From the NCBI GenBank assembly GCA_902571865.1, contig CACGDO010000008.1:31675-95674 (forward strand): DNA of 64,000 bases, written 5' to 3'. This DNA comes from an uncultured Alphaproteobacteria bacterium (lineage in GTDB: Bacteria > Pseudomonadota > Alphaproteobacteria > HIMB59 > GCA-002718135). Positions within the stretch are counted from its first letter, which is position 1; each line of letters starts with the position of its first letter. The notes below the pieces were generated by a model, which saw only the letters and a list, made by a program, of their open reading frames with translations, did not search any database and was not told the origin of the DNA. Made by a program: the position numbers and the translations under genes. Shown piece after piece: positions 1-64,000 of the stretch.

Positions 1-700
1 AGGTGGTATTCATATATTTGGAACAGATAAGGCAGGAAAAGATTTATTTAGCAGAACCTTGAGCGCAATTTATATTTCACTAGCTGTAGGGACACTTGGT
101 GTTTTTATATCATTTGTACTATCCCTAATTATAGGTGGAATATCAGGTTACTATGGTGGATGGATTGATAGTGTATTGCAAATGTTTACTGATGCAATTC
201 GAACGGTTCCGCCAATACCTCTGTTTATGTGTCTTGCTGCCTTTGCGCCATTAGAATGGAGTTCTGAATTACGGTTCTTTTTTATTTCCTGTTTACTTGG
301 ATTAATTTCATGGCCAACACTTGCTAGAAGAGTAAGAACGCATCTACTTAGTGAAAGAAGCCAAGAATATATTCTTGCTGCAAAACTTTGTGGAGCATCA
401 TCTACTCACATTATTATAAGACACTTGTTACCAAGTTTCACGAGCTATATTATTGTCGATTTAGTCATTAGTTTCCCATACATGTTATTATCTGAAACAG
501 CTTTAAGTTTTATAGGACTTGGTTTGAGAGAACCAGTAAACTCTCTAGGTGTACTTTTACAAAATGCAACAAAGGCCGACGTACTTTTAAACTATCAATG
601 GTATTTTATCCCTGTATTTTTCTTAGTCGTATTAATTTTAACATTTGTCTATGTGGGGGATGGATTACGTGATGCAGCTGATCCTCATAAGGTAAAATAA
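1..700 (+). CDS. Opp/Dpp-type ABC transporter permease (DppC-like), 5' truncated
   Basis: Inner-membrane permease subunit of a peptide/nickel/oligosaccharide-type ABC importer. The ORF track begins at a TTG at 59, but the frame is open to the window edge and the upstream codons read FGTDKAGKDLFSRTL, the conserved sequence that precedes the first transmembrane domain in DppC/OppC, so the true start lies outside the window. Several hydrophobic segments follow, and the EAA-type loop (AAKLCGASSTHIIIRHLLP) contacts the ATPases encoded next. The stop is one base before the next gene. The substrate is unknown; the downstream sugar dehydrogenases suggest a carbohydrate rather than a peptide. Confidence 0.93.
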   Translation, partial: GGIHIFGTDKAGKDLFSRTLSAIYISLAVGTLGVFISFVLSLIIGGISGYYGGWIDSVLQMFTDAIRTVPPIPLFMCLAAFAPLEWSSELRFFFISCLLGLISWPTLARRVRTHLLSERSQEYILAAKLCGASSTHIIIRHLLPSFTSYIIVDLVISFPYMLLSETALSFIGLGLREPVNSLGVLLQNATKADVLLNYQWYFIPVFFLVVLILTFVYVGDGLRDAADPHKVK

Positions 701-701
701 T

Positions 702-1691
702 ATGAGTCATTTATTAGAAGTAAAAAATTTAGATGTAAAATTTGATACTGATGAAGGTAGAATTACTGCAGTTGAAAATATCTCTCTTTCTGTAGATCAA
801 GGTGAAGTACTTGGTATAGTTGGTGAATCCGGATCAGGTAAATCTGTGACTGCTAAATCGATTATGAAATTAAATCCAGGTAATACTTCTTATAATGAAG
901 ACGCAGAAATAATTTTAGACAACGAAAATGTTCTTCAATTTACCTCTAAGCAAGACTTAAAAAAAATAAGAGGTGGTAAAGTATCAATGATTTTTCAAGA
1001 GCCTATGGCAAGTTTTGCTCCAGCAATAAAAATTGGCGCACAAATGGTTGAGCAATTACTAATTCATAAAAATATTAATAAAGAGGAAGCAAAATCAATA
1101 TCCATAAACATGCTAAAAAGAGTAGGCATAGCAGATGCAGAAAAACGGTTTAATCAATATGCATTTGAATTATCTGGGGGAATGCGTCAAAGAGCAATGA
1201 TAGCTATGGCACTATCAACAATGCCTAAACTTTTATTAGCAGATGAGCCAACAACTGCTTTAGATGTAACAATTCAAGCTCAAGTAATTAACCTAATTAA
1301 AGATATTATTAAAGAATATCAAATGGGAGTAATATTTATTACTCACGATCTAGGTGTTATTGCACAGGTAGCTGATCATGTAGCGGTTATGTATTTGGGA
1401 AGTGTAGTGGAGAAAGGTCCAGTAAATGAGATCCTTAAAAACCCAAAACATCCTTATACAAAAGGGCTATTACAAGCTTTACCTGACATAAATAACTTAG
1501 ACGCACCGTTATCTCCAATACCTGGAAACATTCCAAGTCCATTAGATAGACCAACAGGGTGTGTATTTAGAACTAGATGCCCCCATCATAATCCAGAAGG
1601 AAAAGATGGTAAAATAGAAATGAAATTAATTGAAGTTGAACCAGGTCACTGGGTTGATCAATGTGGAATTAAGTGTGGTCAAAATGGGTGA
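702..1691 (+). CDS. Opp/Dpp-type ABC transporter ATP-binding protein (DppD-like)
   Basis: ATPase subunit that powers the importer whose permease lies just upstream. Walker A (GESGSGKS, about residue 42), ABC signature (LSGGMRQR) and Walker B followed by the D-loop (LLLADEPTTALD) are intact, and the C-terminal oligopeptide-transporter domain has the usual GCVFRTRCP cysteine motif. At 329 aa it is normal length for DppD/OppD. Its last bases overlap the next ATPase gene. Its C-terminal IEVEPGHWVDQC tail is repeated almost exactly at the end of that neighbour. Confidence 0.95.
   Translation: MSHLLEVKNLDVKFDTDEGRITAVENISLSVDQGEVLGIVGESGSGKSVTAKSIMKLNPGNTSYNEDAEIILDNENVLQFTSKQDLKKIRGGKVSMIFQEPMASFAPAIKIGAQMVEQLLIHKNINKEEAKSISINMLKRVGIADAEKRFNQYAFELSGGMRQRAMIAMALSTMPKLLLADEPTTALDVTIQAQVINLIKDIIKEYQMGVIFITHDLGVIAQVADHVAVMYLGSVVEKGPVNEILKNPKHPYTKGLLQALPDINNLDAPLSPIPGNIPSPLDRPTGCVFRTRCPHHNPEGKDGKIEMKLIEVEPGHWVDQCGIKCGQNG
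1629..1654 (+). repeat. Direct repeat, copy 1 (3' end of first ATPase gene)
   Basis: A 26-base stretch beginning attgaagttgaaccaggtc is identical to bases 2623-2648 in the next gene. Both copies are in frame and encode IEVEPGHW near the C-terminus of the two ABC ATPases. The similarity continues imperfectly on both sides. Confidence 0.9.
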
Positions 1692-2670
1692 TAATTTAAT
1701 TTCAGTAAATAATGTTTCAGTAAATTTTGATTATCAAGAAAATTTTATTTCAAAAAAACAAAAAATACATGCTGTAAACAATATCAATATCAAAATTAAA
1801 AAAGGATCTTTTTTTGGTTTAGTTGGTGAATCTGGTTCAGGAAAAACTACTCTTGGTAGAGCAATACTTGGAGCTAATAAAATTAGTTCTGGAAATGTTA
1901 TTTTTCATGACGATGAAAAAGATTATGATTTAACAGATATGAACAAACAAGATTTAAAAGAATATAGAAAAAAAGCTCAATTAATTTTTCAAGATCCTTA
2001 TGCTGCTTTAAGTCCAAGAATGACAGTGAGGGATATTATTGCAGAGCCTTTAGAAGTGATGAAAATAACAAACTCAAGACAAGAAACTGATGAAAGAGTA
2101 AGAGACATTGCTTCAAAATGTAGATTAAATATTGAGCATTTAAGAAGATTTCCTCATGCATTTTCTGGAGGACAAAGACAAAGAATATCAATTGCAAGAG
2201 CCTTAGTAAGTAATCCAAAATTTATAGTAGCAGACGAAAGTGTTGCTGCTTTAGATGTATCAATACAAGCAGATATATTAAATCTTTTAAAACAACTTCA
2301 AACCGAGCTTAACTTAACTTATTTATTCATAAGTCATGATTTAAGTGTAGTAGCTCATGTATGTGATGTTGTTGCAGTTATGTATTTGGGGCACATAGTT
2401 GAAATGGGACCCTCAAGAGAATTATTTAAGAATCCAAAACATTCTTACACAAAGGCACTATTATCTTCTATTCCATCAATTGATCCAGAGAAAAGATCTG
2501 AAGCTATAGAACTAAAGGGAGAAATTCCTAGTGCATTAAATCCACCTCCAGGTTGTGTGTTTAGAACCAGATGTCCTAATCCTGGAGTAGATTGCAAAGG
2601 TGGAGAAATAAAAATGGGCCTTATTGAAGTTGAACCAGGTCACTGGGTCGATCAGTGTTGTGCTCTATAA
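1684..2670 (+). CDS. Opp/Dpp-type ABC transporter ATP-binding protein (DppF-like)
   Basis: Second ATPase of the same importer. The ORF track starts at 1630, but that would overlap the previous gene by 62 bases. The ATG at 1684 (MGDNLISVNN) overlaps by 8 and puts the first beta strand of the nucleotide-binding domain at the usual place, so I chose it (328 aa). Walker A (GESGSGKTT), signature (FSGGQRQR) and the GCVFRTRCP C-terminal motif are present. Walker B reads IVADESVAALD, with Ser-Val replacing the usual Pro-Thr after the catalytic Glu, a variation seen in DppF-type subunits. Confidence 0.93.
   Translation: MGDNLISVNNVSVNFDYQENFISKKQKIHAVNNINIKIKKGSFFGLVGESGSGKTTLGRAILGANKISSGNVIFHDDEKDYDLTDMNKQDLKEYRKKAQLIFQDPYAALSPRMTVRDIIAEPLEVMKITNSRQETDERVRDIASKCRLNIEHLRRFPHAFSGGQRQRISIARALVSNPKFIVADESVAALDVSIQADILNLLKQLQTELNLTYLFISHDLSVVAHVCDVVAVMYLGHIVEMGPSRELFKNPKHSYTKALLSSIPSIDPEKRSEAIELKGEIPSALNPPPGCVFRTRCPNPGVDCKGGEIKMGLIEVEPGHWVDQCCAL
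2623..2648 (+). repeat. Direct repeat, copy 2 (3' end of second ATPase gene)
   Basis: Perfect 26-base match to 1629-1654, 994 bases away. It encodes the same C-terminal IEVEPGHW peptide. Conservation at synonymous positions suggests recent duplication or gene conversion rather than protein-level selection alone. Confidence 0.9.
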
Positions 2671-2688
2671 GTAGTTTTTATAATTGTA

Positions 2689-3678
2689 ATGAAAAATATA
2701 GCATTTATTGGAACCTCTCATATTCATACACCAAATTTTATTTCTAAGGTAATTTCAAACATTAAAATTAATTGTATTGGTGTTTGGGACAAAGACAAGA
2801 ACAGGTCAAAAAGTGACTCAGAAAAACTGAAATGTAAGAATTATGATAACTATATTGATTTATTGAAAGAACCTAATTTAGATGGTGTTATTGTGTGTTC
2901 AGAAACTAATTTGCACTATGAATTAGTTAAACAGATTACCGAGAATAAAAAAAACTGTTTTATAGAAAAACCTTTGGGGATAGGAAAAAAAGATTCTTTT
3001 GAAATGGCAAATCTTATTGAGTCTTCAAATATTATTTTTCAAACTGGATATTTCATGAGAAGCAATCCTGTTTACATAAAACTTAAAGAATTAATTGCTG
3101 CTAATTATTTTGGCGAAATTTCAAGAATTCGACTCATTAATTGTCACGATGGTCTTATGAGGGATATTTTCAAAAACTATCAATGGATGACAGATCCTAA
3201 GGTTGCAGGCGTTGGAGCTTTTGGTGATTTAGGAACACATGTTTTAGATCTTCTTTTATGGTTTTTTTCTGATGTTGAGTCAGTGAGCGCAACCTTTACA
3301 AAAGTATATAATCAATATCCAGATTGTGAAGAAAGTGGAGAAGCTTTAATAAAATTTAAAAGCGGGTTGATAGCTAGTATTGCTGCGGGATGGATAGATG
3401 TAGCTCAGCCTTATACTATTTTTGTAAGTGGAACGAAAGCTCACGCAAGAACAACGAATGAGCAATTAATTATAAACGAAAATAAGGAAGGTAAAAAAAT
3501 AGAAAGAATAGAAGAAAATTTACCAGAAACATTGCCTCATGCATTTGATTTGTTTCTCAATTCATTAATTGATAACAATACTAAAAATCTAGTTACTCCT
3601 ACAGAAGCAGCATTGAGAAGTAGTATAATGGAATCAATTTACCAATCGGAAAAAGAAAAAAAATGGATAAATACCTAA
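2689..3678 (+). CDS. Gfo/Idh/MocA family oxidoreductase
   Basis: NAD(P)-dependent dehydrogenase of the glucose-fructose oxidoreductase/inositol dehydrogenase superfamily, 329 aa, cytoplasmic. It has an N-terminal Rossmann fold (NIAFIGTSHIHTP, with an altered GxGxxG loop), the EKPLGIGKKD stretch carrying the family's catalytic Lys, and GDLGTHVLDLLLWF in the substrate half. It starts 18 bases after the transporter ATPase and 16 bases before a second family member, so it probably oxidises or reduces the imported sugar. The exact substrate cannot be read from the sequence. Confidence 0.85.
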   Translation: MKNIAFIGTSHIHTPNFISKVISNIKINCIGVWDKDKNRSKSDSEKLKCKNYDNYIDLLKEPNLDGVIVCSETNLHYELVKQITENKKNCFIEKPLGIGKKDSFEMANLIESSNIIFQTGYFMRSNPVYIKLKELIAANYFGEISRIRLINCHDGLMRDIFKNYQWMTDPKVAGVGAFGDLGTHVLDLLLWFFSDVESVSATFTKVYNQYPDCEESGEALIKFKSGLIASIAAGWIDVAQPYTIFVSGTKAHARTTNEQLIINENKEGKKIERIEENLPETLPHAFDLFLNSLIDNNTKNLVTPTEAALRSSIMESIYQSEKEKKWINT

Positions 3679-3694
3679 ATTAAAAAATATAAAT

Positions 3695-4753
3695 ATGAGT
3701 AAAATAAAAGTTGGCATTATTGGCGTTGGGGGTATTGCAAAGTTACATGTACCTGGTTGGCGCATGTCAGAACATGCAGAATTAATAGCAGGTTCCGATA
3801 TAAATAATTCTATTCTTGAAGATTGGGGTAATATAAATCAAATAAAAAAATTATATCTTGATCCCTTAGATATGATTAATGATCCAGATATAGATGTAAT
3901 AGATATTTGTGCGCCTAATAACTATCATTGTGATTTAGCAATTAAAGCAATGCAAGCTGGCAAAGATGTTTTATGTGAAAAACCTTTAGCTCCAAATGCC
4001 TCACAAATAAAAAAAATGATTGAAGTAAGAGATCAAACGAAAAAAAAATTAATGTGTGCTCAACACTTTAGATTCAGAAAAGATTCTCAATTAATAAAAG
4101 ATCAATCCAGATCAATTGGTTCGATATATCATGCACGTTCTTGGATGCTTAGAAGAAATTTTTTACCAGTCTCACTTGGTTTTTTAAAAAAAGAAAATTC
4201 AGGGGGAGGGCCTTGTATTGATATAGGGGTGCACGTATTAGATTTAACTCTTTGGTTTATGAACAATCCAGAACCACTTTCTGTGACGGGTGTCTCAAAA
4301 ACTGAATTAGCAAAGCAGCCAAATTCTTTTAGTTACAATGGACAGTACGATAAGGAAGCAATGAACGTTGAAGATTTTGCAGCTGCGTTTGTTAGGTTTA
4401 AAAATGGTGCAACATTAATGCTTGAAGTATCATGGATGCTTCATCATAAACTGCCAGAAGATAAAATAGAAGATATGCAGGTATGGTTATATGGAAGAGA
4501 AGCTGGTTTACATTGGCCTAATTGTGAGATTATAAAAAATGATATCAATTCTCAAACTCACATAACTAAAAAAATTGAAGGAAATTTACAAGACACTATT
4601 GAACCTCATGCCAAAGAATGTATCGAGTTTGCAGAGTTTGTTGCAAACGATCAACCAGTTACTATTCCAGCTGAACATTCTCTACAAGTAATGAAAATTT
4701 TAGCTGGAATTTATAAAAGTCAAGAAGTAGGAAAAGAAATTATTTTAGAATAA
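3695..4753 (+). CDS. Gfo/Idh/MocA family oxidoreductase
   Basis: Second sugar or cyclitol dehydrogenase of this operon, 352 aa. The Rossmann motif GVGGIAKLHVPGW is close to consensus. CEKPLAP carries the catalytic Lys, and DIGVHVLDLTLWFM is the conserved helix of the substrate domain. It differs clearly from the neighbour at 2689, so the pair probably catalyses successive or opposite redox steps, as in known pathways where two Gfo/Idh enzymes oxidise and then re-reduce a sugar. The substrate is unknown. Confidence 0.87.
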   Translation: MSKIKVGIIGVGGIAKLHVPGWRMSEHAELIAGSDINNSILEDWGNINQIKKLYLDPLDMINDPDIDVIDICAPNNYHCDLAIKAMQAGKDVLCEKPLAPNASQIKKMIEVRDQTKKKLMCAQHFRFRKDSQLIKDQSRSIGSIYHARSWMLRRNFLPVSLGFLKKENSGGGPCIDIGVHVLDLTLWFMNNPEPLSVTGVSKTELAKQPNSFSYNGQYDKEAMNVEDFAAAFVRFKNGATLMLEVSWMLHHKLPEDKIEDMQVWLYGREAGLHWPNCEIIKNDINSQTHITKKIEGNLQDTIEPHAKECIEFAEFVANDQPVTIPAEHSLQVMKILAGIYKSQEVGKEIILE

Positions 4754-4766
4754 TAGATTATGAATA

Positions 4767-5666
4767 ATGAAAAATAATTTATTATTAGCTGTTATATTAT
4801 CACTCTCAGGTTTGTTTTTATTGGATTGTATGGGGATTGCGATAAAGTTTTTACGAAACGAATATCCAGCAGCTCAACTTTCTGTTTTTAGAAATTTATT
4901 TGGAATGATCCCATGTGTTATTGCTTTATATTTTTCACATGATTGGCATCAAAATGGTAGAAAAATAAAAATAACGCAATGGAAGTTAGGATTATTCCGC
5001 GGAGTATTTGTAGCATTGGCTCAATTATGTCTCTATACTTCTTATGCTTACTTACCTTTTGCTTTAGTCGCTACCATGGAATACACTGGACCCATGATGG
5101 TCACCCTTCTTGCGATTCCTTTATTAGGTGAAAAATTTGGTTGGTACAAAATGAGTGCAGTAATTTCTGGTTTTGCAGGTATCGTTTTAATTATGCAACC
5201 TTGGTCATCAGACTTTAATTATATGTTACTACTTCCTATACTCGCTGCTTTTGGATATTCATTAGCAAGGGTAACATCCTTAAGTTTTGAGGATCATGTT
5301 CCTTCACCACTTATCAATTTGTATGGTCAAACAGGGACAATCATAGTTGCATGTATGTTAGTAGTGTTTTTTGGTATGTGGGAAAATTTCAAAAGTATAA
5401 ATGATTTCTTAGTAGTTTGTGTAATGGGGATTGCAGGAGGATCTGGAACTTTACTTTTAATATATGGTGCTAGAAAAGCAGAACTTAGTAAAATTATGCC
5501 ATTTGATTATATCGAGATATTTTTTGCACTTATTTTAGGTTGGATATTTTTTGCAGAATGGCCAGTTGATCAACTCTTCCCAGGTGCTTTTTTCATAGTT
5601 TTAGGTGGATTAATCATTTATCTTCAACAAAGAAAAAATAATTTTCAAAGATTAAGGAAAACATAA
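4767..5666 (+). CDS. EamA/DMT-superfamily transporter
   Basis: Integral membrane protein of 299 aa with about ten hydrophobic segments arranged as two EamA repeats (MEYTGPMMVTLLAIPLLGEKFG at the end of the first). Family members export or import metabolites such as amino acids or sugars; the direction here cannot be told. It sits inside the sugar operon and its stop codon overlaps the next start by one base (TAATG), so it is probably co-translated with the epimerase and may move an intermediate or waste product of this pathway. Confidence 0.85.
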   Translation: MKNNLLLAVILSLSGLFLLDCMGIAIKFLRNEYPAAQLSVFRNLFGMIPCVIALYFSHDWHQNGRKIKITQWKLGLFRGVFVALAQLCLYTSYAYLPFALVATMEYTGPMMVTLLAIPLLGEKFGWYKMSAVISGFAGIVLIMQPWSSDFNYMLLLPILAAFGYSLARVTSLSFEDHVPSPLINLYGQTGTIIVACMLVVFFGMWENFKSINDFLVVCVMGIAGGSGTLLLIYGARKAELSKIMPFDYIEIFFALILGWIFFAEWPVDQLFPGAFFIVLGGLIIYLQQRKNNFQRLRKT

Positions 5667-6718
5667 TGGAATATAAAATTACCAAACTTCAAAATGATAA
5701 AGGTTTAGATATTGACATAGTTAATATTATTAACTCAAACAATTATAGTTTTAGTTTTTATACTTATGGTGGTTATATGAGTGAAATTTGTATTCCAATT
5801 TCTTCGAATGTTTCTGAAACAGAGGATGTTTTATTAGGTTATGGTAATTTAGATGATTGCCTGGAAGCTCATGGATATTTCAATTCAATTATCGGAAGAG
5901 TTTGTAATAGAATAGGGCAAAGTAAATTTACTCTTAATGGGAAAGAATATAATTTATATTCCAATACTGAACCTGATCATCTTCATGGTGGAGAGGTAGG
6001 TTTCAATAAAAAGATTTGGAAAATAGCCGATATTAAAAAAACAAGCCAAAGTATAAAAGTAGAGCTCACTTACCAGTCTAAACATTTAGAAGAAAATTAT
6101 CCAGGCAACCTAAATTGTAAAACTATTTACGAACTTAATAATAATAACGAAATTCTAATTTCCTTTAATGCTACTACAGATCAAGATACTATTGTTAATA
6201 TGACTAATCATAACTATTGGAATTTCCATGGCCATAAAGATAATTATAAAAATATTACTGACCATGTTGTAAGAATATCATCTAATCAAATTTGCGAAAC
6301 TGATGAGGGATCAATTCCTACTGGTAAATTATTCGATGTAGTTAATACAAAATATGATCTTAATAATTCATTTGAAATAAATAAATCTTTTTTAGATGGC
6401 GGTGGTATTGATCACAATTATGTTCTCAAGGATTATTCTATTGATCAATCTATAGCTTCCATCTACAGTAATATTACTGGTATGGGAGTTGAATACTCGA
6501 CTGATCAACCTGGAATACAATTTTATACTGGTAATATGATGAAAGATTCATATCATGGCAAACATAATCGAAATTATGGATTACAATATGGTATGTGTCT
6601 CGAGACGCAAATTTTTCCAGATGCTATTAATCAACCAAATTTTCCATCAACTATATTAAAAGTAGGCGAAACATATAATTCAAATACAAAAATAAAATTA
6701 AGAAATGATTTTAAATAA
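5666..6718 (+). CDS. galM: Aldose 1-epimerase (galactose mutarotase family)
   Basis: Interconverts alpha and beta anomers of a free aldose in the cytoplasm. Diagnostic motifs appear in order: GRVCNRIGQSKFTLNG, DHLHGG (catalytic His), NHNYWNFHG (second His), DHNYVL, GIQFYTGN and CLETQIFPDAINQPNFPS (catalytic Glu). Its 350 aa match canonical GalM and are longer than YihR-type sulfoquinovose mutarotases of about 300 aa. It overlaps the preceding transporter gene by one base. Confidence 0.93.
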   Translation: MEYKITKLQNDKGLDIDIVNIINSNNYSFSFYTYGGYMSEICIPISSNVSETEDVLLGYGNLDDCLEAHGYFNSIIGRVCNRIGQSKFTLNGKEYNLYSNTEPDHLHGGEVGFNKKIWKIADIKKTSQSIKVELTYQSKHLEENYPGNLNCKTIYELNNNNEILISFNATTDQDTIVNMTNHNYWNFHGHKDNYKNITDHVVRISSNQICETDEGSIPTGKLFDVVNTKYDLNNSFEINKSFLDGGGIDHNYVLKDYSIDQSIASIYSNITGMGVEYSTDQPGIQFYTGNMMKDSYHGKHNRNYGLQYGMCLETQIFPDAINQPNFPSTILKVGETYNSNTKIKLRNDFK

Positions 6719-6724
6719 ATTAAT

Positions 6725-6753
6725 TTATTGTTTTATAATTTTATATCTATAGA
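6725..6753 (+). promoter_or_regulatory. Possible sigma70-type promoter ahead of comD
   Basis: TTATTG, 17-base spacer, TATAGA in the 46-base gap after the epimerase. Transcription would begin only a few bases before the ATG at 6765, giving a nearly leaderless mRNA for the comD-comE-kinase-dehydrogenase group. AT-rich DNA yields such matches by chance. Confidence 0.3.
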
Positions 6754-6764
6754 CATCCGCATAA

Positions 6765-7265
6765 ATGAAAATCAGTAAAAAAATCATCGATAATTTAAAA
6801 AAAGGTGGAGTAGATTTTTACTTAAGTGTTCCTTGTAAGTTATTAGCCAACATGATTGATATTCTTGAAAATGATAAAGATGTTTATTATTCAGCTGTAC
6901 CAAGAGAGGAAGAAGGTATGGGTATTTGTGCTGGAGCTTATTTAGGAAATAAATTCCCATGTATAATGATGCAGAATACAGGGATTGGAAATTCAGTGAA
7001 TGCAATTGTTTCTCTATTACAATTATATCAAATGCCTGTTGTTTTTTTAATTAGTTACAGGGGTACACCTGGTGAGCCAGTAGGAGCACAAGGTGGAATG
7101 GCTAAAATAACTGAAGATATTTTACAAACTTTAAGAATACCTATGTTGCATTGTTCTTCAGAAAATGATCTTGAGAAAATTTCAACATTTAGCAAACATG
7201 CCAAAGTTGTTGAATCACCAGTAGCTATTTTATGTGATTTCAATTTAATGAAAGATGATAAATGA
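6765..7265 (+). CDS. comD: Sulfopyruvate decarboxylase-like, alpha subunit (TPP enzyme, pyrimidine-binding half)
   Basis: N-terminal half of a split thiamine-diphosphate decarboxylase. VPREEEGMGICAGAYLG carries the TPP-activating Glu, and MQNTGIGNSVNAIVSL is typical of the sulfopyruvate/phosphonopyruvate decarboxylase group. The 166 aa length and separate beta gene match archaeal and bacterial ComD rather than single-chain phosphonopyruvate decarboxylase. The family reaction is 3-sulfopyruvate to sulfoacetaldehyde plus CO2. The next gene overlaps by four bases (ATGA), so the two subunits are translationally coupled. Substrate assignment is inferred from family and context. Confidence 0.8.
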   Translation: MKISKKIIDNLKKGGVDFYLSVPCKLLANMIDILENDKDVYYSAVPREEEGMGICAGAYLGNKFPCIMMQNTGIGNSVNAIVSLLQLYQMPVVFLISYRGTPGEPVGAQGGMAKITEDILQTLRIPMLHCSSENDLEKISTFSKHAKVVESPVAILCDFNLMKDDK

Positions 7266-7831
7266 ACCGTTTTGACTTATTAAATAAAATACAAAAAATT
7301 CTTAAAGAGAACCTAGTTATTTGTAATATAGGTCTTCCGTCTCAAGAATTATATAAAATTAGTGATCAACCAAATTTTTTTTATATGTTAGGCAGTATGG
7401 GCTTATCATCTTCTATTGGCTTAGGCTTGGCACTATCCCAAAATAAACACGTTATTAGTATAGATGGTGATGGGTCTGTTTTAATGAATATGAATACACT
7501 AGCAACAATTGGAAATAGAGCACCATCAAATTATACTTTATTAATAATTGATAATGGATCATATGGATCAACAGGAGATCAAAGGACTTTTACTGATGAA
7601 AATACTTCTTTAAAAGATGTTGCAATAGGCGCTGGTTGTAACAATGTAGTTGAATGTTCTGGAGATGAAACAGTAAATGAATTATCAAAGGCTATTGAAG
7701 ATCAAAATAATTCTTACGTAATTATCTCTAAAATTAATTCTGGAAATGTCAAAATTGATCCAATTCCTCTCAACCCTATAACGATCAGAGATAGATTTAG
7801 AAAGTTTATAGGTATAGTTAAATACCTCTAA
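7262..7831 (+). CDS. comE: Sulfopyruvate decarboxylase-like, beta subunit (TPP enzyme, pyrophosphate-binding half)
   Basis: C-terminal half of the split TPP enzyme, 189 aa. It carries the TPP/Mg motif from DGDGSVLMNMNTLATIG to LLIIDNGSYGSTGDQRT, the signature of ComE and phosphonopyruvate decarboxylases. It would assemble with the alpha subunit just upstream. The kinase at 7842 follows after 10 bases and the SlcC-like dehydrogenase at 8747 completes a tightly packed four-gene unit. No xsc (sulfoacetaldehyde acetyltransferase) is present in the window to use its expected product. Confidence 0.8.
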   Translation: MNRFDLLNKIQKILKENLVICNIGLPSQELYKISDQPNFFYMLGSMGLSSSIGLGLALSQNKHVISIDGDGSVLMNMNTLATIGNRAPSNYTLLIIDNGSYGSTGDQRTFTDENTSLKDVAIGAGCNNVVECSGDETVNELSKAIEDQNNSYVIISKINSGNVKIDPIPLNPITIRDRFRKFIGIVKYL

Positions 7832-7841
7832 ATAAATATTT

Positions 7842-8747
7842 ATGATCATTTGTGCAGGATCAATATTTTTAGATAATATTAGTAGGATAGATCAGTTTCC
7901 AAAAAAACCAATTAAAGTTTTATCTAAAGGTATTGATAAAAGGTTAGGTGGTTCAGCAGCAGTATCAGCATTTACTGCTAAAAAATTAGGTTGTGAAACT
8001 AAATTTATTGGAAAATTTGGAGATGATGATGCTTCTGTTTTCTTAAAAAATGAATTTAAAAAATTTTCAATTAATATCAATAAATCTATTTCAATAAAAA
8101 AATGTAAATCCTCACAAAGTTTTGTAATTGAAGATTTAAATGGTGAAAGATTGCTAGCTGCTTATAATGACCCAAAGTTACTTAATTATAAGAAAATACC
8201 AAATTTAGATTTTAGAAAAAAAGATATTTATGCAGTAGATATGAGGTGGATTAGAATAGCGACTGAAATTGCCAGAAAGACTAACAAAAATAATATTAAA
8301 TGTGTTGCAGATTTAGATAATTTTAAAAAAACATCACGTATATCACAAATTGTTAAAAATGCTTCCCATCCCATATTTTCTGAAGAGGGTTTAAAAACAT
8401 ATAAGCGAAATTCAAATATGAAAACTGCTCTTTTTGAAATATTTAATGAAACACAAAAATTTGTAGCGGTTACATTAGGCTCCCAAGGCGTTCTTTGGGT
8501 AGATAACAATTCATTGTATCACTGTAAAATTCCAAAAGTTAAAACAGTTGAAACAAATTGTGCAGGAGATGTATTTCATGGAGCTTTCGCATCAGCCTTA
8601 TCTCTAAATAAATCAAATATAGAAAGTATTATTTTTGCATCTGCCACTGCAACTTTAAAATGTATGCAAAGTGGGGGTATATATTCAATACCTAAAATTA
8701 GTTTAGTTAATAAATTTTCAAAAAAAATAAAAATTAGTAAAATTTAA
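7842..8747 (+). CDS. PfkB-family sugar kinase, resembling sulfofructose kinase YihV
   Basis: ATP-dependent sugar kinase, 301 aa. The N-terminal GGSAAVSA substrate motif and C-terminal AGDVFHGAF with the catalytic Asp are clear. From memory, several stretches line up with E. coli YihV: SSQS followed by GERLLAAY, a D-x-RW motif (VDMRW), FSEEGL, and ATLKCMQSGG near the end. Generic ketohexokinases share some of these, so YihV-like is a hypothesis. The usual GAGD anion-hole motif reads CAGD, an uncommon change. It lies between the ComDE pair and an SlcC-like dehydrogenase, overlapping the latter by one base. Confidence 0.75.
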   Translation: MIICAGSIFLDNISRIDQFPKKPIKVLSKGIDKRLGGSAAVSAFTAKKLGCETKFIGKFGDDDASVFLKNEFKKFSININKSISIKKCKSSQSFVIEDLNGERLLAAYNDPKLLNYKKIPNLDFRKKDIYAVDMRWIRIATEIARKTNKNNIKCVADLDNFKKTSRISQIVKNASHPIFSEEGLKTYKRNSNMKTALFEIFNETQKFVAVTLGSQGVLWVDNNSLYHCKIPKVKTVETNCAGDVFHGAFASALSLNKSNIESIIFASATATLKCMQSGGIYSIPKISLVNKFSKKIKISKI

Positions 8748-9670
8748 TGATAAATATTTTAATTACAGAATTTATAGATCCAGAAGCATTAAAAATATTA
8801 AGTAAAGATTTTAATGTAATCTATAAAAAAGATATTTGGGAAAATTCTGATTATTTAAAAAAAGAAATTAATAAATTTGATGGAATAATTGTAAGAAATA
8901 AAACAAATTTAAATCAATCTATTTTAGAGAAAGCAGCAAATTTAAAGTACATTGGTAGACTTGGTGTAGGTCTAGATAATATTGACACTGAATACTGTAA
9001 AAAAAATAATATATTTGTTCAACCAGCCACTGGGATGAATGCTGACTCTGTAGCAGAATATGTAATAAGCTCTTCACTTAGCCTATTAAAGAAAACAAAG
9101 CAAATAAATGAAAAAACACAAAGTGGGCAATGGCCTAGAACGTCAATTACTACGAATGAGTTAAGGGGAAAAATTTTAGGTCTAATAGGATTTGGTGATA
9201 TAGCAAAAAAAGTTTTAAAACTTATAAATGCATTTGAAGTTACTACTATTGCATTTGACCCTTTTATAACCTCTCAAGAAATGGAAGAACATAATGTTAA
9301 AAAAGTAACTTTTGAAAATATTCTTTCTTTAGCTGATATAATTTCTATACATGTACCGTTAAATAATGAAACGAAATATTTATTTGATAAAAAAATATTT
9401 CAAAAAATGAATAACAAACCAATTATAATTAATTCATCAAGAGGAGGAATTATAAACGAAATAGATCTACTTGAAGCATATAAGAATAATTATGTTTCAG
9501 GATTTGCATTAGATGTTTATGAACATGAGCCAGTAAACAAAATATTTTTAAAAAATATTACAAACGATATGAATTGTATTTTATCACCTCATATTGCAGG
9601 GGTTACAGAAGAATCCAATACTAGAGTAAGTGAGTTTATTATGAATAAAACAAACGAATTTTTTTCATAA
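8747..9670 (+). CDS. D-isomer-specific 2-hydroxyacid dehydrogenase, SlcC-like
   Basis: NAD-dependent dehydrogenase, 307 aa. VGRLGVGLDNID-type sequence (here GRLGVGLDNID), the Rossmann motif GLIGFGDIAKK, SSRGGIINE with the substrate Arg, the catalytic Glu near DVYEHEP, and PHIAGVTEES with the catalytic His are all present. PGDH-like enzymes share this plan. The closing GVTEESN region and the overall length recall (S)-sulfolactate dehydrogenase SlcC, which makes 3-sulfopyruvate, the substrate of ComDE encoded two genes upstream. Alternatives are phosphoglycerate or glyoxylate/hydroxypyruvate reductase. It ends the plus-strand operon, facing a convergent gene 4 bases away. Confidence 0.8.
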   Translation: MINILITEFIDPEALKILSKDFNVIYKKDIWENSDYLKKEINKFDGIIVRNKTNLNQSILEKAANLKYIGRLGVGLDNIDTEYCKKNNIFVQPATGMNADSVAEYVISSSLSLLKKTKQINEKTQSGQWPRTSITTNELRGKILGLIGFGDIAKKVLKLINAFEVTTIAFDPFITSQEMEEHNVKKVTFENILSLADIISIHVPLNNETKYLFDKKIFQKMNNKPIIINSSRGGIINEIDLLEAYKNNYVSGFALDVYEHEPVNKIFLKNITNDMNCILSPHIAGVTEESNTRVSEFIMNKTNEFFS

Positions 9671-9673
9671 TTT

Positions 9674-10762
9674 TTAAATTTTAAATTCATCCATTTTAAC
9701 AATTCTATTTTCTTTTATAGAAATTTCAGCAGCTTCACCAATTGCAACTGCTTGTAAACCATCATTTAGACTTACAGCAGCTGGTTTAGAATTTTCAATA
9801 GAATCGAGAAATGAAATATGCTCATAATATGTAGAGCCATGATGATTTCCTACTTTTAAAATCTCTTCATCTACTTCCACAATCTCATCAAGAGTTTTTC
9901 CATTTTTTCGATATCCAATCCTTAATTCAGACGAGTTTTTGCCTGAGCTAGCTGAAGGTACAGCGGTTTCAATTTTACCGATATCTCCAACTGCACATAA
10001 CTCTTCTTGATTTGTTGAGTTTTCAGCAAACATACAGAGATCAAGCAAAGCTCTAACTCCATTTTGAAAATCAACAATTACATAAGCATTATCGAGAATA
10101 TCTGGAGTTTTATTATTATATTTTTCGTTTAAATGATTAACATCTTGGTTGCCACTTGCATAAACTTGTTTTGCTTCACTTTTTACAATTAATCTCATTA
10201 GATCAAAAAAATGACAGCATTTTTCAACTAATGTGCCTCCTGTATTTTCTGCAAATCTATTCCAGTTATTCACCTTAACTAAAAAAGGAAATCGGTGTTC
10301 TCTAATTGATAACATTTTTAAATTACCTATTGTTTTATTATGAATTTCATCAATCATTCTCTTTACTGGCGGCATATATCTATATTCCATTGCTGTCCAA
10401 ATTAAACCTGGATAATTTTTAGTTAAATCTCTGAATTCAATACAATCTTTAATTGTTGTACATAACGGCTTTTCTACTAAGATATGTTTCTTTGTCTTAA
10501 TTACATCTTTTAATACATCTATGTGTGTAAAATTAGGAGTAGAGATTATGTACCCATCAACAAGATCAGCTTGTATCATTTCATTATAGTTTGTAAAACA
10601 TGGAACTTTTTTATTAAGTAACGATAAAGATTGATTAATTGATTCATCATTTGGATCACTTAAAGCAACAATTTCTGCTCTATCAATTATATTGACATTT
10701 CTGACATGTTCGCGTCCCATTGATCCAGCACCTATTATCCCATATTTAAAACTTTTACTCAT
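9674..10762 (-). CDS. Gfo/Idh/MocA family oxidoreductase (inositol dehydrogenase-like)
   Basis: Third Gfo/Idh dehydrogenase of the locus, 362 aa. The Rossmann loop GIIGAGSMGREHVRN is consensus, LVEKPLCTT has the catalytic Lys, and GGTLVEKCCHFFDLMR covers the catalytic Asp/His region. It is the second gene of a minus-strand pair, with its start overlapping the isomerase stop by four bases. It converges on the SlcC-like gene. Probable role: NAD(P)-dependent oxidation of the sugar or cyclitol handled by the partner isomerase. Confidence 0.87.
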   Translation of the reverse strand: MSKSFKYGIIGAGSMGREHVRNVNIIDRAEIVALSDPNDESINQSLSLLNKKVPCFTNYNEMIQADLVDGYIISTPNFTHIDVLKDVIKTKKHILVEKPLCTTIKDCIEFRDLTKNYPGLIWTAMEYRYMPPVKRMIDEIHNKTIGNLKMLSIREHRFPFLVKVNNWNRFAENTGGTLVEKCCHFFDLMRLIVKSEAKQVYASGNQDVNHLNEKYNNKTPDILDNAYVIVDFQNGVRALLDLCMFAENSTNQEELCAVGDIGKIETAVPSASSGKNSSELRIGYRKNGKTLDEIVEVDEEILKVGNHHGSTYYEHISFLDSIENSKPAAVSLNDGLQAVAIGEAAEISIKENRIVKMDEFKI

Positions 10763-12126
10763 ACTGTGTATGTTGGAATTTTCATCTGATTACCTAGATT
10801 AACAATTTCGTTATAATAGTCACCGTAAGTAAAAGCAACGTGATGTTCAAGCCCACCTTTAAACATTTTTTCTATTTTATTTTTTGTATTTTTGCCAAAA
10901 CTTACTACACCTGAAGTTCCAGCAAATGAATTTTTCCTATTGATCACTTTTCCCTTAAGTACAAAAAATTTTAATTTACTTGCTGATTTTGAAACTCTGA
11001 ATATTGTTATATTTCCTGGTTTAAAAGCAAAATTATGAAGTAGCGGTTTTTTTCTATTAGAATGTATATCCGCTCTTGCATCACCTTTTTTAGACATGCT
11101 TAGAGGGGCTAACCCACAATGCCAAAAAACAACAGAATTATCTTTTTCATCTATATCGACAATATCCACTAATAAAGAAGGTTGATTGTTTAGTTGGTTT
11201 AGTATGTTGCAACTTATTCCTCCTAAAACGTCTGCTTCGCAAGCACTGCTAATTTTCTTTTCATTCATCATAGCCATAGGACCACAAGAAGCACAACCAA
11301 ATTCTGTAAACATTTCTGGCCAGCATCTAACTGCAAATGCTTGAACGTCGTGTTTTGTGTGAAGTGTATTTAATCCATGGTATATTGAAATACTTTTTTT
11401 TAATTCTTGTTGATTTAATTTTTTTGAATTCTTCAAATCTTTCTCAATTTTTATTTGTGTTGAATTTAAAATTGGTTTTTTAATTTTCTTAGCTTCTGAA
11501 AATAATTCATTTAATTTTATTTTTTTAATATCAAAATTTAATTTTTTCCTGATTTCCAATAATGAATAATCACATGTATCAAAACCTTCAGGTCTTTCAC
11601 CAACAAGTCCAATTTTTTGCCTCTTTATATCTATTTTTTTATTACTTTTTTTTCTAATCTGCTTCCATTCAATTATTTTATTAATATAAATTTTTTTATT
11701 AATAAATTTTTTAATTCTTTTTTCTAAGTCTTTTTGATTATTATATAATATGAATTCAGCATTAATATTATTTTTAATTAATGAGTGCATTCCTAAATTT
11801 AATCCACATACTGAATTAAGTCTTAATCTCTTTCCAGTTCGCGGCTCTGGAAAGGCAACGATACATATTGGTTTATTTATCTTTTTGGCAAAATGTAATA
11901 AAAATTTTGCATCTGTAAATGTAGTTTGAAAAATTATAATTTTTTTAAAATTATTATCTTTAAAATATTTAAATGCTTTTTCTGATAATTCATTATTAGT
12001 AACTAAATAATTAATTCCTCTTATTTCAGTAAATATATTTCGAAGAACTTTTTTACCTTCTAAAAATTTAGACATAGCAAAAGGCACATCAAAAGTTTCT
12101 CGTGCTAATCCTAGGTATCCAATCAT
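10759..12126 (-). CDS. L-fucose isomerase-family protein (short FucI-like)
   Basis: 455-aa relative of L-fucose/L-arabinose isomerases (FucI/AraA fold), well short of FucI (about 590 aa). Metal-site motifs are recognisable: AVRCWPEMF with Glu near residue 271, ACEADVLGG with Asp near 299, and GGLEHHVAF near 433. FGCASCGPMAMM is also typical. The N-terminal half is very AT-rich and poorly conserved. It is the first gene of a minus-strand pair with a Gfo/Idh dehydrogenase. Since the window's L-fucose route is oxidative, this enzyme probably acts on another sugar of the transporter/ComDE locus. Confidence 0.7.
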   Translation of the reverse strand: MIGYLGLARETFDVPFAMSKFLEGKKVLRNIFTEIRGINYLVTNNELSEKAFKYFKDNNFKKIIIFQTTFTDAKFLLHFAKKINKPICIVAFPEPRTGKRLRLNSVCGLNLGMHSLIKNNINAEFILYNNQKDLEKRIKKFINKKIYINKIIEWKQIRKKSNKKIDIKRQKIGLVGERPEGFDTCDYSLLEIRKKLNFDIKKIKLNELFSEAKKIKKPILNSTQIKIEKDLKNSKKLNQQELKKSISIYHGLNTLHTKHDVQAFAVRCWPEMFTEFGCASCGPMAMMNEKKISSACEADVLGGISCNILNQLNNQPSLLVDIVDIDEKDNSVVFWHCGLAPLSMSKKGDARADIHSNRKKPLLHNFAFKPGNITIFRVSKSASKLKFFVLKGKVINRKNSFAGTSGVVSFGKNTKNKIEKMFKGGLEHHVAFTYGDYYNEIVNLGNQMKIPTYTV

Positions 12127-12293
12127 TATTATTTCAATTATAGTTAATAATTTTCTCTCAAACCATGAAAATTAAAAAATTCAAAGATTAATTATATAAA
12201 TAAACACTAATTTTCTTATAAATTGTATTAATTTTTTTTTGAATTCGTATGGGTTCATGTTATCAATATTATATTAAATTATATGGAGGAATT

Positions 12294-13544
12294 ATGAAAA
12301 AAATATTTGCTATTTTTCTTCTTCTTACTTCAACATCATTTGCTGTAACTTCAGCAGAATTGAAGTTCATATGTTATCAAGATATTAATGAATGTGATAC
12401 TATTGCAGACATGGCTAAATCATGGGAAGCTTCTTCTGGACATACGTTAAATATTGAAACAGTTGGATATGAAGTAATAAGAGAGCAGTTAGAAAATCAA
12501 TTAGAATCAGGTGCTGCACCAGATTTAGCTAGAGTAACCAATTTAGGTGGATTAAATAAATTTTATTTAGATTTAAAACCTTATATTGATGCTACATATT
12601 GGGAACAGAATTATGGTGCAACTCTTCCTTGGTATAGAAAACCTTCTGGTGATGATGGTATCTATGGATGGCAAACTCAATTAACTGTTACTGGTCCTTA
12701 TGTTAATGTAACAATGTTTGAGGATGCTGGCGTTGACATGCCTGAAGAGGGTGCTACATGGGATGATTGGGCCGATGCTTTAAGAGAAGTTAAATCTGAA
12801 CTTGGATTAACAGCAGGACTTGCACTTGATAGAACTGCACATAGATGGGCTGGACCAGCCTTTTCTTATGGTGCAAAATTTCATGAAAATGGAACTCCAA
12901 TTCTAGTTGATGAAGGTTTTAGAAAATTTTCAGAAGTTTTTGTTGGATGGCATGAAGAAGGATTAATGCCAGCTGAAGGTTGGCCAGCTGGTGCTGGAAC
13001 CTCATACAGAAATGCAGCTCCTTTATTTTTAGATGGAACTGTTGCAATGCATATGTCTGGTTCATGGATGCTTGGAAACTATGATACTAACATTACAGAT
13101 TTTGAGTGGAAAGTTGTACCAATACCATGTGGTCCTGGTGGATGTGGAGCTATGCCTGGAGGTTCAGGAATAGTAGCATTTAATTCTACTGCAAATCCTG
13201 AAGCAGCTGCTTCATTTATTAATTTTATGGCGCAAACTGAAAATGCAGAAAAATTCGCTGCATCAACAAGTAATATCACTGCTCATCAAGGACTTCAAAA
13301 ATCAGGTATAGATTACACTGGTGTAAGTCCTAATGTTGCAGAAGGTCTTGCAATTTTTGCTGCAAATGCAGGAAAAGCTGCTGACACAACTCCTCAAGCA
13401 TATTGGTTCCAAGGTTACAATAAAAACTTTGCAATTTATGGAATTGTACCTGACTACATAACTAAAGCAATAACAGGAGAAATGTCTCTTGAAGAAGCTT
13501 TAGCAGCAATTGATGCTGATGTAGCTGCAAAAATAGCTGAGTAA
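12294..13544 (+). CDS. Sugar ABC transporter substrate-binding protein (CUT1 type)
   Basis: Periplasmic solute-binding protein of about 416 aa with a signal peptide (MKKIFAIFLLLTSTSFAVTSA). I chose the ATG at 12294 because a strong ribosome-binding site (atggaggaatt) sits just before it and the signal peptide begins there; the track start at 12249 adds an unlikely leader. Features of SBP family 1 include WDDWADALREVK, AMHMSGSWMLGN and AMPGGSGIVAF. The codon pattern favours high expression. A perfect hairpin follows before the permease gene. The ligand is likely an alpha-glycoside or uronide, given the GH31 and uronate enzymes downstream. Confidence 0.93.
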   Translation: MKKIFAIFLLLTSTSFAVTSAELKFICYQDINECDTIADMAKSWEASSGHTLNIETVGYEVIREQLENQLESGAAPDLARVTNLGGLNKFYLDLKPYIDATYWEQNYGATLPWYRKPSGDDGIYGWQTQLTVTGPYVNVTMFEDAGVDMPEEGATWDDWADALREVKSELGLTAGLALDRTAHRWAGPAFSYGAKFHENGTPILVDEGFRKFSEVFVGWHEEGLMPAEGWPAGAGTSYRNAAPLFLDGTVAMHMSGSWMLGNYDTNITDFEWKVVPIPCGPGGCGAMPGGSGIVAFNSTANPEAAASFINFMAQTENAEKFAASTSNITAHQGLQKSGIDYTGVSPNVAEGLAIFAANAGKAADTTPQAYWFQGYNKNFAIYGIVPDYITKAITGEMSLEEALAAIDADVAAKIAE

Positions 13545-13559
13545 ATAATTATTAATTTA

Positions 13560-13586
13560 TTAAGGCCGATCAAAAATCGGCCTTAA
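13560..13586 (+). other. Perfect inverted repeat between binding-protein and permease genes
   Basis: Arms TTAAGGCCGAT and ATCGGCCTTAA (11 bp) with a 5-base loop, starting 16 bases after the binding-protein stop and ending 5 bases before the permease ATG. No T run follows on the plus strand, so it looks like an mRNA stabiliser or processing hairpin rather than a classical terminator. Confidence 0.85.
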
Positions 13587-13591
13587 AAAAA

Positions 13592-14650
13592 ATGATGCCT
13601 GAAAATTTTTTAAATCTTAATTATTGGTATTTTATTACATTTATTTATTTGTTTGTTGGGTTTCTATTTTCAAGAGGTGTAATAGGTAGTGTAACAAGAT
13701 TAATGTCGATAGTAGGCTGGCCGATTGAATTAGCTCAAAGGTTAAGTGGTACAAAAAGTTTACCTTATTTATTTTTATTTCCAAATATTTTAATTTTTGG
13801 ACTATTTACTTTTTTGCCTTTGTTTATGAATTTTGGTTTTTCTGTTACGGATGGAGAAAGTATAAACTTTTCATCAAGGGATTACTCTGGTTCTGATAAT
13901 CTATCAAGAATTGTTTTAGAAAAACAAATAGATACTGGCGTTGAAAATATGGAGGATGATAAGTTTAAAGCTGCAATAGCGGATACTTTTATCTTTGTAC
14001 TATTTCAAGTTCCTATAATGATCCTCATAGCTTTAATAACTGCAATTGTTCTTAACAGAGAGATTGTTGGAAGAGCTTTTTGGCGAGCAGTTTATTTTTA
14101 TCCTGTTATGCTAAGCCCAGTTGTAGTTGCTTTTCTCTGGACGTTAATACTCAAAAGGCAGGGATTGTTATCACAGACACTAATGAGTTGGAATTGGATT
14201 GATGAACCAATACAATGGTTAACAGATCCGTCATGGACAATGTTTTGGTCAGTTCTAATTTATACTTGGGCCAATTTAGGTTTTTATATGTTGATTTTAT
14301 TAGCTGGTCTACAATCAATACCAAAAGATCTTTATGAAGCTGCAGAAATGGATGGTACATCAGATCAGAGAGTCTTTTGGAGAATCACCTTACCACTCTT
14401 AATGCCAATTCTTCTTGTAGTAACAGTCTTATCTTTGATTAAGGCTTTTCAAGCATTTGAAGAATTATTTGCTCTTCAAGTTGGATGGATATCATTAGTT
14501 TCTTATATTTTTGAAACAGCAGGTCTAAGAGGACAAAAAACAACTTTTGGTTTAGGTATTGCTGCAATGGCATCATTATTAGTTGCATTATTATTAATAC
14601 TTTTATCACTTCTTCAGTTTTATTTAACGAGACGACAAGTCAAGTTATGA
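13592..14650 (+). CDS. Sugar ABC transporter permease (MalF type)
   Basis: First membrane subunit of the CUT1 importer, 352 aa. An extra N-terminal transmembrane segment (about residues 10-30) precedes the usual MalF/UgpA-like core (SLPYLFLFPNILIFGLFTFLP), and the EAA loop reads DLYEAAEMDGTSDQRVFWRITLPLLMP. The start lies just after the hairpin and has no recognisable ribosome-binding site; it could be either of two adjacent ATGs (13592 or 13595). The gene overlaps the MalG-type gene by four bases. Confidence 0.92.
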   Translation: MMPENFLNLNYWYFITFIYLFVGFLFSRGVIGSVTRLMSIVGWPIELAQRLSGTKSLPYLFLFPNILIFGLFTFLPLFMNFGFSVTDGESINFSSRDYSGSDNLSRIVLEKQIDTGVENMEDDKFKAAIADTFIFVLFQVPIMILIALITAIVLNREIVGRAFWRAVYFYPVMLSPVVVAFLWTLILKRQGLLSQTLMSWNWIDEPIQWLTDPSWTMFWSVLIYTWANLGFYMLILLAGLQSIPKDLYEAAEMDGTSDQRVFWRITLPLLMPILLVVTVLSLIKAFQAFEELFALQVGWISLVSYIFETAGLRGQKTTFGLGIAAMASLLVALLLILLSLLQFYLTRRQVKL

Positions 14651-16086
14651 GTGCTGTTTTAAAATTTCTTTCACGCACTCAAGGTAAAAATGGACCTGCT
14701 TTGGTTGATTGGATTTCTTATATCTATCTTCTTTTAGGTTTTTTGATAATATTTTTACCAGTCTTATGGCTGTTACTAAACTCTATTAAATCTCAATTTC
14801 TTCTTCAAAAACTAGATACTAATATACTACCACTTGATTATGATAGAGTCGTGCGAGCTACTGTTTTTGGCCCGGAAGGAAAAGAAATTTTTATTATGAA
14901 AGATATGCCAGAATGGGTTATTTATTGGAACGAGCTTCGTGATGAAGATAAAAAAAATGAAAATAATCCAAATGAATTTATTTCTAATTATGAAGGAAAA
15001 GAATATTATGCGTTAAGAACTCATCTAGGGTTGGTCTCTGACCATGCTAAAAAACTAATTAAGCAAAAAAATTTACCTGAATGGCTTATAAAATATCCGA
15101 GTATGTTTCCAGATGCGAAAAAAGAATACGACCCTCAAGAATTTTTAACTAATTTAAATGAAGAAGAAATTCGACTTATGTCTGAATTTCTAGGTATTAA
15201 ACCTTATAAGCCAAATGGATTTACATCACAAATTTTAATATCTGCAATTAATCCTGAAACAAATAAACTTGAAGAATATTCTGTGAGTCGATTAAATAAT
15301 AATAAAGACACAGTAAATGCAAGATTAATTTCTAATCCCCAAGGAGGAATTGTTAAACTTCAAACGCAAGATATAATAGTTAACAAAAAACTTCGTCCTT
15401 CATGGATTAATTATTCTGATCCCTTAACAAACAATGTTAGAGGTATGAGTTTTGATGCCGTCAAATGTCTTAGTAACTCTCTTTTTGTTACTATAGTTGC
15501 AACAATTATAACAGTTTTGATAAATTCAATGGCAGCATTTGCATTATCAAAATACAAATTTAATGGTCAAATAATTTTCTTCATAATTATTTTGGCGACT
15601 CTAATGGTTCCAGCTTCAGTATTAATAGTTGGTATATTTAAAATGGTTTCTATGACAGGATTAAATGGATCTTTGTGGGGAGTTATTATACCTGGTGCTG
15701 CTACACCTACAGGTGTTTTTATGCTTAGACAATATATGCTAACAATTCCAGATGAGCTTTTAGAAGCTGCAAGAATGGATGCAGCAAGTGAATGGAGTAT
15801 TTATTGGAAAATTGTTTTTCCTCTTGCTCTTCCTGCTATTGCTGTTCTAGGTATACTCTCAATTATTTGGAGATGGAACGATTTAATTCTGCCAATGATC
15901 GCAGTATCGACTACAAAAACTGCTTACACTATCCAGCTTTGTTTACTTGATTTTCAAGGTGAATATGTTGCTCAAGAACACTATAGACTAGCTATGACTG
16001 TTGTCAGTTTAATACCTACAACTTTGGTATTTGTATTTTTACAAAGATACATAACCACTGGAATTGCAAACACGGGAATTAAATAA
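14647..16086 (+). CDS. Sugar ABC transporter permease (MalG type) with large periplasmic insertion
   Basis: Second permease, 479 aa against about 280-300 for ordinary MalG/UgpE. TM1 lies near residues 18-45. A hydrophilic block of roughly 220 residues follows (about 48-268, rich in charged residues and Asn), then the normal five-helix core starting near SLFVTIVATIITVLIN and an EAA loop (ELLEAARMDAASEWSIYWKIVFPLALP). The extra block must be the first periplasmic loop (P1). Alpha-glucoside AglG permeases also have an enlarged loop, but shorter. It may contact the binding protein or the sugar. Confidence 0.9.
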   Translation: MSAVLKFLSRTQGKNGPALVDWISYIYLLLGFLIIFLPVLWLLLNSIKSQFLLQKLDTNILPLDYDRVVRATVFGPEGKEIFIMKDMPEWVIYWNELRDEDKKNENNPNEFISNYEGKEYYALRTHLGLVSDHAKKLIKQKNLPEWLIKYPSMFPDAKKEYDPQEFLTNLNEEEIRLMSEFLGIKPYKPNGFTSQILISAINPETNKLEEYSVSRLNNNKDTVNARLISNPQGGIVKLQTQDIIVNKKLRPSWINYSDPLTNNVRGMSFDAVKCLSNSLFVTIVATIITVLINSMAAFALSKYKFNGQIIFFIIILATLMVPASVLIVGIFKMVSMTGLNGSLWGVIIPGAATPTGVFMLRQYMLTIPDELLEAARMDAASEWSIYWKIVFPLALPAIAVLGILSIIWRWNDLILPMIAVSTTKTAYTIQLCLLDFQGEYVAQEHYRLAMTVVSLIPTTLVFVFLQRYITTGIANTGIK

Positions 16087-16088
16087 TT

Positions 16089-17111
16089 ATGGCTACACTT
16101 GAAATAAAAAAAGTAAGAAAAAATTACGGAACCTTAGAAGTAATTCACGGTATTGATCTTTTCATTAACAATGGAGAATTTTGTGTTTTAGTTGGCCCAT
16201 CAGGTTGTGGTAAATCAACATTATTAAGAATGATAGCTGGACTTGAACAGATTACAAAAGGAGATATTTTGATTGATAATCAAGTTGTAAATAATATTTC
16301 TGCAGCAAGAAGAGGTTTAGCAATGGTTTTTCAATCATATGCTTTATATCCTCATATGAGTGTTAGACAAAATTTAGCTTTTGGACTGGAAAATTTAAAA
16401 ATGAAAATTGAAGAAATTGATAGACGTATTTTGGAAGCTGCAAGACTTCTTAGAATGGAGGAATACTTACAAAGAAAACCTGGCCAATTATCCGGTGGAC
16501 AAAAACAACGAGTTGCAATTGGGAGAGCAATAGTAAGAGAACCATCAATATACTTATTTGATGAACCACTTTCTAATTTAGATGCTGAACTTAGAGTTGC
16601 AACACGAGTTGAATTAAAGGCATTACATGCAAGGTTAGGTAATACTATGATTTATGTAACTCATGATCAAGTAGAAGCAATGACAATGGCTGATAAAATC
16701 GTAGTAATGAATGATGGTATTATTGAGCAAGTTGGAGCACCTTTAGAATTATACAACAAACCATCTAATAAATTTGTAGCTGGTTTTATTGGGTCACCAA
16801 AAATGAATTTTATACAATTTGACTATCTTCCAAATTCGTTAAAAGAAAAGGCACCGCCTAACTCAATAAGTCTTGGAATAAGACCTGAGCATCTATCAAT
16901 TAAAGATGAAAACTCGTTATTGCTAAATGTAGAAACAGTTGAGCAATTAGGTTCTGATAGTTTTTTGTATGGAACAACCTCAGGAGAACAAAAAATTTCA
17001 ATAAAACTAAATTATCAAACTGATATTCAGGCCAATCAATCAATTAAGGTTGGGTTTAAACTAGATGATGCTCATTGGTTTGATAAAGATGGTATTGCTC
17101 TAACATCTTGA
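16089..17111 (+). CDS. Sugar ABC transporter ATP-binding protein (UgpC/MalK type)
   Basis: ATPase of the CUT1 importer, 340 aa. Walker A (GPSGCGKST), signature (LSGGQKQRVAIGRAIVREP), Walker B (IYLFDEPLSNLD) and the switch His (YVTHDQVEAMTMADK) are intact. The C-terminal TOBE/MalK regulatory domain is present but short (GIRPEHL). The stop overlaps the TTG start of the glycosidase by four bases, which ties uptake and hydrolysis together. Confidence 0.95.
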   Translation: MATLEIKKVRKNYGTLEVIHGIDLFINNGEFCVLVGPSGCGKSTLLRMIAGLEQITKGDILIDNQVVNNISAARRGLAMVFQSYALYPHMSVRQNLAFGLENLKMKIEEIDRRILEAARLLRMEEYLQRKPGQLSGGQKQRVAIGRAIVREPSIYLFDEPLSNLDAELRVATRVELKALHARLGNTMIYVTHDQVEAMTMADKIVVMNDGIIEQVGAPLELYNKPSNKFVAGFIGSPKMNFIQFDYLPNSLKEKAPPNSISLGIRPEHLSIKDENSLLLNVETVEQLGSDSFLYGTTSGEQKISIKLNYQTDIQANQSIKVGFKLDDAHWFDKDGIALTS

Positions 17112-19489
17112 AAAAATTTGATAAAATTTTAAGCTGTAAAGTTTTCAAAAAAAAAGTCTTATTTAATTTAGAGTATAATTGGGGATTTTATATTTCAATA
17201 TCAAATGATAATATTCTTAACTTTGAATTATTTGATAAAAAAAATAAAAATGTTTTACCAAAAATAATTAATGAAAAAAATTATATTTACAAAAATATAA
17301 ATGTCTCAAAATATAAAAATTATTATGTAATTAAATTACAACTTACAAAAATAAAGGTTTATAATAATCCTTTTCGAATAACAGTTTACAGAAAAATTAA
17401 AAATAAATGGCAAGAAATCTGCTCTGATAGAGAAACTGGTTCATGGTATTGTAATGAAGAAAAAAATGAGATAACTCATTATCAAAATAGATATTCTTAT
17501 AATAATATTTATGGTCTTGGTGAAAAAACTGGTAATTTAGAAAAATCATACAGAAGATATGTATTATCTCAAAAAGATGCACTGGGTTATAATGGAGAAA
17601 AGAGCGATCCCCTCTATAAATCTTTTCCTTGGTTATACATAATAAATAAAAATAATAGAAATTGTGATTATGGACTTTTATATAATACTTTAGGTTATGG
17701 TGTTGTTGATTTAGGAAGTGAACATTCAAATTATCATCATCCTTATAGATACGCAAATTTCCAAAATAACGGAATTCAACTTTTTATATTTTTAAATAAC
17801 AAACAATCTATTATTTCTTCTCTTAATAATTTTATTGGTCCAAGATATTTTCCACCAAAATGGAGTTTAGGTTTTCAATTTTCTTCTATGGAAATTGCTG
17901 ATGATGAAAATTCACAAAAATTGTACTTAGAATTTTTAAATAAATGTAACGAATTAAAAATTCCATTAAGTAGTTTGCACTTTGGCTCCGGATATACTTT
18001 GCATGGCAAGAAAAGATATATGTTTAAATGGAATAAAAAAAAATTTCCTGAACCAAAATTATTTTTAGATAAAATTAAACAATACGGTATACATCTTACT
18101 GCTAATTTAAAACCAGCAATATTAACTTCACATCCGTTTTATAAAAAAGCAGTAAAAAAGAATATTTTCATATCAGATAATAATAATAAACCTCTTGTAA
18201 TTCAATTTTGGGATGAAACTGCGAGTATAATTGATTTTACTAAAAAAACGGGAGCCACTTGGTGGAAAAAATATGTTACAAAATACATATTATCAAATGG
18301 TTTTGATACAATTTGGAATGACAACAATGAATATGATCTTGAAGACAAAGATGCTTATTCATTATATTTAAATAAAAAAGTTAAAACAAATTCATTGCTA
18401 CCGTTACAAGCTATCTTAATGTCTAAGGCTAGCTCTCAAGCTACAAGAAACTACTATCCAAGAATAAGAAATCATGGAGTTACCAGATCTGGCACATTAG
18501 GAATTCAACGTTATGTAGAAACATGGACAGGTGATAATGATACATCTTGGCATTCATTAAAGTGGAGTGCATCTATAGGGTTAGGCCTCTCCTTGTCTGG
18601 AATTGGATTTTTTGGACATGATATAGGTGGATTTACTGGAAAAAAAACTTCTAGAGATTTAATGATACGTTCTCTTCAATTTATGTTGTTTCACCCTAGG
18701 TTTCATATGAATTCATGGAAACCAAATAACAAAAAAAAATATAAAAATAAGAATATAATTAATCTAAATAATACTAATTTGCCGTGGCTTTATAATGATA
18801 CTACTCCAACGGTTACAAAATTAATTCAATTACGATATCAACTTCTACCAATTCTTTATTCAGCAATATGGCGTTTTTATAAAGAAGGTGAACCAGTAAT
18901 AAGGCCATTATTTTTAGATTTTCCAGAAAATGAACATTTTGAACAAGAAGAAGTTTTTTCTATAAATGAAAGAGTTATTGTAGCACCTGTTTTAGAAAAA
19001 AATAGAAATAGAGTAAAAGTTTTCCTTCCTTTTTGTAGAGAAGGTTGGTTTGATTATTTTAATTTAAAATTAATTTCTAATGGTGGATGGGTAAGTATAA
19101 GTGCACCAATTAATAAACTGCCAATAATTATCAGAGGTGGTACAGTTATACCTAAATTAAAAATAAATTTTTATGAGCCTCATTTAGCTCCAATAAAAGA
19201 AATAGTAGTTTTTCCTTCTTTAACTGATATTTCTTTTAAGCAAGAAAATTCACCATTAATATTCGATGATGGACATACTATGGATTATGAAATTAAAAAA
19301 AATTTGATCTTAACACCATTAATTAAATTTAAAAAAAATAAACTTTCACTATCATTTTCTTTAGAAGGAAAAGGAAAAATGCAAAAAGAAAAAATTATAT
19401 TAAAGTATCCTAGTTACTGTGATTTAATTCTAAAAAATTGCCTGAATTACTTTATAAAAAAATCTTATATCTATAAAATCTATAAATAA
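17108..19489 (+). CDS. GH31 family alpha-glycosidase
   Basis: Retaining alpha-glycosidase, 793 aa, no signal peptide, so it acts on imported substrate in the cytoplasm. The nucleophile Asp lies in FDTIWNDNNEY (about residue 404) and the acid/base region in ETWTGDNDTSWHSL (about 474), followed by LSGIGFFGHDIGGF. N-terminal beta sandwich (YGLGEKTG, GYGVVDLGSEHS), TIM barrel and C-terminal beta domains (PIIIRGGTVIP) are all present. It starts at TTG in a TTGA overlap with the ATPase. It is followed by uronate genes, so the substrate may be an alpha-linked uronide rather than a glucoside; this is inference. Confidence 0.9.
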   Translation: MKKFDKILSCKVFKKKVLFNLEYNWGFYISISNDNILNFELFDKKNKNVLPKIINEKNYIYKNINVSKYKNYYVIKLQLTKIKVYNNPFRITVYRKIKNKWQEICSDRETGSWYCNEEKNEITHYQNRYSYNNIYGLGEKTGNLEKSYRRYVLSQKDALGYNGEKSDPLYKSFPWLYIINKNNRNCDYGLLYNTLGYGVVDLGSEHSNYHHPYRYANFQNNGIQLFIFLNNKQSIISSLNNFIGPRYFPPKWSLGFQFSSMEIADDENSQKLYLEFLNKCNELKIPLSSLHFGSGYTLHGKKRYMFKWNKKKFPEPKLFLDKIKQYGIHLTANLKPAILTSHPFYKKAVKKNIFISDNNNKPLVIQFWDETASIIDFTKKTGATWWKKYVTKYILSNGFDTIWNDNNEYDLEDKDAYSLYLNKKVKTNSLLPLQAILMSKASSQATRNYYPRIRNHGVTRSGTLGIQRYVETWTGDNDTSWHSLKWSASIGLGLSLSGIGFFGHDIGGFTGKKTSRDLMIRSLQFMLFHPRFHMNSWKPNNKKKYKNKNIINLNNTNLPWLYNDTTPTVTKLIQLRYQLLPILYSAIWRFYKEGEPVIRPLFLDFPENEHFEQEEVFSINERVIVAPVLEKNRNRVKVFLPFCREGWFDYFNLKLISNGGWVSISAPINKLPIIIRGGTVIPKLKINFYEPHLAPIKEIVVFPSLTDISFKQENSPLIFDDGHTMDYEIKKNLILTPLIKFKKNKLSLSFSLEGKGKMQKEKIILKYPSYCDLILKNCLNYFIKKSYIYKIYK

Positions 19490-19494
19490 TTTAT

Positions 19495-20697
19495 ATGAAA
19501 AATTTAAAACAAACTATTACAGAAATTATTAATGGAACTGAAATATTTGATATCCATACTCATCTATTCCCTGCTGCATTTAAAAAATATCATCTTTCAG
19601 GTATAAGTGAAGTTTTAAACTATCATTATTTAATTGCAGAATTACTTACAACAACAAATATAAATGTAAAAAATTTTTACAAACTAACAAAGATAGAAAA
19701 AGCAAACATAATTTGGGAAGAATTATTTAAAAAAAGAACTCCTATTTCCGAAGCTTGTAAGGGTGTGCTAACAATTTTATCAGAATTATCAATTGATTAT
19801 ATGTTTAAGTCATTTGATGAAATTAACACTGAATATTCCAAATTAAATTTATCTGATTTACAAATATTTAAAATCATTAAAATTTCTAAAATTGTAATGA
19901 CTAACAACCCATTTGATAAATCTGAATGGCAATTATTTAAAAATAAAAATTGGGATACTAATAAATATCTAGCTTCACTTCGATTAGATGACATACTTAT
20001 AAATTTAGATAAATGTTTAGATATTTGTAAAGAAAATATTAACAATTTTGATAATGATAACGATTTAATAATTAAGTATTTAGATAAAGTATATGAAGAA
20101 TCTAAACCGGTATACGCTGCATTATCCTTAAATGGTTTACAATTAAATTCTTTTTTAAAAAATAAGTTTATTCCAGATATTTTGAAATGGCTTGAAAGAA
20201 AAAATATTCCATTATCCTTATTAATAGGTGTGAGAAGAAATGTTAATAAAGATTTTTTACTTGCCGGAGATGGTATAGACAGAATTGATTTACGTCATTT
20301 AAGTGAAATATGTAATCAATATTCAAATAATAAAATACTTTGCTCATGCTTATCTTTTAATGATCAACATGAATTGACGGTATTAGCAAGAAAACATCAG
20401 AACCTTAAAATATTTGGCTTTTGGTGGTTTATGAATCAACCTAGTTTAATAAAACTAATTTTAAATTTAAGAATTGAATTATTGGGATTAAATTTTATTC
20501 CACAGCACTCCGACGCAAGAGTGACAGATCAATTACTTTATAAATGGCCTCATTTTAAAGCATTATTAAGCAAAGTTTTATACAATCATTATAACGATAT
20601 TAAGCTAAAAAATTTTAAAATTTCTGAAAATCAAATTAGTGATGATGTATCAAAACTCTTTTATATAAATAGTAAAAATTTTCTAAATTTAAGTTAA
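19495..20697 (+). CDS. uxaC: Uronate (glucuronate) isomerase family protein
   Basis: Amidohydrolase-superfamily isomerase that would convert D-glucuronate to D-fructuronate (or galacturonate to tagaturonate). The metal-binding HxH motif is in FDIHTHLFP, followed by LNYHYLIAELL and ANIIWEELFKKRTPISEACKGV, all typical of glucuronate isomerases. FGFWWFMNQPSLI and HSDARVTDQLLYKWPHFK close the barrel. At 400 aa it is shorter than E. coli UxaC (about 470), so it belongs to a divergent branch. It lies 5 bases after the GH31 gene and converges with the SDR gene, overlapping by four bases. Confidence 0.82.
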   Translation: MKNLKQTITEIINGTEIFDIHTHLFPAAFKKYHLSGISEVLNYHYLIAELLTTTNINVKNFYKLTKIEKANIIWEELFKKRTPISEACKGVLTILSELSIDYMFKSFDEINTEYSKLNLSDLQIFKIIKISKIVMTNNPFDKSEWQLFKNKNWDTNKYLASLRLDDILINLDKCLDICKENINNFDNDNDLIIKYLDKVYEESKPVYAALSLNGLQLNSFLKNKFIPDILKWLERKNIPLSLLIGVRRNVNKDFLLAGDGIDRIDLRHLSEICNQYSNNKILCSCLSFNDQHELTVLARKHQNLKIFGFWWFMNQPSLIKLILNLRIELLGLNFIPQHSDARVTDQLLYKWPHFKALLSKVLYNHYNDIKLKNFKISENQISDDVSKLFYINSKNFLNLS

Positions 20698-21446
20698 CTC
20701 AAAATTGGGTCTTTAACAGGAATAATTGGTACTCCACCTGGGGATTGTTCTGTTCCAGAAATTTCAATAGTACTTATATTACTTCTCCATCTTACACTTA
20801 AAGCAAACATTATAGCATCAGCAATATCTCTCGGCTCTAGAAGAGTAAAACCAGACATAAATTTTTTGGCTTTATTTTTATCTGTAAAAGCAGCTTTACC
20901 AAAATTTGTTTTAGTTCTTCCAGGGCATATTTCAGAAACTTTAACCCTTGATCCACTAAGTTCAATTCTTAAGCTTTGTGCAATTCTATGGATAGCACCT
21001 TTTTGACCACCATAAACAGTACTCATTTGTGGATATAGACCCGCAAGTGATCCCATTAATACTACATGTCCCTTTCTTCTTTTTATCATTCCTGGAACTA
21101 TAGCTTTTAAGGTATGAAGATAAGACTCGACATTTAATCTTGTAGATAATTCAATATCTTGCCTTGATGCTTTTAATATTCCCTCAGCCCCTCTTCCAAT
21201 GCCTGCATTACAAACTACAATATCAACTTTTACTTTGGTGAGTTTTTTATAAATTTGATCAGTGTCAAAGAGATCAATTTGAATGATTTCAAATTTGTGT
21301 TTTTTTTTCAATTTCTCTAATTTTGAAACGTCTTTATCAAGAGCATAAACTTTTACATTTTCTTTTAAAAATCTTTTAAGTGTTTCTAAGCCAATACCAC
21401 TTGATGCGCCGGTTATAAGCACACTTTTATATATTTTATTGATCAT
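20694..21446 (-). CDS. Short-chain dehydrogenase/reductase (YdfG-like)
   Basis: NAD(P)-dependent oxidoreductase, 250 aa. TGASSGIG cofactor loop, NAG motif (VVCNAGIGRG), catalytic Ser in MGSLAG and Tyr/Lys in VYGGQKGAIHR are all present, and PGRTKTNF follows. The C-terminus (ISTIEISGTEQSPGG) resembles YdfG-type 3-hydroxy acid dehydrogenases. In this setting it could oxidise a 3-deoxy sugar acid such as 2-keto-3-deoxy-L-fuconate, a step done by SDR enzymes in other bacteria and otherwise missing here, but that is speculative. It is divergent from the reductase at 21477 with only 30 bases between them. Confidence 0.85.
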   Translation of the reverse strand: MINKIYKSVLITGASSGIGLETLKRFLKENVKVYALDKDVSKLEKLKKKHKFEIIQIDLFDTDQIYKKLTKVKVDIVVCNAGIGRGAEGILKASRQDIELSTRLNVESYLHTLKAIVPGMIKRRKGHVVLMGSLAGLYPQMSTVYGGQKGAIHRIAQSLRIELSGSRVKVSEICPGRTKTNFGKAAFTDKNKAKKFMSGFTLLEPRDIADAIMFALSVRWRSNISTIEISGTEQSPGGVPIIPVKDPILS

Positions 21447-21476
21447 CTTCTGTTTAAGTATATTTTAATTATTAAT

Positions 21477-22907
21477 ATGCAATTAAATAAAAACATAAAC
21501 AGAAATCTTTTAAAAGAACAATCATTTCCAAGTTATAATATTAATAATAATGAAGATTGCATACTTCATTTCGGTATTGGTAATTTTCATAGAGCTCACC
21601 AAGCACTATATATTCATGAAATATTAGAAAATAATAAAAACATTTCCATAATTGGGGTCAATTTAAGGTCTGAAGAAACAAATAATAAAATGCAATTACA
21701 AGACTACTTATATTCTTTGGTAAGGATATCAAATAATTACAAAAAAGTTGATATTTTAAATCCAATTAAAAAAGTTTTATTTGGTTTAAAACACAAGAAT
21801 GAAATTAGAAATTTAATTGTATCTGAAAAAATTAAATTAATTACAATTACTGTTACAGAAAAGGGATATCATTTTGATAAAAATAAAAAATTAAATTTTT
21901 CGAATCAAATTGTTAATGATCTAGAGGATAAAAATTTATCAACTTTGATAGGTCATCTAAGTTTTGGAATAATAGAAAGATATAAAAAAAACAAAAAAAA
22001 ATTAATCGTTTTAAGTTGTGATAATTTATCTGAAAATGGAACAATTTTAAAAAATTTAGTTAAGCAATTTATAGAAAAAAAATATCCAAAGTGTTTAGAT
22101 TGGTTTGAAAATAATATTGAATTCCCATTATCTATGGTCGATGGAATTGTTCCAAATAATAATAAACAATCTGAATATTTTAACTTGCCATATAATGATA
22201 ATTCAATTGTGGTTACCGAACCTTATAGAGATTGGTATATTCAATCAAATAATGATGAGCTAAAAAATATTTTATCAAATAATAAAATAAAATTTGTTGA
22301 AGATGTAAAATTTTATGAAAATAATAAACTTAAAATACTGAATGCTTCACACTCAGCTTTAGCATACATTGGTCATTTGTGTGGATACACATATGTTCAT
22401 GAAGCAATAGAGGATAAAAATATTTACAAATTTATTTTGAATTTTTTAGACCAAGAAGTGTTACCCACTTTAGAAATTAAAGATGACTTTAATATTAATG
22501 AGTATAAAATGAAAATTTTAGAAAGATTTAAAAATACTTACATAGAAGATAAATTGTTAAGAATTGCTATGGATGGTTCTTTAAAAATACCTATAAGAAT
22601 ACTTGATACCTACAATAATAATAAAGGAGCAGCTAAATATATTCAATTTATCATAGCTTCTTGGTTATTTTTCTTATTTCAAATTATTGAAGAAGATCAA
22701 AATAGACTAGATGATGGAAATAAAGAATACTTTTACAGTGTTTACAAAAATAATAAGGATAATTTTTTTGAAGAAATAATTAATAATAAAAATATTTTTA
22801 ATCTTTTGGAAAGTAAAAAAGAAGAAATGTTAACAGCAGTCAAAAAAAATCTAAATTTAATGAAAGAAAATCCTTTAAAATCATTATTAAAAGAAATAAT
22901 TTCATAA
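21477..22907 (+). CDS. uxuB: Mannitol dehydrogenase-family oxidoreductase (fructuronate/tagaturonate reductase type)
   Basis: Long-chain polyol/uronate dehydrogenase, 476 aa. The Rossmann start HFGIGNFHRAHQALYIH, the VDGIVP segment, VVTEPYRDWYIQ, and the catalytic-Lys region KILNASHSALAYIGHL are typical of the UxuB/mannitol dehydrogenase family. With a uronate isomerase and mannonate dehydratase encoded either side, fructuronate to D-mannonate is the likely reaction. Tagaturonate or mannitol activity cannot be excluded. The Ldh2-family gene follows directly. Confidence 0.83.
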   Translation: MQLNKNINRNLLKEQSFPSYNINNNEDCILHFGIGNFHRAHQALYIHEILENNKNISIIGVNLRSEETNNKMQLQDYLYSLVRISNNYKKVDILNPIKKVLFGLKHKNEIRNLIVSEKIKLITITVTEKGYHFDKNKKLNFSNQIVNDLEDKNLSTLIGHLSFGIIERYKKNKKKLIVLSCDNLSENGTILKNLVKQFIEKKYPKCLDWFENNIEFPLSMVDGIVPNNNKQSEYFNLPYNDNSIVVTEPYRDWYIQSNNDELKNILSNNKIKFVEDVKFYENNKLKILNASHSALAYIGHLCGYTYVHEAIEDKNIYKFILNFLDQEVLPTLEIKDDFNINEYKMKILERFKNTYIEDKLLRIAMDGSLKIPIRILDTYNNNKGAAKYIQFIIASWLFFLFQIIEEDQNRLDDGNKEYFYSVYKNNKDNFFEEIINNKNIFNLLESKKEEMLTAVKKNLNLMKENPLKSLLKEIIS

Positions 22908-22908
22908 G

Positions 22909-23958
22909 ATGAAAATTTTACCCAACAAAATAAATAAATTTTTTGATAGCATTTTATCAAAACTATCTGTTCCAAAAAAAGATAGAAATTTACTTATTAA
23001 ATCACTTTTAGATTCTTCTATTAGAGGCGTGGACAGTCATGGTATTAGATTATTTTCTCATTATGTAAAATGTATTGAAAACGGAAGAATAAAAGCAAAA
23101 TCTAAAATGAAGCTTATAAAAAAAAATAGAGGTGTAGCTGTCTATGATGCTGATGATGGCTTAGGGCATGTAGCAGCTTTAAAGGCATCAGCAATAGTAT
23201 CATCTATGGCAAAGAAGAGTGGCATTGCCGCAATTGGCATAATAAACTCCTCACACTATGGTGCTGCAGGTGTATATTCTATGGATATTGCACAAAACGA
23301 CTGTGTTGGTTTTTCATTTACACACTCAGATGCTTTTGCAATACCATATAATGGTAAGAAACCTTTTCACGGGACTAATCCTTATTCTTTTACAGCACCA
23401 ATAGATAATAAAGACTTTTTACATGCAGATTTTTCTTCAACTTCGATAGCATGGAATAAAGTTATGAGAGCCAGAGGAAATTCTACTAAATTAAATTCTG
23501 AAATTGCACTTGATAAATCCGGCAACTACACGACTAACCCTTATAACGCTGTTTCTTTGGCCCCACTTGGAGGTAAAGAATATGGGTATAAAGGTTTTGG
23601 ATTATCTTCTTCTGTAGAAATAATGTGTGGACCTCTTATTGGTATGGCTCATGGATACCGTTTATTATCAATGATTGGACCAGATTTTAGTACACCAAGA
23701 AAGTTAGGACATTTCTTAATCGCCATTTCATTAAATGCTTTCACTACAAAAAAACAATATTTTAAAGGTATGAAAAACTATATGAGTGATCTAAAAAAAC
23801 AAAAATCAAAAAAAAATAATAATCCAATTTTATACCCAGGCGAAAAAGAAAAAATTACTTCTAAAAAAAGATTAAAAACAGGTATTCCAATAGATAAGGA
23901 ATTAAAAACTGATTTTTTGTTTTTAGCAAATAAATATAAGGTAAAAATTAATTTATAG
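22909..23958 (+). CDS. Malate/L-lactate dehydrogenase (Ldh2) family oxidoreductase
   Basis: NAD(P)-dependent 2-hydroxyacid dehydrogenase of the Ldh2/YlbC/ComC fold, 349 aa. RGVDSHGIRLF carries the catalytic His, followed by NSSHYGAAGVYS, FSFTHSDAFAIPYNG, GTNPYSFTAP and KGFGLSSSVEIMCG. Family substrates include malate, ureidoglycolate, delta1-piperideine-2-carboxylate, sugar acids and (R)-sulfolactate (ComC). In this position it may oxidise a sugar acid; a role with the ComDE genes 15 kb away is possible but unsupported. It starts one base after the reductase stop and converges with uxuA, overlapping by 11 bases. Confidence 0.83.
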   Translation: MKILPNKINKFFDSILSKLSVPKKDRNLLIKSLLDSSIRGVDSHGIRLFSHYVKCIENGRIKAKSKMKLIKKNRGVAVYDADDGLGHVAALKASAIVSSMAKKSGIAAIGIINSSHYGAAGVYSMDIAQNDCVGFSFTHSDAFAIPYNGKKPFHGTNPYSFTAPIDNKDFLHADFSSTSIAWNKVMRARGNSTKLNSEIALDKSGNYTTNPYNAVSLAPLGGKEYGYKGFGLSSSVEIMCGPLIGMAHGYRLLSMIGPDFSTPRKLGHFLIAISLNAFTTKKQYFKGMKNYMSDLKKQKSKKNNNPILYPGEKEKITSKKRLKTGIPIDKELKTDFLFLANKYKVKINL

Positions 23959-25135
23959 CTTTTATTACACCTTTAAGCTGATCTAGCCCTTTCATTCTGC
24001 CTAATAATGAATATCCAGGTATTACTGAATTAAATTGGTCATGAAGTATTGTATGCCCATGATCAGGCCTCATAGGAATTTGTTTAATAGGATGATTACT
24101 TTTTTTCCTTTTATTTTCTTCTTTTAATATTGCTTTGATAATAGACACCATGTCCAGGCTTCCATTAAGGTGGTCATCTTCATAAAAATCGAGAGATTTT
24201 GGAATGTGTCTTATATTTCTTAAATGAATAAAATTTATATAAGAACCATATTTTTTAATTATATTAACTAAGTTATTTTTTTTATTAACACCAAGGGATC
24301 CTGTACAAAAAGTTAAACCTACATTTGTATCTTTTTTTATATTCACAATAAAATTAATATCTTTCTCATTAGAAACAATTCTTGGCAATCCATAAACATT
24401 ATATGGAGGATCATCTGGATGAATATTGTAATGAATATTATATTTTTTTATGATTGGATAAATTTCTTCTATAAAATCTTTTAAATTATTTTGTAAATCA
24501 CTATGATTTAATTCTGCAAATTGATCAATCTCATAATTTAAATCTTTAATTGTATACTTTCTATCGTTTGCAGCTAACCCTCCAAGTAAAGACATCTTAA
24601 GTTTTTTTAAATCACTAGAATTCATTTTTTGTAATATTTTTTTTGAAGTATGGATGTCTTTAGATGAATACCTTTTTTTTGCTGTTTTTGATTTCAAAAT
24701 AAAATTTTCAAATGCACAGACATGAAGATGATTATATTTTAGAGCAAATGCTCCATTTGGTAGTTGATGATTTAAATCTGTTCTCACCCAATCAATCAAT
24801 GGCATAAAATTGTAACAAATATTTTTAATCTTATTCTTTCCTAAATTTATCAATGACTCTTTGTATTGATTTATGTAATATTTATATCTCCCTGACCTCT
24901 TTTTTATGTCATTATGGACAGGAAGACTTTCAACAACACTCCAGGTTAAATTTTTATTGTTATTAATTTTGAAACTTTCAATAAATTTCTTTCTTTTCTT
25001 GATTTCGAATTCAGACCATTTTTCACCATATTTTACTTGTGCTAGTGATGATACGATTCCTTCAACGCCTATCTGTCGAATTTGATCTAATTTTGAAGGA
25101 TCATTATGACCAAACCATCTAAATGAGTACAGCAT
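23948..25135 (-). CDS. uxuA: Mannonate dehydratase
   Basis: Dehydrates D-mannonate to 2-keto-3-deoxy-D-gluconate, 395 aa. Recognised by FRWFGHNDPSKLDQIRQIG at the N-terminus, CYNFMPLIDWVRTDLN, NIHPDDPP and GLPRIVSN, FCTGSLGVN, and RPDHGHTILHD near the C-terminus, which supply the metal ligands. It is on the opposite strand to the reductase and converges on the Ldh2-type gene. Its product would be phosphorylated by the KdgK encoded at 34680. Confidence 0.94.
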   Translation of the reverse strand: MLYSFRWFGHNDPSKLDQIRQIGVEGIVSSLAQVKYGEKWSEFEIKKRKKFIESFKINNNKNLTWSVVESLPVHNDIKKRSGRYKYYINQYKESLINLGKNKIKNICYNFMPLIDWVRTDLNHQLPNGAFALKYNHLHVCAFENFILKSKTAKKRYSSKDIHTSKKILQKMNSSDLKKLKMSLLGGLAANDRKYTIKDLNYEIDQFAELNHSDLQNNLKDFIEEIYPIIKKYNIHYNIHPDDPPYNVYGLPRIVSNEKDINFIVNIKKDTNVGLTFCTGSLGVNKKNNLVNIIKKYGSYINFIHLRNIRHIPKSLDFYEDDHLNGSLDMVSIIKAILKEENKRKKSNHPIKQIPMRPDHGHTILHDQFNSVIPGYSLLGRMKGLDQLKGVIKAIN

Positions 25136-25188
25136 GCGACAATAGTATAATCAATATAATTATAAATAAATACTTTATTTTATTTTTG

Positions 25189-25217
25189 TTGATTTAAGTT
25201 CTAAATCTGCATAAATT
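25189..25217 (+). promoter_or_regulatory. Putative sigma70-type promoter of the fucose operon
   Basis: TTGATT, 17-base spacer, TAAATT, 22 bases before the binding-protein ATG at 25240. A strong ribosome-binding site (aaggagg) follows. It lies in the only sizeable gap (104 bases) between uxuA and this operon and faces the right way. Confidence 0.45.
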
Positions 25218-25239
25218 AAAAAAAATTTAAGGAGGAATA

Positions 25240-26268
25240 ATGAAAAAATTTATAATATTTTTAACTTCTTTTTTTGCTTTACTAGTATCACCTGTTTTTG
25301 CAGGTGGCCATGGTGTTACTAAAGTAGCTCTAGTCCCTGGTGGCCCACACCCTTATTTTGCTGCGTGGGAACAAGCAGGTTTAGATGCTGTAGAAGACTT
25401 TGGTTTAGGAAAAGCAGATTACAGAGTTCCTGCAGAGTGGGATCTAAGTCAACAAAACGAGTTAATTGAAAGCTTAGTTGGTCAAGGTTACAATGCAGTA
25501 CTTGTATTTCCTGGTGATGCAGTTGGTACAAATAAAATTTTAGGTGAACTAGATGATGCTGGTATACCAACAGCTGCTTTAGCAGGATGTGTTGAACAAC
25601 CAACTCAAGCAAAATTTTGTTTTGGAACTGACACTGGTCACTCAGCTTATCTTGGTACAAAAGAATTAATTAAAGCTTTAGGTGGCAAAGGAAAAATTGC
25701 CCACTTTACTGGTTTCTTAGTTGATCCAAATACAACTCTAAGAATCAATGCTGTTGAACAAGCTGTTTCAGAAGCTGGTGGTGGAGTAGAAATTATTCAA
25801 GTTATTGCTGATATTGATGCTTATGAACCAGCTGATGAAAAAATTAATGCTTTCATGGCGGCTCAAGGAAGTGAAGTAGATGGTATTGTTACTACTGCTT
25901 GGGTTCCTGCTGTTGTAGCAGCACAAGCTTTAACTAATATGGGTGATAAAAGAATTAAAATGGTTGGTATTGATCATGACGAAGTAGTTTTAAAAGCTAT
26001 TAAAGATGGTTATGTTCATGGAACTATGCTTCAAAACCCATATGGTCAAGGTTACATTGGTTCATATGTAATGGACAAAGTTAGACAAGGTTGTGAGTTC
26101 AAAGCTGATGCACCTTGGAAATCAACTGCACAAACTGATCAATTTATTGATTCAGGCACTGTATTTGTTGATATTAGCGATGTTGATACATACGTTATGG
26201 CTATGAGAGGAATTTCTCTAGAAATTTTAGAAACTTTTGATAGCACATATCTAAACTGTCCAAGTTAA
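25240..26268 (+). CDS. Sugar ABC transporter substrate-binding protein (RbsB-like, CUT2)
   Basis: Periplasmic binding protein of 342 aa with a clear signal peptide (MKKFIIFLTSFFALLVSPVFA). It is a type I periplasmic-binding fold of the ribose-binding family: PGGPHPYFAAWEQAG, AEWDLSQQNELIESLVGQGY, VGIDHDEVVLKAIKDG and GTMLQNPYGQGYIG. A strong ribosome-binding site (aaggaggaata) precedes the ATG, and a perfect terminator-like hairpin follows. The catabolic genes downstream make L-fucose or a fucoside the likely ligand. Confidence 0.93.
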   Translation: MKKFIIFLTSFFALLVSPVFAGGHGVTKVALVPGGPHPYFAAWEQAGLDAVEDFGLGKADYRVPAEWDLSQQNELIESLVGQGYNAVLVFPGDAVGTNKILGELDDAGIPTAALAGCVEQPTQAKFCFGTDTGHSAYLGTKELIKALGGKGKIAHFTGFLVDPNTTLRINAVEQAVSEAGGGVEIIQVIADIDAYEPADEKINAFMAAQGSEVDGIVTTAWVPAVVAAQALTNMGDKRIKMVGIDHDEVVLKAIKDGYVHGTMLQNPYGQGYIGSYVMDKVRQGCEFKADAPWKSTAQTDQFIDSGTVFVDISDVDTYVMAMRGISLEILETFDSTYLNCPS

Positions 26269-26276
26269 AATAATAT

Positions 26277-26300
26277 GGGGGCATTAAGCCCCCTTTTTTT
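26277..26300 (+). terminator. Intrinsic terminator/attenuator between binding-protein and permease genes
   Basis: GGGGGC stem, ATTAA loop, GCCCCC, then seven T residues, a textbook rho-independent terminator. The next gene in the operon starts at 26301, directly after the T run, so partial read-through is needed for permease expression. Confidence 0.93.
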
Positions 26301-27287
26301 ATGAATAATAAAATTCCTAATTTTGTAAAAACTAATCAGTTTGGTTTACTTATATTGGTAATTGTATTTATTTGTATTTTTTCCTTTTCAACTGATGGAT
26401 TTACTTCAAGATTCAATATTTATGCTCTCTCAAGAGTAGTTGCTCTAGATATAATGATTGGTTTAGCAATGATGGTAGTTATACTTACTGGAGGTTTAAA
26501 TCTATCTCTAGGTGCTTTAGGTGTTTCTGCAGCAATGTTTGGTGGTTGGTGTATGGAAAGTATGGGAATTCCTATTTCTATTACAATTATTTTAGTTTTA
26601 GCTTTTGGTTCATTTCTAGGTTGGATTAATGGATTTGTAACTGTTAGAACAGGTGTTCATAGTTTCATTGTTACACTGGCAACGATGAGTATTTATTTTG
26701 GCTTCATGACCCTGCTTACTGAAGCAGAAGCTTTTAGAAAATTACCAGAGGCTTTTACTGATTTTGGAAGTTTAAAACTTTTCAATAAATATATTTCACC
26801 ATTACTAATTATTAGTGTGCTAACTTGTTTTGTGCTTTACTACATTTTTAAATACACTGATATTGGACGAAAGCTCATTGCAGCTGGAGCTAATCCTGAT
26901 GCTGCAGAATTATCAGGTATTTCTGTAGATAGAATGTTTATTTATTGTCATATGCTGTCAGGCTTCTTAGCAGCACTAGCTGGCATAATGTTAACAGCAA
27001 GAATTGGTGCTGCAATTCCGTCTATGGCTGGTCATCTTGGATTTGATTGGTTATTACCTGCTTTTTTAGCTCCAGTATTGGGTGGAACACTTCTTTCTGG
27101 AGGTAAGGTTACAGTTTTTGGAACAATGCTAGGAGCAATTCTTGTTACATTAATAAATAATGGATTATACTTAATCGATGTAGGTGAATTCTGGGTAAGA
27201 TTTTTTCTTGGTATCATATTATTAGGAGCTGTTCTTCTAGATAGAGCCAGGGAATATTTTACTGTTAAAAATTCAATTGTTTCATGA
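26301..27287 (+). CDS. Sugar ABC transporter permease (RbsC-like), first
   Basis: Membrane subunit of a CUT2 importer, 328 aa with about ten hydrophobic segments. Motifs of the RbsC family include MVVILTGGLNLSLGALG, GWINGFVTVRTGVHSFIVTLA, AAGANPDAAELSGISVDR and APVLGGTLLSGG. The ATG lies immediately after the terminator T run, leaving no room for a normal Shine-Dalgarno site; the next in-frame Met is about 50 codons in, so the start is probably right. It overlaps the second permease by four bases. Confidence 0.9.
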   Translation: MNNKIPNFVKTNQFGLLILVIVFICIFSFSTDGFTSRFNIYALSRVVALDIMIGLAMMVVILTGGLNLSLGALGVSAAMFGGWCMESMGIPISITIILVLAFGSFLGWINGFVTVRTGVHSFIVTLATMSIYFGFMTLLTEAEAFRKLPEAFTDFGSLKLFNKYISPLLIISVLTCFVLYYIFKYTDIGRKLIAAGANPDAAELSGISVDRMFIYCHMLSGFLAALAGIMLTARIGAAIPSMAGHLGFDWLLPAFLAPVLGGTLLSGGKVTVFGTMLGAILVTLINNGLYLIDVGEFWVRFFLGIILLGAVLLDRAREYFTVKNSIVS

Positions 27288-28252
27288 GTGCGCTTTTAAA
27301 AAAAGATTGGTTTGGACTAGGCTTAGTTTTAATTTTTGGTTCAATCTTAATTTCATTGTTTAAGCCTGCATTTATTTCCCCATTCAATTTATATGTTTTA
27401 ATGCTGAGTGTTAGTTTGATGCTCGTTGTAGCAATGTCACAAATGATTATCATTGCAATTGGTCAAATGAACTTATCTGTTGGAGCAATTGGTGGCTTAG
27501 TTGCGATTTCATTTACTGGCTTAATGGAAGTTTATAGCATGTCTATTTTACCTGCTGTTCTCATTGGATTATTAATTGGTCTTGCTTGTGGTTTTATAAA
27601 TGGATACATCACTGTTAAAACTGGCATATCAGCTTTTATTATTACCCTTGCTACACTTTACATTTTTAAAGGAATGAATTTAGGCATAACAGAGGCTCAA
27701 CCTTTTTATGAAATTCCTGAGGCTGTAAAATTTTTTGGAAATGCAAAAATCTTTGGCCCTATACCTTACTTAGTTATTATACCAATTATTATAACTGTGC
27801 TGATGTGGATTTTAATGAATAGAACATCACTTGGAAGGTATATGCTGGCATACGGGAATAATGTACAATCATCAGAACTAATAGGAATATCTTCAACAAA
27901 AATAGTTATTTATGCTCATGTTATATCAGGCCTTTTAGCTGCTATTGGTGGAATGTTAGTGGTTTGTAGATTACAACTTGGGACACCCAATATAGGTGAT
28001 TCTTGGTTATTACCTTCATTTGCTGCTCCTGTAATTGGAGGCGCTATACTTGCTGGTGGAAAAGTAGATGTTATTGCTACTGCTTTTGGTGTGATATTAG
28101 TTTCTATAATTTCTCAAGCTTTAGTAATTTTTAAAATTGATCCTTTTTTTGTTCAAATATTTTTAGGATTTATGATTTTATTAGCAGTATTTATAAATAG
28201 ATACAGAGAATATAGAGAAGAGAGAAGAACAAAGGTTTTTTCAGATGAGTGA
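27284..28252 (+). CDS. Sugar ABC transporter permease (RbsC-like), second
   Basis: Paralogue of the upstream permease, 322 aa: QMIIIAIGQMNLSVGAIGG, GFINGYITVKTGISAFIITLAT, YGNNVQSSELIGIS and APVIGGAILAGGK. Two different RbsC-type subunits suggest a heterodimeric channel, as in AraH/LsrCD-like systems, instead of the RbsC homodimer. The start lies in an ATGA overlap and the end overlaps the ATPase gene by eight bases. Confidence 0.92.
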   Translation: MSALLKKDWFGLGLVLIFGSILISLFKPAFISPFNLYVLMLSVSLMLVVAMSQMIIIAIGQMNLSVGAIGGLVAISFTGLMEVYSMSILPAVLIGLLIGLACGFINGYITVKTGISAFIITLATLYIFKGMNLGITEAQPFYEIPEAVKFFGNAKIFGPIPYLVIIPIIITVLMWILMNRTSLGRYMLAYGNNVQSSELIGISSTKIVIYAHVISGLLAAIGGMLVVCRLQLGTPNIGDSWLLPSFAAPVIGGAILAGGKVDVIATAFGVILVSIISQALVIFKIDPFFVQIFLGFMILLAVFINRYREYREERRTKVFSDE

Positions 28253-29753
28253 TTATATTTTAGAACTCAATAACATTACAAAAAATTTTCCTGGTGTTAA
28301 AGCTCTTGATAATGCAAACTTTAGACTCAAAAAAAAATCAATCCATGCACTTCTTGGTGAAAATGGAGCTGGAAAATCTACATTAATTAAAATTATTACA
28401 GGAGTATATAATCAAAATGAAGGAAAGCTATTTTTAAATAATCAAGAGAAGTCTTTTTCTTCACCTAATGAAGCAATGAATGCTGGAATTTCAGTTGTCC
28501 ACCAAGAAAGAAATTTAATTAGAAGGTTTTCAGTTGGTGAAAATTTAATGTTAACCAACCTTCCTAAAAATAATTTAGGATTAATTGATTATAATACTGT
28601 TGCCAAAGAATCAAAAAAATGGCTCGATATTATGGAGTTGGATATAGATCCAAATACAATAGTATCAGATTTAACAGTTGCAAAAATGCAACTTTGTGAA
28701 ATAGCTAAAGCCTTATCCTTAGAATCAAAAATACTATTATTAGATGAGCCAACTTCATCATTATCCCCACAAGATACAAAAAATTTATTTGCATTACTTA
28801 AACGATTAGTTGCTGAACAAGATGTAAGTATAGTTTTTGTTAGTCACAAATTAGAGGAAGTATTTGAAATTTGTGATGAAGTTACTGTTTTGAGAGATGG
28901 TAAAAATGCTTGTGAGTCTGAACAAATTACTAATCTTAATAGACAGAAACTTGTTAAATTAATGATTGGCAGAGATGAACAAATAATTAAATCTAAGAAA
29001 AATATTGATTTTACAGATGAAAGTTTACTAGATCTACAATCAATAAACACTGACCTTGGTCATAAAAATATTAATTTAAATTTAAAAAAAGGTGAAATAC
29101 TTGGATTATACGGTTTAGTTGGTGCAGGAAGAACAGAATTAATAAAATGTGTACTTGGGCTTGATAAAATTAATTCTGGACAGATTTTACTCAACAATAA
29201 AGAAATTAAAATTAAGTCTCCAAAAGATGCGCTCGAAAAATATAAAATTGGGTACATAAGTGAAGACAGAAAAAAAGAAGGACTAATTCTAATGCATGAT
29301 GTTTTATCCAATGCTGGAATAACAGTCTGGTCAAATTTGAAAAAAATATTATCCTTCTTAAATGACAGTATTGTTTACAATAAAGTAGATCCTTACGTGA
29401 AACAACTTGAAGTAAAAACACCTTCATACCAACAAATCGTTTCTAACTTATCCGGAGGTAATCAGCAAAAAATTAGTGTAGCTAAATGGCTAGCTTCTGG
29501 AACTGATATATTATTTATTGATGAACCCACAGTTGGTATAGATATAAAAACAAAATCTTATCTTCATGAATTAATTATTGAACTATCATTAAAAGGCACA
29601 TCAATAATTTTAATTACCAGTGATATGCCTGAAATGATTAGCTTAGCAGATAGAATTATAACAATGAAAGATTTTAAGGTAGTTGGTGAAACTATCAATA
29701 ATCATAACTATGAAGAAATGAGTTCATCAATTATGGGAAATATTCATGAATAA
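28245..29753 (+). CDS. Sugar ABC transporter ATP-binding protein (RbsA-like, two nucleotide-binding domains)
   Basis: 502-aa tandem ATPase typical of CUT2 systems. N-terminal domain: Walker A GENGAGKST and Walker B ILLLDEPTSSL. C-terminal domain: degenerate Walker A (GLVGAGRTE), signature NLSGGNQQKISVAKW and Walker B ILFIDEPTVGID, the normal RbsA asymmetry. In the first domain the expected LSGGQ-type signature reads LTVAKMQLCEIAKAL, also usual for the family. It overlaps its neighbours by eight bases on each side. Confidence 0.94.
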   Translation: MSDYILELNNITKNFPGVKALDNANFRLKKKSIHALLGENGAGKSTLIKIITGVYNQNEGKLFLNNQEKSFSSPNEAMNAGISVVHQERNLIRRFSVGENLMLTNLPKNNLGLIDYNTVAKESKKWLDIMELDIDPNTIVSDLTVAKMQLCEIAKALSLESKILLLDEPTSSLSPQDTKNLFALLKRLVAEQDVSIVFVSHKLEEVFEICDEVTVLRDGKNACESEQITNLNRQKLVKLMIGRDEQIIKSKKNIDFTDESLLDLQSINTDLGHKNINLNLKKGEILGLYGLVGAGRTELIKCVLGLDKINSGQILLNNKEIKIKSPKDALEKYKIGYISEDRKKEGLILMHDVLSNAGITVWSNLKKILSFLNDSIVYNKVDPYVKQLEVKTPSYQQIVSNLSGGNQQKISVAKWLASGTDILFIDEPTVGIDIKTKSYLHELIIELSLKGTSIILITSDMPEMISLADRIITMKDFKVVGETINNHNYEEMSSSIMGNIHE

Positions 29754-30747
29754 AAGACAACTTGGAAAAACTGATATAAACTTAACAGCTATTGGTTTTG
29801 GTGGAGCGCCCTTAGGCAATTTATTTGAAAATCTTGATGAACGAAATTGCTATGACATACTTGAAAAAAGCTATCAAAAAGGAATCAATATTTATGATAC
29901 ATCACCTTTATATGGTTATGGATTAAGTGAACATAGATTAGGAAATTTTTTAAAAACTGTAGATGAGGATAGTTATTTTTTATCAACCAAAGTTGGAAGA
30001 TATCTTACACCAGCAAATAAAGATAATATAGATAGAGGGAGATTTGCAGGAAGTTTAAATTTTTCTCCTAATCTCGATTACTCTTATGACGGTGTGATGA
30101 GAGCATTTGAGCAATCATTACTAAGATTAGCTGTTTCAAAAGTAGATATTTGTTTAATTCATGATGTAGATCGATTTAATTTTGGTGACGAGGTTGATCA
30201 TTATTTTAAATTAGCAATGGATGGCGCGTATAAAGCTGTTCAAAAACTAAAAGAAGAAAAAGTTATCAAGGCTATTGGAGTTGGAGTAAATGACTCTGAT
30301 ATATGTGCAAGATTTGCAAATGCAGGTGATTTTGATTGTATGGTTCTTGCAGGCAGATATTCATTATTGGATCAAAACGCTCTTAATGATTTTTTCCCTA
30401 TTGCTGAAAAAAATAATATAGGAATTATTCTTGCAGGAATTTTTAATTCAGGAATTTTAGCTAAAGGTGTAGGTGAAAATATTACTTATTTTTATGATAA
30501 AATTCCAGAAGAAGTTAAACAACGATACTTAAAAATTGCAAATATTTGTAAAAAATATGATGTGCCTGTTCCGGCAGCAGCAATACAATTTTGCTATAAT
30601 AATAAACTTGTCACCTCCATGATTTTAGGCATGGATAGGCTTGATCAAGTGGAGCAAAACTTAGATTTTTTAAATTTTCCTATCCCTGAAGATTTGTGGA
30701 AAGATTTACTTAATGAAAAACTAATTGATGCAAGATGTCCAATATGA
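29746..30747 (+). CDS. Aldo/keto reductase, probable L-fucose dehydrogenase
   Basis: NAD(P)-dependent AKR, 333 aa, predicted to oxidise L-fucose to L-fuconolactone. GFGGAPLGNLF, the catalytic tetrad (IYDTSPLYGYGLSEHRLG with Asp and Tyr; STKVGRYL with Lys; LIHDVDRF with His) and IKAIGVGVND are present. The sequence resembles D-threo-aldose 1-dehydrogenases, which act on L-fucose. Its place directly before fuconate dehydratase and lactonase genes supports the assignment. Confidence 0.88.
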   Translation: MNKRQLGKTDINLTAIGFGGAPLGNLFENLDERNCYDILEKSYQKGINIYDTSPLYGYGLSEHRLGNFLKTVDEDSYFLSTKVGRYLTPANKDNIDRGRFAGSLNFSPNLDYSYDGVMRAFEQSLLRLAVSKVDICLIHDVDRFNFGDEVDHYFKLAMDGAYKAVQKLKEEKVIKAIGVGVNDSDICARFANAGDFDCMVLAGRYSLLDQNALNDFFPIAEKNNIGIILAGIFNSGILAKGVGENITYFYDKIPEEVKQRYLKIANICKKYDVPVPAAAIQFCYNNKLVTSMILGMDRLDQVEQNLDFLNFPIPEDLWKDLLNEKLIDARCPI

Positions 30748-32030
30748 AAATAATTGATATTACAACTCAGGATATTCGTTTTCCAACATCAAAAGATAAT
30801 TTGGGAACTGATGCTGTTCATGTTGATTGTGACTACTCTGCAACTTATGTTACAATATTTACTGATCAAAAAGATTTAACTGGTATTGGATTAACCTTTA
30901 CTATTGGAAAAGGTAATGATCTTTGTTGTACCGTCATAGAATATTTTAAAGAATTTATAATTGGAAAAAATGTTGAAGAAATAGAAAAGGATATTGCATC
31001 CATATGGGAAAAAATTACAAACCACAGTCAATTAAGATGGGTAGGACCACAAAAAGGTGTAACACATCTTGCAGCTGCAGCTTTTTTTAATGCAATATGG
31101 GATTTAATTTCTAAATTTCATAAAAAACCTCTTTGGAGATACATAATAGAATTAGAAACAAGAGATTTATTAGATAAACTCTCTTTTTCTTATATTGACG
31201 ATGTAATTACTAAAGATGAAGCAGCTAAAATAATCGATCAGAAAAAAACAAATTTACCTTCAAATTTAGACGATTTAAATTCCACTATTTTTCCAGCATA
31301 TACAACAGCGGCTGGTTGGTTAGGATATTCAGATGAAAAAATGAAAAGACTAGTTGAAGAAAATTTAAGTAAGGGCTGGACTCATTTTAAAATGAAAGTT
31401 GGTCAAGATATAGAAAGGGATATCCATCGCTGCAAGTTAGTAAGAGAATTAATAGGTAATAAAAATAAATTAATGGTAGATTCCAATCAAATCTGGAGTG
31501 TAAATGAGACTATAGAAAATATTGGAAAACTAAAACAATTTGATATTTTATTCTATGAAGAACCAACCAACCCTGATGATGTATTAGGTTTTAAAAAAAT
31601 TAAAGATGCACATCCAGATGTTAACCTAGCAACTGGAGAAATGATACAAAATAAAGTTATGTTTAAACAATTTATAGAAAATAAATCTTTAGATTACTGC
31701 CAAATTGATAGTTGTAGAATAGCAAGTATAAATGAAATTTTACCAGTTCTTTTAATAGCTAGTAAGTTTAATACTCCCGTTATTCCTCATGCAGGTGGCG
31801 TTGGTTTATGTGAATATGTTCAGCATTTAAATCTAATCAACAAGTTTATAATTTCAAATCATGAATTATTATTAAGTGAATATGCAGAAAGCTGTTCAGA
31901 ACATTTTGAAAATCCAGCAATAATTAAAGATGGCGGATATGTAACGCCTACAAATCCAGGTTATTCTGTAAAAATTAAAGATAGTTCTCTTAATGAATTT
32001 GATTATAATAATGGTACTTATTGGAAATAA
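30744..32030 (+). CDS. L-fuconate dehydratase (enolase superfamily)
   Basis: Dehydrates L-fuconate to 2-keto-3-deoxy-L-fuconate, about 428 aa. The mandelate racemase-type active site is intact: KMKVG (Lys acid/base), MVDSNQIW, FYEEPTNPDD and TGEM (metal ligands), and VIPHAGGVGLCEYVQHL (catalytic His). DIRFPTS and GLTFTIGKGN at the N-terminus are typical of fuconate dehydratase. I chose the ATG at 30744, in an ATGA overlap with the upstream stop; an ATG at 30735 adds three residues. Confidence 0.93.
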   Translation: MKIIDITTQDIRFPTSKDNLGTDAVHVDCDYSATYVTIFTDQKDLTGIGLTFTIGKGNDLCCTVIEYFKEFIIGKNVEEIEKDIASIWEKITNHSQLRWVGPQKGVTHLAAAAFFNAIWDLISKFHKKPLWRYIIELETRDLLDKLSFSYIDDVITKDEAAKIIDQKKTNLPSNLDDLNSTIFPAYTTAAGWLGYSDEKMKRLVEENLSKGWTHFKMKVGQDIERDIHRCKLVRELIGNKNKLMVDSNQIWSVNETIENIGKLKQFDILFYEEPTNPDDVLGFKKIKDAHPDVNLATGEMIQNKVMFKQFIENKSLDYCQIDSCRIASINEILPVLLIASKFNTPVIPHAGGVGLCEYVQHLNLINKFIISNHELLLSEYAESCSEHFENPAIIKDGGYVTPTNPGYSVKIKDSSLNEFDYNNGTYWK

Positions 32031-32855
32031 ATGTACGTAGATAGTCATCAACATTTTTGGAAACTTTCAAGAGGAGATTACTCATGGATGACTCCAGATA
32101 TGAAAGTCTTATATAAAGATTTTTTTCCAGAAGATCTTGTGCCACTTATAAAACAAAAAAATATTACTAAAACAGTAATTGTCCAAGCTGCTGACACTGT
32201 TGCTGAAACAGAATTTACATTAAGTTTAGCATCTAAATATGAATTTATTGCAGGTGTGGTGGGTTGGGTTGATTTAGATAGTAACAATGCTAAAGATGAC
32301 ATTGATAAACTGTGTGAGAATAAATTTTTAAAAGGTTTTAGACCTATGATACATGATATTCAAGATGATGCTTGGATGTTAAATGATCACCTAAAAGAAA
32401 ATATAAATTATTTAAATACAAAAAATTTAACTTTTGATGCTTTAGTTCGACCAAATCATCTTCAACATCTTATACAATTTGTTAAAAAATATGATTTCCT
32501 TCCTATAGTTATTGATCATATTGCTAAGCCCGTGATTACTAAGTCTGAAATTGACCAATGGAAAAAAGATATGATTGAACTATCAAACGCAAGTAATGTT
32601 TATTGTAAATTCTCTGGAATTCTTACTGAAGTTGGTCCAGATTATACAAAAGAACAGCTTGATCCTTATATTGATTTTATTCTTAATACTTTTGGATCTG
32701 ATAAATTAATGTGGGGAAGTGATTGGCCTGTTTTAACAATGGCAGATAACTATTCAAATTGGTTTGATTTAGCAATGAATTATTGCAATTCTTTTTCTGA
32801 AGACGAAAAAAATAAAATATTTTCTCAAAATGCAACTCAATTTTATAGTCTTTAA
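32031..32855 (+). CDS. Amidohydrolase, probable L-fuconolactonase
   Basis: 274-aa member of the amidohydrolase-2 group that opens sugar lactones. It has the N-terminal VDSHQHFW metal motif, GVVGWVDL, GFRPMIHD, PIVIDHIAKP, KFSGILTEV and MWGSDWPVL (catalytic Asp), and ends with the usual NATQFYSL. It follows fuconate dehydratase without a gap, so L-fucono-lactone is the likely substrate; L-rhamnono-lactonase is a close alternative. Confidence 0.9.
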   Translation: MYVDSHQHFWKLSRGDYSWMTPDMKVLYKDFFPEDLVPLIKQKNITKTVIVQAADTVAETEFTLSLASKYEFIAGVVGWVDLDSNNAKDDIDKLCENKFLKGFRPMIHDIQDDAWMLNDHLKENINYLNTKNLTFDALVRPNHLQHLIQFVKKYDFLPIVIDHIAKPVITKSEIDQWKKDMIELSNASNVYCKFSGILTEVGPDYTKEQLDPYIDFILNTFGSDKLMWGSDWPVLTMADNYSNWFDLAMNYCNSFSEDEKNKIFSQNATQFYSL

Positions 32856-32886
32856 AAGATTATATAAATTTAAATTTAATTAAGTG

Positions 32887-34347
32887 ATGAAACAAAACTA
32901 TTTTGAGTCAACTTGGTCATCAATAAAACAACATCAAACACCAAATTGGTTTAAAAAAGCAAAGTTTGGTATTTATGCTCATTGGGGAATCTATTCCGTT
33001 CCAGCTGCTGGACCCAATGTAACGTGGTATCCTTATTGGATGTATAGACCACCTAGTCCTCAGTTTGATTATCATTGTAAACATTATGGTCATCCATCTA
33101 AATTTGGATATAAAGATTTTATACCAATGTTTACTGCTGAAAAATTTAATGCAGATGAGTGGGCAGATTTGTATTATCGATCTGGAGCAAAATTTGCTGG
33201 ACCAGTAGCAGAGCATCATGATGGTTTTCCAATGTGGAATTGTTCTGATACTGAATGGTGTGCATCCAAGATGGGGCCAAAAAGAGATATTGTTGGAGAA
33301 CTTGAAAAAGCAATTAGAAATAAAGGAATGAAATATATGGTAGCAATGCATCATGCTGAAAACTGGTTTTTTTTCCCGCATTGGAATAACGATTTTGATA
33401 CATCTAAAAAGGAATATGAAAGTTTATATGGTGAACTTCACAATTTAGATTTGATAGGAAATCAGGCTGTATATCCGGATCATTGGGGTAGAAAAAATGA
33501 ACATCAAGACAAGCCTAGTAAAGCTTTTCATGACAGATGGTTAAATAGATTAAAAGAAGTAGTAGATAATTATAAACCAGACTATGTATGGTTTGATTTT
33601 GGAATTAGATTTATTCATGAAAAGTATAAAAAAGATTTTCTTTCATATTATTATAATAAAGAAACTGAGTGGGGTAATGAAGTAGTCGTATCTTATAAAT
33701 GGCACGATCTTCCACCCGGTTCTGGATTATTAGATCTTGAACTAGGAAGAGAGTCAGAATTAACCCACTATGATTGGATTACTGATACTACAGTTCACGA
33801 TGGAAGTGCTTGGGCTTATATGAAGAATTCAAAATATAAAACTACGACAGATTTAGTTCACTACCTAATAGATAATGTTAGTAAAAATGGATACATGCTT
33901 TTAAATATTGGGCCAAAACCTGATGGAACAATTCCAGAAGAAGATAAAAATCTTTTAGAGGGCATTGGAAATTGGCTTGATGTAAATGAAGAAGCAATAT
34001 TTGAAACAGAAACATGGGATCAATATGGAGAAGGTCCAACTAAAATGAATGAAGCAGGACCTTTTTCAGATAATCGAGCAAAAGTAATTTATACTGCTAA
34101 AGATTTTCGGTTCACTACAAAAGATAATTTTTTATATGCAACTGCATTAGGATGGCCTAGCAAAGATTTTACGATAGAAAGTATGTATAAACTTTTTGAT
34201 AATGAAATTGAAAGGGTAGAATTATTAGGAAGTACTGATAAAGTAGAATGGAAACATACTAGAGATGGACTCCATATAACGAGACCAGATAATAAACCAT
34301 GCGAGCATGCATACAGTTTTAAAATAACAAGAAAGGAATATTTATAA
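32887..34347 (+). CDS. Alpha-L-fucosidase (GH29)
   Basis: Retaining alpha-L-fucosidase, about 486 aa. NWFKKAKFGIYAHWGIYSVP, AKFAGPVAEHHDGFPMWNC and DYVWFDFGIRF (nucleophile Asp) are GH29 hallmarks, and NGYMLLNIGPKPDGTIP follows. There is no signal peptide, so the enzyme is cytoplasmic and must work on fucosides brought in intact by the transporter of this operon. I chose the ATG at 32887 over the GTG at 32884. The mutarotase gene starts on the next base after the stop. Confidence 0.95.
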   Translation: MKQNYFESTWSSIKQHQTPNWFKKAKFGIYAHWGIYSVPAAGPNVTWYPYWMYRPPSPQFDYHCKHYGHPSKFGYKDFIPMFTAEKFNADEWADLYYRSGAKFAGPVAEHHDGFPMWNCSDTEWCASKMGPKRDIVGELEKAIRNKGMKYMVAMHHAENWFFFPHWNNDFDTSKKEYESLYGELHNLDLIGNQAVYPDHWGRKNEHQDKPSKAFHDRWLNRLKEVVDNYKPDYVWFDFGIRFIHEKYKKDFLSYYYNKETEWGNEVVVSYKWHDLPPGSGLLDLELGRESELTHYDWITDTTVHDGSAWAYMKNSKYKTTTDLVHYLIDNVSKNGYMLLNIGPKPDGTIPEEDKNLLEGIGNWLDVNEEAIFETETWDQYGEGPTKMNEAGPFSDNRAKVIYTAKDFRFTTKDNFLYATALGWPSKDFTIESMYKLFDNEIERVELLGSTDKVEWKHTRDGLHITRPDNKPCEHAYSFKITRKEYL

Positions 34348-34671
34348 ATGATTAGATTAGGTATGACTCTTGGAATTAAAGAGGAAAAAATAGAAGAATA
34401 TAAAAAACTTCATGCAAATGTTTGGCCTGAAGTCTTAGAAAATTTAACAGAACTTAATTTTAAGAATTATTCTATATATTTGCATAAAAATACTCTTTTT
34501 GGATATGTTGAATATCATGGAGATAATCTTGATAGAGATAACAAGCTAATGGCTTCAAACCCTAAAGTTCAAGAATGGTGGAGTGTTTGTGGACCATGTC
34601 AAATTCCAGACCCAAATAGAAAAAAAGGAGAATGGTGGTCCAGTATGGAAGAAGTTTTTCATCACGACTAA
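34348..34671 (+). CDS. L-rhamnose/L-fucose mutarotase family protein
   Basis: Small cytoplasmic mutarotase of the RhaM (DUF718) family, 107 aa, which speeds anomer exchange of a free 6-deoxyhexose. YKKLHANVWPEVLENL has the catalytic His and the VWPE motif, and NPKVQEWW and a Trp-rich C-terminus follow. Next to fucosidase and fucose dehydrogenase genes, L-fucose is the expected substrate. Confidence 0.9.
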   Translation: MIRLGMTLGIKEEKIEEYKKLHANVWPEVLENLTELNFKNYSIYLHKNTLFGYVEYHGDNLDRDNKLMASNPKVQEWWSVCGPCQIPDPNRKKGEWWSSMEEVFHHD

Positions 34672-34679
34672 AGTTAATT

Positions 34680-35576
34680 ATGAAAACAAAAATTTGTTCA
34701 GTTGGTGAATGTATGATTGAAATTGCCAATACTAAGAATAATATTTTTCAACAATCATTTGCAGGTGATACGCTAAATTTTTGTAACTATATTGATAAAA
34801 AATATTTTGATGTCTCTTTTCTTACAGCCATTGGTAAAACTAGTGTAAACAGATCAGTTTTGGAATTCATAAATTCTAAAAAAATTTCAACAAAATTAAT
34901 CAAGCAAGTTAATAGTCATGAAATTGGTTTATATTTAATTAAGAATAGAAATAACGGAGAAAAACAATTTTTTTATTGGAGAGATAATAGTGCAGCAAAA
35001 AATTACTTTAATAATATAGATTTTGTTTCATTATTTAAAAATTTGAGGAATTTTGATTATATCTATTTTTCTGGAATTACACTTTCAATTATTGATCCAA
35101 CTAAAATAAGTAATTTTGTTAATTTGTTAAAATTATTAAAAAATAAAAAAGTAAAAATTATCTTTGATTTTAATATTAGAATTAATCGATGGACTAAAAA
35201 AAATTTAAACAATTTTTTGCATTCTATTTTAAGTTTCGTTGATATTTGTTTTGTGTCAGGTGAAGATCTAAAATTTTGGAAAAATGATAATAGTTTAAGT
35301 AATTTTGAAAAATTAATAAATAAATACAAAATAGATCATGGTATTTTTAGAAAAAATGCTAAATTAACTTACTCAATTCAAAATAAAAAAAAATATACAA
35401 TAAGAAATAAATTTATTAGAAAAGTAATTGATACTTCAGGAGCTGGAGATGGATTTAATGCTGCCTACGTATCAAATTTTATTATTCATAACGATCCAGC
35501 TTTAGCTCTGAAAGAAGCCAGTCTTCTGGGCTCGAAGATAATCATGCAAAAAGGAGCAATAGTTGATGTTAAATAG
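34680..35576 (+). CDS. kdgK: PfkB-family kinase, probable 2-keto-3-deoxygluconate kinase
   Basis: ATP-dependent kinase, about 298 aa. CSVGECMIEI, the FAGDTLNFCNYI substrate motif and the DTSGAGDGFNAAY anion-hole/catalytic Asp motif match KDG kinases. The ATG at 34680 was chosen because the longer track ORF (34632) would run back into the mutarotase gene. KDG kinase has no place in L-fucose breakdown, since the C6 carbon of a 6-deoxy sugar cannot be phosphorylated. It most likely serves KDG made by UxuA of the uronate cluster. Confidence 0.85.
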   Translation: MKTKICSVGECMIEIANTKNNIFQQSFAGDTLNFCNYIDKKYFDVSFLTAIGKTSVNRSVLEFINSKKISTKLIKQVNSHEIGLYLIKNRNNGEKQFFYWRDNSAAKNYFNNIDFVSLFKNLRNFDYIYFSGITLSIIDPTKISNFVNLLKLLKNKKVKIIFDFNIRINRWTKKNLNNFLHSILSFVDICFVSGEDLKFWKNDNSLSNFEKLINKYKIDHGIFRKNAKLTYSIQNKKKYTIRNKFIRKVIDTSGAGDGFNAAYVSNFIIHNDPALALKEASLLGSKIIMQKGAIVDVK

Positions 35577-36126
35577 CGAATTACAATTAAAACTAAAAGA
35601 ACAAAAAATTTTACCAATTCTTAATACCACAAGTTTAAGCAATGATATTGATCGTTTAAGCAAATATTTAGAGAAAAATAGATCTATTCAATATATTGAA
35701 GTAACACTGAGAGAAAATCAATCTTTTGATATAGCATTAGAATTACAAAAACATTTTACTAAACATAAATTTGGGTTGGGCTCAATTTTAACAAAAGAAG
35801 ATTTTATTAAAGGTCAAGATCATAATTTTCACTTTTTTGTTTCTCCTGGAATTGTTAATGAGATTTTAGAAATTAATAATTTATCATACATTCCTGGAGC
35901 TGAAACAGTTAGTGAGTTTATACATCTTAATGAAAAAGGTTATAAAATAATTAAATTTTTTCCAGCAAATTTAAATGGAGAGCAAAAAAAATTACAATCA
36001 ATTGAAAACATTCTAAAGGATATAAAATTTATCCCAACAGGTGGGGTCAATAAAGATAATATCAATAAATATCTAGATTTAAAAAATGTTTTATGTGTTG
36101 GAACTTCAAAATTTGAAGAGTTTTAA
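35566..36126 (+). CDS. eda: KDPG aldolase family protein
   Basis: Class I aldolase cleaving 2-keto-3-deoxy-6-phosphogluconate to pyruvate and glyceraldehyde 3-phosphate, about 186 aa, slightly shorter than E. coli Eda (213). The catalytic Glu is in IEVTLRE, the Schiff-base Lys in IIKFFPAN, and PTGGV closes the phosphate site. The ATG at 35566 follows an aaggag site by 9 bases; the track start is a TTG one codon earlier. It overlaps the end of kdgK by 11 bases and converges with the ureohydrolase gene. Confidence 0.92.
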   Translation: MLNSELQLKLKEQKILPILNTTSLSNDIDRLSKYLEKNRSIQYIEVTLRENQSFDIALELQKHFTKHKFGLGSILTKEDFIKGQDHNFHFFVSPGIVNEILEINNLSYIPGAETVSEFIHLNEKGYKIIKFFPANLNGEQKKLQSIENILKDIKFIPTGGVNKDNINKYLDLKNVLCVGTSKFEEF

Positions 36127-37061
36127 TTTACCTTTGTCATAGTACAAAGCATTTCAAAGGCAATCGTTGCTCCTACTAATGAAGTCATATTATTTACATC
36201 AAATGGTGGTGATACTTCTACAACATCACCGCCTACAAAATTGATTTTGTTTAGTGCTCTTATAATAGTTTGTGCCTCTCTCACATTAAAGCCTCCAACT
36301 TCTGGAGTTCCAGTACCTGGTGCAAAAGTTGGGTCTATTCCATCAATATCAAATGTAAAATAAGTATCCGTATTAGCTAGAACTTCATAAATTTTTTCAA
36401 TACATTTCTTAAATCCCATTTCATAATAATCATCTATAGTAATAATAGTTACACCTTGTTCTTTAGCCCAGCTCAAATCCTCAGGATCATATAAAGCCCC
36501 ACGAAGACCAAGGATTACATATTTTTTTGGATCTATTAGATTTTCTTCTATAGCTCTTCTAAATGGTGTGCCATGAGTATATTTAAATCCTCCAAAATAA
36601 GTGTCCCAAGTATCAGAATGAGAATCAAACTGAAATAAACCTACTGGTTTTTCTTTAGCTATACCTCTAAGAATTGGTAGGCTAATTAAATGATCACCTC
36701 CAATTGATAATGGTATTGTTTTGGAATTATAAATATTTGAGTAAAATTTTTCTATTTTATTTAAACTATCATTTAAGTCCGCTGGATTTACCGGACAATC
36801 ACCAATATCTGCAATATTAAATTTATCATAAGGACTCTTAAGTGAAACAGGGTGATAAAGCCTTACAAGTGACGATGCATTTCTAATTTCTCTTGGCCCA
36901 TGTCTAGCTCCAGGTCTATTAGTAGTTCCTCCATCCCATGGTACACCTGCAACACAGTAGTCTAATTTTTGTAAATCTTTAACTATAGGTAACCGAAAAA
37001 AAGTAGCAATATCAGCAAAGCGAGGAGTTTCCATACTAGATAGAGGTTTCATTTGAGTCAT
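36123..37061 (-). CDS. speB: Ureohydrolase (agmatinase family)
   Basis: Mn-dependent ureohydrolase, 312 aa, releasing urea from agmatine or a related guanidino compound. Metal ligands are seen in SIGGDHLISLP, FQFDSHSDTWDT and FDIDGIDPTFAPGTGTPEVGG. The usual DAHxD motif is DSHSD here, which also occurs in guanidinobutyrase/guanidinopropionase-type enzymes, so agmatine is likely but not certain. It stands alone on the minus strand between eda and the peroxiredoxin. Confidence 0.9.
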   Translation of the reverse strand: MTQMKPLSSMETPRFADIATFFRLPIVKDLQKLDYCVAGVPWDGGTTNRPGARHGPREIRNASSLVRLYHPVSLKSPYDKFNIADIGDCPVNPADLNDSLNKIEKFYSNIYNSKTIPLSIGGDHLISLPILRGIAKEKPVGLFQFDSHSDTWDTYFGGFKYTHGTPFRRAIEENLIDPKKYVILGLRGALYDPEDLSWAKEQGVTIITIDDYYEMGFKKCIEKIYEVLANTDTYFTFDIDGIDPTFAPGTGTPEVGGFNVREAQTIIRALNKINFVGGDVVEVSPPFDVNNMTSLVGATIAFEMLCTMTKVN

Positions 37062-37109
37062 AAAAGTATCTTATGGTATATAGAGTTGGATTATACAAGA
37101 CAAATTAGT

Positions 37110-37652
37110 ATGGATTATAGCAAATTTCCTAAACCGCAAGATGATGGAAAAGCTGATCATCTTTTAAATAAGTTTTTGCCGGATATTTCTCTTAAAAATC
37201 AACAAGGAAATCTATTAAAAATAAAAAGATCTGACACTTTTCGTTTAATTTTATATTTTTACCCTATGACAGGTAATCCAAATGAAAGTTTACCTAAAAA
37301 TTGGAATCAAACTCCAGGAGCCATTGGCTGTACTGTGGAGACCTGTAGTTTTAGAGATAATTATGAAGAATTAATCAAACTAAATGCGCTGCCTATAGGA
37401 ATATCAACTCAAACAATAGATTATATTAAGGAAATGACAGATAGATTATTAATTCCCTATGATGTCTTAAGTGATTCAGAAAATATTTTGCTCAATTCAT
37501 TAAAAATGCCACATTTTGAAATTGAAAACAAAATTTATTTTAAAAGATCAACTCTTATTGTGGAAAAAAATATTGTTAAAAAAGTATTCTACCCTATTTT
37601 TCCTCCTAACAAACATATAAATGAAGTTATACAATGGCTAAAAGAAAACTAA
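37110..37652 (+). CDS. Peroxiredoxin (BCP/PrxQ-like)
   Basis: Thiol peroxidase of about 180 aa. GAIGCTVETCSFRD gives the peroxidatic Cys and a resolving Cys five residues later, the PrxQ arrangement, after the LILYFYPMTG strand. A hydrophilic insertion (about 15 residues) separates these two motifs, as in a known redoxin subgroup. The ATG at 37110 is preferred because the track start (37053) would overlap the divergent speB start. The end overlaps the small secreted protein gene by 19 bases. Confidence 0.88.
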   Translation: MDYSKFPKPQDDGKADHLLNKFLPDISLKNQQGNLLKIKRSDTFRLILYFYPMTGNPNESLPKNWNQTPGAIGCTVETCSFRDNYEELIKLNALPIGISTQTIDYIKEMTDRLLIPYDVLSDSENILLNSLKMPHFEIENKIYFKRSTLIVEKNIVKKVFYPIFPPNKHINEVIQWLKEN

Positions 37653-37969
37653 CTATTTTTTTATTTTTTGTATTTCTATTTTTTTCTAACCTTTTAATAG
37701 CTAATCCAAATATAGATCAATGGTTAGAGTCAGAGAAATCTTATAAAGATCTTATTAATGAAGGATTTGAAGTAAAAAGCTACGCTATAAGTGACATAGA
37801 GGTTGTAAATGATTTAACAATAATCTTATTTGTTACAGTTCTCCAAAAAGACAACGAAGTATATGAGTGTCAGGAATATCAAACTATAGATAAAAATGTT
37901 GAAACTTTGGATATGAACTTAATATGTAAAGAATTAGTTCAACCTTATGAAAGAGGTATAGGAACTTAA
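37634..37969 (+). CDS. Hypothetical secreted protein
   Basis: 111 aa with a convincing signal peptide (KRKLTIFLFFVFLFFSNLLIANP). The mature part of about 88 residues is acidic, with two cysteines (YECQEY and LICKEL) about 20 residues apart that could form a disulfide in the periplasm. I recognise no family. It overlaps the peroxiredoxin gene by 19 bases and converges with the NUDIX gene by four, so it is probably co-transcribed with the peroxiredoxin. Confidence 0.7.
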   Translation: MAKRKLTIFLFFVFLFFSNLLIANPNIDQWLESEKSYKDLINEGFEVKSYAISDIEVVNDLTIILFVTVLQKDNEVYECQEYQTIDKNVETLDMNLICKELVQPYERGIGT

Positions 37970-38547
37970 GACCGTTCAATATTTAAAAAAAACCATTGTA
38001 ATGCTATTAGTGTAAGTCCATTTAAAATTTCTTTTTTATCCATCTTTGCTTTTACCTGATCAAAACTATAACTTTTAACTAATATATCCTCATTTTCATT
38101 CTCTAGACCTCTTATATTTTCTTTATCTGGAGCAATTACCTCTCCTAAAAAAAGATTATAAAAAGATTCGGATGATCCTGGGGCAGGAAAGTAACCTTGT
38201 ATAGATGTAAGATTGCTTACTTCACATCCAGTTTCTTCCAAGCATTCTCTCTTTGCGGTATCTTCTGGAGTTTCGCCAGGGTCAATTATTCCAGCAACTA
38301 CTTCATCTAGATAATTTTGATTATCTTTAGAAATTGTCCCTGGTCTGAACTGTTGAATTAAAACGATTTTTTTATTTATAGGGTCATATGGTAAGACCGC
38401 AGATACTTGTGCACCACCAAATAACTCCCTTTTTATTTCGTTACTCCAATTCCCATCATATTTTTTGTATTTAAGAGTAACTTCATTCATTTTAAAGAAA
38501 CCGTCGTGAATATTCTTTTTATCTAAAATTTTAAATTTTGAGCTCAT
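37966..38547 (-). CDS. nudF: NUDIX hydrolase (ADP-ribose pyrophosphatase type)
   Basis: 193-aa NUDIX enzyme, probably hydrolysing ADP-ribose to AMP and ribose 5-phosphate. The Nudix box is complete (GIIDPGETPEDTAKRECLEE, then TG), and the downstream YFPAPGSSESFYNLFLGEV matches the proline-containing specificity element of ADP-ribose pyrophosphatases. VVLIQQFRPG upstream also fits. It is divergently arranged from msrA. Confidence 0.9.
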   Translation of the reverse strand: MSSKFKILDKKNIHDGFFKMNEVTLKYKKYDGNWSNEIKRELFGGAQVSAVLPYDPINKKIVLIQQFRPGTISKDNQNYLDEVVAGIIDPGETPEDTAKRECLEETGCEVSNLTSIQGYFPAPGSSESFYNLFLGEVIAPDKENIRGLENENEDILVKSYSFDQVKAKMDKKEILNGLTLIALQWFFLNIERS

Positions 38548-38587
38548 AAAAATTGATATATTTTATATTACATATATATTTATAAAT

Positions 38588-39049
38588 ATGGAAAAAGCAT
38601 TATTTGGTGCAGGTTGTTTCTGGGGTGTGGAAGAAACTTTTTGTAAAACTCCTGGTGTAATAAATACCTTAGTTGGTTATTCTGGAGGCGATACTATTAA
38701 CCCTTCTTATGAAAGTGTTTGCCAAGGAAATACAAATCATACTGAGGTTGTTTTAGTTGAATTTGATAATTCTAAAATATCTTATGAAGATCTTTTGATG
38801 GTTTTCTGGAAGTGTCATGATCCTACTACTATAAATAGACAAGGTCCCGATATTGGAACACAATATAGGTCAGCGATATACTATTATAACGAAGATCAAA
38901 AAAATAAATCTATTCATTCTAAAAATGAATATGCTAAAATTGCAGGATTAAATATTGTTACTGAAATATCGGAAGCTAAGGAATTCTATAAAGCTGAAGA
39001 ATATCATCAAAAATATATCCAAAAAACAGGCTTACACTGCGCTATATAG
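38588..39049 (+). CDS. msrA: Peptide methionine sulfoxide reductase A
   Basis: Repairs methionine-S-sulfoxide, 153 aa, cytoplasmic. ALFGAGCFWGVEETF holds the catalytic Cys; GYSGGDTINPSYESVC, YRSAIYYY and AEEYHQKYI are all family signatures. It is at the shorter end of the family. Together with the peroxiredoxin and NUDIX genes it forms a small oxidative-damage patch. Confidence 0.96.
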   Translation: MEKALFGAGCFWGVEETFCKTPGVINTLVGYSGGDTINPSYESVCQGNTNHTEVVLVEFDNSKISYEDLLMVFWKCHDPTTINRQGPDIGTQYRSAIYYYNEDQKNKSIHSKNEYAKIAGLNIVTEISEAKEFYKAEEYHQKYIQKTGLHCAI

Positions 39050-39069
39050 ATTAATTCTTTAGGGAACTA

Positions 39070-39252
39070 ATGTCTGTCGATTTTTATTACGCATTTTTAA
39101 CAGGTTGGGTAATACTTTTATTATTTTGGAGTACTATTGTTTTCTTTATATATTTGAGAAAACCTCCTAAATCCAAATTAACTAAAAGTTTTGTCATCAA
39201 ATCCTATCTGTTTTTTTTGGCACTATTGTTTATAATTTTATTTTTTCGATAA
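39070..39252 (+). CDS. Small two-helix membrane protein, hypothetical
   Basis: 60 aa. Two hydrophobic helices (about residues 6-27 and 43-58) are joined by a basic linker rich in Lys and Pro (YLRKPPKSKLTK). A plausible ribosome-binding site (aggga) lies 6 bases before the ATG and the gene follows msrA by 20 bases. I recognise no family. Short length limits certainty that it is translated. Confidence 0.5.
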   Translation: MSVDFYYAFLTGWVILLLFWSTIVFFIYLRKPPKSKLTKSFVIKSYLFFLALLFIILFFR

Positions 39253-39352
39253 ACCGATTCGTTTTTTTTATAAATTATGTATCAACATATAGTAGGTCAA
39301 AAAGATTAAGGTACTAACATATTGATAATTAACAACTTTTTTATATTTAATG

Positions 39353-39381
39353 TTGAATACTGGTTTTTTCATAAATATAAA
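39353..39381 (+). promoter_or_regulatory. Putative sigma70-type promoter of the GcrA-like gene
   Basis: TTGAAT, 17-base spacer, TATAAA, ending 26 bases before the ATG at 39407. It lies in a 154-base intergenic gap and no Shine-Dalgarno site is visible. Confidence 0.45.
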
Positions 39382-39406
39382 CTACCTCGAAATTAATAAA
39401 ATTATT

Positions 39407-39631
39407 ATGTCTATATTAAAAAACTATTTTAAACAAAACAGTGTGATGCATAGTTTCTCAAGTTGCCAATGGCCAATTGGAGATCCACAAGAGAAAGATT
39501 TTCATTTTTGTGAAGCTGATACCGTTGCTGGGAAGCCTTATTGTCAGAATCACTGTGACGTTGCGTATATTGATGAAAAAGAGCTTAAAAAAGAAAAAGA
39601 AGCTCAAAAAAATCGTCGCATTGCTGCCTAA
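39407..39631 (+). CDS. GcrA-like protein lacking the N-terminal DNA-binding domain
   Basis: About 74 aa. CQWPIGDPQEKDFHFC followed by GKPYCQNHCDVAY matches the C-terminal Cys/His region of GcrA, the alphaproteobacterial cell-cycle regulator that binds sigma70 RNA polymerase and responds to CcrM (GANTC) methylation. Full GcrA is about 170 aa with an N-terminal helix-turn-helix (WTDER-type) that is absent here; upstream sequence in this frame shows no trace of it. I chose the ATG at 39407 over the track start at 39350, which would lie inside the putative promoter. It could be a polymerase-binding fragment or a small relative of independent function. Confidence 0.75.
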   Translation: MSILKNYFKQNSVMHSFSSCQWPIGDPQEKDFHFCEADTVAGKPYCQNHCDVAYIDEKELKKEKEAQKNRRIAA

Positions 39632-39681
39632 GTTAATCTCTACAAATTATTTTCTCATTAAATGTTAATAATTTAGAGTTA

Positions 39682-39709
39682 TTGACATAAGAGATGTTAT
39701 TCTTAAAAT
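39682..39709 (+). promoter_or_regulatory. Putative strong promoter of cfa
   Basis: Consensus TTGACA, 16-base spacer, TAAAAT. The -10 element ends 8 bases before the cfa ATG at 39718, so transcription would start within a few bases of the start codon and the mRNA would be almost leaderless. Confidence 0.55.
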
Positions 39710-39717
39710 AAAAAAAC

Positions 39718-40902
39718 ATGTTATTCAGTGTACTGAAAAAACTTAACTTTGACGGAACATTAGAAATCATAGATTCTAATGACAAGACCCATAAATTTGG
39801 AAATTCTAATCCCCACGTTTGTATAAGACTGAAAAACAAATCTATTGAAAGAAAACTATTCTTAAACCCTAATCTTCATATAGGTGAAGCATATATGAAT
39901 GAAGAGTTAGTTGTAGAAAAAGGCACTATAGAAGACTTTCTTAATTTAATAACTAATTGTTACGATGACTTTATTTCTAACAATAAGTTTTATAAATTTT
40001 ATGAATATTTATCTTCTATTTTCATGCCATTTCAGCAGATTAATCAGCTTGTAAATTCAAAAAAAAATATAGCACACCACTACGATATAAATGAGGATTT
40101 ATATAAATTATTTCTTGATCAGGATATGCAATATTCTTGCGCATATTTTCACAATCCCAATATGAGTTTGGCTCAAGCGCAGAAAGATAAAAAACAACAT
40201 ATAATTAAAAAACTTCAAATTACAGAAAATATGGATGTTCTTGATATTGGGTGTGGTTGGGGAGGAATGGCAATTGAAATAGCTAAATCTACTGGCGCCA
40301 AAGTTAAAGGAATTACACTTTCAGAAAATCAATTTAAAACTGCATCTGAAAGAGCACAAAAAGAAGGTTTGAGTGGTAAAGTTTCATTTGCATTACAAGA
40401 TTATAGAAATGAAACCGAAAAATATGATCGCATAGTATCAGTTGGTATGTTTGAGCATGTTGGTGTTAAATATTTTAAAACTTATTTAAGTAAAGCTAAT
40501 GATATTCTGAAAGAAAATGGTGTTTTTCTTTTGCATACAATTGGTCAAAGGGGCAAACCGACTGCTACAAGTCCTTGGATAAGAAAATACATTTTTCCTG
40601 GCGGCTATATTCCATCATTATCTGAAGTAATGAATGCAACACAAAAGCTTAATCTAAATGTAACAGATGTTGAAGTATTAAGACTACATTATGCTCACAC
40701 ACTTTCCAAATGGTATCAAAATATTATCGAAAATAAAGATAAAATTATTAAGATGTTTGATCAGCGTTTTTTTAGAATGTGGGAGTTTTATCTATTGGCA
40801 AGTAAGTATTCCTTTGTAAATATGGGTAATGTTGTTTTTCAAATACAAATTGCAAAAAATATTAACAATTTGCCTCTCACAAGAAATTATATCTACAACT
40901 AA
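39718..40902 (+). CDS. cfa: Cyclopropane-fatty-acyl-phospholipid synthase
   Basis: SAM-dependent methyltransferase that adds a methylene bridge to unsaturated phospholipid acyl chains, 394 aa. AHHYDINEDLYKLFLDQDMQYSCAYF is the substrate-entry signature, VLDIGCGWGGMAIEIA binds SAM, and GMFEHVGVKYF and IFPGGYIPSL follow. It appears to have its own promoter with no Shine-Dalgarno site. Confidence 0.95.
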   Translation: MLFSVLKKLNFDGTLEIIDSNDKTHKFGNSNPHVCIRLKNKSIERKLFLNPNLHIGEAYMNEELVVEKGTIEDFLNLITNCYDDFISNNKFYKFYEYLSSIFMPFQQINQLVNSKKNIAHHYDINEDLYKLFLDQDMQYSCAYFHNPNMSLAQAQKDKKQHIIKKLQITENMDVLDIGCGWGGMAIEIAKSTGAKVKGITLSENQFKTASERAQKEGLSGKVSFALQDYRNETEKYDRIVSVGMFEHVGVKYFKTYLSKANDILKENGVFLLHTIGQRGKPTATSPWIRKYIFPGGYIPSLSEVMNATQKLNLNVTDVEVLRLHYAHTLSKWYQNIIENKDKIIKMFDQRFFRMWEFYLLASKYSFVNMGNVVFQIQIAKNINNLPLTRNYIYN

Positions 40903-40916
40903 ACAGTTTATATTTA

Positions 40917-40943
40917 TTGAATTTCCAAGACAGGTAATATAAT
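40917..40943 (+). promoter_or_regulatory. Possible promoter of the MotA/OmpA-like pair
   Basis: TTGAAT and TATAAT separated by 15 bases, which is shorter than ideal, with the -10 element ending 9 bases before the ATG at 40953. This again predicts a nearly leaderless transcript. Confidence 0.3.
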
Positions 40944-40952
40944 CTTTCGTTT

Positions 40953-41978
40953 ATGGCGCTATCTCTTAATAATTATATAATTAGAGCATCAATTTTCTTA
41001 GTCGCTGTCTTTGTTATTGTTGTTTTATTATACCCAGTTTTACAAAATGCTTTTTTATCAAATATTTTTATTAACATTATAATTTTATTAGCCCTCTTAA
41101 CTGGAATTGTATTTAATTTTTTTCATCTCATTAACTTAAATTACAAATATATATCTTTCTCGAACTTTAATATTACAAATTCAATAGAAGCATTCTCTAC
41201 TTTAAGGGGACAAGACAAAAATATTTCTCTTGAATTAAAAAATCTTGACGGAAAATTTGTTTTTAAAAGTTCATCAATAAATAGATTGATAGAGAATTCT
41301 GATATGACTTTGATAAGTATAAGAGAAACTTCACGTTATCTAGTGGGGTTGCTAGTCTTTTTAGGACTCCTTGGAACTTTCTGGGGACTTCTTAAAACTA
41401 TTGGATCTGTCGGCAATGTTATCAGCGGACTAGGTATAGATGATACAAATGTTGCAGGTTTTTTTAATTCTCTCAAAGATGGATTAAATGCTCCACTTGA
41501 AGGAATGAGTATTGCATTTAGCAGTTCTTTATTAGGTTTAGCTGGTTCTTTAATATTAGGATTACTTGATTTAAATCTTGGACAAGCTCAAAATAAATTT
41601 AGTCAATATTTTGAAAAAATACTTAATAGCAATTCTTCTCCAGATTTTTCTAAAGTAGAAGATAAGCCTACAGGTGAAGCAATGCAAAAAATCTATGACA
41701 ACTTAGAAAACCTATTAAATGCTTTTAAAAAATCATCCGAAAATCAAACTAAAATTTCAAACAATTTAGAGAAGTTTAATGAAATACTTAACAAAATCAA
41801 TTCTAACTCTTCAAATCTTGATAAACAATTATCAAATTTCTTATCTTCACAATTAAATACACAATCCGCACTAATGAACTTAACAGAAGCTTTAAGCAAA
41901 AATGGAATATTAGAAGCAAAAAAAGTAAAAGAGTATTTTCAGAAAATTGAAAAAGAACTAAAGAAAATTAAAAAATAA
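40953..41978 (+). CDS. MotA/TolQ/ExbB-type proton channel protein
   Basis: 341-aa inner-membrane protein. TM1 (about 10-31) and TM2 (about 35-57) are followed by a cytoplasmic stretch, then TM3 (YLVGLLVFLGLLGTFWGLL, about 129-147) and TM4 (AFSSSLLGLAGSLILGLLDL), the MotA/ExbB core. The C-terminal 100 residues are polar and likely coiled coil. It starts a two-gene operon with an OmpA-domain partner 2 bases downstream; the pair would form an ion-driven unit coupled to peptidoglycan. No flagellar genes are nearby, so flagellar rotation is unlikely. Confidence 0.85.
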   Translation: MALSLNNYIIRASIFLVAVFVIVVLLYPVLQNAFLSNIFINIIILLALLTGIVFNFFHLINLNYKYISFSNFNITNSIEAFSTLRGQDKNISLELKNLDGKFVFKSSSINRLIENSDMTLISIRETSRYLVGLLVFLGLLGTFWGLLKTIGSVGNVISGLGIDDTNVAGFFNSLKDGLNAPLEGMSIAFSSSLLGLAGSLILGLLDLNLGQAQNKFSQYFEKILNSNSSPDFSKVEDKPTGEAMQKIYDNLENLLNAFKKSSENQTKISNNLEKFNEILNKINSNSSNLDKQLSNFLSSQLNTQSALMNLTEALSKNGILEAKKVKEYFQKIEKELKKIKK

Positions 41979-41980
41979 TA

Positions 41981-43747
41981 ATGTCTACTAGGTCTTTAAG
42001 AAATAGACTTGCTGATACAACAAATATTTGGCCTGGTTTTGTCGATGTTCTAGCTACTCTTTTAATTGTAATCATATTTGTGCTAATGGTTTTTACCGTT
42101 TCACAAATATATCTGAGTGATGCTATATCTGGACGAGATAAGGCGCTTCAAGATTTAAGAGCCCAAATAAATGAATTATCTAAAATACTTATTATTGAAA
42201 CTAAAGATAAAGAAGAAGCTCTTTCAACTCTTTCTGAAACTGAGAAAAAACTTGAAGATACAGAAATAAATTTACAAAGTGAGCAATTATTAAGTGAGCA
42301 ATTACAAACTGATGTTGCAAAAAAACGATCAGAAATATTTGTTCAGGAACAAAATATAATAGCTCTATCTGAGCAAATTAGTAGTCTTTTAAAAGAATTG
42401 AGAATAGTTGCAAATGCATTAGAAACATACGAAGGACAAGAAATTACTTTACTTGAAACTGAGGGGCTTGGAGAACGAATTAATAAAGCACTAGCAACAA
42501 GAATTGATCAACTAAAAATACTTAATCAAGAATTAGATAATGCTAATTTTAAACTACTTGAAAGTGAAAAATCTCTCAAATCTACAATTGCAGAATTAAA
42601 TGAGAAGAATGAGAATTTAATCGCAATTAATGAAAGTCTTGGTTTAGAGGAAGGCGGTATTGAAGAACAGTTATTGGCAATTAAAAATAAAAATGAGAAA
42701 CTTCTAAGCTTAAATGATGAATTAGAAAAGACAAACATTGAACTATCATTGAGAGATGAAGAATTACAAAGTCAAATATCCCAATATCAAGAACTAATGA
42801 ATGATCTTTTAGAAATTAATGATAGTCTGGGCTTAAAAGATGCATCACTTAATGAACAACTTGATGCAATTAGGTTTAAAAATGCAGAATTAGCAAGATT
42901 AAATAAAGATTTAATTCAGAAAGATAGCACTATTTTTAATTTGCGAGGTAAAATATCGGAATTGAATAATGTACTTTCTTTGTCTGAAGAAAAACAAAAA
43001 CAGCAACTTGAAAAACTTGAACTCCTCCAAAACCAAATTGTTTCATTAGAAGAAGAGAATCAAGCACAAAAGGAAACTTCACTTGAAGAAATTGAAAAAA
43101 TGGAAACACAGGCTTCAAAAACATTAGAACAGATAGAAATTCTCTCTAATCAAATTGATACTTTACAAAAAGAAATAGCTTTACTTAATAGTGCCTTAGA
43201 AGTGAGTGAAAGTCAGGCTTTAATTAAGGATTTAGAAATTGAAGTACTTGGTGAAAAATTAAACAAAGCCCTTACATCTAAAGTATTTGAGCTCCAAAAA
43301 TATAGATCTGAGTTTTTTGGAAAATTACAATCTATTTTAGGTGATAGAAAAGACATTAAAATTGTAGGAGATAGATTTATTTTTGAATCAGAGCTATTAT
43401 TTGATTCTGCTTCAGCAGATTTACAATTATCTGGTAAAGAAAAGTTAAGTGAAATTGGCCTTACTTTAAAAGAGACTACTAATGATATTCCTTCAGATAT
43501 TGACTGGATTATAATGGTAGAAGGACACACTGACAAAAAACCTATACAAACAATTAGATATCCCTCTAACTGGGAATTATCTTCAGCTAGAGCTAATACA
43601 GTTTTAAAACTACTTCTTGATCTTGGTTTTCCACCAAATAGATTAGCATCTGCAGGATATGGAGAGTTTTATCCTATCAGTAATGGAGAAACTGAGAGTG
43701 ATCTACAACAGAATAGAAGGATTGAATTAAAACTCACTTCACGCTAA
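41981..43747 (+). CDS. MotB-like protein with long periplasmic coiled coil and OmpA domain
   Basis: 588 aa. One N-terminal TM (about 21-45) with an Asp at the membrane entry (GFVDVLATLLIVIIFVLMVF), as in MotB proton channels. About 400 residues of heptad-rich coiled coil with internal repeats follow, then a C-terminal OmpA/MotB peptidoglycan-binding domain (LLFDSASADL, VEGHTDKKPI, NWELSSARAN, QNRRIEL). FFGKLQSILGDRKDIKIVGDRF before that domain is typical of an alphaproteobacterial family. It would be the stator or tether partner of the upstream MotA-like channel. Ordinary MotB is about 300 aa. Confidence 0.88.
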   Translation: MSTRSLRNRLADTTNIWPGFVDVLATLLIVIIFVLMVFTVSQIYLSDAISGRDKALQDLRAQINELSKILIIETKDKEEALSTLSETEKKLEDTEINLQSEQLLSEQLQTDVAKKRSEIFVQEQNIIALSEQISSLLKELRIVANALETYEGQEITLLETEGLGERINKALATRIDQLKILNQELDNANFKLLESEKSLKSTIAELNEKNENLIAINESLGLEEGGIEEQLLAIKNKNEKLLSLNDELEKTNIELSLRDEELQSQISQYQELMNDLLEINDSLGLKDASLNEQLDAIRFKNAELARLNKDLIQKDSTIFNLRGKISELNNVLSLSEEKQKQQLEKLELLQNQIVSLEEENQAQKETSLEEIEKMETQASKTLEQIEILSNQIDTLQKEIALLNSALEVSESQALIKDLEIEVLGEKLNKALTSKVFELQKYRSEFFGKLQSILGDRKDIKIVGDRFIFESELLFDSASADLQLSGKEKLSEIGLTLKETTNDIPSDIDWIIMVEGHTDKKPIQTIRYPSNWELSSARANTVLKLLLDLGFPPNRLASAGYGEFYPISNGETESDLQQNRRIELKLTSR

Positions 43748-43788
43748 TTTGCCTTAAATTTAACATAAACTGATCATAAAAATTCAAT

Positions 43789-44292
43789 ATGAGATTTTTA
43801 ATTTTATTTGTCTTAAGTTTCTTTAGCACATATTCTGTATTTGCTGCATGCAGTGATCAACCTGCAAATGAGGTTGATTGGACTAATTGTAATTTTGTAG
43901 AAAATCTTGATCTTTCTGGTACTGGTTTGGCAAATTCTCAAATGTCAGGAGTTAATTTATCTTTATCTAATTTTGAAAAATCTCAACTTAATAATTCAAA
44001 TTTATCAATTGGTAATTTTATCTTCTCGAATTTCAGTAATTCAAATTTATATGCTTCAAATTTACAGGGAGCTAATTGTAACAATGCCAACTTTGATAAT
44101 GCAAACCTTGCAAAAGTAAACTTTGAAGGATCTAATCTCTTTGGAGCGACTTTTAAAGGTGCAAATCTATATGAAGCAAATCTACTTGGTGCTAATATTT
44201 CAGGTGCAATGTTTGATGAAGCAAATTTGTCAAATGCTATATGGATAGATGGTAAAAAATGTGCTCTTGGTTCTATAGGCAGTTGCCAATAA
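43789..44292 (+). CDS. Secreted pentapeptide-repeat protein
   Basis: 167 aa with a signal peptide (MRFLILFVLSFFSTYSVFAAC). Residues about 40-150 are consecutive A(N/D)LxX-type repeats (NFDNANLAKVNFEGSNLFGA), which fold as a right-handed quadrilateral beta helix. A Cys pair after the signal peptide and one at the C-terminus suggest disulfides in the periplasm. The binding partner is unknown. It follows the MotB-like gene by 41 bases. Confidence 0.9.
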   Translation: MRFLILFVLSFFSTYSVFAACSDQPANEVDWTNCNFVENLDLSGTGLANSQMSGVNLSLSNFEKSQLNNSNLSIGNFIFSNFSNSNLYASNLQGANCNNANFDNANLAKVNFEGSNLFGATFKGANLYEANLLGANISGAMFDEANLSNAIWIDGKKCALGSIGSCQ

Positions 44293-44420
44293 TTATTTTA
44301 TTTCTTTTTATTACCAGTTGCAAAATGTCAGACGTATCTGAAATACAAAAAAATGATGATAATAAAGTTAAATTTAAGATCTCAGGAAGTAAAGAGACTG
44401 GTATTCAAATAAATAACTAA
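44283..44420 (+). CDS. Possible tiny lipoprotein (too short for the ORF track)
   Basis: A 45-codon frame starting at TTG, overlapping the pentapeptide gene by 10 bases. It reads PIIILFLFITSCKMSDVS: a hydrophobic run ending in a plausible lipobox (ITSC), then a polar tail of about 30 residues ending GSKETGIQINN. It fills an otherwise empty gap before the next gene. A non-ATG start and short length leave real doubt; if only the internal ATG at 44325 is used, no lipoprotein is made. Confidence 0.4.
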   Translation: MPIIILFLFITSCKMSDVSEIQKNDDNKVKFKISGSKETGIQINN

Positions 44421-44466
44421 AATATTAATTTACTTTTATCAAATTTAATGATTTGACCTTTTAACA

Positions 44467-45369
44467 ATGAGTCAAAATTCTTATCTATATGCTTTCAGTG
44501 TTGTTTTTCTTGCTGGAATTTTTTGGAGTTTTGGAGCGTTGACTGTTAGATATATGGTGGATGGTCATGAATATGTTTTTCAATATTTATTTTATAGAGG
44601 TTTAACTATTTCAATTATACTTGTTATATATTTATTTTTTCGGGAAGGATTTGCTTTTTATAAAAATTTTCTCAAAATAGGAATACCATCTATACTTGGA
44701 GGTTTATTTCTAGCAACAGCTTTTACTGGATTCATTTTTTCTATTACTATGACTACGGCTGCCGTAACATTATTTATGTTAGCAGCGATGCCTTTTATTG
44801 CAGCCATTGTTGGGTATTTTGTTCTTGGCGAAATACTAAAAAGATCAACATTAATTGCAATGGTTGTAGCATTTATAGGTGTGTGCGTAATGATTATAAA
44901 TGACAGTATTTCTGGAACTGCTTTAGGCGCAATAATAGGATTTATTTCTGCAACTGGTTTTGCATTATACACGGTAACAATTAGATGGAAACCTGAAACG
45001 CCAAAATTTACAACAGTTGTTTTAGCGGGAATATTTTGTACAATATTTGCATTCTTTATTTTAGGCTTCTCTTTTGAACCTTTTATTCTGATGCCTGAAA
45101 TTAATAGTTATTTGAGTATACTTCATGGAATAATTGTTGCAGCCGGGTTAATACTTTACAGTCTTGGAGCAAAATACTTACCCTCAGCTGAGCTAGCACT
45201 TTTATCGTTAATGGAAGTTGTTGGAGGAGTTTTATGGGTTTGGCTTCCTATTTTTGGAATAAATGAAGTACCAAGTACAACTGTGATAATTGGAGGTTTC
45301 ATAATAACTTTAGCTGTAGTTTATTATGGTTTTGCTGCAAGGCAGATTGATATCAATATTAAAACTTAA
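44467..45369 (+). CDS. EamA/DMT-superfamily transporter
   Basis: 300-aa inner-membrane protein with about ten TM segments in two EamA repeats ([32 protein letters not shown] in the first). It probably exports a small metabolite. It is unlike the DMT protein at 4767 in sequence. It converges with hemA, overlapping by four bases, and is not obviously part of an operon. Confidence 0.87.
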
Positions 45370-46601
45370 ATATTTGCTGTAACTTTATTAATATTTTTTC
45401 TTGGTAAATTATTTTTAGACCAAACTGTATCAAGAGCCTTAATCATTTTTTCGATATGCTCTTTTCTATGTTTTGGGGTAACAGTTATTCTTAGTCTTTC
45501 TAAACCTTTTGGTACAGTCGGGTAAAAAATTGGTTGTGCATAAATACCATGATCATCAATTAAATCTTTAGACACTTTTTTGCATAAAAAAGGATCATTA
45601 ATTAATACTGCTACAATATGAGAATTTGTATCCAAATAAGGGATTGCTAAGGAATCTAAATATTCTCTTATTAAAGCTGCATTTTCTTTTATTCTTATTC
45701 TTAGCTGTTCTGCCAGAGAAACAATATCTATTGCTTTAGCTGCTCCTGCAGCAATTGATGGGCAGATTGAAGTTGTAAAAATAAAACCTGGAGCAAAACT
45801 TCTAATGTAATCAATTATTTCTGAACTAGCTGCAATATAACCTCCCATTTGACCATATGCTTTTGCTAAAGTTCCATTAATAATATCTATTTTATCTTCA
45901 ACTCCCATTTCTACTGCAATACCTTTACCTTCTTCACCGTAAAGTCCAACTGAATGAACTTCATCAAGATATGTCATACAGTTATATTTTTTTGCTAACT
46001 CTACAATTTTAACTATAGGCGATCTTATACCTTCCATAGAGTATAAACTTTCAAAAACGATTAACTTAGGATTATCTACATTTGACCCTTTTAGTAACTG
46101 TTCTAAATGATCAATGTCATTGTGTTTAAATATATGACACTTAGCTCCACTATTCTTAATACCTTGTATTAAAGATGCGTGATTTAATTCATCAGAAAAT
46201 ATCTCAATATCTTTAATTTTTTTTCCTAAAGTCCATAAAGTAGATTGGTTTGCTGTATAAGCAGAAGCAAAGACTAATGCCGCCTCTTTATTATGAACGT
46301 TTGCAAGTTTTTTTTCAAGTTCAGTATGATAGGTTGATGTACCAGAAATATTTCTTGTTCCACCTGAACCAGATCCATATTCAAGTAGTGTTTTTACAAT
46401 TTCATTTACGACTTCTGGGTGTTGACTCATATTAAGATAGTCATTAGAACACCATACCTCTACTTCTCTTTCTTTATTTTTGAAACTTTCATCAGCATTT
46501 GGAAAACTTTTTATAGGTCTGTCTATGTTCTTGAATTCCCTATAAAGACCTTGTTCTTTAAGATTTTTTAACTCAGATTTAAAGAAATTTTTATATTGCA
46601 T
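45366..46601 (-). CDS. hemA: 5-aminolevulinate synthase
   Basis: PLP enzyme condensing glycine with succinyl-CoA, the first step of heme synthesis by the C4 (Shemin) route typical of Alphaproteobacteria; 411 aa. [48 protein letters not shown] and the PLP-Lys motif [14 protein letters not shown] are all present. It lies beside the other heme genes but on the minus strand, followed in the same direction by no other gene of the pathway. Confidence 0.96.
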
Positions 46602-46656
46602 TTTTATTAGATATCTTAGACAATGTTTAATTGTAAGTGTTTAATTGAATGAATTG

Positions 46657-47220
46657 TCACACCTTATTTCTACTAAAAGACATTCTCCTCCAGACACCAT
46701 ATTTATCTTTAATCATGAATCGATGATACAACGCTGCTGCAATATGAAGTGAAAAAAGAGCTGTTAGTAAAAGTGCTGAGTAGTAGTGTATAGCTAGAGC
46801 TTGAGGGTATAGAAAAAAGTTCTCTTCGATTAAAGGTGGTATTTTGATTAATCCCAAGAGATGAACATCCTCTCCTCCAAGCCATGTCATAAAGGTACCT
46901 TGAATAGGAATAAGAATAACTAAACCATAAAGTACAAAATGGACTAAATTTGAAACCAATTTATGAAATAAAGGAATATTTTCATATTTAGGATGAGTAT
47001 TAAATATGTATTTCCACATTAATCTAAGCACAACTAAACTAAAGACTAAGGTGCCAAAAAATTTATGAGTAATAATAAAACCCATTTTAAGAGGAGAAAA
47101 TTCCATATTATGAAGGCTAATCCCTGTTGTAACTTGCCAAAAAAGAAGAAGTGCCAATGACCAATGAAAAAGTTTACCAACCAAGCCCCATGAAGATTTT
47201 GTACCTTTAAATTCAACCAT
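46657..47220 (-). CDS. Cytochrome b561 family protein
   Basis: Four-helix inner-membrane diheme cytochrome, about 187 aa, passing electrons from quinol in the respiratory chain or to superoxide. Heme-ligand His residues are seen in LFHWSLALLLFW, ITHKFFGTLVFS and in the helix AIHYYSALLLTALFSLH. The ATG at 47220 (MVEFKGTKSSW) is preferred to the TTG at 47226. It is divergent from hemC with a 42-base gap that must hold both promoters. Confidence 0.88.
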   Translation of the reverse strand: MVEFKGTKSSWGLVGKLFHWSLALLLFWQVTTGISLHNMEFSPLKMGFIITHKFFGTLVFSLVVLRLMWKYIFNTHPKYENIPLFHKLVSNLVHFVLYGLVILIPIQGTFMTWLGGEDVHLLGLIKIPPLIEENFFLYPQALAIHYYSALLLTALFSLHIAAALYHRFMIKDKYGVWRRMSFSRNKV

Positions 47221-47262
47221 TACCAATTTTACAATATAGTGTTATTTATAGAAATATAAGTA

Positions 47263-48771
47263 ATGAAAATAAGAATTTTATCGAGAAAAAGTGACTTGGC
47301 AATAATTCAAGCACATGAATTTTCTGATTATTTGCAATCAAAACATCCTTCTGTAGAAATAGAATTTTTAACAAGAAGTACTTCAGGAGATAAAGATCTA
47401 AAAACACCTCTTTCTGAAATGCCAATAGAAGGTGTTTTTACTAATGATTTAAGAGATGAATTAATAAATAACAAATGTGATTTAATTGTCCACTCTTGGA
47501 AGGATCTTCCAATTGAAGTTGGTGAGAAAACTAAAATTGCTGCTACATTAAAACGTGCTGATAAACGAGATATATTATTCTTAAAAAAAAATATAACATT
47601 AGATAGTAAGAAAATTACTATTCTTTGCTCATCACCTCGAAGACAATATAATTTAGAAAATTTTATTGAAAATTATCTTCCACAAAAGTTTGATGAAGTT
47701 TGCTTTGAAAATATAAGAGGTAACATACCCACTAGATTTAAAAAATTTTTGGAAGATCCTAATAGTGATGGTTTCATTGTTGCTAAGGCAGCAATTGATA
47801 GATTGCTTTTAAATAATTATTCTGAATTTAATGAATTAAAAACAACTCTAAAAGAATATATTAACGAATGTCTTTGGTCTGTTTTACCATTGTCTATAAA
47901 CCCTTGTTCTCCTGGACAAGGAGCTCTAGCTATTGAAACAAGAATTCAAGATAATAAACTTAATGAAATTTTAAATGATATTAATTTTTCCAAAGATTAT
48001 TCGAATGTTATTCAAGAAAGAAATATTTTAAAAAATTATGGAGGAGGATGTCACCAAAAAATAGGAGTATCTTACATCTCACATAAATTAGGATTAGTTG
48101 TATCTAAAAGAGGTGAAGATGAAAATGGCAATCATTTTGAGAGCTGGGATTTTATTGATCCAAAAGATATAAGTTTTTCTAGTAATACAACAGATGAAAT
48201 TTATCCTGAAAATTTAAAAAATTATAAAATATTTTCTAGAAGACAATTAAATGAAAATGTCGATGATATAAATAATTTACAAAATAAATGTATTTATGTT
48301 TCACGAATTAGCTCAATCCCAGATAGGTCAAAAATCCAATCAAATAATGTTATATGGACTAGTGGTTTAAGAACATGGAAGAATTTATCTGAAAGAGGTA
48401 TTTGGGTTAATGGAACTTCAGATGGTTTGGGTGAGGATTTTGATAAAGATATTAATTCACTTACAAATAATCCTTGGGTTAAGTTAACTCATTCTCAATC
48501 TCCCGAAAGTTCGATAAAAAATAAAATTGAAACGTATCAATTGGAGTCTATCGATTTTGAAATAGATATAGAAAAGAAAAAGTACTTTTATTGGATGAGC
48601 AGTTCAGCTTTTAAGGCGAGTATTGATAAATATCCTAAGATTATAGAAAAATATCATTTTTGTGGCCCAGGAAATACTTACAATGAGATTAGTAAAATAT
48701 TAGGTAATGATAAAAATCTTTTTGTTGAGCTATCTTATGATAGTTGGAAGAAAAAATTACTAAAAGCCTAA
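47263..48771 (+). CDS. hemC: Hydroxymethylbilane synthase fused to a HemD-like domain
   Basis: 502 aa against about 310 for HemC alone. Residues 1-300 are porphobilinogen deaminase: VHSWKDLPIE with the catalytic Asp (common form HSMKDVP), and YGGGCHQKIG with the Cys carrying the dipyrromethane cofactor near residue 265. The remaining 200 residues (IYVSRISSIPD, VIWTSGLRTWKNL, FYWMSSSAFKASI, FCGPGNTYNEIS) look like a degenerate uroporphyrinogen III synthase (HemD). HemC-HemD fusions are known in other phyla. hemE follows 2 bases later and no separate hemD is seen, which supports the fusion. Confidence 0.85.
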   Translation: MKIRILSRKSDLAIIQAHEFSDYLQSKHPSVEIEFLTRSTSGDKDLKTPLSEMPIEGVFTNDLRDELINNKCDLIVHSWKDLPIEVGEKTKIAATLKRADKRDILFLKKNITLDSKKITILCSSPRRQYNLENFIENYLPQKFDEVCFENIRGNIPTRFKKFLEDPNSDGFIVAKAAIDRLLLNNYSEFNELKTTLKEYINECLWSVLPLSINPCSPGQGALAIETRIQDNKLNEILNDINFSKDYSNVIQERNILKNYGGGCHQKIGVSYISHKLGLVVSKRGEDENGNHFESWDFIDPKDISFSSNTTDEIYPENLKNYKIFSRRQLNENVDDINNLQNKCIYVSRISSIPDRSKIQSNNVIWTSGLRTWKNLSERGIWVNGTSDGLGEDFDKDINSLTNNPWVKLTHSQSPESSIKNKIETYQLESIDFEIDIEKKKYFYWMSSSAFKASIDKYPKIIEKYHFCGPGNTYNEISKILGNDKNLFVELSYDSWKKKLLKA

Positions 48772-48773
48772 AA

Positions 48774-49772
48774 ATGACAAATATTTTATTCGAAAATGCT
48801 CTCAAAAGAAATATTCAAAAAACACCACCCATTTGGTTCATGAGACAGGCTGGAAGGTACCATTCGCATTATCGCAAGCTCAAAGAAAAATATACTTTTG
48901 AAGAACTTTGTAAAACTCCGGATCTAGCTGCAGAAGTCGCTTTTGGTCCAATACAAGAGTTTGATTACGATATTGCAATTTTATTCAGTGATATTTTATT
49001 TATCTTGGAGGGACTTGGTTTAGAATTAAAGTTTGACCCAGGACCAAAATTTAATTCTTATATAAATTCAGAAAACATTAATGATTATAATAATATTGAT
49101 CGTGGCATTGAGCATATGCAATTTCAATTTGAAGCTATAAAAATAACAAAAGAGAAATTGCCAAATAATAAAAGTTTAATTGGATTTGTTGGTGGACCTT
49201 GGACATTATCAAAATATGCATTTGGAAATAATAACTCTGATTTAATCGACACTAAAATGAATTTAGAATTTATTTCAAAAATTCTTTTACCCCTTCTAAA
49301 GAAAAATATTCAATTACAATTAGATGCAGGTGTTGAACTTGTCATGATTTTTGATAGCTCCTTGTATGATTTAGATAAAATAAATTTTCATGAAATTTAT
49401 TCAAAATTTTTGGAAGAGATTGCAATTTCTTTTCCAAATAAACTTGGCTATTATTCAAGAGGTAAGAGTTTAACAGATCTAAATTCTATCATCAGTTTTC
49501 CCTTTGCTGGTTTTGGCTATGATCACACAATAGATCTTAAATTTATGTTTGAAAATCAAAAACATGGATTTATTCAAGGAAATTTCAATGAACAATTAAT
49601 GTTGAGTGGAACAGATACATTTCTTAATGATTTAAAAGAATTTATTGAAAAAATGAAATCAATTGAAAATCTTAATGGCTGGATTTGTGGCCTTGGACAT
49701 GGAATTAACAAAAATACTCCAGAAAAAAATGTTCATTTATTTATAGAAAATATCAGAAAAGAATTTAGCTAA
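48774..49772 (+). CDS. hemE: Uroporphyrinogen decarboxylase
   Basis: Removes four carboxyl groups from uroporphyrinogen III to give coproporphyrinogen III, about 332 aa. PPIWFMRQAGRYHSHYR is the family signature at the N-terminus, ILFSDILFILEGLG carries the catalytic Asp, and GFVGGPWTLSKY and a C-terminal GLGHGI follow. The ATG at 48774 is 2 bases after the hemC stop; the track start at 48744 would overlap hemC. Confidence 0.96.
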   Translation: MTNILFENALKRNIQKTPPIWFMRQAGRYHSHYRKLKEKYTFEELCKTPDLAAEVAFGPIQEFDYDIAILFSDILFILEGLGLELKFDPGPKFNSYINSENINDYNNIDRGIEHMQFQFEAIKITKEKLPNNKSLIGFVGGPWTLSKYAFGNNNSDLIDTKMNLEFISKILLPLLKKNIQLQLDAGVELVMIFDSSLYDLDKINFHEIYSKFLEEIAISFPNKLGYYSRGKSLTDLNSIISFPFAGFGYDHTIDLKFMFENQKHGFIQGNFNEQLMLSGTDTFLNDLKEFIEKMKSIENLNGWICGLGHGINKNTPEKNVHLFIENIRKEFS

Positions 49773-49777
49773 TAGAT

Positions 49778-50803
49778 ATGGTTAAATATATAGGTGAAAA
49801 AGATTATGAGCACGGGAGTAAACAAAAAATTGGTGTTTTAATTACTAACCTTGGCACTCCAGATGCTCCAAATAAAAAAGAACTAAAAGTTTATCTTAAT
49901 CAATTTTTGTCAGACCCTAGAGTAATCGAATTACCTAAAATCTTATGGCAAATTATATTGAAGCTAGTAATTTTACAAATAAGACCATCAAAGTCAGCAG
50001 AAGCATATAAACAAATTTGGACTGATAAGGGTTCTCCACTTTTAGATATCGCAAACAGACAACTAAATAAAATCCAATCATCTTTTTCTTCAAAAAATGA
50101 AAATATAGTTTTTGAAGTTGGGATGCGTTATGGCAATCCATCTATTCCAGATGCTTTGTTAAAACTTCAGAAAAAACAAGTAAGAAGATTATTAGTTCTA
50201 CCTATGTATCCGCAATATTGTGCTGCAACAACAGGTAGTACATTTGATGAAGTAACAAATGTATTGCAAAAATGGCGTTGGATACCTGAAATGCGTTTTA
50301 TCAATCAGTACTTTGAAGAAAAAAATTATATTGAAGCATTGTCAAATTCAATAAAGTCATTTTGGAAAAAAACTTCAAAACCACAAAAAATTATTTTTAG
50401 TTATCATGGTATACCAAAACGGTATTTGACTAATGGTGATCCGTATCATTGCTTTTGTCTTAAAACCACAAGACTTGTTAAAGAACATATGGGATTATCC
50501 GATGATGAGATAATGACTACTTTCCAAAGTAGATTTGGAAGAGAGGAATGGTTAAAGCCATATACAAGTGAAACATTAAAAGAATTACCAAAACAAGGGA
50601 TTAAAAATATACATATAATATCTCCTGGTTTCAGTAGTGATTGTCTTGAAACGCTTGAAGAACTTGAAGAAGAAAATAAAGAATATTTTATGGAGTCAGG
50701 TGGAGAAAATTATCATTATATACCTTGCTTGAATGATCACGATGATCACATAGACGTTTTTGTAAATCTGATAAAAAAACATACTCAAGGTTGGCCATTA
50801 TGA
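49778..50803 (+). CDS. hemH: Ferrochelatase
   Basis: Inserts iron into protoporphyrin IX, 341 aa. KIGVLITNLGTPDAP, SYHGIPKRYL (catalytic His) and SPGFSSDCLETLEELEEE (conserved Glu) are diagnostic. It lies between hemE and hemF and its stop overlaps the hemF start (ATGA). It is the terminal enzyme of the pathway encoded here. Confidence 0.96.
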   Translation: MVKYIGEKDYEHGSKQKIGVLITNLGTPDAPNKKELKVYLNQFLSDPRVIELPKILWQIILKLVILQIRPSKSAEAYKQIWTDKGSPLLDIANRQLNKIQSSFSSKNENIVFEVGMRYGNPSIPDALLKLQKKQVRRLLVLPMYPQYCAATTGSTFDEVTNVLQKWRWIPEMRFINQYFEEKNYIEALSNSIKSFWKKTSKPQKIIFSYHGIPKRYLTNGDPYHCFCLKTTRLVKEHMGLSDDEIMTTFQSRFGREEWLKPYTSETLKELPKQGIKNIHIISPGFSSDCLETLEELEEENKEYFMESGGENYHYIPCLNDHDDHIDVFVNLIKKHTQGWPL

Positions 50804-51609
50804 TTGCTGATCCCAAATTTAATACTGCAAAAGAATGGTTTGAAAAATTACGAGATAACTTAGTTGAAACTATTCAAAACATTGATGAAAATCAATTTGA
50901 AATAAGTAACTGGGATCACAAAGGTGATGGTGGTGGTAAAATGAGTAAAATTAAGGGTAATATTATTGAAAAAGGTGGAGTAAATATTTCTACCGTCTCT
51001 GGGACATTTAATGAAAATATGAGAGATGCTATTCCGGGTGCTAAAGAAGATCCAAATTATAATGCAACCGGCATCAGTGTTGTATTACATCCTGTTTCAC
51101 CTAAAATTCCTTCTATGCATTTTAATACAAGATTTATTAAAACCACTCAGGAATGGTTTGGCGGAGGTATAGATATTACACCTTGTTTAATATTTGAGGA
51201 TGAGAAAAAATATCATCGTGGCTTAGAAGTTTTGTGTAATAAATATGATAAATCATATTATCCTAAATTTAAAAAATGGTGTGATGACTATTTTTTTCTT
51301 AAACATAGAAACGAACCAAGAGGTGTTGGAGGAATATTTTTTGATTACTTTCAAACTGGCGATTGGGGAAAAGATTTTGAATTTGTCCAAGGCGTAGGTA
51401 CTTATTTTCATCAGTTTATCAAAAATACTTTAATTTCACTAAAGGATGAGGATTGGAATGAAGAAGAAAAAAAGATACAATTAGTTAAGCGTAGTCGCTA
51501 TGCTGAATTTAATTTACTTTATGATAGAGGTACAAAATTTGGTCTAGAGACTGGTGGGAATGTTGATGCTATATTAATGTCAATGCCTCCTCTCGCAGTA
51601 TGGGAATAA
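50800..51609 (+). CDS. hemF: Oxygen-dependent coproporphyrinogen III oxidase
   Basis: Aerobic oxidative decarboxylation of coproporphyrinogen III to protoporphyrinogen IX, about 269 aa. WFGGGIDITPC, HRNEPRGVGGIFFDYF, YAEFNLLYDRGTKFGL and GGNVDAILMSMPPLAVWE are family signatures. The ATG at 50800 sits in an ATGA overlap with hemH; the track start (TTG at 50791) is less likely. Use of HemF implies an oxygenated habitat. Confidence 0.96.
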   Translation: MIADPKFNTAKEWFEKLRDNLVETIQNIDENQFEISNWDHKGDGGGKMSKIKGNIIEKGGVNISTVSGTFNENMRDAIPGAKEDPNYNATGISVVLHPVSPKIPSMHFNTRFIKTTQEWFGGGIDITPCLIFEDEKKYHRGLEVLCNKYDKSYYPKFKKWCDDYFFLKHRNEPRGVGGIFFDYFQTGDWGKDFEFVQGVGTYFHQFIKNTLISLKDEDWNEEEKKIQLVKRSRYAEFNLLYDRGTKFGLETGGNVDAILMSMPPLAVWE

Positions 51610-51612
51610 ATC

Positions 51613-52032
51613 ATGTTATTTAATACTTTAAAAGTTGTTCATATTTTTAGCATCATAGCTTGGATGGCTGGGCTTTTGTATCTACCACGTTTGTTTGTAA
51701 ATCATGCTAATCCAGAAATTACTGAAGAAACCTCAGAAACATTCAAACTAATGGAAAGAAAATTGTACAGAATAATAATGTTTCCAGCTTTTATAGTGAC
51801 TTGGATATCGGGTTTCACACTTATACATTATGTTGGTATTGATACTTGGTTGCTTTTAAAAATTTTATTCGTAGTTTTATTATCTGGCTATCATTTTTTT
51901 TGTTTAAAATGTCTTAATGATTTTAAAAACGATAAAAATAAATATTCCACAAAATTTTTTAGAATAACAAATGAGATACCGGCAGTAATATTAATTTTTA
52001 TACTTATACTTGTTGTATTTCAGCCTTTTTAA
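51613..52032 (+). CDS. hemJ: Protoporphyrinogen IX oxidase HemJ
   Basis: Four-helix membrane protein, 139 aa, oxidising protoporphyrinogen IX to protoporphyrin IX. LKVVHIFSIIAWMAGLLYLPRLFVNH has the conserved His at position 10 and the family WMAGLLYLPR signature; a second conserved basic region lies near MERKLYR and LLLKI. It follows hemF by 3 bases and completes the route from hydroxymethylbilane to heme. HemJ is the usual form in Alphaproteobacteria. Confidence 0.92.
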   Translation: MLFNTLKVVHIFSIIAWMAGLLYLPRLFVNHANPEITEETSETFKLMERKLYRIIMFPAFIVTWISGFTLIHYVGIDTWLLLKILFVVLLSGYHFFCLKCLNDFKNDKNKYSTKFFRITNEIPAVILIFILILVVFQPF

Positions 52033-52035
52033 TCA

Positions 52036-52686
52036 CTACTTTTTTGTTTTAATAGGTTTTTTTCTCTTTGGATTACAAACTCTACATATTTCACACTCTA
52101 ACCCATAACAACTTCTTGCCTGACAAAATTCTCTTCCATAAAATATTATTTGTAAATGAAGTTTATTCCAAGATTTTTTTGGAAAAAGATATTTTAAATC
52201 CTTTTCCGTTTGGACAACATTTTTACCATTTGTTAAGCCCCAACGTTGAGCTAAGCGATGAATGTGTGTATCAACTGGAAATGCCGGATGACCAAATCCT
52301 TGAGACATAACAACACTTGCAGTTTTGTGACCAACACCTGGTAATTTTTCTAATTCCTCAAAACTTTCTGGAACTTTTCCCTTAAACTTTTTTACAAGTA
52401 TTCTTGATAGTTCAAATATAGCTTTTGATTTTTGAGGTGCTAAACCACATGGGCGAATAATATTATAAATTGTTTTTTGTGGAACTTTTGTCATTTTTAT
52501 AGCCGTGTTTGCTTTTTTAAATAAGGTTGGTGTGACTTGATTAACTCTTTCATCTGTACATTGGGCACTTAGAAGCACAGCTACAACTAATTCAAACTTA
52601 TTTTTGTGGTTCAGAGGAATAGGTACTTTTCTATATATGCTATTTAGTATTTTAGAGATCTCCTGCGCCTTTTCTATTTTTTTCAC
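52036..52686 (-). CDS. nth: Endonuclease III
   Basis: DNA glycosylase/AP lyase for oxidised pyrimidines, 216 aa. The helix-hairpin-helix LPGVGHKTASVV holds the catalytic Lys and FPVDTHIHRLAQRWGL the catalytic Asp. It starts at GTG, supported by a ggaggag site upstream on the minus strand. The C-terminal iron-sulfur loop has five Cys (CQARSCYGLECEICRVC) rather than the usual C-x6-C-x2-C-x5-C spacing, so its cluster ligands are uncertain. It converges with hemJ. Confidence 0.94.
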   Translation of the reverse strand: MKKIEKAQEISKILNSIYRKVPIPLNHKNKFELVVAVLLSAQCTDERVNQVTPTLFKKANTAIKMTKVPQKTIYNIIRPCGLAPQKSKAIFELSRILVKKFKGKVPESFEELEKLPGVGHKTASVVMSQGFGHPAFPVDTHIHRLAQRWGLTNGKNVVQTEKDLKYLFPKKSWNKLHLQIIFYGREFCQARSCYGLECEICRVCNPKRKKPIKTKK

Positions 52687-52828
52687 TGTATCAAGTCTCC
52701 TCCAAAGGGTGTGTATAAATTAATACAAATAATTATGACAAAATATAGCACTTATTAATACTAATAATATTGAATATTTCCATTGAAGTAGTATGGGTCT
52801 ACCATCAAATTTCTATGGAGGAAATAAT

Positions 52829-54403
52829 ATGAAAAAGACTTTAAGCATTGTTTTGTCTTTGCTTTTCATGGGTATTTTTTCACCAGCATTTGCAAATAGT
52901 ATTAAATGGTCAATGCCAGGTGATTCATTAACTCTTGATCCGCATGCACAAAACGAAGGACCAACGCACATGGTTTCACGTCAAGTATATGAAGGCTTAG
53001 TAACTCCAGGTATTAATATGGAAATACTTCCTCAGCTTGCTGAGTCATGGGAAACAACCGCTGCTGATACTTGGGTATTTAACATTCGTAAGGGTGTAAA
53101 GTTCCATGATGGATCAGATTTAACTGCTAGTGATATTGCTTTTAGTATCAATAGAGCAAAAACTGCTCCATCTGATATGGTAGATTTAATTAAAAGTATT
53201 AAATCAGCATCAGCTTTAGATGATCATACAGTTCAAGTTGTAACTGATGGACCAAACCCTATTCTTTTAAATCAACTAACTCAGATATTCGTAATGTCTG
53301 AAGATTGGGCTAAAGCAAATGGTTGTGAAGTTTCATACAACTGGGATGCAGGTGAAACATCTTATTGTGCTTCTAATGCAAATGGAACTGGGCCTTTCAA
53401 AATTACTTTTAGAGAACAGGACGTAAGAACTGTTTTTGAAAAAAATAATGATTGGTGGGGTGATGATAGTACTTTCAATGTAGATACTATTGAGCTTCTT
53501 CCAATTGCAAATGATGCAACAAGAGTTGCAGCACTTCTATCTGGAGAAATTGACTACACAAACGTTGTTCCAGTTCAAGATATTGAAAGAATCAAATCTT
53601 CTGCTGGACATGGTGTAAAAATGACTCCTCAAAATAGAACAATATTTTTTGGTATGGATCAAGGTTCTGCTGAATTAAATTCATCTAATATTAAAGGTAA
53701 AAATCCTTTTGCAGATAAAAGAGTTCGTCTAGCTATGTACCATGCTTTAGATATGGAAGCTATTAAGGATAAAGTAATGAGAGGACAAAGTGTTCCTGCA
53801 GGAATTATCACTGCTCCTGGTGTAAATGGTCATACAGCTGCACGTGATGAAAGATTGCCTTATGATCCAGAGCTATCAAAAAAACTATTGGCAGAAGCCG
53901 GTTATCCAGATGGATTTGAAGTAACACTAGATTGTCCAAATGATCGTTACATAAACGATGAGGCAATCTGTGTAGCTGCAATTGGTATGTTTGCTAAAAT
54001 TGGAGTTGAAGTAACTCTTGATGCAAAAACTAAAAGTCAACACTTCTCAGAAGTTAAAGAAGGTGACGCAAATGGTATGACAAGCGACATGTACATGCTA
54101 GGTTGGGGTGTTCCAACTTTTGACAGTCATTACGTATACTCGTACTTATTTGATAGTGCTGGTAGCTGGAATAAAGTTAATTTCAGTAACGCTAGAGTTG
54201 ATGAGTTAGTAGCAGCAATGGGTGTTGAAACTGATTTAGATAAAAGAAATGCTATGATTGCTGAAGCTTGGGATATTACTCAAGATGATGTAACATATCT
54301 TCCTTTACATCACCAAGTTGTTAACCAAGCATCAAAAAGTAATGTCGATGTTCCAATTAGAATGAACAACGAACCATTATTTAGATTTGCAAACGTAAAC
54401 TAA
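52829..54403 (+). CDS. dppA: Peptide-type ABC transporter substrate-binding protein (DppA-like)
   Basis: Periplasmic binding protein of SBP family 5, about 524 aa. It has a signal peptide (MKKTLSIVLSLLFMGIFSPAFA) and a strong ggaggaa ribosome-binding site before the ATG at 52829; the track start at 52793 is not credible. LTLDPHAQNEGPTHMVSRQVYEGL, VKFHDGSDLTASDIAFSINRA and NDRYINDEAICVAAIGMF are typical. It heads an operon of binding protein, two permeases and a fused ATPase; an M24 peptidase gene lies at its far end. The ligand is probably a di- or oligopeptide. Confidence 0.95.
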   Translation: MKKTLSIVLSLLFMGIFSPAFANSIKWSMPGDSLTLDPHAQNEGPTHMVSRQVYEGLVTPGINMEILPQLAESWETTAADTWVFNIRKGVKFHDGSDLTASDIAFSINRAKTAPSDMVDLIKSIKSASALDDHTVQVVTDGPNPILLNQLTQIFVMSEDWAKANGCEVSYNWDAGETSYCASNANGTGPFKITFREQDVRTVFEKNNDWWGDDSTFNVDTIELLPIANDATRVAALLSGEIDYTNVVPVQDIERIKSSAGHGVKMTPQNRTIFFGMDQGSAELNSSNIKGKNPFADKRVRLAMYHALDMEAIKDKVMRGQSVPAGIITAPGVNGHTAARDERLPYDPELSKKLLAEAGYPDGFEVTLDCPNDRYINDEAICVAAIGMFAKIGVEVTLDAKTKSQHFSEVKEGDANGMTSDMYMLGWGVPTFDSHYVYSYLFDSAGSWNKVNFSNARVDELVAAMGVETDLDKRNAMIAEAWDITQDDVTYLPLHHQVVNQASKSNVDVPIRMNNEPLFRFANVN

Positions 54404-54415
54404 TAAATTTTATAT

Positions 54416-54441
54416 TTTCTGGCCAGTAAACTGGCCAGAAA
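54416..54441 (+). other. Perfect inverted repeat between dppA and dppB
   Basis: Arms TTTCTGGCCAG and CTGGCCAGAAA (11 bp) with a TAAA loop. It starts 12 bases after the dppA stop and ends 7 bases before the dppB ATG. No T run follows, so an mRNA-stabilising or processing role is more likely than termination. Confidence 0.88.
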
Positions 54442-54448
54442 TTAACCA

Positions 54449-55426
54449 ATGTTTAGCTATTTCTTTAAAAGACTCTTTCAATCTATTCTTGTAATGATTG
54501 TTGTTGCTTTTGTTTCATTTTCCTTATTTAATTTTGTTGGTGATCCAGTAAATAGTATGACAGGAGAAGATGCTTCAGATGAAAGACGCGCTGAAGTTAG
54601 AGAAGTATTGGGTTTAAATGATCCCGTCTATGTTCAATTTTCTCGATTTTTAGGTAATGTAATTCAGGGTGATTTTGGAATATCATACCAATTAAAAAGA
54701 GAAGTTTCAGACTTAATTGCAGAAAGAATGCCTGCAACTTTAGAATTAGTTTTTGTCTCTGCTTTAATTGCAATCATCAGCGGTGTCATCTTGGGTGTAT
54801 ATACTGGTATTCACAGAGACAGTTTTATTTCTAATATTATTCTTGTGATTTCTCTAGCCGGGGTATCACTGCCAACATTTATAATAGGAATAATGTTAAT
54901 TTATTTGTTTTCAGTAATTTTAGGAGTTCTTCCATCTTTTGGAAGAGGTGAAGTCACACAATTAGGTTTTTGGACTACAGGATTTTTAACTACTTCCGGA
55001 TTAAAAGCACTGATACTCCCATCTGTTACACTAAGTTTATTTCAAATGACTTATGTTATTAGATTAGTTCGCGCTGAAATGATGGAAATTTTACAAACAG
55101 ATTATATTAAATTTGCAAAAGCAAGAGGTATAAAAAGGAGTGCTATTAACTATAAGCATGCGCTCAAAAATGGATTAATTCCAGTTATTACTATTACAGG
55201 TATCAACATTGGAACATTAATTGCTTTTTCAATTATTACAGAAACAGTTTTTCAATGGCCAGGCATGGGGTCATTATTTATCAAAGCAGTATACTTTGTC
55301 GATATTCCTATAATGTCAGCATATATGATCATGGTAGCCTTTATATTTGTAATGATAAATTTTATTGTAGACATCACATACTATTTTATTGATCCTAGAA
55401 TTAGGCTGAAGGAAGAGGGTAGTTAA
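54449..55426 (+). CDS. dppB: Peptide-type ABC transporter permease (DppB-like)
   Basis: Inner-membrane permease, 325 aa. It has a long N-terminal periplasmic loop (LNDPVYVQFSRFLGNVIQGDFG) and the EAA loop DYIKFAKARGIKRSAINYKHALKN typical of DppB. The ATG follows a hairpin and has no Shine-Dalgarno site. dppC begins one base after the stop. Confidence 0.95.
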   Translation: MFSYFFKRLFQSILVMIVVAFVSFSLFNFVGDPVNSMTGEDASDERRAEVREVLGLNDPVYVQFSRFLGNVIQGDFGISYQLKREVSDLIAERMPATLELVFVSALIAIISGVILGVYTGIHRDSFISNIILVISLAGVSLPTFIIGIMLIYLFSVILGVLPSFGRGEVTQLGFWTTGFLTTSGLKALILPSVTLSLFQMTYVIRLVRAEMMEILQTDYIKFAKARGIKRSAINYKHALKNGLIPVITITGINIGTLIAFSIITETVFQWPGMGSLFIKAVYFVDIPIMSAYMIMVAFIFVMINFIVDITYYFIDPRIRLKEEGS

Positions 55427-55427
55427 A

Positions 55428-56351
55428 ATGCTACTTAAAACGTACAATAAAATATATGATACTGATATTGGATACAGTTTCTTTAATTCTAAATTAGCAA
55501 TAATTTCTTCAACAATATTTTTTATTATACTTTTTTGTTCTGTATTTGCTGGGATAGTTGCACCTTATAATCCTTTTGATCCAGCATCAGTTTCTTTAAT
55601 GGATGCCTTTACCCCACCAGTATGGTCGGAGGGAGGAAGTTTTAGCTTCATATTAGGAACTGATCAGCAGGGAAGAGATATGTTTTCAACAATGATTTAT
55701 GGTTCAAGAATTTCACTGATCGTTGGTTTTGCTTCTATAATTTTTGCAATGATACTTGGAGTTTTTCTTGGAATAACAGCTGGATATATTGGTGGTAGGT
55801 ATGAGATTATTGTAATGCGTCTTACAGATGTGCAGTTAACTATTCCAAGTATTTTAATGGCTTTACTTGTTGATGGAATTGCAAGGGCAATTATCTCACA
55901 ATCAATGCATGACGAGATGGCAATTTATGTTTTGATTTTCGCCATTGGTATTTCAGAATGGCCTCAGTTTGCAAGAGTATCGAGAGCATCAACCTTAGTT
56001 GAAAAAAATAAAGAATATGTCTCAGCTTCAAGAATTATTGGATTATCAAATATATTAATTATGTTTAAGCATATTTTACCAAATATACTTCGGCCTATCT
56101 TAGTAATTGCTACAATTGGATTAGCACTTGCAATTATTACTGAGTCTACCTTAAGTTTTTTAGGTGTTGGTGTTCCACCAACAACACCTTCTCTTGGGAC
56201 TCTAATAAGGTTTGGAAATAATTTTTTATTTTCAGGTGAGTGGTGGATTACTTTTTTTCCAGCAATTTTCTTAATTGTTTTAGCATTATCAATTAATTTA
56301 TTAGGGGATTGGATGAGAGATGCATTAAATCCAAGATTAAAAAAGAGATGA
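55428..56351 (+). CDS. dppC: Peptide-type ABC transporter permease (DppC-like)
   Basis: Second permease, 307 aa. The N-terminal FILGTDQQGRDMFSTMIYGSRISL and the loop YVSASRIIGLSNILIMFKHILPN are DppC hallmarks. Its stop overlaps the start of the fused ATPase gene (ATGA). Confidence 0.95.
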   Translation: MLLKTYNKIYDTDIGYSFFNSKLAIISSTIFFIILFCSVFAGIVAPYNPFDPASVSLMDAFTPPVWSEGGSFSFILGTDQQGRDMFSTMIYGSRISLIVGFASIIFAMILGVFLGITAGYIGGRYEIIVMRLTDVQLTIPSILMALLVDGIARAIISQSMHDEMAIYVLIFAIGISEWPQFARVSRASTLVEKNKEYVSASRIIGLSNILIMFKHILPNILRPILVIATIGLALAIITESTLSFLGVGVPPTTPSLGTLIRFGNNFLFSGEWWITFFPAIFLIVLALSINLLGDWMRDALNPRLKKR

Positions 56352-58066
56352 GTTTTTTAGAAGTTAAAAATTTAAACATAAGTTATCCAACACGAAAGGA
56401 AACTATTGTTGCAAGCAAAAATGTAGAATTTTCTTTAGAAAGAGGTGAAATATTAGGAATTGTCGGTGAGTCTGGATCTGGAAAATCTACAATTGCAAAT
56501 GCGATAATTAATTTGATTGATCCTCCAGGTGAAATCACAGATGGCTCAATAAAAATAGACAATATTGAATTAAGAAGTAATGAAGAAATAATTCAAAATA
56601 TTAGAGGAAAAAAAATAGGATTTGTCTTTCAAGACCCTCAAACTTCATTAAACCCTCTATTTAAAATAAAAGATCAATTAATTGAAACTATTCAGGCTCA
56701 TTTAAATTTAAGTTATCAAGATTCACTTAACAAATCAATTCAACTACTTAAAGAGGTTGGAATAGAGAACGCTGAAAAAAGAATAGAGGACTATCCACAC
56801 CAATTTAGTGGCGGTATGCGTCAAAGAGTTGTGATAGCTTTAGCGATAAGTTGTGAACCTGACCTAATAATTGCAGATGAACCAACAACAGCTTTAGATG
56901 TAAGTATTCAATATCAAATATTAGAACTTCTTAAAGATCTTACAAAGAAAAGAAATCTTGGTGTTATAATTATAACCCATGATATGGGAGTCATAGCAGA
57001 GACGACTGATAAAGTTATTGTCATGAGATACGGACATATTGTTGAACAAGGTGAGACTAAGGAATTATTAACAAATCCAAAATCAACAGAAGCAAGAAGC
57101 TTAGTAATTTCAGTGCCACCAACAAATAAGAAAATTGATAGATTTAAATTGATTAGCCCCGATGGTAAGGAAATAACATCTAGTTCCAAGGATTTGACTA
57201 AAAATATTATTAAAACATGGGGCATAAGGGAAAATAAAAATCAAAAATTATTAAAACTTGAGGAAGTGACAAAAGTTTTTGATGATAATTCTTTAGGCAG
57301 TGGTTTTTCATTTATTTCTAATAAAAGTTTGAATGATAAAATAGTTAAAGCTGTCGACAATGTATCTTTTGAATTATTCGAAGGTGAGACACTTGGATTG
57401 GTTGGAGAGTCTGGTTCAGGTAAATCAACTATTGCAAAAATTATTACTGGATTAATTAGTCCTAATAAAGGTAATTTAATTTATAATAATGAACCTCTAT
57501 ACAATTCAAATAAAAAATATCAAATTCATAATAGTAGAGGTCAAATTCAAATGATTTTTCAAGATCCTTACTCATCTCTAAATCCTCGTTTCAAAGTTAA
57601 GGATATTATTGCAGAACCAATTAAATTTTTTCAAAAAAATATTAGCAATAATGATCTTTTACAACATGTTTATGACCTAATAGATATTGTGGGAATGACC
57701 AGACAATCTCTAGATCGATACCCGCACGAATTCTCAGGAGGGCAAAGGCAGAGAATATCTATTGCTCGTGCCTTGGCAACAAGACCACGATTATTAATAT
57801 GTGATGAACCAACTTCTGCATTAGACGTAAGTATACAAGCTCAAATATTGAATTTATTAAAAGATATACAAGATGAACTTCATCTCACTATGCTATTTAT
57901 TAGCCATGATCTTCCCGTAATTCGCCAAATGTGTAACCGAATAATTGTACTAAAAAATGGTGCTGTTTGTGAAACAAAAGATACAGAGGAATTGTTTAAT
58001 AATCCTGAGCATGAATATACTAAGGAATTAATTAGACTTATGCCTAAAATTGAATCAATTATTTAA
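56348..58066 (+). CDS. Peptide-type ABC transporter ATPase, DppD-DppF fusion
   Basis: 572-aa protein with two complete ABC domains in tandem, as in YejF and GsiA. Domain 1 has GESGSGKST near residue 36 and FSGGMRQR; domain 2 has GESGSGKST near 355 and FSGGQRQR; both Walker B motifs (IIADEPTTALD, LICDEPTSALD) are intact. The ATG at 56348 is in an ATGA overlap with dppC; the track start at 56309 is too early. The transporter at the window start uses separate ATPases instead, so the two systems have different ancestry. Confidence 0.95.
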   Translation: MSFLEVKNLNISYPTRKETIVASKNVEFSLERGEILGIVGESGSGKSTIANAIINLIDPPGEITDGSIKIDNIELRSNEEIIQNIRGKKIGFVFQDPQTSLNPLFKIKDQLIETIQAHLNLSYQDSLNKSIQLLKEVGIENAEKRIEDYPHQFSGGMRQRVVIALAISCEPDLIIADEPTTALDVSIQYQILELLKDLTKKRNLGVIIITHDMGVIAETTDKVIVMRYGHIVEQGETKELLTNPKSTEARSLVISVPPTNKKIDRFKLISPDGKEITSSSKDLTKNIIKTWGIRENKNQKLLKLEEVTKVFDDNSLGSGFSFISNKSLNDKIVKAVDNVSFELFEGETLGLVGESGSGKSTIAKIITGLISPNKGNLIYNNEPLYNSNKKYQIHNSRGQIQMIFQDPYSSLNPRFKVKDIIAEPIKFFQKNISNNDLLQHVYDLIDIVGMTRQSLDRYPHEFSGGQRQRISIARALATRPRLLICDEPTSALDVSIQAQILNLLKDIQDELHLTMLFISHDLPVIRQMCNRIIVLKNGAVCETKDTEELFNNPEHEYTKELIRLMPKIESII

Positions 58067-59209
58067 CTAATTAATAATAGGTAAATTTTCAGGAGTTCTA
58101 GTACTTAAAAGTTTATAGGAATCTTTAGTTATCAATAAATTTTCTTCTTGTACTAATATTTTATTTTCGTCCATTTCAATTGATGGTTCAAGAGTTATAA
58201 TCATATTTTCCTCAAGTAATGTTTTGTCATTTTTCATAATACTTGGCGGCTCAGTCAGTTGTAGGCCTAACCCATGACCCATCCTTCCAACTGATATGTT
58301 GTTAGTTGTTAAACTATAAGATAATTTAGAATATATTTCTGAACAACTAGTTCCAGGTTTTATAATTTCTAAAGTTCTCTCAGTTGCTTCCCATAATTTA
58401 TTATATGCATCTAGAACTTTTTTGTTAATTCTTCCAAAGCCAAAATTTCTATCAAAATCTGAAAAATAACCATTTAAAGTTGCACCAGTATCAATAATTA
58501 GAATATCACCATCTTTAGTTACCCTTTCTGTTGGGTTACAGATAATCTGATTATAACCATTAAGTCCCGAAGCACACGCCATATATTGAATATAATCTGC
58601 ACCACCCTCAATTAATTCTTTTTTAAATATTGATGTAATTTGTTTTTCACTCATTCCTAAATTAATTTTTTCAGGAAAATTATCAAACACCTTACTTGTA
58701 ATAGAACAAATTTCTTTAATATTACTGATCTCTATTTCAGATTTTATTTTTCTTATACTCCAAAGTATTTTACTAGCATTAACAAAATTATATTCTGATA
58801 AATTTTTTTGAATATCCTGATAATCGTTAATGCTCATTCGCAAAAAAGTTTCATTTCCTAATTCAAAACCAATATTTGAATTTTTAGGAAAACTTTTGAT
58901 ATTTTTTTTCAATAAAGATATTCCTTCATCTTTCGGATTTGGAGACTCCCAAGTTTCGATATCATTGACTAATGTGTTTTGCATAGCCGTAATACCAATA
59001 GATGGTATTATTGCTTTAATTGGATTTTTTTTTGAAATAATTAAATACCAGGGTCTTGTAGGACTTTCCCAAAAATTACTATCAAGTCCAGTGAAATATC
59101 TAAAATTTGACGGTGAAGTTATAATAACAGCATCAATATTTTTTTTTTCAATATGTATTTGTATTTTTTCAATTCTGGAAATAAATTCTTCTTTTGGAAA
59201 ATCGTTCAT
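58067..59209 (-). CDS. M24 family metallopeptidase (Xaa-Pro dipeptidase-like)
   Basis: About 380 aa, pita-bread fold. Metal ligands: ILIIDTGATLNGYFSDFDRNF (two Asp), GHGLGLQLTEPP (His), TLEPSI (Glu) and the C-terminal VQEENLLIT (Glu). The N-terminal domain (DAVIITSPSNFRYFTGLDS) is creatinase/prolidase-like. The ATG at 59209 is preferred to the track start at 59254. It ends directly against the dpp operon on the opposite strand, so it may process imported dipeptides; ectoine hydrolase (DoeA) and other M24 amidohydrolases are alternatives. Confidence 0.87.
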   Translation of the reverse strand: MNDFPKEEFISRIEKIQIHIEKKNIDAVIITSPSNFRYFTGLDSNFWESPTRPWYLIISKKNPIKAIIPSIGITAMQNTLVNDIETWESPNPKDEGISLLKKNIKSFPKNSNIGFELGNETFLRMSINDYQDIQKNLSEYNFVNASKILWSIRKIKSEIEISNIKEICSITSKVFDNFPEKINLGMSEKQITSIFKKELIEGGADYIQYMACASGLNGYNQIICNPTERVTKDGDILIIDTGATLNGYFSDFDRNFGFGRINKKVLDAYNKLWEATERTLEIIKPGTSCSEIYSKLSYSLTTNNISVGRMGHGLGLQLTEPPSIMKNDKTLLEENMIITLEPSIEMDENKILVQEENLLITKDSYKLLSTRTPENLPIIN

Positions 59210-59258
59210 AAATTGATAAGTAACATAACAATAACATAAATTAACAATAAGCAATACT

Positions 59259-59675
59259 TTGATCTATTCATCATTATTTATTTTTTGTTTGTCTTTAGGT
59301 ACTTTTTTTCCTTTTGCTTCAGAGACATATTTATCAGCACTATTATTATCTAATAAGTATAATCCATTTTTATTATTATTTTTTGCTTCAGCAGGTAATA
59401 TTTTAGGATCTCTAATCAGTTGGATATGTGGTTACTTTGTAAATTTTCTTATTAAGAAACCTTGGTTTCCAGTAAATCAATACTTATTACAGAAAGCTAC
59501 AGATATTTTCAAAAAGTATGGAAAATGGTCATTATTATTTTCATGGGTACCTATTATTGGAGATCCAATCGCATTTGCAGCAGGTACAGTAAAATATAAT
59601 ATTACTTTTTTTTTAATATTTGTATCTATTGGGAAAATTGCTAGATATTTGATAATATATTTATATCTTATCTAA
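59259..59675 (+). CDS. yqaA: YqaA family inner-membrane protein (DedA/VTT-like)
   Basis: 138-aa membrane protein with SWVPIIGDPIAFAAG, the family signature, and the upstream GNILGSLISWICGY segment; KKYGKWSLLF also matches YqaA. The function is unknown; related VTT-domain proteins affect membrane lipid or small-molecule traffic. The start is a TTG and no in-frame ATG is found upstream, so the first few residues expected from E. coli YqaA may be missing or another start is used. Confidence 0.8.
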   Translation: MIYSSLFIFCLSLGTFFPFASETYLSALLLSNKYNPFLLLFFASAGNILGSLISWICGYFVNFLIKKPWFPVNQYLLQKATDIFKKYGKWSLLFSWVPIIGDPIAFAAGTVKYNITFFLIFVSIGKIARYLIIYLYLI

Positions 59676-59681
59676 ATAGTG

Positions 59682-60641
59682 ATGTTTGAAAATCTTATAT
59701 TTGTTTTCATTATTGGTTTTTTATCTGGGGTTGGTTTTTTAGCAATTTTATTTTTTCTTCACAAACCAAAAAGTTCTGAAATAAAAGATGATACTGATCT
59801 TACTTCCTTAAAAAATCATATGCAATCAATTCAGCAATCTTTACAAAATTTTAATTTAGCTCAAGATAGAATTGAAAATACATTAATTAGAGGTGGTGCG
59901 CTTCAACAAGGTCCTTGGGGAGAATTTGTACTTAAAAATATTTTAGATAGTGTTGGTTTAAGAGAAGGAGAAGAGTACTCAACTCAAAAAACTTTTAGAG
60001 ATGAAGATGGCAATTTACAAAAACCCGATGTAATTGTTCATATGCCAGGTAATAGACACATAATTATAGATTCAAAAGTGTCCTTAGATTCTTGGCATGA
60101 TTATTCTAATACAAATGACAATCAACAAAAGAAGATATTTTTGAAAAAATTTTTGGATTCAACAAAAACTTCGATTAGAAGTTTGAGTAAAGATAATTAT
60201 TCAAAAATATATGGAGTCAATACAATTGATAATGTTTTAATGTTTGTTCCAATAGAACCAGCACTACTTACTTTATATAATGAGGCAAATAAACTTATAG
60301 AAGATTCATGGAACAATAAAATAATTATTGTTGGGCCATCAACTTTACCTTTTTTACTTAAAGCTGTAGAAAATATGTGGCGGGTTGATAAACAATCTAA
60401 AACAATAAAAGATATAGCATCTGCTGCATCAGATATTTATGATAAAACAGTCAGTGTATATGAGTCGTTTGTAAAAGCTAATCAGTCAATAGATTTAGCT
60501 AAATCAAAAATGGATGAAGCTAAACAAAGATTGCAAGATGGTTCAGGAAGTTTGACTAAAAAAGTAGAAAAGATGAAAAAATTAGGAAGATTAAGCACTA
60601 AAAAACAGTTGCCAGATATAAATGACGATGTAATAAACTAA
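59682..60641 (+). CDS. rmuC: RmuC family DNA recombination protein
   Basis: About 319 aa against 450-500 in most RmuC proteins. One N-terminal TM (FVFIIGFLSGVGFLAILFF), a short coiled coil, then the nuclease-like core: GPWGEFVLKNILDSVGL, KPDVIVHMPG and IIIDSKVSLDSW (PD-(D/E)xK type), and KVEKMKKLGRLSTKKQLP near the C-terminus. The family limits inversions at repeats. The shortening falls in the coiled coil, in keeping with a compact genome. ATG at 59682 or GTG at 59679. Confidence 0.92.
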   Translation: MFENLIFVFIIGFLSGVGFLAILFFLHKPKSSEIKDDTDLTSLKNHMQSIQQSLQNFNLAQDRIENTLIRGGALQQGPWGEFVLKNILDSVGLREGEEYSTQKTFRDEDGNLQKPDVIVHMPGNRHIIIDSKVSLDSWHDYSNTNDNQQKKIFLKKFLDSTKTSIRSLSKDNYSKIYGVNTIDNVLMFVPIEPALLTLYNEANKLIEDSWNNKIIIVGPSTLPFLLKAVENMWRVDKQSKTIKDIASAASDIYDKTVSVYESFVKANQSIDLAKSKMDEAKQRLQDGSGSLTKKVEKMKKLGRLSTKKQLPDINDDVIN

Positions 60642-60645
60642 ATAA

Positions 60646-61131
60646 ATGCCTAGTTTTGATATTGTAAACAGATTAGATCATCAAGAAATTGATAACGCAT
60701 TAGGAAATGCTACAAGAGAAATTACTACTAGGTACGATTTTAAAGGATCAGATACTTCAATTGAAAAAAAAGAAAATACTATAGTTGTTACTACTGATGA
60801 TGAAATGAAAGCTAGTCAAGTAAATGACATGCTGGTTACTCATTTTGTTAGACGAAAAGTTGATCCTTTATGTTTAAAAAAAAATGATATGGAAAAAGCT
60901 GGGGGGAATAAAATTCGTCAGACGTATGAATTAGTAGAAGGTATTGAGCAATCACTGTGTAAAAAAATTACTTCTGATATCAAAAGTTCTAAATTAAAAG
61001 TTCAAGTAAAGATCAATGGGAATGAACTTCGTGTTGAAGGAAAGAAAAAAGATGATTTACAAAGTGTAATGAAGCTTATTGAGGATGCTAAGATAGGTAT
61101 ACCAGTCCAATTTGTAAATTTTAGAGATTAA
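60646..61131 (+). CDS. yajQ: YajQ family nucleotide-binding protein
   Basis: 161 aa, complete. MPSFDIVNRLDHQEIDNALGNA, TRYDFKGSDTSIE, GIEQSLCKKITSDIKSSKLKVQ and the C-terminal PVQFVNFRD are family hallmarks. YajQ proteins bind cyclic di-GMP in some species and nucleotides or RNA in others. It lies 4 bases after rmuC and 2 bases before the LysE-type gene. Confidence 0.95.
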   Translation: MPSFDIVNRLDHQEIDNALGNATREITTRYDFKGSDTSIEKKENTIVVTTDDEMKASQVNDMLVTHFVRRKVDPLCLKKNDMEKAGGNKIRQTYELVEGIEQSLCKKITSDIKSSKLKVQVKINGNELRVEGKKKDDLQSVMKLIEDAKIGIPVQFVNFRD

Positions 61132-61133
61132 AA

Positions 61134-61742
61134 ATGATTACATGGGAATTAATAGCTGCTTTAGCAGTGTATAATTTTATTATGTACGTAACTCCAGGTC
61201 CAAATAATAGTATTTTAACTGCATCAGGTATAAAATTTGGATTTATAAGATCTATACCTAATATTTTTGGCATTCCTTCTGGTCATGGTTTGCAATTAGC
61301 ACTTGTATGTCTGGGTCTTGGATCTTTGTTTATTACCTATCCTATACTCTATGATATTTTAAGATATGTTGGCGCAGGCTACATTCTTTATTTAGCATAT
61401 AAAATGTTTGGGTCTTTAAATATTTCAAAGACTGAAGATAGATCAAGACCATTAAAATATCATGAAGCAATTTTGTTTCAATTTGTAAATCCAAAAGCTT
61501 GGGTAATCTGTTCAACTGCAGTAACATTATATTATCCAAAAGATGAAAATATAATAATTGGAACACTATTTATGGTCATTATGTCTACAGTAGTAAATAT
61601 TCCTTCTATAAGTATATGGGCATATGGAGGAAGTGTTATCAGACAATATCTTAATAATGAAAGATTAAAAATAATTGTTGAATGGTTTTTAGCAATCCTT
61701 TTAATTATAACCGCAGGCTCAGTTTTATTTTACAACGCTTAA
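61134..61742 (+). CDS. LysE/RhtB family exporter
   Basis: 202-aa inner-membrane protein with about six TM segments. YVTPGPNNSILTASGIKFGF at the N-terminus and FQFVNPKAWV in the middle are the LysE/RhtB signatures. It probably exports an amino acid or related metabolite. It ends a rmuC-yajQ-exporter run and converges with the GST gene, overlapping by four bases. Confidence 0.92.
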   Translation: MITWELIAALAVYNFIMYVTPGPNNSILTASGIKFGFIRSIPNIFGIPSGHGLQLALVCLGLGSLFITYPILYDILRYVGAGYILYLAYKMFGSLNISKTEDRSRPLKYHEAILFQFVNPKAWVICSTAVTLYYPKDENIIIGTLFMVIMSTVVNIPSISIWAYGGSVIRQYLNNERLKIIVEWFLAILLIITAGSVLFYNA

Positions 61743-62362
61743 GGCTTAGGAATTTCATAAAATTCACCTAGAGAATTATATCCTTTAATAACAGCAGGTC
61801 TTATTGATATTTGTTTATACCATCTCAACACATTTGGATAATCATACAAATTTATTTGATGTCTTTCATAACGAGCGGTCCAAGGCCAAATTGAAATATC
61901 AGCTATTGAATAGGTATCCGAAAAATATTCTTGTTTAGAAAGTCTTTTGTCTAAAATTGAATATATATGCTGTGCATAGCCTTTTGTTTTATCCTCTGCA
62001 AATTTGCTTTTACCAGGATGATAAAATAAATATTGATGAGCCTGGCCTAGCATTGGCCCAACGTAAGCCATTTGAAAAAAAACCCATTGTATTATTTCCC
62101 AATACTTATCTTTATTAAGAAATTTATCATATTTTTTTGCTAGATAAAGAAGGATAGCCCCGGATTCGAATACTGTTTGGTTTTTATCATTATCTACAAT
62201 TACAGGAATTTTATTTGCAGGAGATATTTTTGAAAACTCTTCACTAAACTGCTCTTTTTTATCTAAATTTATTAAAATAGGATTAAAATCCACACCTAAT
62301 TCTTCAAGCATAATGCTAATTTTTCGACCATTAGGCGTGGGTGATGAATACAAATCAATCAT
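61739..62362 (-). CDS. Glutathione S-transferase family protein (YfcG-like)
   Basis: 207 aa. The N-terminal thioredoxin-fold domain has SSPTPNGRKISIMLEELG and NKIPVIVD (cis-Pro), then ESGAILLYLAKKY. The C-terminal helical domain has SIADISIWPW. The TPNG loop is like YfcG/YghU disulfide-bond reductases. It probably handles glutathione-dependent disulfide reduction. Confidence 0.92.
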   Translation of the reverse strand: MIDLYSSPTPNGRKISIMLEELGVDFNPILINLDKKEQFSEEFSKISPANKIPVIVDNDKNQTVFESGAILLYLAKKYDKFLNKDKYWEIIQWVFFQMAYVGPMLGQAHQYLFYHPGKSKFAEDKTKGYAQHIYSILDKRLSKQEYFSDTYSIADISIWPWTARYERHQINLYDYPNVLRWYKQISIRPAVIKGYNSLGEFYEIPKP

Positions 62363-62403
62363 TTTTTTTTAGAATTTAATTAATAGAGAACTATATTCAT
62401 AAT

Positions 62404-62637
62404 ATGCAGGAGAATATAGATAATATTATTAAATTAGCCTGGTGTGATAAAACCTCCTTTGAAAAAATAAAAAGAATTCACGGTGTAACCGAATCAGAGG
62501 TTATAAAAATAATGAGAACAAATCTGAAACCAAGATCATTTAAGTTATGGAGAACTAGAGTAACAGGGAGAACGAGAAAGCATGAAAAGAAAAGAAATCT
62601 ATCCGAAAAATCATTTAAATATGAGAGTTATCTTTAA
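62404..62637 (+). CDS. TIGR03643 family small protein
   Basis: 77 aa. AWCDKTSFEKIKRIHGVTE, then IKIMRTNLKPRSFKLWRTRV and GRTRKHEKK, match a conserved small family of unknown role found in proteobacteria. The predicted fold is a short helix-turn-helix with a strongly basic C-terminus that could bind nucleic acid. It overlaps the next gene by 17 bases. Confidence 0.87.
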   Translation: MQENIDNIIKLAWCDKTSFEKIKRIHGVTESEVIKIMRTNLKPRSFKLWRTRVTGRTRKHEKKRNLSEKSFKYESYL

Positions 62638-63175
62638 AATATTTATTGTCAGTATAAGTCTTCTGTTTGCTAGTAAGATAGCATTAGCAGATCAAAATGA
62701 TCCAAGGCTAAATAATTTGTTTAAAAAATTAAATGAGACTGAAAATCAGGATGAGATAAGAGATTTGATATCTGACATTTGGAATATATGGTATGAAGTT
62801 GATGATCCAAAAGTAATTGAATATTTTGAGAAGGGTATCCAAGCTATGAATTTAAGAAATTATCCACTAGCAATTAGATTTTTTAATAATTTAATTGAAG
62901 AAGATCCTAATTTTGCTGAAGGTTGGAATAAAAGAGCTACAGTTCACTTTATGATGGGTAATTTTGATCAATCTATGCAAGACATCATTAAAACTCTTGA
63001 ATTAGAACCAAGACATTTTGGTGCCCTAGATGGAATGGGTTTAATTTTTATTCATCAGGGTCAGTTTCAACAGGCAATTGATGTATATGACAAGATGTTA
63101 GAAATTTTTCCTTTTAGTGTAAAAACTATGGATAAAAAAGAGAGAATACAATCGTTTATTTCTCAATCTACGTGA
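62621..63175 (+). CDS. Secreted TPR-repeat protein
   Basis: About 184 aa. A signal peptide (MRVIFKIFIVSISLLFASKIALA) is followed by DPRLNNLFKKLNET and by two to three TPR motifs (about residues 75-175: YPLAIRFFNNLIEEDPNFAEGWNKRA, GALDGMGLIFIHQGQFQQAI). It is periplasmic or membrane-anchored and probably a protein-interaction factor. The ATG at 62621 gives a proper signal peptide, whereas the track start at 62582 does not. It converges with the AEC permease gene by 8 bases. Confidence 0.9.
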   Translation: MRVIFKIFIVSISLLFASKIALADQNDPRLNNLFKKLNETENQDEIRDLISDIWNIWYEVDDPKVIEYFEKGIQAMNLRNYPLAIRFFNNLIEEDPNFAEGWNKRATVHFMMGNFDQSMQDIIKTLELEPRHFGALDGMGLIFIHQGQFQQAIDVYDKMLEIFPFSVKTMDKKERIQSFISQST

Positions 63176-64000
63176 TATCAAAAAATAATAATAATAAAGA
63201 CAGTGTAAAAAAACTAACAAACGTACTTAATACTACATTTGAAGAAACTACTGCTTTTAGTGAGTTATATCTGTATGCAAAATAATATGATTGAGACCCA
63301 CTTGGTAAAGCTGCGGCCATAGTAACAATAATTACCAAGAGATTATCAAGCTCTAGTATAAAATTCGCTAAACAAAATGCAATTATAGGGTGAATAAAAT
63401 TTTTTAAGGTAGTTAATAGTATTGCGCCATAAATATTTTCTCTAATTTTAAAATTTCCTAATGCAAGACCTAAAGAAATGAGAACCATTGGAAGAGCAAG
63501 GTTTACAAAAATATCTAAGGGTTCTTTCATAATAGATGGAACAATAAGATTAGAGTAATTAAGAATGATACCAATTATCATTCCAAAAAGTACAATATTT
63601 TTAATTATACCTAATAATATTTGATAAAAAATTTCGACAATGCTTTTTTGTCTATTTCTATAAACTTCTATTATAATAACAGTATAACTAAAATGAACAA
63701 TACCATGAAAAAAAACTAATATCATATAAGGAATTGTATTTATTGGACCCAAAACTGCATACATAAGAGGTATTCCCATTGCTACTGTGTTACCAAAACA
63801 AGCAGCTAATCCAAAAAGTGCAGAGTCATCTGTTTTAAAATTTAAAAATTGTTTACTAATTAAAAATCCAGTCATGGATATAAAAATTCCTGAAGCAAAA
63901 AATGAGATGATCAGGCCAATAGAATTAATTTGAGGAAATGAGACTTGCCAAAAATATATAATTAAAGCTAAAGGTAAAAGAATATTGAAACCTGTAAAAT
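63168..64000 (-). CDS. AEC family permease, 5' truncated by window end
   Basis: Auxin-efflux-carrier-type transporter. The track starts at a Met at 63875, but the frame is open to the window end; the upstream codons read LLPLALIIYFWQVSFPQINS, a hydrophobic segment typical of the AEC N-terminal half. GLAACFGNTVAMGIPLMY and NLALPMVLISLGLALGNF are family features. AEC proteins move organic acids or similar anions. The missing start lies beyond base 64000. Confidence 0.92.
   Translation of the reverse strand, partial: FTGFNILLPLALIIYFWQVSFPQINSIGLIISFFASGIFISMTGFLISKQFLNFKTDDSALFGLAACFGNTVAMGIPLMYAVLGPINTIPYMILVFFHGIVHFSYTVIIIEVYRNRQKSIVEIFYQILLGIIKNIVLFGMIIGIILNYSNLIVPSIMKEPLDIFVNLALPMVLISLGLALGNFKIRENIYGAILLTTLKNFIHPIIAFCLANFILELDNLLVIIVTMAAALPSGSQSYYFAYRYNSLKAVVSSNVVLSTFVSFFTLSLLLLFFDIT

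Follow-up and report, generated by a model that had tools for sequence, protein, structure and literature searches.

Which substrate feeds a tight operon of a split sulfopyruvate-type decarboxylase, a sugar kinase and a 2-hydroxyacid dehydrogenase, and where does the sulfonate go? The window, the whole 64,000-nucleotide stretch analyzed, carries this operon together with genes that give a probable answer. Very probably the region serves to degrade sulfoquinovose (SQ), with sulfo-EMP enzymes at the front and a sulfopyruvate decarboxylase/Xsc tail behind them. We established to which families the genes belong, how they are ordered and with what they cluster, and it is from these that we infer every reaction. 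The relevant features are as follows.

59-700 (begins upstream of the window), 702-1691 and 1630-2670, plus strand: Opp-type importer, a permease and two ATPases
4767-5666, plus strand: EamA/DMT-family transporter, candidate exporter (Pfam EamA; position conserved in the genus)
5666-6718, plus strand: GalM-type aldose 1-epimerase, candidate SQ mutarotase (Pfam Aldose_epim)
6765-7265, plus strand: ComD, predicted sulfopyruvate decarboxylase alpha subunit (TIGR03845)
7262-7831, plus strand: ComE, predicted sulfopyruvate decarboxylase beta subunit (TIGR03846; 4-base overlap with comD)
7842-8747, plus strand: YihV-like PfkB kinase, probable sulfofructose kinase (Pfam PfkB; 10-base gap after comE)
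8747-9670, plus strand: SlcC-type 2-hydroxyacid dehydrogenase, probable sulfolactate dehydrogenase (Pfam 2-Hacid_dh; 1-base overlap with the kinase gene)
9674-10762, minus strand: homologue of the GH188 NAD+-dependent sulfoquinovosidase SqgA (369 and 364 bits to 8qc3/8qc2)
10759-12126, minus strand: SftI-type SQ isomerase (NF048012 match and fold)
12249-13544, 13592-14650, 14647-16086 and 16089-17111, plus strand: sugar ABC importer, a binding protein, two permeases and an ATPase

The comDE-kinase-dehydrogenase operon and xsc

The four plus-strand reading frames of the preliminary description, with their overlaps and 10-base gap, match in every coordinate, and the genes are conserved. A scan of GTDB genomes placed comD and comE directly upstream of the kinase gene in all 18 loci of the genus that it returned, and the arrangement is therefore not a product of chance. 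The dehydrogenase gene follows the kinase gene in every one of these loci whose contig extends far enough. A divergence step inside comD/comE within the genus separates the two flanks of the locus.

ComDE is a predicted sulfopyruvate decarboxylase, as first proposed, with both subunits past the curated cut-offs. ComD scores 161.1 bits against the TIGR03845 cut-off of 147.95, and ComE exceeds the TIGR03846 cut-off narrowly, by 1.1 bits (222.6 versus 221.5). The ComD motif EEEGMG holds the candidate catalytic Glu, ComE has the TPP motif GDG...DNG, and ComE shares 55-58% identity with its counterparts in Roseobacter comDE loci. The closest relatives of both subunits with solved structures are phosphonopyruvate decarboxylase subunits, and the window TPP subunits score far under the cut-off of the phosphonopyruvate decarboxylase model.

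The preliminary description correctly reported no xsc inside the window. The genome-wide search that it called for located xsc on the same contig, ~36 kb upstream (G000:C8:885-2612), with a score of 952 bits against the TIGR03457 cut-off of 676. A link between Xsc and the kinase by co-occurrence was considered and dropped; Xsc is over the cut-off in 11 of the 14 kinase-positive genomes of the genus and in 6 of the 9 kinase-negative ones, which does not discriminate. Xsc is also consistent with taurine use.

The best PDB sequence match of the kinase is YihV (7ag6, 148 bits). The kinase is sister to the YihV clade in the tree (84/83), with the ribokinase-type rows outside (99/98), and its position is also outside the fructose kinases; the kinase clade has a long stem. 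The structure model has a pLDDT of 94.8, and its top 8 fold matches are all YihV. These results agree with the earlier YihV-like assignment. The proposed inspection of the sulfonate residues gave a mixed picture. K27 and R138 of YihV are kept, but N109 is replaced by Ala; we take all three to be sulfonate-pocket residues. The kinase is probably a sulfofructose kinase with a diverged pocket.

The dehydrogenase groups with enzymes of SuyAB-SlcC-ComC loci and away from SerA, with moderate support (85/79) and long outgroup branches. The SlcC references in this tree are dehydrogenases of loci with the SuyAB-SlcC-ComC order, used as stand-ins for characterized SlcC. Automatic annotation calls the protein a PGDH, and on the PGDH model it scores like a SlcC-locus enzyme. 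It is a probable sulfolactate dehydrogenase, in line with the SlcC-like label given initially. The preliminary description had named three findings that would speak against the sulfonate reading, a ketohexokinase- or ribokinase-type kinase, a PGDH-type dehydrogenase and an absent xsc, and none was obtained.

Sulfoquinovosidase homologue, isomerase and transporters

The two convergent genes beyond the operon are the decisive neighbors, and with them a sulfoquinovose glycoside is the most likely substrate. The preliminary description was right that Gfo/Idh enzymes lie beside the operon, but it overlooked that the one at 9674-10762 is a homologue of SqgA, the GH188 enzyme of structures 8qc3/8qc2 (PMC10755693). 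The homologue keeps the sulfonate-binding triad R166, L170 and K172 in the motif EHRFPFLVK (residue 155 of the window protein). The isomerase was overlooked as well. It has an arabinose/fucose isomerase fold by fold search of its model, and a sequence search against the PDB gave no match. Its NF048012 score of 293.7 bits is under the cut-off of 700, and we therefore call it no more than SftI-type; isomerases of other SQ clusters, those of the GH31 type included, likewise score 260-300 bits. The GH31 protein at 17108-19489 was rejected as a YihQ-type sulfoquinovosidase: its best match is the alpha-glucosidase MalA (258 bits versus 124 for PRK10426), and its identity to YihQ is 24%.

The Opp-type importer and the aldose epimerase noted previously near the operon are both present, upstream of it. 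On the contig, the genes for the Opp substrate-binding protein and for the first permease come immediately before the window. Opp genes are kept upstream of comDE across the genus; G176 also has them beside comDE, and in G082 comE is followed by a gene resembling OppA. This system is a possible sulfonate importer. Epimerase homologues occur in the complete cassettes described below, on Zymomonas pZZM402 and in the YihV clusters of Vibrio, Serratia and Yersinia. The sugar ABC importer is a candidate SQ or SQ-glycerol importer; an importer 73-84% identical to it flanks an aldolase-SftI-GH188-kinase-SlcC module in Thioglobus/Pseudothioglobus.

A proposed route and its alternatives

An importer would take up SQ or SQ-glycerol, the GH188 enzyme would release SQ from the glycoside, and the GalM-type protein would interconvert SQ anomers. 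The SftI-type isomerase would then convert SQ to sulfofructose (SF) and the YihV-like kinase SF to SF-1-phosphate, which an aldolase, of the class I LacD type where present and otherwise possibly the housekeeping class II Fba (contig C6), would cleave to DHAP and sulfolactaldehyde (SLA). A GabD-type dehydrogenase would oxidize SLA to sulfolactate, the SlcC-type enzyme sulfolactate to sulfopyruvate, ComDE would yield sulfoacetaldehyde, and Xsc would produce sulfite and acetyl phosphate. The gene set for this conversion of SQ, the sugar of plant and algal sulfolipids, looks nearly full, and it unites two known half-pathways that rarely occur together.

Assignments for the aldolase and SLA dehydrogenase steps in this genome are candidates. 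A LacD/YihT-type aldolase was not found in the genome, which is 92% complete, and its two class II aldolases are candidates at most. The one on contig C1 was not adopted as a dedicated SFP aldolase; its neighbors look IolB- and IolC-like. The preliminary statement that the window lacks an aldolase holds for the sulfosugar type, but a KDPG-type aldolase, recognized by eye, lies at 35563-36126; it is part of a fucose operon and was set aside as an SFP aldolase. Class I aldolase is present in G020, G026, L093, L094, L151 and L165, and it adjoins the isomerase in some genus members. Of the two route ends reported missing, xsc is on the contig, and the sulfosugar aldolase is in some members of the genus but was not found in this genome. 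An unlinked GabD-type ALDH (C5:43039-44418) is 50.5% identical to the ALDH of the L151 cassette, with the next best at 34%.

Two other alphaproteobacteria, an uncultured Tropicimonas (L151) and G082 (L165), carry the full set in one operon of kinase, class I aldolase, isomerase, GH188, epimerase, GabD-type dehydrogenase, SlcC, ComD and ComE; both genomes have Xsc. These operons, the kinase and dehydrogenase trees and xsc support the passage of a sulfosugar through sulfopyruvate to sulfoacetaldehyde that was originally suggested. The genes follow one another in the order of the pathway steps, and those for aldolase and ALDH lie in between, which makes it unlikely that two functions sit side by side, with GH188, isomerase and kinase serving SQ, and ComDE and the SlcC-type enzyme serving mainly imported sulfolactate or DHPS. 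Such a division would suit the Roseobacter plasmids, on which the neighbors of comDE are HisD-like, SDR and ADH genes and TRAP transporters in place of sugar genes, and the divergence step that splits the flanks in the genus. It would also suit the sugar module of Thioglobus; there, as in G281, which has the module too, ComE has no notable match, and the SlcC step can thus supply another reaction. In favor of the joined route, the Thioglobus kinase and SlcC-type genes adjoin GH188, SftI and aldolase, and the SlcC-type gene keeps its place beside the kinase even in the absence of ComDE.

A different sulfosugar or sulfosugar glycoside, handled by a kinase of shifted specificity, is a quite improbable substrate. 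The Ala at N109, the long kinase stem and the isomerase score far under its cut-off would fit, but the GH188 triad is intact, the isomerases of GH31-type SQ clusters score just as low, and the tested GH188 enzyme FlSqgA is active on SQ glycosides and inactive on the glucosides or glucuronide tried. That this is an ordinary, non-sulfonate sugar operon, with a ribokinase-like kinase, a dehydrogenase resembling PGDH and a TPP decarboxylase that is either generic or of the phosphonopyruvate type, is highly improbable and already largely refuted by the two trees and the GH188 match. The PGDH annotation and the many other sugar genes in the window point that way; the ComDE matches, the low phosphonopyruvate model scores and the equal PGDH score of a SlcC-locus enzyme point away from it. 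Direct cleavage of SF by the split TPP enzyme, as in a sulfo-transketolase-like route, is scarcely credible. SqwGH is also a two-subunit TPP enzyme and its route ends in C2 sulfonates (PMC12890257), but the window subunits exceed the sulfopyruvate decarboxylase cut-offs and are not SqwGH-type, their closest solved relatives are those named above, and the kinase and SlcC-type enzyme would be superfluous.

Related systems and implications

The SQ-to-sulfite reading resembles several known systems in part. Sulfo-EMP of E. coli (yih) and Arthrobacter (with GH188 SqgA) shares GH188, isomerase and a YihV-related kinase, and an aldolase and SLA dehydrogenase are expected. The window differs in having an SftI-type isomerase rather than YihS and in the aldolase not found in this genome; sulfo-EMP exports sulfolactate or DHPS, whereas the window route would go on via SlcC, ComDE and Xsc. 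The Tyr-variant GH188 clusters of Actinobacteria bacterium IMCC26103 and Clavibacter sp. (PMC11465081) combine GH188, a fucose isomerase, an SF kinase and a D-3-PGDH-like gene with a desulfonating tail. That tail is the sulfolactate sulfo-lyase SuyAB in place of ComDE, and the GH188 sulfonate loop has Tyr where the window enzyme has Leu. The tandem sulfofucolytic-sulfolactate sulfolyase pathway of Paracoccus wurundjeri (PMC12421959) likewise unites the breakdown of a sulfosugar with a later desulfonation, with SlcC, in one bacterium, but its two parts are an Entner-Doudoroff-type sulfofucose pathway and SuyAB. The Roseobacter loci, which are DHPS-route-like, are expected to share the sulfopyruvate to sulfoacetaldehyde step; they differ from the window in an upstream TRAP transporter and in the alpha-hydroxy acid oxidase that follows comE. 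Firmicutes sulfo-EMP2/sulfo-TK (SqvD with SqiK/SqiA or SqwGH) shares the SqvD/SftI-type isomerase, whereas the window kinase is YihV-related and its split TPP enzyme is a predicted sulfopyruvate decarboxylase.

A tandem sulfo-EMP plus ComDE/Xsc route was not found described in the open-access literature searched. We consider it reasonably likely that such an undescribed route, sulfo-EMP followed by SlcC-ComDE-Xsc, mineralizes SQ to sulfite in one cell, encoded by one operon, as in some alphaproteobacteria, or in a reduced, block-exchanged form, as in a streamlined marine lineage, probably AEGEAN-169/Ca. Indicimonas. SQ degradation is usually seen as two-tiered, with one organism forming C3 sulfonates and another releasing the sulfur. 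SQ production amounts to ~10 billion tons a year (PMC10755693). If the route is real, a single small-genome marine bacterium does both tiers, and marine organosulfur flux based on metagenomes would be reread. Templates for metagenome pathway calling lack the sulfo-EMP plus ComDE combination, for which GH188 and comDE in one locus would be a usable marker. Compact operons also exist in larger genomes (G082 and Tropicimonas).

Enzyme families of the operon and its convergent neighbours

The operon of the preliminary description was recovered as four ORFs with spacings of -4, +10 and -1 bases, and it faces a convergent gene pair.

6765-7265, plus strand: ComD
7262-7831, plus strand: ComE
7842-8747, plus strand: PfkB kinase
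8747-9670, plus strand: SlcC-type dehydrogenase
9674-10762, convergent: GH188 NAD+-dependent sulfoquinovosidase family
10759-12126, partner of the GH188 gene: SftI-type isomerase

In profile searches ComD and ComE each exceeded the curated threshold of its sulfopyruvate decarboxylase model (alpha and beta subunit, respectively), with a margin of just 1.1 bits for ComE, and the phosphonopyruvate decarboxylase model scored far under its own cut-off. The best solved relative of the kinase is the E. coli sulfofructose kinase YihV (148 bits versus 94 for the next), and the eight best PDB matches of its predicted structure (pLDDT 94.8) are all YihV chains. Phylogeny bears out the YihV-like assignment: the kinase and those of Thioglobus form one clade (100/100) sister to YihV (84/83), and ribokinase, FruK, PfkB2, one KDG-type kinase and one IolC-like kinase fall outside this grouping (99/98). 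YihV K27 and R138 are retained and N109 is replaced by Ala, all three being residues that we take to belong to the sulfonate pocket.

The dehydrogenase belongs to the D-2-hydroxyacid dehydrogenases, and annotation tools would label it PGDH. In the tree it clusters with other cassette enzymes (from clustered kinase, SftI-type, GH188 and SlcC-type genes) and with dehydrogenases of SuyAB-SlcC-ComC-type loci in Paracoccus and Methylobacterium, in agreement with the earlier proposal. Support for separation from SerA, GhrB and LdhA is moderate (85/79), with long outgroup branches, and most of the group carries a TEF(M/I)D-like motif at the N terminus. With the PGDH model the window enzyme reaches 255 bits and the enzyme of the P. 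versutus SlcC locus 265, so the PGDH label is no argument against SlcC. SlcC is described as the (S)-sulfolactate dehydrogenase, and in the sulfofucose pathway S-sulfolactaldehyde is proposed to go to S-sulfolactate and then to sulfopyruvate (PMC11131964, PMC12421959), which makes the stereochemistry of the route proposed here plausible.

The gene at 9674-10762 had been left as a generic Gfo/Idh enzyme, a reading that does not stand. Its product matches two crystallised GH188 NAD+-dependent sulfoquinovosidases, confirmed as such (PMC10755693), with 369 and 364 bits; a third PDB entry, named only as oxidoreductase, follows at 312 bits and the next at 98 bits. The protein has the motif EHRFPFLVK, in which all three sulfonate contacts of ArSqgA (R166, L170, K172) are kept, and it also has EKP, KCCHF and HHGSTY, the motifs that contain the Lys and His residues of the active site. 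Its partner, with an L-arabinose/L-fucose isomerase fold in the AlphaFold model (pLDDT 87.9), matches the SftI sulfoquinovose isomerase model at E 2e-87, but its 294 bits fall short of the 700-bit cut-off. Isomerases of GH31-containing sulfoquinovose clusters score equally low, so the cut-off appears fitted to a narrow subfamily, and the protein is named SftI-type rather than SftI.

Completion of the route in the genome

The genome (1.63 Mb, 92% complete; window at C8:31675-95674) carries Xsc, absent from the window as the preliminary description says, at C8:885-2612 (952 bits, cut-off 676). Pta-like, class III aminotransferase and alanine dehydrogenase genes lie on the same contig, so Xsc may also serve taurine. 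The candidate sulfolactaldehyde dehydrogenase that fits best by sequence is a GabD-type aldehyde dehydrogenase (C5:43039-44418), 50.5% identical to the one in the Tropicimonas cassette (next in this genome, 34%). No YihT/LacD-type aldolase was found in this 92%-complete genome; of its two class II aldolases, one is generic and one adjoins inositol-type genes. A TauE/SafE-like membrane protein (by eye; L064 7103-7837), a possible sulfite exporter, is encoded elsewhere in the genome.

Conservation in the genus and in other lineages

Gene order in the genus neighbourhoods read is Opp genes, EamA, GalM, ComD, ComE, PfkB and SlcC-type, then convergent GH188 and SftI-type, with two extra Gfo/Idh genes variably present. 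A LacD-type class I aldolase gene directly adjoins the isomerase gene in some members (G020, G026 (L090), L093, L094). The kinase was found in 21/37 genus genomes versus 0/24 of the sister family, and Xsc exceeds its cut-off in 17/23 versus 0/14; among genus genomes the two do not track each other. Further upstream, before the Opp genes, lies a gene of the sulfatase family (L029 10886-12421) that is kept in several relatives; its best NCBIfam match is the phosphoric/sulfuric ester hydrolase PehA (413 bits, under the cut-off of 900).

Four-fold-site identity between the window and genome G008 is 88-95% from OppD to GalM, 76% for ComD, 49% for ComE and 35-52% for the kinase, dehydrogenase and GH188 genes. 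The SftI-type, GH188 and ABC genes of the window are closer to Thioglobus, a gammaproteobacterium, than to their counterparts in G028, which belongs to the genus of the window organism. Comparison of 6765-17111 with loci L036, L034, L037 and L092 gave mosaic alleles, a sequence pattern that suggests block exchange.

The strongest evidence for the route comes from an uncultured Tropicimonas (L151) and genome G082 (L165), which hold the aldolase and aldehyde dehydrogenase genes missing or unlinked in the window. One operon, downstream of DeoR and TRAP genes, encodes the kinase, class I aldolase, SftI-type, GH188, GalM, GabD-type aldehyde dehydrogenase, SlcC-type, ComD and ComE, and Xsc exceeds its cut-off in both genomes.

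Thioglobus and Pseudothioglobus are known chiefly as sulfur oxidisers. Their GH188-based sulfo-EMP module (L092, L095, L096, L097) lacks ComDE and comprises an ABC importer (73-84% identical to the window importer, 12249-17111), aldolase, SftI-type, GH188, kinase and SlcC-type genes, in some with a DeoR-type regulator and in some with adjoining GlpK- or GlpD-like genes (by eye). Their Xsc follows aminotransferase and alanine dehydrogenase genes, as in taurine clusters, in the two neighbourhoods read. Genomes G176 and G281 also have the cassette without ComDE. G176 encodes ComDE elsewhere, behind Opp genes (ComE 219.6 bits, just below cut-off), and no ComE match of note was found in G281 or Thioglobus; the fate of sulfopyruvate thus differs between lineages. 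The Opp-ComDE association of the window recurs: in G176 ComDE follows an Opp-type ABC operon (L194 1270-9536), and in G082 it precedes an OppA-like gene (L165 15596-17915). Plasmid pZZM402 of Zymomonas mobilis, a well-known ethanol producer, carries a likely sulfoquinovose cluster (L164 128-11361) of class II aldolase, aldose epimerase, SftI-type isomerase, GH188-type Gfo/Idh and SSADH genes.

Proposed pathway and described systems

The enzyme families, their order, their co-clustering in several lineages and Xsc in the genome were observed directly, and from them we infer every reaction. GH188 would release sulfoquinovose from its glycosides, the SftI-type isomerase would convert it to sulfofructose and the kinase would yield sulfofructose-1-phosphate, which an aldolase would split into DHAP and sulfolactaldehyde. 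The GabD-type enzyme would form sulfolactate, the SlcC-type enzyme sulfopyruvate, ComDE sulfoacetaldehyde and Xsc acetyl phosphate and sulfite. The earlier idea of a sulfosugar route through sulfopyruvate to sulfoacetaldehyde is thereby supported and made more specific by GH188, the SftI-type isomerase, Xsc and the one-operon versions. The module is real, conserved and functionally coherent; what is new is how known enzyme families are combined, and not the chemistry.

The described systems that come closest are Tyr-variant GH188 clusters with fucose isomerase, sulfofructose kinase, D-3-PGDH and SuyAB (PMC11465081) and a tandem pathway for sulfofucose that uses SlcC/ComC-SuyAB (PMC12421959). 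The authors of the latter regard it as unusual for a single bacterium to contain both tiers. A general map of C3 sulfonate fate includes ComDE and Xsc (PMC12330013), and the sections consulted of a 2026 review (PMC12890257) name no route from sulfo-EMP to ComDE. The comparison covers open-access main texts, so a cluster of this kind could already be shown in a supplement, for example that of the GH188 paper.

Two AEGEAN-169 papers (PMC10308909, PMC11366302) contain none of the sulfonate terms looked for. The window also carries a fucose operon (29746-36126) with genes, assigned by eye, for GH29 fucosidase, AKR, fuconate dehydratase-like protein, amidohydrolase, KDG-type kinase and KDPG-type aldolase. 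It matches an operon that, according to PMC11366302, occurs specifically in Ca. Indicimonas (AEGEAN-169 group), a likeness that points to a probable placement of the window organism in that lineage.
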